Assembly (NCBI GenBank): GCA_035235625.1
Contig: CP141140.1
Location: 47,859,351-47,923,350, forward strand
Source of the DNA: Saururus chinensis
Lineage: Eukaryota; Streptophyta; Magnoliopsida; Piperales; Saururaceae
Length of the DNA stretch: 64,000 nucleotides
Reading direction: 5' to 3'
This document shows, piece after piece, positions 1 to 64,000 of this stretch (its first letter is position 1; every line of letters begins with the position of its first letter). Under the pieces are notes generated by a model. It was not told where the DNA came from. It did not search any database and worked only from the letters and a program-made list of their open reading frames with translations. The translations under genes were made by a program, and so were the position numbers.

Positions 1-2850
1 CAAAAAGGATGGGAGTTGGAGGATGTGTGTGGATAACCGGGCTATTAACAAAACTACTATCAAGTATAAGTTTCCATTACCTAGGTTTACCGGTGTTACC
101 ATTTTCTCCAAGATTGATCTTTGAAGCGGATATCACCAAATCAGGTTGAGACCCAAGAATGACTAAAAAACAGCTTTCAACACAAGAGAAGGCCTATATA
201 AATGGCTAGTGATGCCTTTTGGTTTATCTAATACGCCTAGCACCTTCATGAGGCTCATGACTCAAGTGTTGAAACCATTTTTGGGTAAATCAGTTGTAGT
301 CTTTTTTTATGACAATGGCATATAGAAAGGGTGAGGAACAACATGCACAACAGCTAGCCGAAGTTTTTGAAGTGCTCCAACATTCTTTGTACATAAATCT
401 ATAAAAATGCTCTTCACCAACCAGCTGGTGTTTTTCAGGTATGTGGTCAATTCCAAAGGTATTCAAATGAACCAAAGCAAGATAGAGACCATACAAAATT
501 GGCCCACACCAAAATCAACAAGTGAGATGCACAGTTTTTATGGTTTGGCCACCTTTTACTACCGATTTATCAAGCATTTCAGCACCATAATATGCCCTTT
601 AACTGTGTATGAAAAAAGACCCCTTTGTGTAGTCCCAAGGAGCTCAAGATAGCTTTGAACAGCTAAAAGAAAGACTCACTCAAGCTCCGGTACTTGCCTT
701 TCCTGATTTTAACAAGATATTTAAAGTTGAAGGTGATGCATTTAGAGTGGGCATAGGGGCTGTCTTAACACAAGAAGGAAGGTCAATCTCCTATTCTAGT
801 GCAAAGTTAAGTGACGTAAGGAGGAAATGGTGAGCCTACAAGCTGGAATTATTTGCCTTGATCCAAGCTTTGAAACATTAGAGACATTACTTTGTGTTTA
901 AAGGGTTTGTCTTGCACACGAACCATGATTCCTTGAGGCATTTGCAAAATCAAACAAAGGTGGACAGGTTGTTTGCTAGGTGGATATGTGAGCTACAAGA
1001 TTATACATTTGTTATCAAGCATAGGTCCGACACAATGAACAAGGCAGTTGATGCCTTGAGTCGAAGGGTGGCCCTTCTCACTACCTTGAAGACTAAAAAC
1101 ATGGGTTTTGACTACTTAAAAGAGCTCCACCCCGATGAAAAAGAACTGAGAGACATTTAGGGGTTGTGCTCTCAAAGCAACCAGCTGGTCCAAGACTATT
1201 ATCTTGTGGAAGGTTACTTATACAAAGGTAATCAGTTGAGTATTCCCTCTTCCTCTATTCGCCATTAGCTTATTAAGGAATTGCACGGTGGACTAGCTGG
1301 ATACTTTGGCAAAGATAAAACTATTGCACTTCTCAAAGAAATGTACTATTGGCCAACTCTCTCAATGGATGTTCAATAGTTTATTCAACAAAGTTATACA
1401 TGTGAACAAGCCAAGGGAACCTCACAAAATATTGAATTCTATACCCCTTTACCTATTCCCCATTGTATTTTGCCCTTGGGTTCCTAGGACTCAAAAGAGG
1501 GCGGATTTCATCTTTGTGGTGGTGGATAGGTTCTCGAAGATGGCTCATTTTGTGCCATGTAAAAATGCATCTAATGCCTCACATGTGGCTGCTCTATTCT
1601 TCAAAGAAATAGTGAGAATTCATGGGTTGCTAAAGTCAATCACATCGGATTGGGACAGCAAGTTTTCATGTCACTTTTGGCAGTCAATAGGGAAGAGATT
1701 GGGTACTTTTTTATAATTTAGCAGCATTTTCCACCCCCAAAGTGATGGCCAAACTGAAGTGGTCAACAGAACTTTGGGAAACCTACTAAAGGGCCTCACG
1801 GGTGATGTTCCTAAGCAATGGGACTTGGTTCTTTCACAAGCTCAATTTGCCTTTAACTCCACAACCCTACAGGTCCACCGGCAAGGCACCTTTTAAAATC
1901 CTATATGGGTTCCTTCCCCGCCACACATTGAATTTAATTCAGCTACTTAAACAATTGGCTGAACCAAGCACAACTTATAAAACTATTCAAGACCTGATTT
2001 CAGTCTATCAAACAGTCCTGCAACACTTACTTGATGCCACAGCTCAATACAAGGCTTCAGCTAATAAAAAGAGAAGGCCAAAAATGTTTCAAGTGGGAGA
2101 CTATGTTATGGTTTTCCTACAAAATGTCCTACTGGCCACCACAACAAGCTCACACCAATGAAAGTAGGCCCATTCCAAATTTTACAATACATCAATGACA
2201 ATGCCTATGTGGTCGACCTCATTACAACATATCCAAGACAATCTGTGTCACAGATCTTTCCACTTATTTTGGTCCTATCCCTCTGGCAACTGCTAGCACA
2301 CAAGCCTTCTTGCTCAAGGACAAGCTTCTTTTGGGAGGGACTAATGCAGAGGGGTATTTTAGTCCTTTCAGCTTGTCACAAATGTCACAGATTAATATAA
2401 TTGAATTCTGTTTCACATCATATCCAACTATTTATTCCTTCATAAGGTTTATAGGGGCATTTCTGTCCAGGCCTTTAGTGAACCTTTAGCCAGGGCCATT
2501 GGGAAGGGTAATCTTGTCTTTTTGCTCAGAGTTTGTTACACTGTCACAGACCGTTATTCCAAAGAGGCCAGAGAGGATAAGTAATGGGGGGAAAGGGGAG
2601 AAAAGGGGACAGATTGAATTTGAATGTATTTTTCTTCCAAAAATTTCCTTGTTGCTCATGGATTTGAGCTTCGAACTGTGGATTCAGTTCTATTTTCTCT
2701 TTGTGGATTCAAGCTTATAACGCTCTATTTGTTAAGAAGATTAATAGAAATCAGTCATCTTCCTCTCATTTTCCTATTTACATTTCAAGTATAAATCTTG
2801 TTGGTTGTGTGTTGCTGTAATATTGTTTTCTGTCAATCTTCACTTCATCA
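1..2850 (+). mobile_element. Ty3/gypsy retrotransposon fossil, 3' part (element 1)
   Basis: Pol-type sequence of a Ty3/gypsy LTR retrotransposon enters from the left edge and reads left to right. Parts seen in order are the end of reverse transcriptase (around 1-650), RNase H (about 700-1110, with the HTNHDSLRHL and DALSRR signatures), integrase (about 1290-1900, with DRFSKMAHFVPC) and the post-integrase region to about 2330. A purine-rich stretch and a probable 3' LTR follow. The copy is clearly broken in several places and is an old fossil. It sits in intron 8 of the minus-strand CPSF73-II gene, in the opposite orientation to that gene. Its 5' half is outside the window. Confidence 0.9.
2342..2850 (+). 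repeat. probable 3' LTR of element 1
   Basis: The stretch begins with TAATGCAG directly after a purine-rich tract (TTTTGGGAGGGA) and ends in CATCA. This mirrors the TGATG...CATCA ends of the neighbouring element 2. Its length of about 509 bp is close to the 521-bp LTR of element 2, and both carry the word CTGTGGATTC near the middle. The partner LTR is outside the window, so the limits are inferred. Confidence 0.6.
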
Positions 2851-3445
2851 CCTTCCCACTACTTATCCTCGTAACTAACTGATTCTTACACCCTTTAACT
2901 AACTGGTAATTAGATTACAAATATACCCTTCCCATTACAAATATCTAACATGCCTTTTAAAGGCTTAAGAAACAATTACCCCTATTGACCCTTAACCAAA
3001 AAATAGTGTTATTATGCTGAGAATAACTAAACCGTCTTTAAGCTGAGCTAGTTGTGCAAAAGACCAAAGTACCCCTCTACATCAAATTCTAATATCTTCG
3101 GTTTTCTGGGGATTAGGATAGATCAAATAGGTGTAAAAAAGGGATTAATAGGATAAAATATGGGTCAATAATGGCAAAATTTGAAAGTTTTGTAATACAC
3201 CGATTTGCTTTATATTATAGTATGATTACTTTCATAGGAGAAAATCTTGAACATGTTGATCTTCACTCTTTAAAATATAATATTGTTTGAGGAAAATTTT
3301 GACTAGAAGGTTTGAGTTTAAATTTCACAATGACCAAAACATACGTAGGCCAATAAAAGCAAATGGTTTTCACATAAACTACAGTTTCTATTTCTATTCC
3401 ACAACTATAGAATAAATCACTTGCAGCTAGTGTACACAAGTACGC
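2851..3445. other. intron 8 DNA between two retroelements
   Basis: AT-rich DNA between elements 1 and 2 with no recognisable exon or element. I looked on the minus strand for the next CPSF73-II exon (which would start ELC-LL) and did not find it here. Confidence 0.6.
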
Positions 3446-3450
3446 AAGAC

Positions 3451-3971
3451 TGATGTAGGACAAACCTCAGCACTGCCGTTTTCCTGAGACATTTTAGCGA
3501 ATAGCTTGCAGCAATTCATTTAAAGAACAAGGGCGGAAAGGGAATTATACTTGGGAGTCATTCTGTTATGACTTATAACTAATTGTTAGAAAGGGTAGTT
3601 TGGTCAAAGCAGTATGACATGACTTGTGGCAGTCTAAAAGTTAGGGACATTTCAGTAATTAGGCACTACAGAAAATAAAAGCAGTTAGTTAGATAAGTGG
3701 GCCCACTCCGTCAATCTCAGCTCAACAGCTCTCCTCCATTACCTCTTTCATCTGCAGAATAGTATAAATTGTACAACTCATGGAATTGAGTTCCTGAGTA
3801 CTGTGGATTTAGTACTGCACCTGTAATTCCTGTGGATTCAAGAATATAGCTTATTTGAGTCTTGTAAACCATTTCTACTTGTATTTTCAATTTTCAAAAT
3901 TCAAATTCTACATTAGATTTATTTCAGTTCGATTCGACATTGCTGTGTTGTTTCTGATCCTGGTTGCATCA
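3451..3971 (+). repeat. 5' LTR of element 2
   Basis: 521 bp from TGATGTAGGAC to GCATCA with short inverted ends TGATG/CATCA. It is matched along its length by 6957-7575 and preceded by the target-site copy AAGAC. Confidence 0.92.
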
Positions 3972-3974
3972 AAG

Positions 3975-3987
3975 TGGTATCAAAGCC
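3975..3987 (+). other. primer binding site (initiator-Met tRNA)
   Basis: TGGTATCAAAGCC starts three bases after the 5' LTR. It differs at one base from the usual plant LTR-element primer site TGGTATCAGAGCC. Confidence 0.88.
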
Positions 3988-4491
3988 TGCTTAGCCATCG
4001 CAACACAGAAGACAACAGTCTCCAACAGCTGTTGGCACAGATGTTGCAGTCTCAACAGAAAATGTTGCAGTCTCAGCAGCAGACTCAAGTTCAAATTCAG
4101 CAAGTGATAACTCAAGTCCAGCAGCTCACCTTGCATCAAGAAAAGCATCCATCACCACTACAAGTATATGGGAGGCAAAGGCAAGTTCAAATTCCACCAA
4201 ATCAGGCCATTCCGCAATTTCAGGATCTACATCCAAAATTTCAGGAAGCTGTCAATTTGCAAAATCCTGCAACCGCTACGCAAGGGCTTCACTCAGGGGA
4301 CTCTAGTGATGAAGATCAAGCTGCTCCACGTCCAGGAAACCATAGATTCGATGCCCAAAACCATTATCCATTTCAGCCAAAATTAGAACTGCCTAGTTTT
4401 ACTGGTTCTATGCAGGTTGAAGCTTTCCTGGATTAGGAATATCAGGTGGAAATCTATTTAGACTGCATGGAAGTTCCTAATGACATGAAGG

Positions 4492-4922
4492 TGTTATGTC
4501 CCTGTGTGTGACTGAGATCCGGGGTGAGAAGTGAGGAAGAAGGTGACAGGAGGGAGAGGTTGATGCGCAGGTGACAAGAGGGAAAGGTTGATGCGCACTT
4601 GCTGGTTGCAAGTGCGATCTATCCAGAGAAGTGAAAGACAGAAATTCAGAGGAGAAGAGTCGAACAGAGAGAGAGAGACAAACAGTGGAAGGGAAAATAT
4701 TAATTAATTCTTCATAAACCTAATTACAACGAGTTAGCCTACTTAAGGCCAATGCCCAACAGGCTACATAGAACATCCATCTCACTACATAGGATAAAAC
4801 TAGCTATTAACTAAACTAACTAATAACTGAATTAAAGCAACAACGTGCACACTAACATGGGTGCCTATGTGCACTTATTATCATAACTACTAAAGTAACT
4901 AATGTAACTGCAGATCATAACA
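4492..4922 (-). mobile_element. solo LTR (copia-like) nested in element 2
   Basis: 431 bp with inverted ends TGTTATG/CATAACA, flanked by GAAGG on both sides (4487-4491 and 4923-4927). The flanking gag sequence of element 2 reads on across it. TGTTA...TAACA ends with a 5-bp duplication are typical of Ty1/copia LTRs. A run of GA dinucleotides and the T-rich leader-like part suggest that the LTR reads on the minus strand. It carries no internal coding region, so it is a solo LTR or a very small non-autonomous element. It is younger than element 2. Confidence 0.88.
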
Positions 4923-6956
4923 GAAGGTGAAGCTGGTTGCTTGCACACTGAAGAGTGGTGCCTCAGCATGGTGGAATCGCGTGCCAACTAGAATGATGAA
5001 ACAAGGAAAACATCCAATCAACAACTTTCCTAGAACCAAGAATTTACTCAATATATTTCTACCTGTGAACTTCAAACAATTACTGTTTCACCAGTTCCAA
5101 GAATGCAAAAATGGGAGTAAATCGTGCAGAATTTCAAAATTTGGTGCCTAGGAATGACATTACAGAATCTAAGCAGAAGTTAATATCCAGATTTATTTCT
5201 GGACTGAAACCTCGGATCTTGAAAAAGGTGCCTTTACATCCTGTGTTTACTCCAACAGATGTCATTCAAATGGCAAGTAGAGTGGAATTACAAGTGGACA
5301 AATTTGGAGGTAAACATTTCAATTCAGGCAAAAACACTTTGGCAGTACCCAGCAGGAGAGGTTTAAGCTGCAGGTTGACAACTCACATACAGTAAGGAAA
5401 GGTAGACCTAAGCAAGGAAGACATCAGCCTAAAGGAAATGCAACAGCTTCTTCTTCCAAGTCAAATCCCAATTCATTTCTAACTTCCTCTACCGTATGTA
5501 ACAAGTGTCAAGCACCTGGATGGACACATTTCCAGCCAGTGTCCTTTAAGGAAGGCTGATAAAACTAATCTTGTAGTCACTAATATTTCAACAGAAGATC
5601 AAGCTACTACTGATGAAGAAAATGAGGCTGAAACTGAAGAGATTGGAGGAGATGAAGGTTTAACCTTTGAAGAACATCCCCTCTCTATGGTAGTGAGGAA
5701 ACTTATGTTGACTCCTAAGCATTCTACAACCGGCCAAAGAACTACAAGAACTGTCAAAGAGAGGATTTGAAAAGTTATAATTGATAGGGGTAGTAGTGAG
5801 AATATTGTTGCAAAAGATGTGGTAGACAAGCTGCAATTAAAAGTGGAGAAGGCACCCTCATCTATTTTCTATTGGCTGGATAAAGGATGTAGGAGAGTCT
5901 AAGGTTGTTGAGAGGTGCAAGGTGTCGTTCTCCATGAGCAAACATTATAAAGCTGAGATTTAGTGTGAAGTTGTAGATATGTCAGCCTGCCACCTACACC
6001 TAAGAAGACTTTGACAATATACAGTGAACTCAATTCATAAAGGTAAGGAGAATACATACTCCTTCATTCATTATGGTGTGAAGATTGTGTTGCTTCCAGG
6101 AAGTGGAGAGTCCAGCTCAACTCATGACAAAACGAAAGGTGCTGCCACCATGTTGGTGCGCAACCTCCAACCTAAGCTGAAGAATGAAGCTGAAGTTACA
6201 TTAATGGTTCTCACATTGCTTTGATTTTCTTCCCGTAGGCTATAAAACATCATGGCATTCCTAAATCCATTACATTTGACAGGGACAGCAGGTTTATGGA
6301 GCATCATTTTGGCACACTATATGGAATAGATTGGGCACACAACTCAAGTTCAGCACCACTCACCATCCTCAAACGGATGGTCAGACTAAAGTAGTCAATA
6401 GAACTTTGGGTAATCTGCTGAGAACTCTTTCCGGAAACAAGACAATACAATGGGATCTGATTCCAGCTCAAGCTAAATTTGCATACAATTCGAGTGTCAA
6501 TAGAACTAGCAATAAGACACCATTTGAGATTTTTATGGGAGAAATCCTACTAGCCCCTTTGACTTGCCACTACCTCCCAAAAACCCTGAAGACAACATGC
6601 AAGCCTACAACACCAAGTCAAAGCTGGCTGCCATTCATCAGGAAGTCAGCAACGATATTCATGAATCTAATCTAAAGTACAAAGAGTTGGCTGACAAGAA
6701 AAGGAGAAGAAAAGTGTTTGCTGAAGGGTATTGGTGTATTTGAGCAAGGAAAGACAACCTGCTGGCAGCTATAATAAACTCAAGCAAAGTTTGGACCATT
6801 CAAAATCCTCCAAAGGTCAATGACAATGCATACACTGTGGATCTACCAGTCAACTTGTCTATCTCCAGAACTTTTAATGTACCTATATGAGTATCATGAT
6901 CCTACAGCATTACCTCAATTGTTTAACTCGTGGTCGAGTTCTTCTGAGGAGAAAAC

Positions 6957-7575
6957 AGATGTAAGAAAAACCTTAGCACTGATGTGTTGCTGAGACATTT
7001 GGCACTCAGCTTGCAGCTATTCATTTAAAGTACAAGAGCAGAAAGGGAATTATACTTGGAGTCATTCTGTTATAACTTGTAACACATTGTTAGTAAGGGT
7101 AGTTTGGTCAGAGCAGTATGACATGACTTGTAGCAGTCTAATAAGTCAGGGACATTTCAGGAATTAGACACCACAGAAAATCAACAGCAGATAGTTAGTT
7201 AGAGAAGTGGGCCCACTCCATCAATCTCCTCACAGCAGCTCTCCTCCAGCACATCAACTTCCAGAACCTTCTACATCAGCAGAGTAGTATAAATAGGATG
7301 AAGACACTCATTTTAGCAGTTTTTTATTCCTCTTTTCAAATTTAAACCTGTGTGTTCATCATCACAGCTTTGCTGTTGTAGAACTCATGCAATTGAGTTC
7401 CGGAGTACTGTGGATTCAAAACTGCATCTGTAATTCCTGTGGATTCAGGAATAGCTCATTTGAGCTTAGTAACCCATTTCTACTTGTGTTTTCAAATTTC
7501 GAAATTCAAATTCTAGATTGGTTTTAGTTCAGTTCGATTATACATTTTATGTTGTTTTTCATCCCGGTTGCATCA
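6957..7575 (+). repeat. 3' LTR of element 2
   Basis: About 619 bp from AGATGTAAG to GCATCA, preceded by the purine tract GAGGAGAAAAC and followed by target-site copy AAGAC. It is longer than the 5' copy because of an extra stretch near the TATA-like region (around 7260-7380). Confidence 0.9.
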
Positions 7576-7580
7576 AAGAC

Positions 7581-7939
7581 AGTCTCATTATTATCCTGGT
7601 GCTCTTCTCCTCCTCCTCCTTTCTTCTACACTTTCCAGCTTCTTTGTTTTTATTTACATACATTAAAAAAAATGTGTATGATATTCTTCTTTGTATAATG
7701 CTAATCATATTACATGGGCATCATTAAGAGTGAAATGGCTCATACCCAACCACAAAGCATGACACTAACTCAAAATATTTAGGATAGTATAATGGGCACA
7801 ATAGTAGTAACAGATAATTATCGCCGAATGAACCTGATCTAAATTTTTAATAACAGACACCACAAATCAACAAACCACCTCTAAATCACCATTCTTAACT
7901 AAGGAAAAAAAAGAGAGACAATTAAAAGTATTTACAAAC
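7581..7939. other. start of intron 8 of CPSF73-II
   Basis: Intronic DNA between exon 8 and element 2. It includes a pyrimidine run of TCC/CTC triplets at about 7603-7635. No exon or element was recognised. Intron 8 exceeds 7.9 kb because it continues past the left edge. Confidence 0.7.
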
Positions 7940-8005
7940 CTGTGCTCTTCCTAAAGCAAATGTTGGAATTAGCACTTTTCCACCCCCAGCGACACATTTA
8001 TGAAC
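7940..8005 (-). CDS. CPSF73-II: CPSF73-II exon 8 (last in window)
   Basis: Acceptor TTTTCAG, donor GTTTGT. Encodes [20 protein letters not shown] and AQ (residues 228-249). The family continues with an ELC-LL...YWERM block, which is not found between here and the left edge, so exon 9 lies beyond it. Confidence 0.94.
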
Positions 8006-11000
8006 CTGAAAATTATGTTGTTTAACGGATGTTAAACATAAGTAAATCGGAAGGTAAACAATCCATGATCTTTTATATTTTACGATAAAAAATATATCAA
8101 AAACATAAAATCCAGAAAATATGATAATATTTTAGTAAAACCTGATAGGATATTTGTCATGCACATACAGCTTTTAAGAATTCCCTCTCGCGAGCATATT
8201 TTGAATCTCGTACAGTTGTTGCATATGTTGATCTGCAGAATAATTCCCATTAGTCCAACATTCAAAAAAGGAACAATATTATAGGACGATAAAAGCCAAA
8301 GTTATGAGTTAATTAAATATTCAAGCAAAAGAAGGAAAGCAGAACAGTAAATACATCTCTCTTTTGAGAAAAGATACTATACTATTTCATAAATTTAATT
8401 CTGATAAGAACTTAATTCATAATTTTATCTCAACTAAAAAGCAATTTAAAAATTATTTCTGCTCTAACAAATCAGAGTGAGAAGTTCCATATTGCTAGTA
8501 TGCAAAAAACATCCGAGATTCTCCTCTAGAATGGTTTCATTTACCAAAAAATTCAAAAATCAAGTTTGAGCTTTGATAATTGCGGTATTCCAGATTCAAA
8601 ACCATGGACATGCATATATACCTGTCTTCTAGTATAATAACACCAGTTACTAAACTGTATACCAACTTTGAGCTCCAATATAAATCTGCACCCTTTCTCA
8701 AAGTGGCTACACTTATGTCCATCATTACCTATGTTACACTATACAGTATCCCCGTATAAGGGACCAAATTAATTAAGGATTATTGTAGTGGATACTGACA
8801 AGCGTTTCATTAGTGTAAACTACAAAGCTTTTCACCATACTTTTGTTTAATAAGTAAACGCACAAACAGCCATCTGGAATACAAAGGGCAAGTGAAGCCA
8901 AATTGACTTCTCTTGACATGTTATGAATCATGGAACTTAAAACCAGCATATGTGTCCACCAAGTTCAGCCCAGTTTGCACTTTGGACCTCACTAATATAA
9001 TCCCTCCAACTTCAGCATAAAAACAAGATCACTCACACAATTGAAATTAAATGCATTCAGTAGAAATTTGTAGGCACTCAATCAGAGAGCAATCTCCAAT
9101 CCCCACCATGGTTTGCAAAGATCTAGCCAAAATCTCTCTTCTCGATAAGGGTCAAAGAAAATAGTGCAGGAAATTGTCTCCTTTCTTCAAAGTTCCAAAT
9201 CTTGCCAAGATCTCAGCGAAAGCCATCTACCAATGTCTTAATTTTCTAAATCTCATAGAGATCTCTACAAATCTAGTGCAATCTCATTTCTGTTTAGTAA
9301 AAAAACATTAGAATCATTGTGCTTTCACCATTATTTTGACATGAATATCTTGCTATGAGAATATATTCATGTGAGAATGTGGAATTATTGATGTAGGAAT
9401 CATTTGTATTATTATTCATCTGCAAATTATCTTGAATCTCTTTTTATTTTCCATATTATTTTAAAGAAGTGCACAATTAGTGTTGATAAGTTTTAAGCAT
9501 ATTTACACATCAATTTTGTGTATGAGATTAGAATTTTCTCATTGACATCGTTTTTCCAATCTCTTTGAGATCTCTACGAAATCTTGCAAAATCTATTATC
9601 CTCGGCTGACCAAAGACCGAAACCGATGTAAACCTTAATCTCCACAATCAATGTGCAAAAAGACAGCATGCGGCACAGGCCCTAATGGGTACCCAGATAC
9701 ACCCCAGCATCTCTCATTCTTGTAACAAACAAATATGAGAAAACTCCAGATGCAAAAAGTTGTCTTCATCATAACCATCCACTATTTATCCCATTTTATG
9801 TGGGTATGCTACATAAATACTGCTCCACAATTCAGACATATCGTAGACAAATTCCACATCCAATATATCACAAAGTCTTTTCTCACTAGTTCCTTTAAAA
9901 TCATATTGGGCTGTCCACCTTTTCTTTGACGGGCCTCTACTCGTCATAACATGGTTGAACCAGCTAAATCAGCCTTCTCTCAATTTACCACAAATACTAC
10001 CCATAAGTCCCCCACTGTAGTGATTATTTATAATACAATCCCTAATAATTTTGCCACGCACTTCATCATAACATTCCCATCTCATCTTATCCATATATTT
10101 TTGTTGCTGAACATCATTCACCATACAACATTGGAACTCTCACCGTTGTCCTACATAAATTACCTTTTAATTTGTTAGGAATGTGCCATCACAAAGTACT
10201 CATTGAAGTTAGGTGCCAAAAAATAAGTACCTTTGAAGTTGCTTCCACTTCTACCCACCAACCTATGAGTAGCATCTTCGTCTATTTCTTAGTTTCCATT
10301 GATTATTTAATTAATATATCTAAACTGATCACACCTAGGGTTTTCTTCTCAAAAAAGAACCTATTTCAGTAACCTTAGTATCAAAATTGCATTCCATGTA
10401 GTCAATCTTAGTTCTACTAATCCTAAAACACTTATTCTCATTTGCTTCATGTAAGGGAATAGTATGTTTTGTATTGGCTAATTCTATAACAAAAGCACTA
10501 GTTATGTGTACTTAAAGGTAAATCTATTTTGTAACTTAAAATTCTTAGGGTTGTCTAAGTGATCAAAATCAGTAATTTAGCTTAAATATTAAAGATTCAG
10601 AGAAATCAAAGTCAACTCAAGCCCTTGTGAAGGTTTCACCTAAAGTGCTTAAAATCAAGGGTATATATACTCTTAAATATCTTTCTGAGTTTTATTCTAT
10701 TTTTTCTTGATCCCATTGAAGCTATCCATGAAGTCAAAATTAACTTTCAAACACAAGTTAATTTTCAACATGTTGATCGATCCACCCTTAGTCTAAGCCA
10801 GTTCCAATAACTTTGATCGATCAATCTTCTGTTCTCGGTTAAAATCTCTTCCAATCAATCGCCCTTCAGAAAATTCCAGATTTAGTCCAATTTGATTCCT
10901 GATTGGGCAGAATTTCTTTTTGAACCTCTTTGCACTATAAATAGTAGTGTTCCATGATAACCTAAGAGAGGGGAGTCTTTCACATTGCCTGGGAGCCCTA

Positions 11001-14000
11001 GAATCAAATCTAGAGAGCTTCTATCTATAATCTTTTCTATGATGATTCTCTCATTGATTCAAGTGATTGATTATTGATTTTTATCAAACTTAATTCATCA
11101 ATTCACCTGTGAAATCATACATTATTTGTTGAGAATTGATTATGAGAGTGAGTCTAAACCCTAGATCAAAAAACCACTGGTGAATGAATAGAAGACAATG
11201 AATGCACCATGGAGTTTGGTATTGCATGAAGCTGGAATCTAGGTCATCAAGTAGAGTCATTGGATTGTGATTGCACTGGGAAGATGAAACTTGTTCTCAA
11301 AACTCTATTCTATAGTGCGATGGGTTTTCTGCACTAAATTGGTGTGTTTGTTTTGTTTGTGCTAGATGGTTTAAATGGTTTGATTATCTTAATAAAGGGC
11401 TTAATTAATTGTGGATGTTTGTTAATGATATTAAGTTTTTACAAAGCACTAGTTCATTAAATTGGTTACTTGGGTTTTCACGTAGCAAAACACACTTGAA
11501 GTGATGTTTGGTGCGCATGCTCAAAACCCTCACTTCCCACCAAAGCAACTACATATTATTTCAATTCTTTGATGCATTACTATTATATCATAAAAAGTAT
11601 ACACCAAGAAACTTATTAAATATAACTGTTAATTTTATATGGGCTCCATCCTTGATGCATAAAAAAATTTATAGAAAATGTACATGCTAATGAATTGTTT
11701 AGTAACAATAACCCAGTAAAAACTAAGATACAGTTGCACAATTGTTTTATACATTTTATAATGTAAAAGTATTGAATTATGAGAAAGAGAGCAAAATCTG
11801 AATTAAGAGCTCTACTCAAAAAGGGTATTACTCATACTCTGTAATTAGCAGGTCTAATTGCAAACGATCAATTTGAGCTGCCCCAAGATGTCGATCAGGT
11901 GTCATATTGTAATCCCCAGTGTACAACATAGTACTCTCTCCAGACTTTGCATAAAACATTGCTGCCCCAATAACCTTGAAATTGAATTTACATGCAGAAG
12001 ATGTCATATAATATAACTTTACAACTAATCAGAAAAATGTTTTCATACTCTAAGAGCTTCCCTAAGATATAACAGTATTTAAAACATAAAAACTCCTTGC
12101 TTTTCATAAACCATGTCGGATGAACTGTCTGAGCAATGGTTCATCTCCTAGCTGAAAATGAACTAAAAATGTAGAATCGAAAGCATAAAATTACAGCATC
12201 TAGACCAACAATATAAGCATACTATGTAGAGGATTAGTTGAATGAGAATATGGAATGTCATATTTGTGAATTATCAACAAGTGCTTTGTAATCACAGCGC
12301 AACAAGTATAAAATGTATATATTTCCACTCCAAGTAAGATCATTTTTCCAATCCTAAAATATCAGCCAAGATCGGTTTTGAACTATATACTATATTTTCT
12401 CAAGAAATCCACTGACCATGACATAATTAGACTCCCCTTTTTAACATATCGCTGCCATCATTTGTGGCCTACCTAACAAATGTCAACACCACAAACAACC
12501 AACTTCAAGAAGCATAATGAACAATGAGATGAAGCTCACCATTAATATCATCGACATAAGCCTTTCCCATGGAAAGGCTAGTTTCATGAGATGAATGACA
12601 CAGGACAAATATTAACATGGTCGCTTCCTTGTCAAAATAACCAAATTGCTTTGTGTACACTTCGTAATCAGCCTTGAGGCTGCAAATCACCTAAAGAATT
12701 GCTAATCCTTCTCTACTTTTTTGTTCCTTGATTTGTTTAGCTATCCGAAACTAATGCACATATATTGTCCATGGCTTTTCATCAGCAAGAACAAGTAATC
12801 AGGTGCAATCATGCCTTAGGCCAGCCCCACTTATTAGAATCCTTATTGCACTTCTCATATTAGTTTATTATTTTTATGTTGTCTTTTATTTATGGTTGGA
12901 TTTAATTAAGATTGAGGATAAGGTCTAATTAGCGTTCATTTGGAGAAGGTTTGATAGCCTATTAATGTAGCTCTACAAACTCCCCTCTTATGGAACTGAG
13001 AAATTAGTCAATTAGTTCATTTTAATTATTTCCTGCCAAGCTCTCTCTTTCTCCCTTTTTCATACATTTCTGCCATGGATGCTCTGGTAGATCCGATCAC
13101 CTACAACATCAGTATCAGAGCATTGGTGTGCAGGTCATCTTGAGGCATACAGGGTTGAAGTTGTCTTGGGGAACCCTAGGTGGCCCATGTGACAGAACGT
13201 GTCGTGCTGCTGCTGAAGTGGAGGTAGCCAATTCATCTTGCGAGGGCCCAAAGTGATCCCATGGAGGTAGGCAGCTGGGGTGTCCAATTTCTTGGAGACA
13301 TTGACAACCTAAGTTCAGGTCTCTGTGAAGTCGGTCGGAGATGGTGTTGTGCAAGTGAAGTCCGCAGACTCGGAATTTTTTGCCTTCACCATTGTTGTGT
13401 AAGGGTCCAAGAAGGAAGAGGCTCTGATCCCGTGTTGCAGACCAGCCTAAATCTACAATGGCTTCAGCATAGGGGAAAAGGGGAGATAGAGAGAGGAAGG
13501 CAGAAAGGTAGCTAAACTAGGCAATTAAATATTAACTTCTCAATTTCATGTTCTACATAGTACATAAGAGACATATTAAGTAGGCATCAAAGCCTTTTCC
13601 AAATAGAATAAAAGTTCGGACTAAGAAATCAAATCATCCTAGGAACCCACTACTAATTGACATGGACTTAAATTGAACCATAACTAAACTAGGCAAGCAA
13701 TAAAGTCCCACATAATTAAGACTAATCAATCCCTGGGACAACATCTGCCTCCTTCAAAAGAAGGTAGAAATCAGCAATGATGGTGATACCTGAGCATATA
13801 ATGTTGCACCTTAGTAAACTCCTAGGCAACATAGTTCAACACCATCACCAACCATAACATTGAATGGATGCAACATGAAATTTTCAGCCGTAACTCACAT
13901 GCGACCACCTCGTTAATGAAGGAATAGGTACTCCATGTGTCAAGCAACACAAGCACTCTTAGCTCCATCTGACCATGGGCCCGCATGGTATAGAATGCAT

Positions 14001-17000
14001 TGACACCTTGATGTGCATTTAAAGATATCAACCAATGGATGTCATTGACCAGCATAGCCAAGTCCTCATCAAACTCAAACCACTGGTCCCACGTCTTCCT
14101 CAAAAACGAACATTTGCCAACTCTTCCAACGACGTCCAACAGTATATTTCTCATCATCGTTATAGCAACACCCCTTGGGAGTATCTAGCATTCATCACCA
14201 AATGGTGATGCCATCTTCTAATCTTCTTGCCCGCCCACATCTAGATGCTTTGGTAATGGTAATGGTAATGGTAATGGCGAACACGAGAGAGCAAGCCGAA
14301 TTGCCCGCACCATCTCATCCAAAATAGAATAGGAAGTATGAGTGAGGTAATGGTAAAAGCCCTTGTAGGGCGCAATTTTCTGTGTGGATTTCGGCATCAA
14401 AAGTGCAGTGAAAATGAAAGAAGTGTCAAGCCGAGAGACCCACTCTTCCAACATCCTCACCTTTGAACATCAAAAAGGTAAGGCAGACCCCTCCATGTGG
14501 AAGTAGGCCAAATCAATTTTTTCGATTCAGGTGTGCAGTGGAAACGAAAGAAGCATCATTCCCACAAGACCCACTCTTCAGACATCACCTTTGAAGTGGA
14601 AAGGTACGGTGAACTGGTCAAGCCTCGATATACCTCTCACCATCACAAGGTTGACGCCACGTCCGTCTGCCTCAATACTAGAATCAGCCACTTGGGAGCT
14701 AGGGCTCCAAACAACAGAAAGACAGTTTTAATGAAAGCCCAACTTGGATCCAAAAACTGCAGCGTGAAAACCCACCTGCACACCCTTGCTTATCCAGACT
14801 TGCAAACTACTCAACTGGATCCACTAGTTATGGGGTCTTTAATGGCACCCTTGTCTAGAGCCACCTAACCGCCATTTTGCATGGCCAGCAACCCCAGTTG
14901 CCCTTCCTTAGCGCAACTGCATGCAATTGCTTCTTACTAGTCCGGTAGTCCCCTCCACCCTTGCCGCCAAGGGCTCTATTGCAACAACTTCCACACCAAG
15001 CCCCCCCCTTTAGTGACATTATGATTTACAAGAATTGTACGATCCCTTCCATGATGACTATAGGCATAATCGTTGTCACTCCAAGGGACATGGCTGGCGA
15101 TTTGGCAATCAGCCCCAGGACAGGACTGACAAAAGGCATATCCAAGCTCTCCTAGCCCACCTCACCTTTCTTATATTCAAGGATGATGAACGGGAGTGGA
15201 TCTTATTATTCATTTGATTCCATTGCAGGTCTAATCATTCATTTGATTCCATTGCACCACCGACACTGAAGGGATTGATGTGTGGCTTTGTCCCACATGG
15301 AGAGTCACACTCTATGATGGCTTGACCGTACCTCACTCACAATTCATAGGCTACTTGGGATGAGATGGAGAGGGCTTTGATTGTTCACTTTGGACCATCC
15401 ACTTGTAAAAACTTCAACAATTGGTCTCTCATGTCTGCCAAAAGACTACTTGTCAATGAATACACAGACAACTTTGAGAAATTGGCAACTTGAGTTTGTC
15501 ACAAGCCCAAAGATAATTTGGTCAGCACATGTTTTAAAGGCCAGAATGATGACATAGCTAACAAGGTGAAAGTTATCAAGCCTCATACCTTAATAGAGAC
15601 ATTCATGATGCCCGCGCTTGTGAGGATCAATGGTGTGCACTTCAACATTTGCAGTCATCATCCTCTTTATACCTGCCTATGTCTACCAAGCCTACCACTA
15701 CAGTTCCAGTCAACAAGCTTTCTTAGGAAGAGATGGATGTCCAACACTCCATGAAGCTCTGCTATAATTGTGACAAGAAAATGCTCGTAGACATCGTCGC
15801 AAGAGTATTCACACATAAATTACCAAGGAGCTTGAGGGACTGGTGATCGAGTTTGATGCAGACATGGCTTTGTTTGTCAATGATCTCCCTACATGCACAT
15901 CAGGGCATTAATGCTCCATATACCATGTAGATCAATGATCAAATAGAGCGGCAAGTGTTTGTGTTGGTCAACATTGTGGCACCCTGGCGTGGATACCATG
16001 CCCTACATCACACCCATTCCTTCACTAATAAGGTGGTTGCACATGAGCTAAGACTGAAAATAACAAATTCCCTCCAATGTTAGAATTGGTGATGGTGCCA
16101 AATTGCTCTGCATGGCCATTTGTTGTGGTGCAACATTATATTATCAAGGTGTCACCATCACTGTTGATATCTAACCTCCCAAAGGGGGCAGATGTGGGGT
16201 ACCCTAGAAAAGGTAGAATGGGTCTTTGAACACATGCAGCCCTCCCACTTGACAGGGCAATTTGTCATCTTAGCGCTCAACCTCCAGAGAAGCTGCACAT
16301 TATTATGCAGCCTTGATAACAAGGTTAGGCTGAAGCATTGGTGGAGGGTCATGACATGCCTTAGGCCTGACCCATTTAATAGAATGCTTAGTGGGCTTTT
16401 TATAATGTAGTCTTTTGTTTATGGTTGGATTTGATTAGGAATTGATTAAGGCTTTAGATTGGATTTGATTGAGGATAAAATCCAATAAGAATTTATTTGG
16501 AGAAGGCATGATAGCCTATTTAATGTAGCTCTATGTGCTCCCCTGTTATTGAATTGAGAAATTATTATCAGTTACTGTTAATTATTTCTTCCCACTCTTT
16601 CTATCACCCCTTTCCCTATGTTTCTGCCATTGATGCTCTTCTAGATCCAGTGAAGTACAACATCAGGTCACCATTTAGATCATGCATGAGGAGTGTTCTG
16701 CAGCTTCAACATAATTAAGCATCCTTGGAAGATTCTATAGTTGATAATGTGCTTACTGTTTTTCATTAAAATCCATTTTCCTCAGCAGGACTGCCCATCT
16801 CATAAAACCATCTGAATGTTTTAATCAACACTTCGATATCTGGATCCAATCAAATGCTTGGGCAGGTCAGCCTGAGAACAGAAATGGTGACATTCTGTAT
16901 ATAATACATTATTCCTGATCAAAAAAAGAGCTGGTTTAATGACAACTGTTTGAACAGGCATTGTAACCCTTATGGACTGCTGTTAACCCCTCAGTCCCAA

Positions 17001-20000
17001 CTGCCCTAGTTTGCACACCTGGATTGAGTTGTCAATTTGTTCTCTGTTTATGAAAATTTGAACTGACTGACGATCTGGTACTAATTATATGGGGAAGAAT
17101 ATAAAAGAATGAAGTAAAGAAAAAGGAAATGGATCCGGAAATTCATCACAGGAGGTTTTTTGCCAAGAGTGGGATTTTGATCAATTTAATATATAAGACA
17201 GAGAAGCACCAAAATCTCCAGAAAGGATTGCCAAGCAGTATATAGCTAATTTTCTAGTTTCAATCTGCCAGATAGTCCGAACTCCTTGCCCAATTTAGCC
17301 TTTTCTATGATTTTGTAAAGGCCATCATAACTTCATAAGAAACTCAGTTTTTCTAACTACTTTTTAAGTCTGATTTGTCATTAAACTCAGCAGCTAGAGT
17401 TGATCTAATTCTTGTAGAAATTAGAGTCATATTTTAGTGGAATTGCCTAGTTTATGAGTTAGTTAGCACTGTTATAAAAAGGTCCTTTGTCAGTTATATA
17501 TTCTAGTTCTGATAAAAAAAATCATGAAATTCGCTCATTTAATACTTTTTTTAATTACTGTTCTATCCATTGTTGTGAAAGGTAAGGTGAGGCAAGGGAT
17601 TTCACTTTGAAATGGTGAGGCATATTACTCAGCGCATGAGGCCTAAGCCCCATATTCTTGACATTTCAAGAATAAACAATGCATGATAGTCAAAATATTT
17701 ATATTCAAATTATTATTTAAAAATTGGCACCTAATTGCACTGAGGCTCTAGAAAGTCATCCAAATGGACTAGAATATTTTTGAGCACTTTGCTTGATGAG
17801 GCAAACACATTTGGTTATATGCCTATACTAATCATTTTGAGCTACTTTTTCAAATATTGGTGCTATCTTCGTTAAAATCTCTCTATTGCTCTTACTTCGA
17901 AATTTCACATGTGACTAGTTGGTTTCTCTTTTTGTACAGTTTAGAGCAACAATCTAAGTTCCTTTAAGTGTTGCATAAAACTCCAATGTCATGCTACAAG
18001 TAAACAGCCAAGGGTCTGTTTGGATTAGTGAAAAGCGAAGAAAAGGAAATGAATCTTCTTAAAATTCCCCAGTGGAGTTTTCATTGTTTGGTGTTATAGT
18101 AAAAATTGAGAAAAAATGGATAAAAAATTGACCCAAAAACTTTCCACCCATCAACCCATGAATTTTGGGAGAAAATCAGCGTATTAAAGACTTAGGTCTT
18201 GCCATTACAGCTACTACCACCACCTTCACTACCGCCGTTGCCACCATTGCTGTTGCTGCTACCACCACTATCACCGTTGTTGTCACCACTACTACCACCA
18301 TCACCACTGCCATCACCAACCCCGCTACCACTACTGTCATCAACTCAACACTACCACCAATGCTACAGCCACAACCGCTATTACCACCACCACCATCACC
18401 ACCTTTGCAACCGTCACCACCGTCACCACTATCACCACCACAACCACAGCCACAGCCACAACTATATCCATCACCACCAACCTGCCGCCACCACCGCGGC
18501 CACTACCACCACTGCCACCACCCCCACTGCCATCGCTGCTGCCGCCACCACCGCCGCTGCCACTACCACTACCGCCGCCGTTATCACCACCACCGTCGTC
18601 ATCGCCACTGCCACTACCACTACCAATGTCGTCGCCACCATCGTCGCTGCCACAACTACTACTACCACCACCATCACCACTACTATTACCGCCACCGCCA
18701 CCACGACTGTTACTATTAATTTTCTCTAACATCATTTGTGTAACCAAACAGTAAAAATTTTTAAGAATCTCCTAGTTTCTCTTTCACCTGGATTCACTTT
18801 CTCTTTCTTTTTCTCTTTTTCTTTTCATTTCTCCCGGTTTCCACCAATCCAAATAGACCCTAAGAGTTCGAGAGAAAATACACAAGCCTAGCACTACCCA
18901 TCAACAACAGAACCTACAATACTGATCTCAGGCGTTTATAGTTTAGATGACACTTCAAGAAAAGGAATCCCATGTTGAACATACAGCTTTAGAGTCCATA
19001 GTTAATATACATAATCATATATTTCACAAACAAGCACAACTCACATGTTAGGCACTAATTTCTTCAACAATCATTGTGCATAAGTGTAATGGAAAGAGAA
19101 AAGAAATGATATGGCAGAATAAGTCTTACATGCCCTGCATAATAAGCACGAATTTGAAGCTCAACATCAACTTGCACAGTCTGCTTTAAGTCAACAGCTA
19201 CAACTGACATGAACAGATGACAAGATTACTTACAAGAAATAATTCTACTGAAAATCCAAAAGCATTAAACCATATATGAAACCACTGGATCTGACATGGA
19301 GTGGGAATTCTTTCCCAGAATACTAATAATCCCATATTAGGTTCAATTGCCCTTCACCTTAAGAAGACAATTGATTTAGTTACAAGATATAGTTTTTACT
19401 TTAGAAGGTAAAATTGTAATAAATATTGCCATACCAGAACAGTGACAAAACCATCGTCATTGAAATAACCAATGTTTGGAAAGCCTACCCTTTTCCCTTT
19501 TATGTACAAGCCAAAAGAATGAGAATTTAAATAACAATCCCAACAACTAGAGTGATCTCAGAATGCTCACAACATCCATAATGCATTTGGCACGCCCATA
19601 ATCGCATCTACAAGAATATATTCCATGAGGCAAAACATAATATACTTGTGAGGCATGGAAAGATTTACATACAAAACCCCCCTTCAATGTGAAGCGAAAA
19701 TCATGGGATTTCGGTCTAGTCAATCTTCCACTATCATTTAATACATTAGAATCGCTAGAGGTAACAACCATTAATACCAAAACTCAATTCTTAGCTTTCA
19801 AGCTTTTTCACCATTATGGGATACAAGAAAAATAAGAAGAGGTTACAACCAAATAGAACTTTCTTGAATATCTTTTCTTGAAGTGGATGAGCGTGGCTTC
19901 AAATGGCTTCAAAAGCCTTCTTATTTCATATCTACTCCCTTCTTCTCTTCTAAAACGTAATTAGAGCAATAACCTGCGAACGGGAAGCATGGAAATTGAA

Positions 20001-23000
20001 AGAGGTCGGGAAAGGAATAGGGCATAGGAAGGGAAGAGGGATAGAACTCTTTGACTCTGCACTAAGAGGATTATGCCAGAGTCTGCACCAAACGGAGATA
20101 AACTTACAGAGCCCGCACCATGGTTCGCAATATCAGAGATATATCTGTATTTGTCAACTGATTGAAACAAGATATGGGGCAAGATTATATTTTTTTTATG
20201 TATGCAAAATCTGAGATATATCTCAAATATTGGCAATATATATGAGATTATTGATCATGTTTTCTACTTGATAAATGTAATTTATGTTGGTATAATGAAT
20301 TCACATGGTGTTATGATGGCTTTAGATTAATATTAGAATTTTTAGATGTTAATGTATGCTTAGATTAACCAAATACTTGTAAAAACATTTTTCGGTCGCC
20401 AATACTTTATTCTCTCCAATATATCCTATCATTAAGTCACCAATAAAAGATAATGTGAACCATGGCCCATACTGGAAAGCATGGTCAGTCAGCACTGAAC
20501 ACAGGCAGAATTCATTTTAGAAGAAGCACATGTTAATAAAACTCCAAAGCATTGATTATTTTCATTAACAAACTTTCTACCTTGAAAGGGCTTGTATGAA
20601 AGGAGAGCATTGACTTTGATGAAATATTCTCACCCATGGTGAAGATGTCATCCATTCAAATCTTATGATTGGTAGCAAGTGTGGACTGAAAGGTTGAAGG
20701 ACCAAAAAAAAGTGGTCTTATTTTCATGTATATAAAGTGTACTTTAAATGAATTTACCTGGATACTCTCGCCCATGTTTGTTTTATACTTAATTCCTAAT
20801 TTTTGGGTAAATGATCTAAATGATATTATCAAATTAATAATGAAAAAAGAATATTTGATGAAAAGCTTGATTGGCATGTCTATCAGTAGAAGTCATACAT
20901 ACATTAATGGAAGAAATGGCTTCTCCAACCTTTTCAACCTAGCATTATCTCTACTCATTTCCTAAGGAAATGAACTTATTTTGATTTACAAACATGTTCG
21001 AGGAGACTCAGGGCTCCTCAGAGGCAATAGCAGATGCAGGCAAGGTTCTGCAATGACTCAAATTGATCACTTCAGCACTGCAGCCTAAAGGATTAAAGGA
21101 ATAAGATGGTCGATTTAGCAAATTGAGATGTGGGTAATATTTCTCATTACTAGGCTTGATCGCTATAGTGGGTTTGGACTGGTTGATGAGAAAAGGTAAG
21201 GGAGGGATTCTCATGGGGCAAAAATGGATGAAAGAGAACAATTAGTATTGTTGTAAAAGAGCAATAAAGTAAAGTTTGAGACATTTGAAGGTCTGGTTTA
21301 ATATAAAAATCTATGATTATGATTGTGACAGCAACTATGGTGGGGGATTCAAGAACATATGTGAGTTTGGTTAATAAGATTTAGTGATGGGTGACGTGGA
21401 GTGAAGATACTTACTAGATTTGAAGACATTGACGAAAACTGATTGTACAGGAAGATTGGGCTGAAGAAGGAGAGGAGTTGCAGGAAAGAGGAGAAAAGGT
21501 CAGTGAAGAAAGGAAGAAGTGGATGAAGCCAAACGTAATCCAAAGAGAGTGCTTGGAGCAACTAACAAACTTACTCAAAGAAACAAAAAGAAAAAAAATT
21601 ACATTCGTTGGGATCTAGGTTGTTACAATTAAACAGACTCCAAGGGTTGCAAATAAGGTAATTGCTGATTGTTACAAGACTCTCTAATTAACTTCTACAA
21701 TACTTATTGTGCACGTGCACTTGATTCATCACTTGTCTTTATTCCAGTACACTAAACTATTACTTCTGTTTATTTCAGTACATTAGGCTAGTTTCCCTTA
21801 TGTCAGTGGCCGAGTGGCATTGTTATTTAATTGTGAACTTGTGATAGGCACACTAGTGGACCACGAGATAACCAGGCCTACTAGCAACACGACTCCCAAT
21901 GTGGGAGGGCGCGACTCCCCATAAAGGGTCATCTCCCTCCTTGGTTCGGCATGCTTGAATATTAGTTTTACTCTTTTGTTATTTTACTACTTCTTCCTCT
22001 CTTCACTGCGTAGAACTCCTTGTGCCGATTGTGCCCACATCGGGCACATCATAAAGTTTTTTTCTTAGCATAACTCAATACAACAAATAGACTCTAAATA
22101 AAAATATATTCCTAAGTGTAGTTAGAGAAATGTCCCCTTCTGGCTGAAGTAGGGCATAGGAAGGTGAAGTGAATCTTCAAATATATTTGACGTTCCACAA
22201 AGGCATGTGTTGTCACCCTAAATTAGATTTAGATTCCTGTTTTAGTCTGATATCTAATAGTTAAACTCCTTTATTTAGAATTGGAATAAGGATTGTTTCC
22301 TTGTCCCATTCGAATTAATTTAAATTTTCTCTATATATTTTGTAATCCAGAGAAGATTAGGCATTCAGAAATCAAATTCAGAAGTTAGAATATTTTTAAT
22401 TTGTCTCTCAGTTATCCTTCTTCCCCCCTTTCTCCTTAATTATCCCTGTGTAGGCACCCTGGCCTACATCAGCATGCTTAATACTTTTGGAGGTGGTAAG
22501 GATTTGTTAGAAGAATATGCACATGTGGAGATGGATAAGACTTGAGTCAAGGAAATCTACTTCCCGTTACATATTCAGCTTTGTTGACGGAGCCATCTCA
22601 TAGAATTATAAATTGCAACAATGTGTTGCATTGTCCAGTGTGAAGACTGAGTACACCGTCATAATCAAAGCTTGCAACAAATTGTCATGAGTGAAGAGAT
22701 TCCTAAGTGAGCTAGGTATAAAATAAAACGTGTTGTCCATGATGACGGTAAAAATTGCATCCATGTCAGCATGAGTTCAAGTACTCTCTCTGGATCCAAA
22801 CACATCAATATGAAATAACATACATAGGGCGCGTGCTGAAAAAAAGCTCTTGGAGCTAAAGTAGATCCATACGGATAAAATGCTTAGCATATGATGACAA
22901 AAGGATGCGCCTGAGAAGAAGTATTAGTCATATAGAGGTTCAGCCAGAGTGGACGGTACTTGGCATGCTGTAGAGTGGAGGCCCAACTCATGATTCAAGA

Positions 23001-25930
23001 AGGGGAAGATATGTTGGGTCCATACTTATGTGGAGCACATATCTCAAGTATAGGGAGCCTACACCATATAGGTTTGTTATCTCCTTCCTAGTAATTCAAA
23101 TGACTCATACTTTCCAAAATTGAAGGGTCTGTTTTTGTAAAAAGTCAAAAGTTTTTAAAAAATATGATCAGCTTTCAAGTCAGTGGTGCTTGTTAAAAAC
23201 AAAATTGAAGCCTTTTTGCAATTGGAAGGAGAGAGCTCTTTTGGAAGAGAAGAAGACGCAAAAAAAGAAAGAGGGTCATTTTCTTCAGCTAAAGAACTTA
23301 GAAGAAATTCAAGAAGGATTCTGTTCGTGGTAACCCTTTTCTATTTTACCTTGTTTTCCATTACTTAGTGAGAAAGCAAGCATACTAAAAAAAGGGTTTT
23401 GCTTTGATGGTCTAAGCAATAGAAAATGTAATATCATGATGGATGAGTGTGGAAGATTAATATAACTTAGGTCCCATTTCCCACTTCACAGTGAAGGGCT
23501 GTAAACGTAAATCTTATATGTCTCCTAAGTGGTTGATGTTATGCTTCTTATAACACTTGATCTTGAGGAAATTCCACGAGAACATATTTAAATATGCAAT
23601 CTTTTGGCTGGCACAAATGAGCGAACGAAGAAGGCTTTCCCAACAATTACCTTCTAAAAACCATTTTTATTGTTAATTCAGACTCAAAGATGTCTTTTCC
23701 AAAAGCTGAACATTACAAATTCGTCAAGGAAACTTTTCACTCAACTGTCAAGTATATAATGTTATAATAAACTAGGAAAAAAGCATAAAAATTGATAAAG
23801 ACATCTACAAGAACGATTAATGCAGCCAATACCTTTCTTCATACATTCGGCGATATCATTTGAACTAAAAAGTTCCTCTTCACCCCTCCGATCAACCATC
23901 ACTTTTCTGTAATCTTCTAACATTAATGGAGCCAAAGCCTTGGTTGGATACTGTACTCAACATATAAAAACACCACATAAATAGGCATATTTCAATTCAA
24001 AAGAATATAAATATCAAATTCTTATTCCAATTTAATATAAGATACTGAAGCAGGAAGTCCAATAAGTCTAGCATGTAAATAGCACAATGCCAATCCCATA
24101 GCAAAATTGACAAGAACAAGACTACTTAATATTGAAAGCACTCGTGAAACCAAAAAAAATCATGGAAATCATATGAAAGGCTGGACAGAGCATGAGTCTA
24201 TGAGAAACACATGACGAGAACCAACAGGGTTTCATGGAATGGCCAGGACCACGCCTTAGGAAGCAGACATCCTAATCCCCACTCCATTGGCCACCAACAC
24301 AGGATAATATCCTGATTTACCCGGTGCGAATGATATGTAGGCCTTGTATGTGCCAAAAGGGGTTTGGCAGCAGGACACGGTGCCCTAAGAGGCCAGTTGC
24401 CCAGACACTTAAGACTCGGACACCCCTTATTATAAAAAAATAATGACAATCAATGTAAACATATGCAAGAGTAGTATCTACATAGCTGACCTAGTTAACT
24501 GGGATATGATGACGTTGACAACGATGGGGAAGAGAGGAGGAGGAACAAAAGAGCAGCATGGACAAATAAAGCTATCCAAATACTTCCCCATACACGGTGC
24601 ACCATCAAAGTTAAACTCAGACAGCATAAGAAAAAAAATTACATATATTCTTACTACCAGAATACATAAACAGGTCATAAGTAACCCAGCAAAGAAGCTA
24701 TAAGGGCGTCCAGTCAAAAATTGGAGAAATGCCCACTAGCCTCAAATCATATTAACAAATTTTGCAAAAAATTGGCGAAATTTTGCTATTTTTCGCAAAA
24801 TGGGCCTGAACCGAAAATTATTTTGAAATTTTGTCCATTTCGCTAATTTTTTGTAATTTCAAAAATTTCACAAAATTTACATTATCTGCAGGTTATTTTC
24901 GAGCATTTACATTTTAGGCAGGTAATTTTCTGATTTTAATGTTTTTGGAAGGATAATTTTTCTTTTTTTACGCTCAAGGCAAGATAATTTTAGATATTTT
25001 TTAAGGTTTGGGCAATTTATTTTTAAGTTTTTACATTTAAGGCAGTTCTTTTTTGCGTCTCCCTTATTCCTTATAGTTTTTCCTCCACCTCCTTCTTTTC
25101 TTCTTTTTACAGTTCGAAGCTTTCACAAAAAATTTCCCAAAACAAAATGAACAGAACCCTAAATGAACCCTCACCAAAACAAACCAAAATGCCGACTTTG
25201 TTACTATGGCCTCAATTCCTACATTTAGGCCGATTTGACATCCAGAAACACTTCTGAGGTCAGTATCCACACCAATTTAGTTTTGTAACAGCAAAAAAAA
25301 TCGGAACCTCCTCTCCCCTCCTGATCCCAGAGGAGACAGAAGAAGTCAACCAACTTTGCTAGAATCCAATTTCCCAGTTATAACAAATAATAGAAACCAC
25401 TAGAATCAACAAAACATTAAAATTGGTGCTGAAGAACGAGAATAAGAACGTTTATACCGTCATATAGATGGGGCCACGATATCCGCAGACCTCCGTGAAG
25501 TAGGGCAGTGCTCCCACATGATCCAAATGGCTGTAAGCATATAAAACTCCCCCGAATTTAAATTTCAAATAGTAGAAAGAAAGTTCAAATAAAAAAGGCA
25601 TCGAAGAATGAGTTCAAATGAGTGTTTACAAGTGGGTGATGATGATGCAGGTGAGGGCAGAGGTAAAATCTCCAGAGGAGGACGATGGGTCGAGCAGGCG
25701 GGAGAAATCAGGGTAGCGACGGTGGTCGAGGTAGCCCATGTGCATGCCGCAGTCGAACATGATCCGCTTCCCGCCGATGGAGACCACCACGCAGCTCTTC
25801 CCCACCTCTTGACCCGCACCTTAAGAAAAAGAAAGAGACGAAAATGGGTAATGAACTGTGACGAATGAGAGAGAAATAGAAGCATGAGAGAGACAGAGAG
25901 GAGACCAAGGACGAGTGTTTCGATCGCCAT
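7940..25930 (-). CDS. CPSF73-II: CPSF73-II / INTS11 homologue, exons 1-8 (5' part of gene)
   Basis: Plant homologue of Integrator subunit 11 and of cleavage/polyadenylation factor CPSF73-II, a nuclear metallo-beta-lactamase/beta-CASP endonuclease that cuts RNA 3' ends. Eight exons (25930-25906, 25819-25630, 25530-25458, 23950-23833, 19203-19130, 11974-11838, 8232-8169, 8005-7940) total 747 nt and join in frame into 249 codons without a stop. The protein starts [18 protein letters not shown]. Zn-site residues are all there: D31 (FDCGMH), H71-x-H73-x-D75-H76 (THFHLDH), H160 (YYAGH) and D181 (YTGDYN). The region entering the beta-CASP domain follows ([30 protein letters not shown]). All junctions are GT-AG. 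The family is about 600 residues long, so the C-terminal 60 percent lies left of the window. The frame is clean although the introns are full of transposons, so the gene looks functional. An intron total above 25 kb is notable. Confidence 0.95.
8169..8232 (-). CDS. CPSF73-II: CPSF73-II exon 7
   Basis: Acceptor TTCTGCAG, donor GTATGT. Completes E206 and encodes [20 protein letters not shown] and A227, matching the conserved ITESTY-x-T-x-R-DSK block of INTS11 proteins. Confidence 0.95.
8233..9689. other. intron 6 of CPSF73-II, part without recognised element
   Basis: AT-rich intronic DNA. Short words such as AGATCTCTACAAATCT recur with variations around 9110-9290 and 9560-9600, which may mark an old decayed element. 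No coding frame and no clear terminal repeats were seen. Confidence 0.5.
9690..10450 (-). mobile_element. LINE fossil (C-terminal end of reverse transcriptase ORF)
   Basis: On the minus strand, scattered frames match in order the tail of plant LINE ORF2. They are IDYMECNF (about 10400), VGGW-VEVE (about 10260), [19 protein letters not shown] (about 10110-10170), [10 protein letters not shown] and GKLREG-FSWFNHV (about 9945-10070), and VRKD and YVAYPHKMG (about 9790-9880). These correspond to the familiar EYMEC, LKGKFYKTTVRPAMLYG, EKMRE-RLRWFGHV and VADP blocks. Frames shift repeatedly and stops are frequent, so the copy is long dead. The 5' part of the LINE is not seen. Confidence 0.82.
10451..11837. 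other. intron 6 DNA with a possible LTR-like stretch
   Basis: The middle (about 10600-11480) contains repeated GATCGATC words (10785-10825), a TATA-box-like CTATAAATAG at 10936-10945 and a leader-like T-rich stretch. This resembles the layout of a copia LTR reading left to right. I found no matching ends and no target duplication, so this is only suggestive. Confidence 0.3.
11838..11974 (-). CDS. CPSF73-II: CPSF73-II exon 6
   Basis: Acceptor TTTCAAG, donor GTATGA. Encodes [20 protein letters not shown], then [20 protein letters not shown] and DLLIT (residues 161-205), with motif-4 ligand D181 in YTGDYN. It is separated from exon 5 by a 7.2-kb intron full of mobile elements. Confidence 0.95.
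11975..12800. other. intron 5 of CPSF73-II, distal part
   Basis: AT-rich intronic DNA with no recognisable exon, element or repeat. Confidence 0.5.
12801..13111 (+). repeat. 5' LTR of element 3
   Basis: Left member of the direct-repeat pair. It ends ...TACAACATCA at 13111, and GTATCAGAGC follows as a primer-site relic. The left limit is approximate. Confidence 0.7.
13520..14480 (-). mobile_element. inverted retroelement segment inside element 3
   Basis: This part reads on the minus strand, opposite to the LTRs around it. It contains a retropepsin-like block ([22 protein letters not shown]) that has a forward-reading counterpart at about 15895-16070. It is either an insertion of a related copy or an internal inversion. 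It is broken. Confidence 0.6.
14250..14276. repeat. GGTAAT hexanucleotide microsatellite
   Basis: About four copies of GGTAAT in a row in the inverted segment of element 3. Confidence 0.8.
16349..16665 (+). repeat. 3' LTR of element 3
   Basis: Right member of the direct-repeat pair. It begins near TCATGACATGCCTTAGG after the purine tract and ends ...TACAACATCA. No clear target-site duplication is seen outside it. Confidence 0.7.
16666..18011. other. intron 5 DNA
   Basis: AT-rich intronic DNA. Around 17575-17830 there are GTGAGGCA/TGAGGC words of a type common in degraded plant hAT-like elements, but I could not define ends. No exon was seen. Confidence 0.4.
18012..18860. mobile_element. TIR element (Tourist/Harbinger-like ends) filled with a triplet array
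   Basis: Inverted ends GGGTCTGTTTGGATTAGTG (left) and, reading inward from the right, GGGTCTATTTGGATTGGTG bound an 849-bp unit. Purine-rich arms follow inside each end (GAAGAAAAGGAAATG on the left and its pyrimidine complement on the right). GGGTCTGTTTGG ends are typical of PIF/Harbinger Tourist-type MITEs. The flanking triplets are CAA and TAA, close to but not a perfect TWA duplication. The interior holds an interrupted ACC/CAC array. Confidence 0.65.
18204..18718. repeat. degenerate ACC/CAC trinucleotide array (about 515 bp)
   Basis: Almost pure CAC/ACC/GCC/ACT triplets with interruptions. Long open frames on both strands here (Pro/Thr/His-rich forward, Gly/Val/Ser-rich reverse) are produced by the triplet repeat and are not genes. 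Confidence 0.93.
19130..19203 (-). CDS. CPSF73-II: CPSF73-II exon 5
   Basis: Acceptor CATGTCAG, donor GTAAGA. Encodes [20 protein letters not shown] and YYAGH (residues 136-160). H160 is the motif-3 Zn ligand and is the last residue of the exon. Confidence 0.94.
19204..21707. other. intron 4 of CPSF73-II, proximal part
   Basis: Intronic DNA. Around 20120-20245 there are imperfect palindromes built on GAGATATATCTC and ATATTGGCAATATATATGAG, probably a decayed MITE. Nothing else was recognised, and the open frames in this stretch have no family resemblance. Confidence 0.4.
21705..22051 (+). mobile_element. LTR-like fragment, same family as 28016-28350
   Basis: It shares TTGTGCACG near its start with the solo LTR at 28016-28350. 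Near its end it shares CACTGCGTAGAACTCCT (there CCCTGCGTAATTCTCCT) and the terminal GCACATCA. No matching target duplication is seen, so it may be truncated or diverged at one end. Confidence 0.6.
22208..22471 (+). mobile_element. small solo LTR with 5-bp TSD
   Basis: 264 bp running from TGTTGTCACC to CCTACATCA, flanked by GCATG on both sides (22203-22207 and 22472-22476). A TATA-like TCTATATATTTTG and a pyrimidine-rich downstream part fit an LTR reading left to right. Confidence 0.85.
22485..23100 (+). mobile_element. Ty1/copia fossil: RNase H end and start of 3' LTR
   Basis: Short frames match the end of copia pol, namely a VALSS-type RNase H block (about 22620-22660), KACNKL, FLSELG (about 22700-22720) and KHINM (about 22800). 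These equate to the family's VALSTTEAEY, SELGL and KHIDV blocks. A purine tract (AAGAAGGGGAAGATA, about 22998) and a TGTTGGG start of an LTR-like stretch follow at 23013. It is a broken fragment and the rest of the element is absent. Confidence 0.7.
23101..23832. other. intron 4 of CPSF73-II, distal part
   Basis: Intronic DNA adjoining exon 4. I recognise no element in it. Confidence 0.4.
23833..23950 (-). CDS. CPSF73-II: CPSF73-II exon 4
   Basis: Acceptor GAGTACAG, donor GTATTG. Encodes [20 protein letters not shown], then [19 protein letters not shown] (residues 97-135), a highly conserved stretch in plant CPSF73-II. It is separated from exon 3 by 1.5 kb and from exon 5 by 4.6 kb. Confidence 0.95.
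23951..25457. other. intron 3 of CPSF73-II
   Basis: 1507 bp. At 24740-24880 there is a self-complementary-looking stretch of GCGAAATTTTGC/GCAAAATTTCGC-type words, perhaps a decayed MITE. At 24200-24440 there is a GC-richer block with no recognised identity. No exon is needed or seen: exons 3 and 4 join in phase without it. Confidence 0.5.
25458..25530 (-). CDS. CPSF73-II: CPSF73-II exon 3
   Basis: Acceptor GCTTACAG, donor GTATAA. Encodes the end of F72, then [17 protein letters not shown] and PIYMT (to T96). It supplies H73, D75 and H76 of the HxHxDH signature and ends in phase 0. Confidence 0.95.
25630..25819 (-). CDS. CPSF73-II: CPSF73-II exon 2
   Basis: Acceptor TTAAG, donor GTAAAC. Encodes residues 9-72, from [19 protein letters not shown] through [18 protein letters not shown] to CIIITHF. 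It is strongly GC-rich at third positions, unlike exons 4-8. A short Ser run (DPSSSSGD, about residues 52-59) lies in a loop that varies in the family. The exon ends inside the Zn-binding motif, splitting codon F72. Confidence 0.95.
25906..25930 (-). CDS. CPSF73-II: CPSF73-II exon 1 (start codon)
   Basis: Encodes MAIETLVL plus the first base of G9. The ATG lies in a good context (GCAATGGCG) and is the family's usual start: plant homologues also begin MAI-x-x-LVLGAGQE. Donor GTCTCC follows. Intron 1 is 86 bp. Confidence 0.92.
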
Positions 25931-26150
25931 TGCTGAGAAGACGGGAGGATGGATGTGTACTCGAATGCATCTGAAGAAACGAGAACCCTACCGAAAACCC
26001 GCGCGCGAAAGGTTTACGGTTTGATAGTGCCGCTCGCAGCGTCGTCGCCCGCATGACGCTCGCATTGACGGATCGATCAAAATTTTGTGGAAATTTGGGT
26101 AACCACGGTTTAAAGTTTAAACACTCAAAATTCATTAATTACGAGAAAAA
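25931..26150 (-). promoter_or_regulatory. probable 5' UTR and core promoter region of CPSF73-II
   Basis: The region directly upstream of the start codon is CpG-rich at 25990-26070 (GCGCGCG, CGTCGTCGCCCGC) and is the only non-repeat sequence between the gene and the fold-back element that begins near 26150. I see no clear TATA box. The transcription start cannot be placed from sequence alone. Confidence 0.4.
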
Positions 26151-26500
26151 GTTTAGGAAAATTTATTTAAATAATAATTAAATAATAATAATTACCGTTT
26201 TGGACCACGTAGGCGCCAGCCAAGCAGGCTGGTGCCTGTGTGGCTTTTTTTTTATTTTTTTAGTCCTTTAAAATGACAAAATCGTGTCAAGTCTTTTAAA
26301 ACGTGACCCAATTTCATCCTTTAGAAGGAAGAAATCAACTTAAACCTGATTTTGTCAACTAAAAAAAAAGCCATGTAGGCGCCAGCTGCTTGGCTGGCGC
26401 CTGCGTGGCAAAAAGGAACACCACTTTGGGAAATATTTCCCAAAGTGGTCTAAAACGGTAATTTTTATTATTATTATTTAAATAATTTCCCCAAAAGTTT
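26150..26500. mobile_element. fold-back (long inverted repeat) element
   Basis: Two inverted arms. The left (about 26150-26250) contains TTATTTAAATAATAAT, TTACCGTTTTGGACCAC, GTAGGCGCCAGCCAAGCAGG and a T run. The right (about 26355-26500) is its reverse complement with an extra hairpin. Each arm also contains its own GGCGCC hairpin (26209-26233 and 26378-26401). It carries no coding sequence. It resembles a non-autonomous fold-back MITE, family not recognised. Confidence 0.75.
26420..26449. repeat. perfect 30-bp palindrome
   Basis: ACCACTTTGGGAAAT followed directly by its exact reverse complement, with no spacer. It lies in the right arm of the fold-back element and would extrude as a hairpin. 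Confidence 0.97.
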
Positions 26501-26569
26501 ATATAAAAAATTATTTAAATAATAATTAAAAAATATTTATTGGATCATATTTCTCAAAATGGTGTTAGT

Positions 26570-26885
26570 TTTTGTCACACAGACACTGTGGTGTTACTTT
26601 TATGTTTAAGTTAATTTTGTCATTCTAAACGATGAAATCGATTTAACGATTTATAAGATTTAATTTAATTTTGTCCTTTAGAATGGTAAAATCACCTTAG
26701 GGCGATTTCGTCCTTCTAAATGACGAAATTGTCATATATAGTGATTTTGTCCCTTAGAAGGATAAAATCACCTTATATAGTGATTTCGTCCTTTACATAA
26801 CTTTGCAACTCGAGAATGACATAAGTGGCTTATGTACTAATTTTGTCCTTTTAATGGACAAAATCAAATTAAATTTTTTTTAAAA
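26570..26885. repeat. run of degenerate hairpin units (GATTTTGTCCTT type)
   Basis: At least five imperfect inverted units, each of the form GATTTYGTCCTTYTAG followed by its complement AAGGAYAAAATC, at roughly 40-60 bp spacing with linkers such as ACCTTATATAGT. Single units also occur inside the fold-back element (26260-26370), so the two belong to one repeat complex. Confidence 0.75.
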
Positions 26886-27196
26886 GACTATTTTAAACTA
26901 ACTTTAACCCTTGTCCCTGTTCATTCATTCCACATATTTTATGCATAACAAACATAATATTAAAGTTATTTACATCAATTAATAAAAATAAACATAAAAT
27001 AGAAATATTTATCAAATACACCTTCTGTCTTATTTTAATAGCTCCAATAGAAAAAAATCATATTCTATATTAATTGCTCCATTCCATCCAATTTAAACCT
27101 TAAGAGCTCTACGGTGCTTCTCACTATGGAAAAATAACATCGTAAAACAACTCAAAAACATGCTACCATTTTTCATGGGCTTGTCTCTGGATTACC

Positions 27197-27420
27197 ATCT
27201 TTGGCCTCACCGTGTACGAGCCGCTCCTCCACCAAACCCTCACCGTGATGCCCTCCAGCTCTGTCTACACCATCTTTGTTGTCGACGATACCATGACCAC
27301 GCTGGTCCTGCACATCTCATCGTACACCCCCTGGAACTCGTCCAGCACCTACCCCACCACCTCCTCTCTCCTTACCCCCACCACTACCTTCACCAACGCG
27401 GCAGCGCCAACACCAGATGG
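27197..27420 (+). pseudogene. unrecognised coding-like fragment inside the TIR unit
   Basis: A forward frame reading LTVYEPLLHQTLTVMPSSSV, YTIFVVDDTMTTLVLHIS and so on has C or G at most third positions, as a real GC-rich plant exon would. I cannot name the family. It precedes the PUB17-like piece and may be part of the same or another captured gene. Confidence 0.35.
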
Positions 27421-27524
27421 TGGAGCCCACCCCTGGCCGCCGCCTCCCCAAGGGAACTTCCTGCAAGAAAAGGCAATCGGAAGGAACCGCCCCGCTCCCC
27501 ACTTGGCCGCTCCACTTCCTCCTC

Positions 27525-28540
27525 TACTGTCAGACTATTGCACTTCCCTCCTCGCCCGCAACATCTCCTCCTCCAGCCCCCCCAACTCCCGCCCCCTCTA
27601 GCGCCGCAATTCCCACTCCATCGTTCGCAAGGACAAGCTCCTCTCCCTCCTCTTTGAGAAGCTTTTACCAAAGCCTTCCGCCCACCGTCCCCTCTCTACA
27701 TTCACTACCCTCTGCCTCCAGGAGATCCTCATCGTCTTGCAGAAAATGAGAGCTCTCATAGACGACCTCTACAATAAAAGCAGGCTTTGGTTGCTCGTCT
27801 AGACCGAGTCCATCTCCAACACTTTCCATGAAGATGAGGTCGAGCTATCGACCATTCTCAACATTCTTCTCGTCGCTGATCTCCCTAGCTCTCTCTGAGG
27901 ACATTAGGGACCAGGTGTTGCTCATGAAGAGCAAGTACTGGAGGCATGTTGACCCCAATGACATGGCCCTCCGATCTAAGGTCCTTGTCATCATTGACGA
28001 CATCGAGCGCTAGGTTGTTGTGCACGATTGTGCATGCACGATGATCATACTCTCTCTTTTATTATTTTATGGCATTGAACTATTTATTTGTTATTGTAAT
28101 ACTTTATTATCGTACTGTGTTAGTGGCCCGGGATAGCCGACCCACTAACTGGGTTATTTTGTAAGAACCGGACCGGTCTGGTTCAGGTGGTCCTGTTCCC
28201 TAGGTGGTCGTCTCCTATATGGGGCGGCCTTTGCTTTTGGTTGGAGTTTATGCAAGTATAGAATTCCAGTTTCTCCCCTTTCTTCATTACTTCTCCCCTT
28301 TCCCTGCGTAATTCTCCTAGATATCGATCGTGCTTGCATCAAGCACATCATAGGTCGTCCCCGAACACCGCCGCCTCTCGGATATCTTCCAGCAAGTTAA
28401 GCTCCACGGCTCCAGAGCTTGCCAGACATAGATGAAGAACCTAAAGTCTGAGCTGGATGGCCAGGCGATCCCAGACAAACCAATGGCCACCATTGCGACA
28501 CTCACTGGGCTCGTGCAATATGCCAAATGAGTGCTGTTTG
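27525..28540 (+). pseudogene. PUB17-like U-box E3 ligase gene fragment (N-terminal UND region)
   Basis: Frames match in order the N-terminal U-box-N-terminal (UND) region of PUB17/ACRE276-type plant ubiquitin ligases. They are SIVRKDKLLSLLFEKLL, then LCLQEILIVLQKMRALID, KSRLWLLVQTESISNTFHED (its seventh-last residue position varies), then SEDIRDQVLLMKSKYWRH and VDPNDMALRSK. After the inserted solo LTR come LKSELDGQAIPDKPMATIAT and LTGLVQYAK-VLFGAST. It is a dead host-gene fragment, with in-frame stops (TAG in the WLLV-TES stretch near 27800, TAG near 28408, TGA near 28529), a frame change near 27893, and no U-box or armadillo repeats. Intact family members are about 700 residues, of which about 230 are represented. 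It sits inside the Stowaway-like TIR unit. Confidence 0.75.
28016..28350 (+). mobile_element. solo LTR inserted in the PUB17-like fragment
   Basis: 335 bp from TGTTGTGCAC to GCACATCA (inverted ends with one mismatch), flanked by TAGGT at 28011-28015 and 28351-28355. The U-box-type frame continues on the other side. It shares start and end words with the LTR-like piece at 21705-22051. It is younger than the gene fragment it interrupts. Confidence 0.88.
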
Positions 28541-28634
28541 GGGCCTCGACCCCCCGCACACCCCGCAACTCTGACGCTATGGAGCCACCCACAGAGGTTG
28601 TCGTCCTACCAAACTCCGGTGCCCAATATAGGTT

Positions 28635-28772
28635 TTACTTCCATGATTGGAGGGCGAGCTTTGCAGATGGGAAGGATGGCTCGCTGAAGTCGAGGAGGAC
28701 GTGAGCATGGTTGATGAAGAAGCCATCGTCGGAGAGGCGGTAAAGGGCGAAGAGGGGCTTGGATGACTCCCC
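28635..28772 (-). pseudogene. unrecognised 45-residue coding-like fragment, minus strand
   Basis: Minus-strand frame GESSKPLFALYRLSDDGFFI, NHAHVLLDFSEPSFPSAKLA, LQSWK, then TAA. Nearly all codons end in C, T or G with strong C preference, the pattern of a true GC3-rich exon, while the plus strand reads poorly. I do not recognise the family. Upstream sequence (to about 28828) continues coding-like in a shifted frame. It is probably a second captured fragment in the TIR unit, opposite in direction to the PUB17-like piece. Confidence 0.5.
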
Positions 28773-29054
28773 ATGTACTTGGAGTCGTGGAAGGCTCCCG
28801 ACCTGGGTTCACAAATCACAGCAGGCAAATAAGCAATAGTGGGCTTGGCAGAGAGATAGGCATCACTTAGTCCTACTGAACACGAAGATGCGGGAGTTTT
28901 ATTATAGTTATATTTACGTGAGACTTAATATACAATAAAAATTATAAAAATGAGAAATGGAGCTATTAAAATAGGACGGAGGGAGTATATTACATCACAT
29001 GTTAATAAAATGTTTGTTTAAAAAAAACATATAACAAAGCTAATACACTCAATG

Positions 29055-29450
29055 TCACAATCTCCTACGTCCTTGACCTCAACCTCGACGGTGTTGTATG
29101 AGCTCCTCCTCATGATCTGCCTGCTCCGATTCTAGCTCTTGCTCCGGATGTGGCTCTGGCTCTGGTTCATCATAAGTAATAGATGGCTCAACACGAGCTG
29201 GCCGATATCATCTATGATATAAAATCGAATCTGGCTGAGCTACATGTGTAGTGACCGGAAATGATGAATGGGGAGGAGAGCTATGCACTGCTAATGAAGA
29301 TGGAATATCATGAAATGAATCATCAATAGGATAATGTGTATGAATGTCTGTAATCACCAACTGAAGCAGTGGCAAGCTATGAAAGACATCATCATGATCC
29401 CTAAGCATCGATTGACATGATGCTAACAAGTCCTCCCCGATGTATAGGTG
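29055..29450 (-). pseudogene. C-terminal tail of the MULE1 PMD protein
   Basis: Minus-strand frame with LPLLQLVITDIHTHYPIDDS, followed by EPEPEPHPEQELESEQADHE and QGRRRL and then TGA at 29055-29057. It is an acidic Glu/Pro stretch ending in a short Arg/Gly-rich tail, the usual end of these transposon-borne proteins. The same LPLLQLVITDIH block recurs in MULE2 at about 41220-41270. Intervening sequence to the PMD (29450-30429) contains intron-like AT-rich stretches and further short conserved pieces. Confidence 0.7.
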
Positions 29451-30428
29451 TTAATTGCATCAGTTAAATGCCCATGTGTACGTCGCACTAAACGAACCTA
29501 TAAAAAAATAAATTAAAGATTAGATAACTTATAAATAAGAAATAAGAAAATAATATTATACAATTAACAAAGTTATACTTACCAAAGCTGCCTCAGACAC
29601 ACCCCTAGGCTGATATGACATCTCCTCCACATCATCGTGTGGTAAAATATATCATTGTGTAATCGGTAAATACCATTGCATATATGTGCTACGAACATCT
29701 CACGATGTTGTAGTCATCTCCCCATGGATAATAGTGACTCTCCTATCCTCCCATCAAGCGATATATGATACATGATGTGTAGCCCAATCCGTAATATGGC
29801 GGCCTTATCAAGTTATGCGATGGACAAACTCGACAATAGAAGGTGGGACCACTTACTCCAGGTTAAACTGGAGCATTACACGATCTGGCACATACATCTC
29901 TACAATCTTGTAACATATCAATGACATTCACAATAGCCACACTTCCTGACCATCGGTGCATATAGGAGGTAACGCAGCCAATATTTCCAGTAAATACGAC
30001 TGCCAAGTAACCTATACAATATATCAAGATAATTAAGTTTAAATAAAATTACATATTTTATAATCATAACAAAAAAAGTTCAACATAAAATAAAATTACT
30101 TGATAGGGCCGATGGTGGTCTAACTCCCCTCTATATAATCGAATGACTCCTTGTGGATTTTTTGTTCTCCTTTTCCGAACATTCCACCTTAAGGAGTTAA
30201 AATTTAAAAATAAGTCCAGCATAAGTAAATAAAACCTTCCTACAAAAATTTAATTATTAAAAATAAATATCCCCTACCTCGCTCCTAATGGAGCACCCTT
30301 GACTAAGTGATGACCCATCTCAATACTTGGTCGACTGATGTGTAAATGCTCCCATGACCATAACTATGTCACAGCATATGATTAAAGTTATTAAAAAAAA
30401 GTAAAAAATTATACGTGCAAAAACATAT

Positions 30429-31362
30429 TTAAGTGATGAAATCATTTACCTGAAGAAGGGTCAGACATCCAGCAATCCCAAAAGTCATGGCGTGACATGC
30501 TTTCCCCAACTCTTGGTATAGAAATACAAGTGTAGCACTGCCCCATGAATAAGCACCCGCTATGTCGAAGTCTGCAAGGAGGGAGAGATATGCCACGTGT
30601 ACATGACTGCTTATGGTATTCGCAAATATTATGGCCCCAAGTAAATATAATAAATAAGCCTGTGCATGCTGCTCGATAACTATCTTTGTAGTATCGGCTG
30701 GGAGCTCACAAAACTCACCTAAGAGCCATTGAAGGCTAACTCGGCTACCACGCATGGATGTAGCAAAAGGAGCTCTACCAAGGAGTCTAACTAATAAGTC
30801 TAAGTGACCTCTTTTTGACATGTCCATCATAGGAAGTCCATTGATGTGAAGTCCTAAGAGAACTGCCACATCCATAAGTGTGATGGTCATCTCTCCATAG
30901 GGTAGGTGAAACGTATGTGTCTCCCTCCATCTCTCAATGAGAGCTATCAATAAAGGCCGATTGAGACGGATGTACTATGGATGAATAAAATGTCTAAATC
31001 CTGCCCTCCATCTCTCAACGAGAGCTGTCAATAAAGGCCGATTGAGACAGATGTACTATGGATGAATAAAATGTCTAAATCTTGCCCGCTTGATATACGG
31101 TAACATATGCTCATCTACAGGCCAATGGTGGAGATATCTAAAATATTCGGTGCACTCAAGGCACCCAGGGTCCTATAATAAATTTTAAAATTTTAACCCA
31201 ACATAATTTATAATCTTAAAAAGTGAAACAAATTTTAAAAAGAGTTATCATACCTCTCTTCTCCAAATAGAAGCCGACCTATGTGACTCCTACTGTACAA
31301 GTACACTGTCATCAATCGGGCCTAGCCCGTAAGAAGGCTCTACATGATCCATATGATCTGTG
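30429..31362 (-). pseudogene. plant mobile domain (PMD/MAIN-like) coding region, copy 1
   Basis: Plant mobile domain of the MAIN/MAIL type. The first exon (31362-31256) reads MDHVEPSYGLGPIDDSVLVQ and SASIWRRE. A GT-AG intron at about 31255-31173 is followed by DPGCLECTEYFRYLHHWPVD (about 31110-31172) and then the core ERWRETHTFHLPYGEMTITL, MDVAVLLGLHINGLPMM and WLLGEFCELPAD. The last open stretch (30950-30429, 173 codons) is intact. Stops occur upstream, one in each copy of an 81-bp duplication. PMD proteins act in silencing and development in plants. In transposons the role is unknown. Confidence 0.87.
30923..31084. repeat. 81-bp tandem duplication inside the PMD
   Basis: Two adjacent 81-bp units (30923-31003 and 31004-31084), nearly identical, each encoding the FRHFIHP...NRPLL-AL-ERWR segment on the minus strand. 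81 is a multiple of three, so the duplication keeps frame. MULE2 has only one unit here. Confidence 0.93.
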
Positions 31363-31447
31363 GAGAATTAAGAGCATATCATCAATCATTAGGAACATAG
31401 AATCATACCTAAAATAGAGAATAAATAAAAGATTGATTATATATTTA

Positions 31448-32868
31448 CCAATCAACGAGAGGGTTTCTACATGATTTACTATTATGCCCACTTTGTTTAC
31501 ACCTCCTGCATTTATATCCTCCTCTACCATCTCTCTCCATAGTTCTATGGTCCATTGTATTCCTAATGCGAATAGACCGTGGGTGACCAGGTTGCCTTAT
31601 TGCTCTTAAGGGTATAACACAAAAGGTATATCCCTCTCCCAATAATCCCAGCAACGAGGAGAATAAAATTCTGCCAAGTACACATTTTTATAAGTGGAAG
31701 ATATGTAAAACAATGATGCTTGTATCAGCTCCCAATGATTTGCCCACACGGCAATAAGGTGCGAGCAAGGATAATAATAAACTTGAGGGATGTTGCATGT
31801 ACAAGTATGCATCGCCGCATTTACTACAACCATCTGACCACGAATTGACATCACTTCGTACTGACCGCTGTTGATCCTATTAACTATATACTCCCCAATT
31901 TTTCTTGTTTGTTCTCTAATTATCGCTTCCACTCGGGGAGTATATGGGGTGGCCATGGTAGATGTAATAGAATATTGTTTCACAAAAAATTTTATGACCC
32001 AATAAAAAATAGTTGACACTAAATCCTACATGGGTAATCCTCGGGCCCCCTTCAAGATGTTATTTAAACTTTTTGCTATATTTCTAGTCGTCATGCCAAA
32101 TCTCCTAAAATTATCGTAAGAGACCACTGTGTAGGATGCAATTCTCCTCCTAAAAGGAGATGTTCTGCCCTAGGACTCTCCTGACCAATCAAGTCCATTT
32201 TAGCATCAAACTTTTCTACTGTAAGTGCACAAGTTGCTGCCCCAATCAAGTCCGTCAATGTATCATTTTTAAACTCCTTAAAATTTGCTTTTATGTGACA
32301 GATGCAATAACGATGGTGGTACATAGGCTCCGGAAGAACCTCTGGCATGGCCTTTTGAAGCCCCTTATGTCGATTTGAAATGACAACGATGTTTGTCATG
32401 CCCATCAGTACATGATCCCTTAGTTCCATTAAGAACTATTTCTAATTCTCTCTATCTTCTTCTCTGACAAGCCCGAATGCTAGAGGAAATAACCCATTGT
32501 TTCCATTTATAGCCGTTGTAGCCATAAGAGCACCAAGATACCTGCCATACAAGTGAGTGGCATCAACACCAATCACAGGGATGCAATGTCGAAACCCCGC
32601 TATAGACGGCCCAAATGCCCAAAACAACTGCTTAAATCTCCTACACATGCCAACATTTGCACGAGGTACTTCATCATCCTCTAAGCAGTAGTGGGTGTCA
32701 GGAATCACTTCTTGCACTACCTTGAGGTACATTGGCAACAATTTATATGATTCCACCCAATCCCCATAAATAGCCTTGATCGCCAAATTCCTTGCTGCCC
32801 ATGCTTTTTTATAAGATATGTCAACATGAAACTTCTCCTTCATTCTTTAAATAATATCCCTTGGTATA
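31448..32868 (-). pseudogene. MULE transposase (DDE core, SWIM, CCHC), copy 1
   Basis: Cut-and-paste Mutator-family transposase. The N-terminal part seen is MKEKFHVDISYKKAWAARN. The first catalytic Asp lies in the block PVIGVDATHLYGRYLGALM (about 32545-32600). The second region, ISNRHKGLQKAMPEVLPEP with HHRYCICHIKANF, lies at 32270-32390. The SWIM finger is CTCNIPQVYYYPCSH (about 31745-31800, CxCx..CxH) and the zinc knuckle is CRRCKQSGHNSKSC (about 31465-31510). The reading frame is broken by a stop near 32430 and frame changes near 32090 and 31620. A likely natural end or splice donor follows NPLVDW at about 31448 (G-GTAAAT). The missing N-terminus means it could not bind its ends. Confidence 0.88.
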
Positions 32869-35461
32869 AATAAATGAAATAAAGAATTAATTGAACCGGG
32901 TCCAGTTCAAGGGGGTATGTGTTAAAAAAAATAGAAAAATTACCAATTGACCTTAAGAGGGAGACGACTGTCCTGACTAAATTCCAGGTCAGGGGAAAAA
33001 TAAAAAAAGTATGTGAAATGACTGTTTTACCCCTAGTAGTTAAGTTATCGTGTGATATTCACTTACCTGACTTAGGGGCTCCCGTTCAATGGACTATGAG
33101 TGATCTTAAAAACTCAAAAAATTCTCAGTGAGATATTAATGGGTATCCTAAATATAGGCTAAACCACTTAGTGAGAAAAATTCCCAGTGAGTGGTTAATT
33201 GACCATTTTGTCCGTAGGGTTTATCGTAAACTGTTAAGTCCACCTGGGTCAGTTCAAGGGGTTCACGACTTCGTCACATGCCAGGAAAATTGCACAGAGT
33301 CCATGAAGTCAAGTAGTACCCTTAAGTTCAATTTTGGACCCAATGGATGTTAGTAATGCTTTAAACCAAATGACAGAAATACCCCTTTGAGAGGACTGCT
33401 TGCGTAGGGTGCGAATGGAAGCACGAGTCAGTTTGAGATAGGAGCCTTGTGGGATGTCAATGACTTAAAATCAATATAAGGGCAGTGAAAAGACCAAAAT
33501 GACCCAAGGGAGGGTATCATACCCTAGGTGGTAGAATTGCCCTAATGCGCTTAAGGGCAGTATATTCCCTTTCCGCTGAAACGGATAACCTAGTTAACCA
33601 AGAGTTAAGGTACCCTAGAATGACGTTTAATGGCTTCAAAAAGAAAGGGTGCAACCAATAAGTGACACGAGGACCTTAACAAGTCACAGTGTCAAAGGAA
33701 AATAGAGGGAAAACCTTAATTTTTAGGGTTTAAGGCAGCATATTACATGTGTCTGCAACCCTGTACATCAATCAACTAGAGTATTAAATACATAACTCGT
33801 GCGATATGTTAGAGTTATCTAGATTATCAGGCTTGAATTTGCTGAGCCCTAGCCCTGCAAATGAGTGCAATGGGCCTTTATTTATTATTTATGCACTTGT
33901 ATGACTGCATGTTATTTTATGTTAATTATTTTGATGCATAATTTATTATTGATGCATTAATCAGTAACTTAAGGTTAACAAAGACTAATAAGAGATATTG
34001 GTTTAAGGTTAACGAAGACTAATAAGAGATATTGGTTGTCTTTCGATTTAGGGGAGAACACATAATTAAGATAAAGACTAAAATACCCTCCTTAGGGTTG
34101 GGACCAGTTCATGGAGTGAAAGGGACCCTAACATAAAATTTTACTTTAGTTAATGAACCGAGAGTGGTTATAGGAGTTCACTTGAGTCTCAAGGAGACTA
34201 TTAGGATTTGGGTTGTTCTCTGAGTCATAGCTCAGTGGATGAGCTATTTGTTGGGTTGATTCACAAGGTGAAGAGGATCCAAGTGGTTGGACAAATACTT
34301 GACTGGATGAAAATAATATACTCTAATTTTCAGAAGTTTGGGGGAGTCAATGGTCATAAAGAGCTGAGGCTTCTATGGATAAATTAGTAATATTTTAAAA
34401 GACTTTTTCTCTCGAGTTGGGGAATGGTGGAGATTGCAACACGCTTCTTCATCGCCACGATGGTTTTGGTATTGACCAGTGGGTCTTTACTGCAGGTCTC
34501 CCGCAGCTCTTCCCAGGACTATATAGTACATATGAAAAGCAAAGTTGTATGAGCATCATGGAAGGCTTGTGCTTCTCGCCAATATGTGTCCACGAACACA
34601 ATTGGGATCCTCTTCTCCAGATTCATGGCAGGCTATTGAGAGCCATGAAGATTTTGGTCAAGCTTTTGTTAAACAGTCTACTCTAATGTTGGAGTCTTTT
34701 GTCTAGAGATTTCTCGAGGGGCGAGTATTCTCCGAATGAATACACATTGATAGTATTAATTATTGAACAAGGGTCGTGAGATAATTAATAGCATTATTTG
34801 ATATTACTTGTTAATTAGACAAATGAAATGATTAAAGGAATTGCATAAAATGTAGGTTGTTTGAAAATACTTAAGCATTGCATGTGTGATGTTATGCTTC
34901 TTAGGATAGTGTAGTTTTAGGCAGAACTACGTCTAGATCCGATCTTGTTGGAAACATTAAAGATGTTGTCTGATGAGTATGTAGGCTACTAACATCGGGT
35001 GATGTTGGCCCGATCCAAAAAATATTAATTAAATCTTTTGCCCCTTTGGAAGCTCTTATCCTGAAGGCAGAAAGGTTCAATTGTTGTTGTTGTGGTTGTT
35101 TCAGTTTGGTTGGTTACAAATTCTCTAGGCGATGACAAGTGAGACCAGGAGGTGAGCACAAGATGAAGTTTTTCGTGTTTGCAACTCTGATACGTAAGCA
35201 TATCTTTAGCATTAGGGTCAACTTGTGATTTATTTTTAGACGGATGACGGACTTGTACTTAAATGGATAGGCTATTCTTTGTGGAATTTTCATACGTGTA
35301 ATAATGTCATATGATTTGATATTCGTATTTGTGAACCATAGTTATCATGACTTGGAAATTCAATCGAATGGTTTGTTTTATATTTAAGAAAAGAAAAAAA
35401 AATTCTCGTGACTTATCGTTTGTGCTATTTTAAAAGGCTTTTAAAAATCCGAGTCGTGACA
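32869..35461 (+). mobile_element. long-LTR family 1 fragment, copy A
   Basis: 2.6 kb of the LTR1 family in forward direction. It shares GAACCGGGTCC and the whole central part with copies B, C and D, and ends at the family terminus ...TTAAAAATCCGAGTCGTGACA. It joins MULE1 at its left without the family's other terminus. GCCGC, the first five bases after it, belongs to copy F. Probably a Ty3/gypsy long LTR. No coding region. Confidence 0.82.
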
Positions 35462-36181
35462 GCCGCGAAGGCTGCCAAAGCCAGGGCCGCCACGGTCAGG
35501 GCCAAGGCCAGTGTGGCTCCCTTCCTACCATTGTTCTGGTGACCGGAGAATCAAATTAATGTTACATAATTACGTGAACAATATATGTAGAAATCACTAT
35601 TAACATAATTTTTAATAAAATTAGCTAACTAATTCCCTACTAATCTCAACTCGAAATCCTACCTTAATGACCGAGTTGTTGTTGATCCACCACTGTTGGA
35701 GCCTTGCTTGTGTCTGGCCAAAAAATTTCAATGACGGCTCCTCCTCCTTCCCTTAACAGTCAAAATATAACCCCCTTCTATTAGCCCTAATTAGCCTTCT
35801 TATAAGCATGAGGATTAGGGTTCCTAATCCCCTTAGGTGTTGGGCTAAATAGTCTACTTGGGCCTATTTTTTTTTAATTTCCATCACCATAAATAATCAG
35901 GCCCGTAAAGTGACTTAAAAGGCCAATTTACGCATCCAATTTGGGTAAACGGGTCTAGTGTGCTATAGTCACCTTCAAACCGTCATATCTCCCTCATCTA
36001 AACTTTGATTTGCACATTCTAGGTAGCGTTTCAAAGCTTTTTCTGTCTACTTTGTATCCTTAAATGTTCTAGCACCAATTCCAACTGATGTTCAAGTTAT
36101 TCTCATGAGAAGTTTAAGGGTCTAACACCTTAATTTCCACATGGTCGACTTCGGGAATTTAGAAAATTCCCGGATGTTACA
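35462..36181 (-). mobile_element. LTR1 fragment, copy F (terminal part)
   Basis: 720 bp matching the last part of complete copy C (48380-49100) in the same orientation, ending at CGGATGTTACA. It has the subterminal hairpin CGGGAATTT-AGA-AAATTCCCG. Confidence 0.82.
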
Positions 36182-36661
36182 CTACCTAGGGAGTAAAGCT
36201 AGAACTTGGTCATAATACTCCCACACCTCTTGGTTTCCTTGAGTATTTTTATAGAATTTTTTTAACATTTTTACCACCGTGAACTGAACCTGGTTCACTT
36301 CTACTATTTTCTTTTATATATTTTTTAACCTCGGATGAGTCTGCAATTCCAACCCAGAATGGGCCGAACCCGGATACCCGCCTGCGGGTCGTCTTCCCCG
36401 TGGAGATGACTGCAGGGCTGCGGGTGGCACTTGGATTGAATCCAGCCGCCGCCAGTAGGGCTCTCCAATTTGGGTAAACAGCCCCTACGTGTTATAATCA
36501 ACTTCAAAAGATTGTATCTCTCTCATTCGAACTCCGATTCGCACATTTTTGGTGTCGTTTTGAAGCATTGAATAAGTTATTCATATGAGAATGTCAAGGG
36601 GTCCAACACCCTAATTTCCCATGGTCAACTTCAGGAATTTAGAGAATTCCTGGACGTTATA
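36182..36661 (-). mobile_element. LTR1 fragment, copy G
   Basis: Mid-part (ACTTGGTCATAATACTCCC, and CTGAACCTGGTTCAC close to the GAACCGGGTCC word) plus a terminal part of LTR1, ending GGACGTTATA at 36661. GCGGC follows. Confidence 0.75.
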
Positions 36662-39582
36662 GCGGCCGTGGATTTGGCTGCTGTTGTGCAGTCTGCCGGT
36701 TCATCGCATAAGAAAAAAATAGTAGAGGATTTCAGCTCTCGGCAATGCGGAGGCAGCCAGGGGCGGGTTGTGGAGCCTGGGCCTCCAGAACAGCTAGATG
36801 ACGGTAATTCGGTTAGTCCCAAGATGTTTCCCAGCCATGGTGGCTCACCATCACACCGATGAGTTGATTGAAAAAAAGGGTCCCCTTTCTGCCCCGGCTA
36901 GCCACCGGGGCAGGGCGTGTCATAAACGCCATGAGGCGGCGATCCAATTTCTCCTAGCCCTAGCTACACCGCGGCGGCCTGGGGTGGCACCACTAGAGGC
37001 TAGTCGGAATCTAGCCGGCTATGAAGAGGATGACCCTCATAGCGGGTCATCAGGTTCAACATGGGGCCAGGCCGGGTGATCCGAATCGTCCGACCCTTTT
37101 TTTTTAAAAGGAAATAAAAGAAGGGTTGAACCGGGTCCGTTTCATTAGGATAAAAATGTCAAAAAAATTAATCGTGGACCCTGAGAGGGGTGGGAGTATT
37201 CTAGCCAAGCTTCAGCTTAGGAAAAAATCTTAGAGACTATGAAATGACCCTTTTACCCTGATAGTTAAATTATCGTATAATATTAACTTAGCCAAGCTCG
37301 AGGCTCTGGTTCAGGGGCCTATGAGTAAAAAAATTAAAGAAATTTTCAATAAGATCTTAATGTGTGCCCTGAGTATAGACTAAACCACATAGTGAGGAAA
37401 AATCCCATTGAGTGGGTAATTGACCCTTTTGTCCTTAGGGTTTATGGTAAACCATTAAGCAAACCTGGGTCAGTTCAAGGGGTTCATGACCCCATCACAT
37501 GCCAGGAAAATTACACCGAGTACATGAAGCCAAGTAGTAACCTTGAGCCTAATTATGGACATATTGGTTGTCAATAAGGCTTTAAACAAAATAATAGAAA
37601 TACCCCTTTGAGTGGGCCCGCTCACATTCGTGTGAATGGAAGCGTGGGTCAGTTTGAGAGTGGAGCCTTCTGAGAGGTCAATGACTTAAAATAAATAAAA
37701 GGGTAGTGAGATGACCAAATGACCGAAGGGAGAGTACCATACCCTAGGTGGTAAAATTACCCTAATGCCCTTATAGGCATTATGTTCCCATTTTTACCAA
37801 AATTATTAACCTAACTACCAAGCATTAGGGTACGCTATAGTGATGTTAAATAGCTTCGAAAGGAAAGGTTGTGACCAATAAGTGACACGAAGACCTTGTC
37901 AGGTCATAGTGTCATGGGGAACAAGGAGAAGAATTCTAACTCTTAGGGTTTAAGGCAGCGTATTACATGTGTGCGCAACCCAATGCATCGATCAACTAGA
38001 TTATTATATACATAACTCGTGCGATGCATTAGAGTTAATTACACACTCATGCTTGAATTTGCTGGACCCTGGACCTACAAATGAGTGAAACAGGCCTTCA
38101 ATTATTATTATGTACTTGTATGTCTGCATGTTATTTATGTTGATTATTCTAATGTATGCTTTTATTATTGTTGCGTTAAGTTAAATCGGTAACTTATGGT
38201 TAATGGAGAACATCTAATGAAGATATCATGGAGTGAACAGGACCCCGGCATAGAATTAACCTTGGTTAATGAACTGAGGGTGGTTATGAGATGTTCTTTG
38301 AGACAACTCAGTTGATGAGCTATTTATTTGGCCAATTCACGATGTTAAAATGACCCAAATGGTTGGGCGAATACTTAACTTGATGAAAATAATTGAGTCT
38401 TTGTTTCATATGTTGGGGGAATCAATGGTCATAACGACCTGAGACTTCTAATTATACATTCATAATGTCTTAGAAGACATTTTCTCCCTGAGTTGGGATG
38501 GTGGAGATTGTGATACGCTTTCTACACTGCTACGACAGTTTGGGTATTGGCCAGAGAGGTCTCTACCGCAGATCTTCCGGAGAGTTGGGTATTGGCCAAA
38601 GAGGTTTCCACCGTGGGTTTCCTACTGGTATTCTGAGGACCATATAGTATGTACGAAAACAGAGTTGTATAAGCATCATGGAAGGCTTGTGCTTCTTGCC
38701 AATTTGTGTCCATGAGCACAGTTGGGATCCTCTTCTCTAGATTCGTGGCAGGCTATTGAGAGCCGTGGGGATTTGGATCAAGTTGTTGTTAAGTAATCTA
38801 CTCCAATGTTGTAATCTTTTGTCTGGAGATTTCTTGAGAGTCGAGTTATCTATGAGTGAATACATATTTGATAGTATTAATTATTGAACAAGGGTTGTGA
38901 GATAATCAATAACATTGTTTAATAATGCTTGTTTATTAGACAAGTGGAACGATTAAATGACTTGCAAAAAATATAGGTCGAAAATATTTAAGCATTGCAT
39001 GTGTGATGATATATATGCTTCTTAGGATAGTATAGTTTCTAGGCAAAACTATGTCTTGATCCGATCTTGTTGGAAACATTGGAGATGTTGTTTGATGAGT
39101 ACGTAGGCAACTAACATCGGGTGATGTTGGCTGAATCCGAAAAACATTAATAAAACCTTTTATCCTTTGGAAGCTCTTCTCCTAAGGGCAGAGAGGTTCC
39201 ATTGTTGTTGGGGTGATTGTTTGGTTTTGTTGGTTGAGGTTCTCGAGGCGACAACAAGTGAGACTGACATTGACCAGTAGAGGATGAAGTTTCTTCGTTT
39301 CTGCAACTCCAGTACGTAAGTGTATTATTAGCGTGAGAGTCAACTTAGTTATTTATTTTCAGGTAGATGATGAACTTGTACTTCGATGGATGAACTATTC
39401 TTATTGAATTTTGAGACGTGTAATAATATTATACAGTTTGATATTCGTATTTGTGAACTCCAGTTATCATGACCTGGATATTTAATTAAATGGTTCATTT
39501 TACCCTTAAGAAAAAGAAAACATTTCTTGTGATTTACTGTTCGTGCTATTTAGAAATGCTTTTAAAAATCCGGGTTGTGACA
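36662..39582 (+). mobile_element. LTR1 fragment, copy B
   Basis: 2.9 kb of LTR1 in forward direction, from the GC-rich central part (reverse counterpart at about 62240-62330 in copy D) to the terminus ...TTAAAAATCCGGGTTGTGACA. It aligns with copy A over its last 2.5 kb. Confidence 0.83.
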
Positions 39583-41097
39583 TGTAGGGCTTGGGCCAAA
39601 AGAACGGTTGGATTTCGATTAAATTCCAAAAACAGTTCATATGTACAATACTACACATATATGTACTATACACGACATGTTATATCCCCTGTTACAATTC
39701 AATATACCAAACTAGCACTTCTACATAGGACAATTTTGGTTTAATTTAATTTTAATGTTTACTTTTTTTTGCTGTGGGCCTGAAACCCGACCCACTGGGC
39801 CTAGCCCAGTGGCCCAATTTTGGGTCGGGTCAGTGGTTGATGACCTTAGGCCGGGTCTGAGGACGTCTTCAACTTCCCCATGGTTTTTTTTCAAAAGTAC
39901 AGAGGAAGGGAATGGGGACGGCGGCCCAGCGGAGATCTCCTGAAGGAAGTGGATGTTGCCGGAAGACCAGGAGACGCGGCCACGGCGAGCCATTCGTGGC
40001 TCCCATGGCCGACTCCACCGATTCCTGACGATAGTCAAATGCAACCAAAAATTCGGAGGTCTGGTGCAGCAACACTCACGGTGGCGCATGGTCGGATGGT
40101 GGTGGGTCCCGTACCCCCCTCCCCAATCCCGTTCCACATAGGCTGGTGGAGGTGGCAACAACAAACTGCCACCTTTCTGCAGCAGCACCAGTTTTCTCTC
40201 AAATCCTCTGGTGCTGTAGTAACTTTGCCCACACTGTGAGCTTCCGATCGTGGTGACTGGCGGCGAGCAGTACACAAAAGGGAATCAAGGCGGTAAGAAT
40301 CCCCTCTTCCCTACCCTGAGTATGGACCGCCATTCAACACCCACTAGCCAAAACAGAACAAGCGGTCAAAAAAGCTTCCCTTTGTGTGTGTGTTTGTTTA
40401 CTGTTTCCCCTTTCGGTGACTGAGCATTTGGCTGGAAGGAATAGTGGATTGCCCAGTGAAATAGGGTCATGACATTCTAGTGTAGAGGGGCCGCCCGATG
40501 GCTGGCCGGCGGTAGTCAACCAGAATTAAAAGGAAAATTTTTGCAAATTCACTTTTTTAAAAAATTACACAAATAGTGATCTCCGCACTTAACTAATCAA
40601 CTAATTACAGGAACATTGCTGATATTTCTATTTAGTATAAAAACAGTAAGGTGCAGATTTCAATAATCATACAATCTACATATTAATTATTCAATAAACA
40701 ATCACTAATCTCAACTCGAAACTAAGACAACAAACCTACCTCAAACGCTGGTTTGCTATTGATCCACAATCGCCGAAGCTCCACCTTCGACCGCCTTTTT
40801 CCACCCAATAACCTCTAATTTTTCTAATGCAGAGTTAGGGTTGTAATTAGGGGAGTACCCAAATAAATATAGAGAGGTAATAAGGGTTTAATTGGGTAAG
40901 GACTAAACCAAGTAGGATAGGGATTCCTAAGTGCTTCGTCCACCACTTAAGTGGGCATGCAATGAGCCCTGCAGATCTTTCTGCACAACCCAAAAATTGT
41001 CCTGCATACCCCAAATTCTGTAAATTCCGCAAAACACAAAAAAAGGAAAAAATTAGGAAAAATCTTGAAAAATACCTAAAATTTCCTGGACATTCTA
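39583..41097 (-). mobile_element. LTR-like fragment, copy H (related family)
   Basis: It has the same layout as the right part of LTR1/LTR2 copies: a GC-rich block, ACTAATCTCAACTCGAAA, a GTTTGCTATTGATCCAC block, and a terminal TTTCCTGGACATTCTA near 41097. It is a different subfamily. It adjoins MULE2, whose C-terminal coding region begins immediately to the right. Open frames in the GC-rich block (39720-40280) have no family resemblance. Confidence 0.55.
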
Positions 41098-44000
41098 GGG
41101 GGTATGCTAGATGTGGAGCAACTGGAGATGATGAACATGGAGGAGAGCCGAGTGCTACTAATGAAGATGGAATATCAGGGAATGAATCGTGCCTTGGTTG
41201 TGTCTTAAATGCTTCGTAGGTAGGATAATGTCCATGAATGTCTGTAATAACTAACTGAAGTAGTGGCAAGCTACGAAGTACATCCTCATGCTACCTGATC
41301 ATGAACTAACATGATGCTAATAAGATCTCAGCCAAAGTATAGGTGTTAATTGCGTCAGTCAAATGTGCATGTGTTCATCACACTAAACCAAGCAATAAAA
41401 AAATTAAACTAAGTCATATAAATAATAAATGAGAAATAAGAAAATATTATTATGTAATTAATTAAGATATACTTACCAAAGTTGCCTCAAATGTACCACT
41501 AGGCTTATATGTCATCTCCTCTACAACATCACATAGTAAAATATATCAACACATAATGGGTAAATACCATTGTATATACGGGCTACGAACATCTCACAAT
41601 GTTGTAGCCATCTCCCCTCAGATAATAGTAGCTCTCCTATTATCTCATCGAGCGATATAAGATGCATGATGCAGTGCCCAATTGGTAATATGGCGGCCTT
41701 GTCGAGTAATCCGATGGAAAAACTCTACAGCACGAGGAGGGACCTCTTGCTCCAAGTTAAATTGGAGCATCACATGATCTGGCACGTACAGCTTGACAAT
41801 CTTAAAACAGATTAGCGGCGTTCGAGAGAGCCACACATCTCTTCCCTCGGTACAATGAGGAGGTAAATCAGCCAACACCTCAGGCGAGTATGACTCCCAA
41901 TTGTCTTACACAATTTATAAGCATAGTTAAGTTTTAATGACCTTACATAGCTTATAATCATTGTATGAAATGTGATAATGAAATTACATGATAAGGCCAT
42001 TTGTGGTCTAACTCTCCTCTTTACAAGCGTAGGACTCCTTGTGGATTTTTGGTTTTTCTCCTACAAACATTCCACCTTAAGGAGTCAAATTTAAAACATA
42101 AGTTTAGCACAACCAAATAAAACTATGCTAAAAAATAAGTATAAAAAATACCCTACCTGGCTCATAATGGAGCACCCTCAACCACGTCACCCATCTCAAT
42201 AGTTGGTCAGCCGACATGTAAATGTTCCCACGACCATAGCTGTGTCACAAAATACTATAAAAGTTATTAAAAAATGCGAAGTAATTATGCGTGTAAAAAA
42301 TATTAACTTCAACGAATACATTTACCTGAAGAAGGGTCAGATAGCCTGCAATCCCTGATGTCATGGTCTGACATGCTTTCCCTAACTCTCAGTATAAAAA
42401 TGCAAGAGTGGCACTTCCCCATGCATTAGTGCCCACCATGTTGAAATCCACAAGGAGGGAGAGATATGCAACATGAACATGGTTACTCATGTTATTCACA
42501 AATATCGTAGCCCCAAGTAAGCTTGTGCATGCTGCTTGATCACTATCTCCATGGCATCTGTTGGGAGCGCATGAAACTCACCTAAGAGCCATCTAAGGCT
42601 CACTCAGTTACCACACATCATTGATGGAGGAGGAGCTCTACCAAGGACTTTGACTAATAAATCCAAATCTCCTCCTCCTATCGTGCCTGCCACCACCTCT
42701 CCATCGATGCAAAGTCCTAGAAGAACTGCCACATCCATAAGAGTGATGGACATCTCCCCATAAGGTAGGTGAAATATCTGTGTGTCTCTCTCCTCCTTCT
42801 CTCAACAAGAGATGTCAGCAAAGGCCTATCGAGACGAATGTATTGTATATGAATAAAATGTCCAAATCCTGCTCGCTCGATGTGCAATAGAATATGCTCA
42901 TCTATGGGCCACTGTCGGAGATATCTAAAATGTTCGGTGCACTCAAGGCAACCGGAGTCCTATAATAAATTTAAATATTATAAGCCAACATAACATGTAG
43001 TCTAAAAATTAAATAAAATTAATGAACAGTTAAAATACTTCTCCTCGCCAAATAGAAGCCGACCTATGCAACTCTTGTTGGACAAGTACCGTGTCATCAA
43101 TGGGGCCTAGCCCATAAAAAGGCTCCATATGATATGTAGAGAATTAAGAATATGTGGAACATATAGTCATATATAAAATAGAGAGTAAATAAAAGTCACA
43201 ATCTAATTGTATGTTTACCAATCAACTAGAAGGTTTCTACATCTTTTACTATTATGCCCAAATTGTTTGCACCTCCCACATTTATACCCTTCTCTACCAT
43301 CTCTCTCCATGGTCACATGGTCCATTGTATTCCAAATGCGGACATATCATGGGCGACCGGGTTATCTTGTTGCTTTTGGAGGTAATCATACATAAGGCAT
43401 ATCTCTTTCCCAAAACTCTTGACCACAAGGAGAGTAGAATTGTGTGGAGTATGCATTTCTATAAGTGGTCAATGTGTAACAAAGTCCTGCCTATATAGGC
43501 TCCTGCTGCTTTCCCCAAACAGCAAGAAGGTGCGAGCAAGAATATAAATAGACTTGAGGGGAATTGCATGTACAAGTATGACGAACCACATTCACCACAA
43601 TCCTCCTTTCATGCATGGGCATCACTTCGTACTTGTTGCAGCTAATCCTGTTAATTATGTACTCCCCAATTTTACTTGTTTGTTCTCTGATTAACCCTTC
43701 CACTTTGGGAGTATATGGGGTGACCTTGGCATCCGAAGCACAAGATTGTTTCATGAAGAATTTCACTACCTTAAAATAAAAATAGCTAACACTAAAGCCT
43801 GCATGGGTAATCCTCGTGCCCCCTTCAAGACACTATTTAAACTTTTCATCATATTTGTAGTCGTCATGCCAAATCTTCTAAAACCATCATGAGCAAAAGA
43901 CCACTATTCAGGATGCAATCCTTCTCCTAAGAGGAGCTATTTTGCGGTGGGACTTTCCATACCAAATAAGTCCATTTTTTGTGCCAAATGCAGTAACGAT

Positions 44001-44434
44001 GGTAGAAGAATGGCGGGGGAAGAATCTTAGGCACGACCTTCTAAAGCCCCTTACGTTGATCTGAAATGATTGCGACATTTGTCATATCCATAAGTACATT
44101 ATCCCTCAATTCACTTAAGAACTATTTCCAATTATCATAATCTTCCTTTGCTACTATCCTGAATGTTAGAGGAAATCGCCCATTGTTCCCGTCTGTAGCC
44201 GTTGTAGCCATAAGAGCTCCTGGATACCTGCTGTACAATTAAGTGGCATTCACACCAATCACCAGGATGCAATGTCAAAACCCCACTATAGGTGGCCCAA
44301 ATGCCCAAAACATCAGCTTAAATCTCCGATATGGGCCATCATCTACACTAGTTACTTCATCAAACTCCAACTTGTAGTAGGTACCGGGATTAAGGTACAT
44401 TGGAAATAATTTGTGTGATTCAGCCCAATCCTCC
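41098..44434 (-). mobile_element. Mutator-like element with plant mobile domain, copy 2 (MULE2)
   Basis: Collinear with MULE1 in the same orientation: C-terminal tail block LPLLQLVITDIHGHYP (about 41220-41270), PMD region (about 42300-43090, decayed), CCHC and SWIM region (about 43240-43766, CTCNSPQVYLYSCSH) and transposase core (about 43800-44434). It is more decayed than MULE1 in the transposase. It lacks the last part of the tail at the left, where copy H begins, and the N-terminal part at the right, where an inverted MULE fragment begins. Confidence 0.85.
43491..43766 (-). pseudogene. SWIM zinc-finger segment of MULE2 transposase
   Basis: An open stretch of 91 codons: EGLIREQTSKIGEYIINRIS, then MHERRIVVNVVRHTCTCN and QVYLYSCSHLLAVWGK. 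The SWIM pattern CxC...CxH is intact. It corresponds to 31745-32019 of MULE1. Confidence 0.85.
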
Positions 44435-44921
44435 TAAGGTCAGTCTCTATTTGGAGAGGAGAGGTATTTTCACTTAACATGATTTTGATTTCATTTGAGA
44501 TGAAATGGTACTTTAGTTTATAATATTTTAGTTTATTATAGGACCCCAGGTGCCTCGAGTGCACTAAGCATTTCACAGCCTAAGACATTGGAAGGTAGAT
44601 GAGTGTATTCTTCGATATTAGAGCGAGCTCGATTTGGACACTTCATCTACTTATATTGCCTTAGGCTAGATAGGCCTTTGATCACAGCTTTCGTTGAGAG
44701 ATGGCGGAGGGAGACGCAGACATTCCACTTGCCTATGGGTCCATCTCCTTATAGGATGTAGCTGCACTCCTTGGACTTTGCATAGATGGTCTTGTAGTGA
44801 TAGGCACGACAGTAGGGCAGGATGTACCATAAATTTACTAGCTAGACTCCTTGGCAGAGTACCTCCACCTTCAGTATTATGTGGTGGTTGAGTGAGCCTT
44901 AGATGTTATTGTGTAAGTTTT
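44435..44921 (+). mobile_element. inverted MULE/PMD fragment (MULE3)
   Basis: Forward-strand copy of the PMD region. It contains an intron-like stretch ending TTTATTATAG, then DP-CLECTKHF (about 44540), VERWRRETQTFHLPMG-type sequence (about 44695-44740) and DVAALLGLCIDGLVV (about 44755-44800). It is the reverse complement of the 42580-43075 region of MULE2. It stops at 44921 in front of LTR2 copy I, whose insertion duplicated GTTTT, and should resume beyond copy I outside the window. Confidence 0.82.
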
Positions 44922-45472
44922 TGTCATGCCCGAGGTTTTTCCCTACATTTACCATAAAATTTTCCTAAAATTTTGTTTCAAAATACATACTTAAATCAAA
45001 GGAAAACATAAAATTTCAGAAGTGTGAAAATGATTTTCATAAATTAATTTATCTTACAACAAACCAACATTCTCAGGCGTGACCTAAAATGAAAACATAC
45101 AAATAAAACCTGCCATGGCCATGGGCTTAAAAAAAATAAATACCTCACATGCATCTCTGAGTACAAGTTCTTTAAAATAAATTGTACATACATACATACA
45201 AAAGTCTAGTAAAATAAGACATTTACTCCCACCTTAATCAAAACATGAGATCGTGGCACCAAAATCCTTATAATCTCACTACGACTCCGCTACACTTACG
45301 GTTGAGGAAGAACTGTCCACCATAGAAAATAGTCCTCTCCAAAAAGCTATTGATCAACTTGCGAAAGCCTCTAGATGAAGGGGCTAAAAAATAGGGTAAG
45401 TGAGTATTTTCATACTCAGTAGGAAAATACCTAGTATGAAAAACAAGTCAATGAACTTTGTAAGTTCATACA

Positions 45473-48400
45473 TGTCACGACCTAGATTTTTAAAAGCCTT
45501 TTTAAGTAGCATGAATGATAAGTCACGATAAATTTATTCTTCTTCTTAAATACAAATCAAATCAATCGACTAAATATCTAGGTCGTGATAACTAGGGTTT
45601 ACAAATACAAATATCAAAACATATGATATTATTACATGTCTCAAAATTCAATAAGAACAGCTCATCCATCTAAGTACAAGTTCATCATCTGTCTGAAAAT
45701 AAATAACTAAGTTGACTCTCACACCAAAGATATTCTTACGTACCAAAATTGCAAGAACGAAGAAACTTCATCCTCTACGTGTCAATCTTGGTCTTACTTG
45801 TAGTCGCATGGATAACCTACAACCAACCAAACCGAATAACCACAACAACAATGGAGCCTCTCCACCCTTAAGATAAAAGCTTCCAAAGAACAGAAGGTTT
45901 TATTAATGTTTTTTAGATCAGGCCAACATCACCTGATGTTAGTTGCCTACGTACTCACCAGACAACATCTCCAATGTTTCCAACAAGATAGGATCAAGAT
46001 GTAGTTTTGCCTAGAAACTACACTATCCTAAAAAGCATATATAGCATCACACATGCAATGCTTAAGTATTTTTAAACTACATTTTATGCAAATCCTTTAA
46101 TCGTTCCACTTGTCTAATTAAACAAGCAATATCAAACAATGTTATTAATTATCTCACAACTCTTCTTCAATAATTAATACTATCAAATTTGTATACACAC
46201 ATAGATAACTCGACTCTTGAAGAAATCCCCAAATATATGATTCCAACATTGAAGTAGACTGCTTAACAGCAGCTTGACCCAAATCCCAAAGGCTGTCTAT
46301 AGCTTGCCACATTGGAGAAGAGGATCCCAACTGTGCTCATGGACACAGATTGGCGAGAAGCACAAGCCTTCCATGATGCTCATACAACTTCACTTTTTGT
46401 ACGTACTATATGGTCCTAGGAAGACCTGCGGGTGACCTGCTGTAAAGACCCTCTGGTCCATACCCAAACCATCATGGCAATGAAGAAGTGTATCACAATC
46501 TCTACTATTCCCCAACTAAGGGAGAAAATGTCTTCTAAGACATTACTAATGTATCCATAGAAGTCTCAAATCCTTATCACCATTGACTCCCCCAAACATA
46601 CAAAACTTAAACTAGATTATTATCATCTAGTCAAGTATTCACACGACCATTTGGGGCCTCTTCACCTTGTGAATCAGCCCAATAAATAGGTCATCCAGTG
46701 GGCTATGACTGAAAGAACATCCCATAACCTCCCTCAGTTCATCAACCAAGGTTAAATTGTATGTCAGGGCCCCGTTCACTCCATGAATCAGTCCCAAACC
46801 CTATTGAGGGTATTTTAGTCTTTATCTTGGCAAGTTGTTTTGCCCCCAATCCAACGACAGCTAATACCTCTTGATTAATCTTTATTAATCTCAAGTTATA
46901 AATTAACACATCAATAATAAAAACATGCATCCGAATAATTGACATAAAGAACATGCAGTCATACAAGTGCATAAATAATAAACGGAGGGCCATTGCACTC
47001 ATTTCAAGCCCAAGAGTGTAAACAACTCTAACACATCACGCGAGTTACGTATATAATACTCTAGTTACTTGATGTACTTGGTTGCAGACACGTGTAATTC
47101 ACTACCTTAAACCCTAAGAATTATGCTTATTCCCTTTGTTTCTCGTGACACGTGACCTGACGAGGTCTTCATGTCACTTAATGGTCACACCCCTTCCTTT
47201 GAAGCCATTTAACGTCATTTTAGGGTACCCTAACACTTAGTTATCTAAGTTATACATTTTGGCAAAATTGAATATAGTCCCCTATGGGCATTAGGGTAAT
47301 TTTACTACCTAAGGTATGATAACCACCCTTGGTTCATTCTAGCCATCTACTGCCCCTCTATTGATTTTGAGTCATTGCCCCCTCCCAAGGCTGCACTCTC
47401 AAATCGACTCGTGCTTCCATTCACACGAATATAGGCAGTCCGCTCAAAGGAGTATTTCTGCCATTTGGTTTAAGGCCTTATTGACATCCAATGGGTCTAA
47501 AATTTGACTCAAGTATACTAATTGACTTCATGGACTTGGTGTAATTTTCCTGGCTTGTGACAGGGTCTTAAACCCCTTGAACCAACCCAGGTTTGCCTAA
47601 TGGTCCACCCTAAACCCTAGGAACAAAACGGTCAATTATCCACTAACTGGGATTTTTCCTCGCTATTCAGTTTGGTCTATATTTAGGTTACACATTAAGA
47701 TCTTATTGGAAATTTATCCAATTCTTAAATCCACTCATAGGCCCTTAAACTGGAGCCCCTAGATTGGGTAATTGAATATCGCACGGTAATTTGACAATAA
47801 GGGCTAAAAGGGTTATTTTGTAGTCTCTGGGATTTTTACCATGTCTGGAACTTGGTGAGAACACTCCAACCCCTCTCTAGATACATGATCAATTTTCTAG
47901 AATTTATTTGACTCTTTTAGCCTTATGAACTAGACCCGATTCACTCCTTTTTTTTTACATCAGACCCAAACCGAGTCTTAGAAAATAAGGTTCAGGTCGA
48001 TGACCCGCAATGCGGGTCATCTTCCCTATGTCTGACCAAAGGCAAAAACACCTCTAGAGGCACCACCCTGGCCACCATGGTGGGGCGGTGGGCTGGGCTC
48101 CACCAGATCACCGCCTGGTAGCGATCCTGTTGGGCCTAGGCTTGCTACATCTCAGTGGTCGGCTAGTGGCAAAAAAATGCCTCTTTTTATCTAATCCGTT
48201 GGAGAAGCTGCGATAGTAGGCCGCCATGATCGGCCGATGGGCTAGGCTTGACAGTATTGTCGTCATCTGGCGATTCCAGCCACCCAGGTCCCTCCAATCG
48301 GGAGCTGCGTTGCAACAGTGTTCTCTTCCTTTTTTTCTCTACGACAATCCGACGGCCTGCACAGCGGCAGCTGAATGTATTGCCGTCAAGGTCACTAGTG

Positions 48401-49100
48401 CCTGGGCTGATGCAGTCAGAGATAGGGCTGATACAGTGCCTATCCTATGATGGATCTTGTGACTAGAAATCAAATTACTGTTCATGTAAATTAAGTGAAT
48501 AGTATTTTGCAAAAATCACTATTTCCATTAAAATTTGTGAACAAAATCTCACCTAACCTCGATTTGAAATCCTACCACAATGGCCAAGTTGTCGTCAATT
48601 CACTACCGTCAAAGCCTCACAGGAACCTCGCCGGAAAATTCCCTTGACGGCTCCTCCTTCCCTTCACGGTCCCAAAAACTAACCCCCTAAGAGCCCTAAT
48701 TATCTATTTGAGCGTAGAGATTAGGAACCCTAATCCCTCTAGGAGTTGGGCCAAAACTCCCCCAATTAGGCCACTTAATTAGGCCCTCATAATATAATTT
48801 CGAAATACTATTTAATCAGGCCCATGTAGCAACTTAAACGGCCAATTTACATGTCCAATTCGGGTAAACAGGTCTAGCGCGTTATATCCAACTTCGAACA
48901 GTCGTATCTCCCTCATCCAAACTCCGATTTGCGCATTCTTGGTGGCGTTTCGAAGCTCTTTCTGTCCACTTTCCATCTATGTAGGTTTCAGCCACCATCT
49001 AACTGTTGATTAAGTTATTACCAAGAGAATTTTATGAGGTCTAACACCCTAATTTCCTCGTGGTCGTCTTCGGGAATTAAGAAAATTCCTTGACTTTACA
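45473..49100 (-). mobile_element. complete 3.63-kb LTR1 (solo LTR), copy C
   Basis: Runs from TGTCACGACCTAGATTTTT to TTGACTTTACA and is flanked by ATACA at 45468-45472 and 49101-49105, a clean 5-bp target-site duplication. The two ends are inversely related (TGTCACG against TGTAA-G). There is no internal pair of repeats, primer site or pol region, so it behaves as a solo LTR of a large Ty3/gypsy element. Long LTRs starting TGTCACGACC or TGTAACGTCC are typical of Del/Tekay-like chromoviruses, which is an inference here. Orientation is by convention, since both ends look alike. Confidence 0.85.
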
Positions 49101-49662
49101 ATACATAGATGCATTCATGAAACTACACATGAAGTAAGCAAGATATAAAACATAAATACAAACTCACACATAATCATCATACCATCTAAACTTACACTTC
49201 CTCTTATGACAAACTCGTACAACACTCTGAATCAGAGTCTTACCAACTTACTCATACCATCGTACACTTACACATACACTTACACCATACACATACTTAC
49301 GACCTTAATCGTACGACGGTACTCATACAATCTTACTCTTACTCATATATGTACTCTTACCGTCTTCCTTAGAAGGTCACACTTAACCTTACTCTAAATC
49401 TTATACATACTGCCTACTCAAAATCTGATACTTAAAACTTACTCTTATTGTCATACACATAGTACCGACAACTGAAGCTCATTACAATTAATAACTCTAG
49501 CGTCGGAAAGGAAGGGAATGCCACTAGGGTATCACCTTAACCTTCGGGGAGCAACTAGACACCATGGACTTTTCAGAAGGCAAGACACACCTATGCTCAT
49601 GGGGCATAGGATCAAACAGGTAAGAGCGGATCTATGAGACTACTTACCTGAGCATGCAAATG

Positions 49663-49808
49663 CCCACATTGTGGTGCCATATAGTGCCAACTAAGGGCGA
49701 AAAACATATGGTGCCACTCTTGGGCAAGAATCTTACAATACCACTCTTGGGCGGAACATATAGTGCCATCTGTAGGCAGAAATACATACAGTGCCCACGA
49801 AGGGCAGA
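49663..49808. repeat. minisatellite in LTR2 copy I (GTGCCACTCTTGGGC type)
   Basis: About five degenerate units of 23-30 bp, each with a GTGCCA...GGGC core followed by a RAA-ACATA or RAATCTTACA spacer. The same array occurs in copy J. Confidence 0.85.
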
Positions 49809-50545
49809 AACTTACAACACTCTCAATAAAGAATCATACGTCTAGGCTGAATTACAACACCAAGACTAAATCTCGCAGGTTAACACCATGGCTAAACCAG
49901 GAAGGATGCTCAGTCAATTACTTATCGACTAGCTCAAACATGGAACTTAATTTGTCAAAACCCTTAGTCTCAACTCACAACGTTATCGAATTAGGATTAC
50001 TTTCCATTCAAGTTTGTATTATGTTACTTATGCATGTATAATTATGTTCAGAACAACTTCCGTCTTACATTCTTCAACCAATAAAACTAGAACTGCGCCC
50101 GTTCTGAAGCTCTAATACACAAAAGTAACATTCTTTACTTAGCTCATCACCCACACATACACTTACAGTCCTACAAATCTTTGTATAGGCTTTCTTAAAC
50201 TTGAATTCCTTACTAACACTCTTGCCATCATATACTTACAGCCTTACATCTTACACCATCCGCCTTAAAACTGAAACGTCTTACTCAAACTCCTCAAATG
50301 AAACCCTTTAGACCTAAGCCCGTCATCAAACCCTTACAAATTTCTTACTCATTATTTTTTGCTACGATTCATATTACATACATTATGTAGGTACAATTAT
50401 GTTGACCACTCTCACTAATTCACAATCCCCCATGGACGTTAAGAACCTTGAATCTTCCAAATCGTTACATCGCTTAGGTCTTCTACTCCTTGCTCCAACG
50501 TACCACCTAACTCAATCCAAGCCAATTCTTCCATCTCATCAAATC

Positions 50546-51601
50546 TAGGGTTGTAAATGAGCCAAGCTAGCTCGTGAGCAAACTCGGCTCGGTTAGGCTC
50601 AGCTCGAGTTAAACTCGACTCGAATCAGGCTTGACTCAAACTCGATTCGAGCTCGAATAAGTTCGAGCCGAGTTTGAGCTGACCCCTGCTCGACTTGGCT
50701 CGGTTCGGCTCGAATAAAACTCGAACTCGATGCTACTGACTCGACCTCGAGCTCGAACTTGAATATAATTTTAAAATTATATATAAATAATGTATATATA
50801 TATGTATATTTTATATAAACATAATTGTTAATTTAAATACATATTTATAACATACTCCCTCTATTCTTAGATTAATAGCTCTATTTGATTAGTTCATTTT
50901 GAAAATTTTAATTGAGTTATTAATCTAAGACGAATGAAATATATAAAATGACATATAATCACATATTTATTTACTAATACTATGTATCGTATTGATATAT
51001 GAGACCCGTTTATATGAGTCAAGGCTCACGCACGACTATGTGAGTATAGATGTCATACATCATCATATTACGATATAAGAACACACATAACTAGGGAGGT
51101 AGATTAGTTTATGTCTTCTTGCGCATTTGGATCTCGATCTTGCCTAAATAATTTTTTACATCTTTTTTAGTGATTATATGTGCATAAAGAGAGAAAAATA
51201 ATAATGTTGCATTTTTTAGCATATGTAACTAAAACTTATTTGTCATAGTTTTCTTCTTTCATAGTGACTATAATCAAATATTCACGATGTAGTCATAATA
51301 CTTGTTAAAGTATATTAATTAATATTTAATACTAAAAGTATATTAGTATATGTGATACTTCATATACTTTATATATATATATTATTTTTATTTTTTTAAT
51401 TCGAGCCTAGTTCGAGCCAAGGCTTATGATTCACTTATTCAAGTTCAAGCTCGAGCTCGAGCCAAGCTTTGGATTTCTAAATCGAGCCGAGCTCGAGCTG
51501 AAAGGTTCAAGTTTATTTGAGCTTCGAGCCGAGCTTCAGCAGTTCGAGCTCGAGCCGAAACAGCCTAATACTTGGCTCAGCTCGGCTCGTTAACACCCCT
51601 A
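50546..51601. mobile_element. non-autonomous hAT element, 1056 bp, 8-bp TSD
   Basis: Exact 8-bp flanking duplication ATCAAATC (50538-50545 and 51602-51609). Inverted ends are TAGGGTTGTAAATGAGCC and, inward from the right, TAGGGGTGTTAACGAGCC. The outer 200 bp of each side are packed with GAGCTCGAGC/GGCTCGA words. The centre is AT-rich and non-coding. Eight-base duplications and TAGGG-type ends identify hAT. It carries no transposase, so it depends on another copy. Confidence 0.92.
50853..50943. mobile_element. Stowaway-like MITE inside the hAT element
   Basis: About 90 bp starting TACTCCCTCTATTCTTAG. The inner arms TTAGATTAATAGCTC and GAGTTATTAATCTAA are inverted copies. The ends are CTCCCTC-type with TA outside. 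The right outer end has diverged. Confidence 0.75.
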
Positions 51602-53520
51602 ATCAAATCCAACATTTTCCTATCAATCTTACATCTTTCCTCGTCTAACATACGATCACAGTTTCCATGTCACCCATGAAGTACCCCCTCAAAAAACTTA
51701 CAACCACACATACTCGTTGTAACATCCCTGATTTTTTTGTAATTTTTTGCTATTTTTTACAATTTTCTGCTATTTTGTGTTCGTATTTTTTACAAAGAAA
51801 TTTAACACTTTGGCATATCCATATTTTTAATTGATCTTGATATTCGTAACCATAAGAGTCGAGAGTGGTGTTTAATCGTAGGTCATGGGCCTTGACGCAT
51901 CACAAGTATTTTTCAGTGTGAAAATAGGATGAGAAGCGGGAGAACAGAAACGGGAAGAAAGAAGAAATGAAAAAAGAAAAAAATATAAAACAAAGCGGAT
52001 CGAGCGCAAAGAGAGCGACTGCGAGGGAACAGTGGAAAGCATTGTTCCCTTCCTTCTATGAAGCCAGAGGCAACGCCACTGTTGGCCACCAGCTTCCGCC
52101 CTCCCGGCCTAGCCCTTTCGGCCGCCACCATCCCTCTCCTCTCTCTTTCCTGTTTCGACCCGGTGACCCCCTTTCAAGATTTTTTGCCCAATCAGCCACT
52201 ATCACTGGCTGCATGGCCTCTAGCTTGCCGCCATAGCTCTGCCCTGGCCATGACCACCTCCAGCCACTGCCGTCCTAGCCTCCTCGCCCCTACTTTGCCC
52301 CCGTGAGGTAAAATCCCACTGCCACCTATTTTCTTTTTCTTCAGAGTGTGTTGCGGCCGGTGGCTGTGCCGCCAAGGGCCGACCACTACGACTGGCCTTT
52401 GGCCCTCCCCCAACTCGGCAACAGCAAGGTTTCTGCCTTGGCTGCCGCCCTGGCCACTACCTTCCTAAGCTCTCTACCCTACTCCAATTGGGACCAAAAA
52501 ATTTCCCTTTTTCCTTGATTTGTCTATCATTTATTTTCGATGTCAACCGCCAAATGGTTGGCCTTCGGCCTACTGCAAACAAGTGACAGCAAGGACTCCT
52601 CTGGCTGAATAGACGGCCTAAATTGGTGTTTCTTCTCCGATCCCCTCCTCTGCCAAATTCTGATCTAGTCAAAATGGCTTCTATAATTTTCTATCGTTAT
52701 TTTCACTATTGGCTTCCTGTGCCACAAAAAACCATGCTCCTTTTCCTGGCAACGTCTATTCTCGACCGCCAAATGTCGAATGACATTGCACCGATTTCCA
52801 TATGACTTCTCACGATCCAACGACTACTGGGTTGCGGCCATCTCCTAGGTTTGGCCCCGGGCCCTGTTCGGCCATCTATGTCCTGGCGATGCATGTCTGC
52901 CGCCCCAACTCGACACATTATTGACCTCCACTAAACCCTTATATTTATCGCACACCCTGTTCCAACTAAGGGCCAACCCATCTAGCTTGACATTCTGCGG
53001 ACTTCAGCCATATGTCCAACCGACGTGGGCTTTGCCCTGGCCCAGTGACATCAAGGGCCAACAATTTTGGCCCGATTATACCTCTGCACCCCCACTTTTG
53101 TTATGTACGACCCAGAAACCTATGGGAAAGAGTTTCCGAATTCCGATTCTTCCAAGGGGAAGTAATGTTCCTAGCCATTAGACTCAGCCCATCAAAGGCT
53201 TGATCGATGTCATCCCCATATCCTCCATCGTAAGTCATGCTTGATGCACTACCATCCGTACGATGATTTGGTTGTGGGTAGCATTTAGAAATGTCGCTGC
53301 CTTTGTCAGCCACTCTCTTCAATGCTTAATGCTCTCATGTTTGTTTAGGGAACCATTGTTGGCAAACCTCACCCCTTTTGTGACCGACCACCCTAACCCC
53401 TTAAAAGACCACTTTTGTATTAGGGTTTGGTCATGACAACACGTGCTTATTGTGTTCGACAGTCGATCTTGCCTAGGAGTGGTTGTATCAGGCTTCCACG
53501 AGCATGAGAAGCTTCAGGAC

Positions 53521-56500
53521 TATAACGCCCAAGATTTTTCATCCCTTTTTCTTAAAACTCATATAAATTTTTTTATACGATAAATCGGAGTCAAAATGAC
53601 AAAATCAAAACCTGTATAAACAATTTATAATTTAAAACATCATACGGTTAAACATCGTACCACCAAATCAAATATTCTCAGGCATTACTCGAAAACAAAC
53701 GTACAACTAAATTACCATGATCTTGGATTTTTAAATACAAATAACTCCGAGGCGCCCCCGAGTACAAGTCCCATAAACAGTCTACAATCTAATCCAAATT
53801 AAAATGGCACCAACCATACTCTTCTTGAGTCAAAAATACTTGAGTCGAGAGGGAAACAATCCACCGTAGAAACGAGCGTCCATCTCCAGGAGCTCACCAA
53901 CACAACCTGCAAAAACCTCCCGAACGACAGGGCTAAAAGAAGTAGGGTGAGTATTTTCAGACTCAGTAGGAAAATACCCAGTAGCGGAAATCCCAAACGG
54001 TGAACTCAATAAGTTCATAATTACATGCATCATGCAACCCAAACATGAAACAGTCAACAAATAACAATCGTATACATAGGCATAAAAACATGCATGGCAC
54101 ACCATCAAATCAAACTTACACAAACACCCTTAATCAGGGTCTTACAACTTACTCGTACCATCAAAGACATATTCATACAACTTACACGTACTTGTACGAT
54201 CTTACTCGTACAATCTTACACTTACAATCCTTATCAGGATCACATACCTACGATCATGCTCAGAATCGTACACTTACCATCTTACTCAGAAGCTTACACT
54301 TACATTCTTACTCATAATCATCATCTTACAATCGTACTCATACTCACACAACTTACACGTACTTGTATGACCTTAATCGTACAACCATACGCTTACACAT
54401 AAACATATTCTTTCATCTTCCTTAGGAGCTTACACTTACACTTACTCTAGATCTTACATGTATAACTTACTCAGAATCTGAAGCATACAACATACTTTCA
54501 CTATCGTACACATACTACCGACAACTGAAGCTCATTACAATTAACAAGCTCCAACGTCGGAAAGGAAGGGAATGCCACAAGGGCATCACCTTAACCTTTG
54601 GGGAGCAACTAGATGCCATGGACTCTTTCTGAAGGCAAGGCACACCTATGCTCATGGGGCACAGGATCAAACAGGTAAGAGTAGATCCATGATACTACTT
54701 ACCTGAGCGCACAAATACCCACTCTCTGGGGTCATACAGTGCCAACAAGGGCCATACAGTGCTAACTAAGGGCGGAAAACATACAGTGCCACTCTAGGGC
54801 AGTAATCTTACAATGCCACTCTTGGGCTGAACATACAGTGCCATCTAGGCAAAAACATACATAGCCCACGAAGGGCGGAAACTTATAGCACTCTCAATAG
54901 AGCATCAAACGTCTGGGCTTAATACAACACACATACCAAGTCAAAGCATACATCGCTCTCAATAGAGCATCAGGCGTCTAGTGCACAATATAGCACACAG
55001 ACAACATCCCGCAGGAATAACCACCATGGCAAGACACAAGAAATGCCCAGCCGATTCATTATTGGCTAGCACAAACACAGAACTTAATCCGTCGAACCCT
55101 CAGGTCTCAAACTCACAACACTATTATTAGTTTTCTCATAATTCAAGTTTGAATTAAGTATATTATGCGGTACAATTATGTCACACAAACTCAGTCCTCG
55201 ACTCATCAAATTGAAGCTAAGCCCGATCCGAACCCTAGTTCGTCGGGGCAACAGACTTCACTTACCCGTCCAAGTCACACATAACTCACCGTACACAAAT
55301 CCTTATGTATGCATACATCCTCTAACATCCACCTTACGATCACACATCTTACTTACATCGTCAAACTGAGCTCCTCAAAGCAGATCCCCGTTATCATCCT
55401 CTTACTTAATTCCTAGCTTATTATACTTACTTTTTACTTCATAATATGTACGTTATGCTTGTACAATTATGCACGCTCTGACTGTCTAATAAACCCTCAT
55501 AAGGCTCCAAGCCTAAATCTTCTTACTTACCGAACCCTTGACTCACGCTCCAAACCGATCCGCTCCATTCCTCGCCTGTCACACTTACATTTGTTGTCTT
55601 CTGTCATACGCTTACACATCCATATACACATACAAATCCTCACCAAACACTTTGCCACCTCTTATCGTCCATCGCCCATACCTCTACCCTCACACATAGT
55701 CCACATACATAACTTACTCGACATTGCTAGCCATCACTAGCATGTCCAAAAAAACGCATACATAGCGTACTTACAAATTTGCTAGCCATCGCTAGCGCAT
55801 ACATATTCCACATCCATAGAATGTGCATACAGCTCATACATATTAATCATACTTAGCAAACATATTACACATGCATCAACGTACTTACAGTTCATATGCA
55901 TGCCATATGCATCTAAACATACCATATAATCATGCTTATATGCACATCATAAAATTCCTAGCATGCTACTACTCATTCAAGCATGCTATCATGAATTTAC
56001 GAGTTCAAAGCTCCCCTACCTCGTAATCATGACGTTTGATGGCGAGCACACGATGGGGCAGCGTCGGTGGCGGAGTCAGTGGTCAAAACCATTGCCCTGC
56101 TGAGAGAGTTGTTGTCCCGAGGTTTAGGAAGCGTCGTAACTACACACGGCCAAATGGGGTGTCAAAATCAACATGGCAAAATTCACGATCCACGGCAGCA
56201 CACTAGGGACGGCCGGGACAAAGATCATGCCAACGAGTGGTAGGTGAGACCAAAATTCAAGGGTGTACTAATTAAAGGTTGGCCGACAGCTGAGAAATAC
56301 TCGATCAGCCACAAGACGTCGAAATCGCCGTGGACAGCACCTAATGACATCGATTTCACATTTACAATGGCCCACATAAGGATGGAGGGCAGAGGCGACA
56401 CTAAAGGATGGAGGAGAGGTGAAGGAGGACTCCGATGTCAACTCTAGATGATGGCAGAGCCATCAGACGGTCGGGCGGTGCCAAAGCAGCACCAATACCC

Positions 56501-58310
56501 TAACCCGCACGCGCGACTACTTGCACACGTGGCCAAAGGGAGGGGAGAGAGGTTTAGACGGTGTCGGCCCAAAACTCGGAAGGGCGGTAGGGCCATCCCC
56601 AAGGGTGGTGACCAACAAAGACGGCCTTTGTCGTTGTCGTGTCGAGGTAGGCCGACTAGAGGCCATACGATGTCCGGTGGAGGTAGGACGGTAAGAGGGC
56701 AAAACATGGCGCTCTCTATAGTGCAGTCAAACACTTATTATCGGCAGAGGGGGAACCTACCTCATGCTGAAGAAGAGGAGACGCTATAGTGGCCCAAGAC
56801 GGGTGAAAACCCTGGGGCACAAAGGAGTAGGGATTACTGGCGACTCTGGCCAACTCCATCGTGGCCCTAGTGGCCAGGAGGAGCTATCTCTAGCCAGAGG
56901 TGACGGCCAAAGTCAATGGCGACAGGCCGGACAGACAGCACAGTGAGGGACAGAGACCCTGCTTTTCCAAGTGAGAGCACCCGAGCACGGGATGCAGATT
57001 TGGTTTTGATAAAGCGGAGGGAACATACGCTCAACAGGGCTCGGAGGGGTGGCCCACTAGTATCACTAGGCCGAGGTAGAGCCGAACAATGGTCCACATG
57101 GACATGTCTGACGTCCGGCTAGCAATGGCAATCACAACGTCCAAAACGGACGTAACCCAAAAATAGTGGCTAGGGAGGGGGAGGGGAATAGTGCTAAGGT
57201 CAGTGAACCTGAGCTGGGACGGCATCGGGGAGGCGGCCTGGCCATCATTAGGCCGAGGTTGGCCAGCGGCGCTCCTCAAGCTCAGCTAGAACGAAGGGGG
57301 GCTTTGGGTGGTTATGGCAAAAATTAGGGCCGAAATGCACTGGTGGAGGAGAGAATGGCAGAGGAGATGGAACTGGGCTAAGTGGGGTGGTCCACCACCT
57401 TCGCCAGACTCAGGCAGGGCCAGACGGAGGTCCGATCCGCCATGGATGGCCGCCAGCGGCCACTGTTTCACCAAAAATAGTGCGTCGGCGGAAAATAGGG
57501 CAGAAAGGGGATGAGGACGGGGCAACGGAATGGAGGCCCATCGGGCCAGGAGGGATGGCCTCCAGCTATCGCCGGCCCATGGCAGAGCCGTGGCCGGCCG
57601 ACTGGCCCTTGGCGGCCCACGGCGGCGGCTCAACAAAGAAAACAGTGAGAGAGGGAGAGAGTGCTTACCGGGACGATTCAGGTGGGGGAGCCATCGGATC
57701 TGGCCAGGGTGGCGGCCATGCTGTGCCGGCCTAGGGCTGGCCTGACAGAGGCCGGGCGGAGCCCACTGACCATCGCCGGTGCCGTCCACTCACAAATCAG
57801 AGAGAGAGCAGAGAGATTGGCGGAACAGGGGAGGAGCACGGGGCGGACGGCAGAGTGGCCGTGGGGCCGGGACGGCGGCCCCCTTGCCCTCGCACGGCCG
57901 GGGCAGAGCCGATGGCAGCAGCCTTGCTGCCCACCGGCGGCCGGCAGTGGCTGGGACAGAGAGAAGTCGGAGAAGGGGGGAAATACTATTCCTCCTCCAG
58001 AACCATCTGGATCGGGCTCGGCCGAGCTCGAGCCCGTTTCCTCTCTCTTTTTTTTCCAATCGTATCCCCATCACACGTTAACTCATTGTTTATGCGTTAT
58101 AAGTCCAATACTTGCGCCAAAAGTGCGCCCAACACTCACGTCGAAAGTGCGCAGCGAGGCCCGTGGCCCACGACTAAGCCCTATGGGTAAAAATACAGCA
58201 GAAAAATACATAAATGCAAATACGCTGAAACGTCACATTTTCCCGCCAAAAATAACCAAAAAAATAGCAAGAAAATCACAAAAAATCGTAGAAAAATTAG
58301 GGACCTTACA
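53521..58310 (-). mobile_element. complete 4.79-kb LTR2 (solo LTR), copy J
   Basis: Runs from TATAACGCCCAAGATTTTT to AGGGACCTTACA inside copy K, with AGGAC before (53516-53520) and GGGAC after (58311-58315), a 5-bp duplication with one difference. It contains the CTTACA-rich stretch, the minisatellite and a very GC-rich block (56400-58050). Open frames in that block run on both strands with Gly/Arg/Pro-rich content and no family resemblance, and I do not call them genes. There is no pol or primer site. Family by inference: Ty3/gypsy with giant LTRs. Confidence 0.8.
54725..54890. repeat. minisatellite in LTR2 copy J
   Basis: Same GTGCCA...GGGC units as in copy I, here about six (for example CAGTGCCACTCTAGGGC and CAATGCCACTCTTGGGC). 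The number and order of units differ from copy I. Confidence 0.85.
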
Positions 58311-59575
58311 GGGACACACCAACAACCTATCCTCCCCTAGGGTTCCCCTTTTACCGCACACGCTTATGCCGTGCGCACAATTTAGGCTAAAGGCACCATC
58401 TTTGTGGCATATGACAATTGAATGACACTACCACTAGGCAATATGGCCATTAAAGCCCTCCTCTGTCTCCCTTATGTTTGTGCATATGTAACCAAGTCCT
58501 CTACCATGTTGTGAGGCTTTAACAATGCGAAATGTTGCCATTGGATGTGGGCCGTGGTCTATTTTAACGTTTTGTGTCCAACAAAGTGTTTTTAGTTGTT
58601 GGCTGACCTCCAATTAGTCACCTCCTATTCTGTGGTCGCTCTTGCCATCCCTAGTGGTAAGACCATGTGTCTAGCCACCCTAGTGTGCCTAGTCTTATGC
58701 TTTGAGTTAAATTAGTCTAACCTTATCAAGATTAATTCCCTCGGGACAACAACTCTCTCAATGCAATGTTTTTGGCTGTCGATTCCATCATCGTGTGCTC
58801 GGCATCAAATTCACATGGATTACGAGGTACGGGACCTTGAACTCATAATTTCATGATAGCATGCTTTGATTGTGTATTAGCATGCTAGGAACTTGTAACT
58901 TAATAATTTGTATGACATATGCTGATTAAATGAGCATTTTTATATATGAATTATGTGTATGCTAACAAAGAATAAGGGTGTGATAGTAAGGAGTTGATTT
59001 ATTTGGATGTGATTAGAGCATGTGATCAATCTGTGTGGATGATGGGTAAGGGCATGTGCATTGAATGGGATGTTTGTTGAACGGATGATTCATGGCTTTG
59101 ATGGGGAGATTTCTGGCTAGAGAAGACGTAAGATTGGTGAAGGATGGATTTGATGTGGTTAGGAGACTTGTTTAGATTAAATTGGTTGGTACATTGGAGC
59201 GACAAGCAGGAAGCGTAGGGGATATAAGAATTTGAAGACTTAAGATTTGGAGCACCATGAAGATGTCCTTCATAGCTTGCCAGTTCTTTAGTTGGTTATA
59301 ATAGACATACATGGATATTATCATACCTATGAGGTAGTTCAGACACCGATGAGACTAGTTTCATACACAGATATTTCATTGTCATCCGCAACAACCGTCT
59401 CTCTTCCTTTATTTGCATGAGCTTCAACTTCTCATGACAGCACACGTCCATCATCTCCGATAGCCCTAAATCTATACCATCTTCAACTAGTTGAGATGCT
59501 GATTATTTCGAGAGTATATACTAGACGATAGCGGGCAACTTGTGTGGATCCCTTCTCATTATCTTCAAAGGTGTG

Positions 59576-62500
59576 TGTCATGACCCGGATTTTTAAAAGC
59601 ATTTTTAAATAGCACAAACGGTAAGTAGTGAGATTTTTTTTTCTTTAAATACAAAACAAACCCTTCGATTAAATATCTAGGTCATGATAACTAGGGTTCA
59701 CAAATACGAATATCAAATCATATGATATTATTTAACGTATGAAAATTCATAAAGACTAGCTCATCCATCTAAGTACAAGTCTGTCACCCGTCTGAAAATA
59801 AAAAAATAAGTCGACTCTCATGCTTAAGATACACTTACGTACCGGAGTTGCAGAAATGTGCAAACCTCTTGTACTCGCCTACCTTGGTCTTACTTGTCGT
59901 CGCCTAGAGAATCTACAACAAAGCAAACCAAACAACAACCACAACCACAATGGAGCATCTCCGCCTTCAGGAGAAGAGCTTCCAAAGGACAAAAAGTATT
60001 ATTAATATTTTTTGGATTGGGCCAACATCACCCGATGTTAGTTGCCTACATACCAACAAGATCGGATCCAAATGTAGTTCTACCTAATACTACACTATAC
60101 TAAGAAGCATAGCATCACACGTGCAATGATTACGTATTTTCAAGCAACCTACATTTTATGCAAGTCCTTTAATTGTTCCACTTGTTCTAATTAAAGAAGC
60201 AATATCAATCAATGTTATTAATTATCTCTCAAACCATTGTTCAATAATTAACATCCCCATCTAATCCCAATGACAGACATACTCATTAGATGTCAGCCTA
60301 AGTGACAAATGATAACGAAACACCTTGGAATCCACTAGGCCCCTGGAATCCACCAGGAAGTGCCATCTCCCAACCTAGCCTATAAGGACCTGACTGAACT
60401 GGAAGTGCATGGCCCACAACTGCACCTAAACAGAAGTGGTCAGAGACGCCAACCAAGCAGGCTGTTAGTGACCCTAATTGTGTGTACACTAAAAGATCAT
60501 CAATAGATATGTGGTGAGCCCGGCTCACATGGAACTCCCTCCAATGGGAAGGTGCAACTACACGGTCAAATCAGCGGCTCCTCAATAGAGCTAAAACTTA
60601 GGAAACCATTCTGAACCCTATCTTGCTCATCTATAAGCCAGGATTCCGAATGACTATCCCAAACCCTATTAATCCCTTCTAGACTAAGGTTTACAACTCG
60701 AGACATGCCATCGGTTCATCAACCGAGGCAAATCATCAGGTCAAAGGCTTTGTTCACTGTATGAACTAGTCCCAGACCCCTCTGAGGTATTTTAGTCTTG
60801 ATCTTGATTAGGTGTTCTCCCTACAAACCAATAACCAATATCTCTTGATTAGTCTTTATTAACCTTACGTTACTGATACAACTTAACGCATAAATAACAA
60901 AAGCATGCAACAGATTAAGCAACATAAATAACATGCAAACATACAAGTGCATTAATAATAATGAAGGCCCATTGCACTCATTTGCAGGGCTAGGGCTCAG
61001 CGAATTCAAGCCCGAAAGTGTAGATAACTCTAATGCTTCCTGCAAGTTACATATATAACACTCTAGTCGATTGATGTACTTAATTGTAGACACATGTAAT
61101 ACGCAGCATTAAACCTTGAAAATTATGGTTCTTCCCCTTGTTTCCCATGACACTGTGACCTGTCAAGGTCTTCATGTCTTTTACTGGTCACACCCCTTCC
61201 TTTTGAAGTCATTTAATGTCATTCTAGGGCACCCTAACACTCGGTTGTTAGGTTATTTGTTTCAGCGGAAATAGAACATATTGCCCCTAAGGGTATTATG
61301 GTAATCCCACCACATGGGGAATGCTACCCTCCTTTGGTTCATTTGGTCATCTCACTACCCTTTTATTTATTTTAAGTCATAATTTTTTCAAAAGGCTTCA
61401 CTCTCAAACTGACCCACGCTTCCATTCACACGAATGTGGGTGGGTCCACTCAAAGGGTATTTTTGTTATTTGGTTTAAGGCTTTAATGACATCCAATGGG
61501 TCCAAAATTTAACTCAAGGGTACTACTAGCCTTCATGGACTCTGTGTAATTTTCCTGGCATGTGACGGGGTCGTAAACCCCTTGAACAAACCCAAGTTTA
61601 ATTAATAGTTTATGATTAAACCTAGGGGTAAAAATGTCCATTTCCCACTCACTGGGATTTTTTCTCACAAAACGGTATGGCCTATAATTTGGTTACCCAT
61701 TAAACTCTCACTGAGAATTTTCTCAATTTTCAGATCCACTCATATGACCCTAAACCAGAGCCTTGAACTCAGGTACGTTAATATTATACGATAATTAACT
61801 AACAAGGGTAAAAAGGTCATTCCACAACCTATGGGATTTTTAACTAAGATGAAACTTTGTCAGAATACTCCCACGCCTCTCAAAGTGCAATAGTAATTTT
61901 CTAGGATTTGTTTGACATATTTATCCCCATGAACCGGACCCGGTTCACTCCCTTCTCTGTATATATATTTTTTTAAAACATTAGACCCAAACTGGGTATG
62001 GGAAAATGAGGTTCGGGTCGACTACCCGCAACGCGGGTCGTCTTCCCCGAGTCCGGCCAGAGGTGGAATACCTCTGGTGGTGCCGCCCCTAGCCACCATG
62101 GTCGGGCAGCGGGCCGGGCTCCTCTAGATCACTGGCAGGCGGCAATCACAAAGGGCTTGGCCCCCGCCGCTCGGTGGTCGGCAAGGGCCAAAGTCGCCCT
62201 TTTGTTTTTTTAAAACCGCATTGTTCGGCATGGCGGCTAGCCGTCACAGCCTGGAAGCGTCCCAGAACCGACCGGATTGCCATGATCTGGCAATTCCAGA
62301 GGCCCAGGCTCGCCGCCCATCCCCAACCGTCTCCGCCCTTCCCAGAGCCAGATCTCTATCCTTTTTTTACTGTGCAGCAACGGCAGAAGCCGCCACCACC
62401 GCCAAGCATCCCCGGCCACCGCGGCCAAGGCCAGGACTGGCACGCCCCTCCAAATATGGGTCCAGCCACTAGCGGTCGGCCGGTGACTAGTCCACAGTCA

Positions 62501-62642
62501 GAAAATAAACTACACTTAAATTAAATTATGTGAACAGTGATTGCATATATCACTATTTACATAATTTACAAAACGATTTATATTACAATAATGAAATAAC
62601 TCTAATTTCAACTTAAAATCCTACCTCGAAGGCCGAGTTATC
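59576..62642 (-). mobile_element. LTR1 copy D (interrupted by copy E)
   Basis: Begins TGTCATGACCCGGATTTTT at 59576, preceded by GTGTG. It aligns with copy C through the GACCCGCAA-CGCGGGTC block (62020-62040) and the GC-rich centre, up to GGCCGAGTTATC, where copy E begins. The remainder should follow E outside the window. The stretch about 60250-60700 does not match copies C and E and looks like a different subfamily block. Confidence 0.82.
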
Positions 62643-64000
62643 TGTCATGACCCGGATTTTTAAAAGCATTTTTAAGTAGCATGAACGGTAAGTAGCAAGA
62701 AAATTTTTTTTTCTTTAAATACAAAACAAACTCTTCGATTAAATATCCAGGTCATGATAACTGGGGTTCACAAATACGAATATCAAATCATACGATATTA
62801 TTTAACGTCTGAAAATTCATAAAGACCAGCTCATCCATCTAAGTACAAGCCCATCGTCCGTTTGAAAATAAATAATAAGTTGACTCTAATGCTTAATGTA
62901 CACTTACATACCGGAGTTACAGAAATGTGGAAACCTCTTGTGCACGCCTGCTTTGATCTCACTTGTCCTCGCTTGGAGAATCTGCATCACAGTAAACCAC
63001 ACAACAACCACAACCACAATGGAGCATCTCCACCCACAGGAGAAGAGCTTCCAAAGGACAAAAGGTTTTATTAGTATTTTTCGGATTGGGCCAACATCAC
63101 CCGATGTTAGTTGCCTACGTACTCATTAGACAACATCTCCAATGTTTCCAACAAGATCGGATCCAGACGTTGTTCTGCCTAGAAACTACTCTATCCTACG
63201 AAGCATAGCATCACACATGCAATGCTTAGATATTTTCAACCTACATTTTAGTAAGTCATTTAACCGTTCCACTTGTCTAATTAACAAGCAATATCAAATA
63301 TTATTATTAATTATCTCACAACTCTTGTGCGACAATTAATACTACCAAATCTGTAACTCAAAGATAACTCGCCCCTCGAGAAATCTCCAAACAAAGGACT
63401 CCAACCTTGGAGTCGACTCCTTAACAGCAGCTTGACCCAAATCCCCAGGGCTCTCAATAGCCTGCCACGAATCTAGAGAAGAGGATCCCAACTGTCCTCA
63501 TGGACACAGATTGGCAAGAAACACAAGCCTTCCATGATGCTCATGTAACTCCGCTTTTCGTACGTACTAAATAGTCCTGGGAAGACCTGCGGGAGACCCT
63601 CGGTAAAGACCCTCTAGTCAATACCCAAACCGTCGTGGCGATGAAGATGTATATTGCAATCTCCACCTTCCCAATGCTGGGAGAAAATGTCTCATAAGAC
63701 ATTACTAATATATCCATAGAAGCCTCAGGTCCTTATGACCATTGACTCCCTCAAACATCTGAAACTTAGACTAGATTATGTTCATCCAGTCAAGTAACCA
63801 CTCAACCATGTGGGTCCTCTTCACCTTGTGAATCGGCCCACTAAATAGCTCATCCACTGAGCTATGACTCAGAGAACATCCCAAAATCACCGTCGGTTCA
63901 TTAACCAAGGTCAAAATCTATGTCAAGGCCCTGTTCACTCCATGAAATAGTCCCAACTCTAAAGAGGGTATTTTAGTCATTATCTTTATTAGGTGTTCTC
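62643..64000 (-). mobile_element. LTR1 copy E (runs off the right edge)
   Basis: Begins TGTCATGACCCGGATTTTT at 62643 inside copy D, with TTATC immediately before. It aligns with the first 1.36 kb of copy C and, over its first 600 bp, closely with D. Continues beyond the window. Confidence 0.85.

Follow-up and report, generated by a model that had tools for sequence, protein, structure and literature searches.

A Stowaway-ended unit enclosing a decayed PUB17-like fragment in Saururus chinensis, a candidate Pack-Mariner element

The window is the whole stretch of DNA that was analysed, 64,000 nucleotides of Saururus chinensis contig CP141140.1 (assembly GCA_035235625.1, positions 47,859,351 to 47,923,350 of the forward strand), and all coordinates given here are positions within it. 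At 27019-28985 the window contains a unit of 1,967 bp with Stowaway-type inverted ends, a TA dinucleotide on either side and a GC-rich interior (Table 1). The sequence close to the left of the unit (26195-26877) is AT-rich, with short repeats and overlapping palindromes built around ATTTTGTCC...AAAAT. On its right side the unit is followed by a Mutator-type gene, which is encoded on the minus strand and has a plant mobile domain (E = 3.7e-59) and a MULE transposase domain (E = 2.7e-14), and a direct tandem duplication of approximately 81-84 bp, 95 % identical, is found in the region of this gene at 30923-31087. The stretch 29239-32769 is duplicated at 41106-44437, approximately 75-77 % identical in three pieces (the first being 29239-31004 against 41106-42872). 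This second Mutator-type copy, from 41106 on, provides no empty site for the unit, because the unit stops approximately 250 bp short of 29239, where the alignment starts. Several long repeats lie at 33000-39590, 45460-47820 and 59570-64000 in both orientations, with identities of roughly 65-90 % (among the best 20 of 45 direct families and the best 25 of 49 inverted pairs); they probably stem from one or more transposable elements.

Table 1 Features of the Stowaway-ended unit and its interior
Feature	Position	Strand	Basis
TA, left target-site duplication	27017..27018	.	sequence directly
Left terminal inverted repeat, 28 nt, Stowaway type	27019..27046	+	arm pairing, end search, sequence
AT-rich left terminus, 31 % GC	27019..27176	.	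change-point 27177
Degenerate repeat of the inner part of the left end, 17/20	27066..27085	+ (as left end)	sequence comparison
PUB17-like fragment, first part (PUB10_N-like), with stops and one frameshift near 27895	27602..28015	+	Pfam, reading frames
TAGGT, target duplication left of the solo LTR	28011..28015	.	flank identity
Solo-LTR-like insertion, 335 bp	28016..28350	.	TG...CA ends and 5-bp flanks
TAGGT, target duplication right of the solo LTR	28351..28355	.	flank identity
PUB17-like fragment, continuation, with three stops, the first within the target duplication	28351..28578	+	reading frames
57-codon open stretch, no better than chance	28638..28808	-	reading frames, Pfam, shuffles
AT-rich right terminus, 25 % GC	28897..28985	.	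change-point 28897
Right terminal inverted repeat, 28 nt, exact CTCCCTCCGTCC start	28958..28985	-	arm pairing, pattern match, sequence
TA, right target-site duplication	28986..28987	.	sequence directly

Stowaway ends have the consensus start CTCCCTCCGT, and terminal inverted repeats with a start of this type are present at both borders of the unit, exact in the right end, from which the left end differs at 4 of 28 positions. The arms at 27016-27046 and 28958-28988 are complementary at 27 of 31 positions, and the two 28-nt ends match at 24 positions. At three of the four differing positions the left end has T and the right end has C, which would make the left end the decayed one, since T-for-C changes are expected from decay. 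The best 31-nt inverted pair in any of 40 dinucleotide-preserving shuffles of 26500-29500, with pairs at least 1 kb apart, reached 23 matches. When the window was searched on both strands with the right end, only the two ends themselves were recovered at up to 8 mismatches, a single further place, at 50912 with 9 mismatches, was added at up to 11, and the next-best 31-mers in 25001-31000 have 13. The inverted pair is real, because its 27 matches exceed the 23 reached at best in the shuffles and because the window holds no further end of the subfamily at up to 8 mismatches. Both ends face outwards and the TA target-site duplication of Stowaway and Tc1/mariner elements is correctly placed at each border, TA being a weak signal in an AT-rich flank. 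The TA-flanked inverted ends of Stowaway type noticed in the preliminary description were thus confirmed. The right end carries CTCCCTCCGTCC with 0 mismatches and is the sole exact occurrence among the 47 matches in the window at up to 3 mismatches. The number of such matches in 1-64000 is itself high, with a shuffle mean of 21.6, a largest value of 34 and none of 100 shuffles reaching 47; other Stowaway subfamilies or DNA rich in C and T may account for the surplus. The 23-letter end pattern had no match in collections of prokaryote and virus contigs, which contain no plant genomes.

Base composition changes near both ends, with change-points at 27177 (support 27159-27204) and 28897 (support 28893-28901). 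Outside the LTR described below, GC content is 31 % in the left terminus (158 bp), 56 % in the interior and 25 % in the right terminus (89 bp), so delimiting a GC-rich insert of approximately 1.4 kb (LTR excluded). Inward of the 28-nt ends, the termini are only weakly alike, with a score of 21 over roughly the next 92 nt against a mean of 15.9 in 300 mononucleotide shuffles, 11 of which scored at least as high. The left terminus also contains the degenerate repeat of the inner end part listed in Table 1; the full 31-mer at 27051 has 13 mismatches and its outer half is not recognisable, and the copy is possibly a subterminal repeat or a relic of a second end.

The interior had been described as containing a PUB17-like fragment, and with some reservation we also read a decayed fragment of this kind within the unit. 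A joined read of 243 letters, in which X was placed at five stops, one frameshift near 27895 was joined by eye and the LTR was left out, matched Pfam PUB10_N (PF25368) with E = 3.2e-5. The alignment covers profile positions 1-119 of 124 and read letters 31-142, wholly before the LTR. The match speaks for the fragment; its 25 bits lie below the curated cut-off of 32.6, the read was joined by hand, and the unjoined 66-aa and 39-aa pieces had no Pfam match, which together weaken the assignment. The continuation at 28351-28578, which follows the LTR and lies outside the Pfam match, presumably resembles grass PUB17 proteins just upstream of the U-box. No U-box was found in the unit by Pfam search of the joined read and six single-frame reads, and with its stops and frameshift the fragment lacks the open frame with a U-box of a functional PUB17-like ligase. 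When the whole interior was read in six single frames, no PUB match was obtained either, the only hits, DUF3796 (E of 0.029) and dsrm_Ferlin (0.03), being taken as chance. Searches of the 243-letter read against solved structures, a set poor in such plant proteins, returned nothing at E up to 1, and the 66-aa piece matched by pattern 50 stretches in viral contigs, a collection without plant genomes, of which none was confirmed.

The PUB17-like fragment is split by a 335-bp segment with TGTTG...CATCA ends and TAGGT on both flanks. It is the sole TG...CA segment with identical 5-bp flanks when starts in 27961-28080 and ends in 28251-28400 are considered, and a solo LTR inserted into the fragment is the best interpretation of these features. 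Once the LTR and one TAGGT are removed, the plus-strand frame from 27903 continues across the junction in frame, with three stops, one at the LTR junction and two beyond. The LTR and one target copy thus account for 340 bp of the interior that are not captured gene. The window contains no further copy of the LTR (E up to 1e-3). This insertion does not appear in the preliminary description.

A further coding-like piece had been proposed on the other strand, where it corresponds to the 57 codons near 28638-28808. It was dropped as a second captured gene, since 35 % of 500 shuffles had an open stretch as long as the longest minus-strand one in 28351-28880 (100 codons; shuffle mean 93) and neither the 57-aa nor the 105-aa minus-strand read matched a significant Pfam family (best E of 0.033 for the former, none for the latter). 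On the plus strand, an open stretch of 146 codons in 27161-27600 was reached by 16 % of 500 shuffles and had no Pfam family; it is not shown to be coding. As in Pack-Mariner elements, no transposase was found inside the unit, no such family being matched by six single-frame reads at E up to 0.1, a method that is insensitive to badly broken genes.

A host-gene fragment enclosed by Stowaway ends is the simplest reading of this anatomy. We give a little better than an even chance to the unit being a Pack-Mariner element, a non-autonomous Stowaway-type member of Tc1/mariner that captured host DNA as cargo. The ends, the TA dinucleotides, the exact CTCCCTCCGTCC, the PUB10_N match, the LTR with its continuing frame, the GC steps near both ends, the lack of a transposase match inside and the published model with its rice examples were counted for this reading; the PUB10_N score below the cut-off, the join made by eye, the weakly alike termini and the cheapness of TA in AT-rich DNA were counted against it. 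On this reading the entire unit would have been mobilised together. Two neighbouring Stowaway ends may have come to act as one unit, or, by an alternative route, one Stowaway element may have been interrupted during gap repair; the host DNA would then have moved as cargo, with a mariner transposase supplied from elsewhere, and the cargo would have decayed without selection. In the model set out in PMC8903248, neighbouring insertions with compatible ends are mobilised together with the intervening DNA, the example being rice Pack-Mariner cluster 217, and this two-neighbour model fits the unit because of its two outward-facing ends and what may be a leftover inner-end copy at 27066. The 17/20 match of that copy fits a fusion of neighbours and is no proof of the route. 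That the PUB17-like cargo is transcribed and gives rise to small RNAs acting on an intact PUB17-like donor gene is very improbable.

The termini could instead be two Stowaway remnants of one subfamily, each truncated and independent of the other, that flank a PUB17-like pseudogene fragment by chance, with no joint transposition of the stretch at any time. We regard this as unlikely, though it deserves serious weight: the termini share little past the 28-nt ends, which themselves differ at 4 of 28 positions, and the flank scans, in which single-frame reads of 28988-33000 and 23000-27016 showed no PUB or U-box families at E up to 0.01, are unable to rule out further PUB17-like remnants and say little about them, because single-frame reads missed the fragment inside the unit too. 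Against it, both ends face outwards with TA in the right place, no partner end lies near either terminus, and since the 64 kb contain no other end of the subfamily at up to 8 mismatches, it would take a coincidence to place two of them 2 kb apart. Nor is there any indication of two complete MITEs of the subfamily, because partner ends are missing near both termini. Distinctly less probable is a Stowaway MITE of approximately 250-300 bp that was hit by a gene-carrying element, such as a Pack-MULE, a Helitron, a hAT element or a retrocopied pseudogene. The AT-rich termini would suit it, totalling 247 bp, which is a normal MITE size. In rice cluster 217, the mean length of the non-Pack group is 311 bp (PMC8903248). 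An 8-bp direct repeat, TGGGCTTG, occurs at 27176 and 28840, the only two plus-strand copies in the window, and its left copy sits at the left GC step; however, chance would supply approximately 0.7 such 8-mers between the two zones (an estimate that assumes even base composition), and the right copy (28840-28847) is about 45-60 bp off the right GC step at 28893-28901. Exact direct or inverted repeats of 9-12 nt are absent between 27041-27260 and 28741-28965, and by eye no poly-A run is present at the insert junctions. The Pack-Mariner reading is retained here as a probable, if far from certain, account of the unit.

The gene-capturing Stowaway/mariner element of the preliminary description accordingly stands as regards its ends, its TA flanks and, with reservation, its PUB17-like fragment, and is given up as regards a second captured piece and its novelty. 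The argument that gene capture is much less documented for mariner/Stowaway elements was out of date, Pack-Mariner elements having been annotated in rice and maize in PMC8903248. That study gives 642 mariner elements with Stow ends for rice and 52 for maize, and Pack-Mariner elements are among them, more in rice, mostly at low copy number, with one providing an exon of a rice gene. The available parts of PMC11560428 and PMC6696609 contain nothing bearing on gene capture by Stowaway elements. The unit is thus a candidate further member of a kind known since 2022 from rice and maize (PMC8903248). If it moved as a whole, it would join the plant cases already reported in which mariner-superfamily elements captured genes, with a rather long cargo; it gives no sign of a working gene and no new mechanism.

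Compared with the Pack-Mariner elements in PMC8903248, which are mostly of low copy number, the unit is alike in being apparently non-autonomous and in having Stow-type ends, TA duplications and what may be an internal host-gene fragment, and differs from them in the single copy visible in the 64-kb window, the decayed cargo and the nested solo-LTR-like insertion. The stretch captured in rice cluster 217 is 260-280 bp (PMC8903248), whereas the GC-rich insert here is approximately 1.4 kb. With PUB17-like plant U-box ubiquitin ligases the interior shares a probable N-terminal PUB10_N region, but it is a fragment only, with no U-box, five stops in the joined read and one frameshift. The TA flanks and CTCCCTCCGT-type ends are those of Stowaway MITEs, which are a few hundred bp long, whereas the unit is approximately 2 kb and has a putative GC-rich gene fragment inside. 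Pack-MULEs also carry a gene fragment between inverted ends, but the ends and the 2-bp TA duplication of the unit are of mariner type and not of Mutator type.
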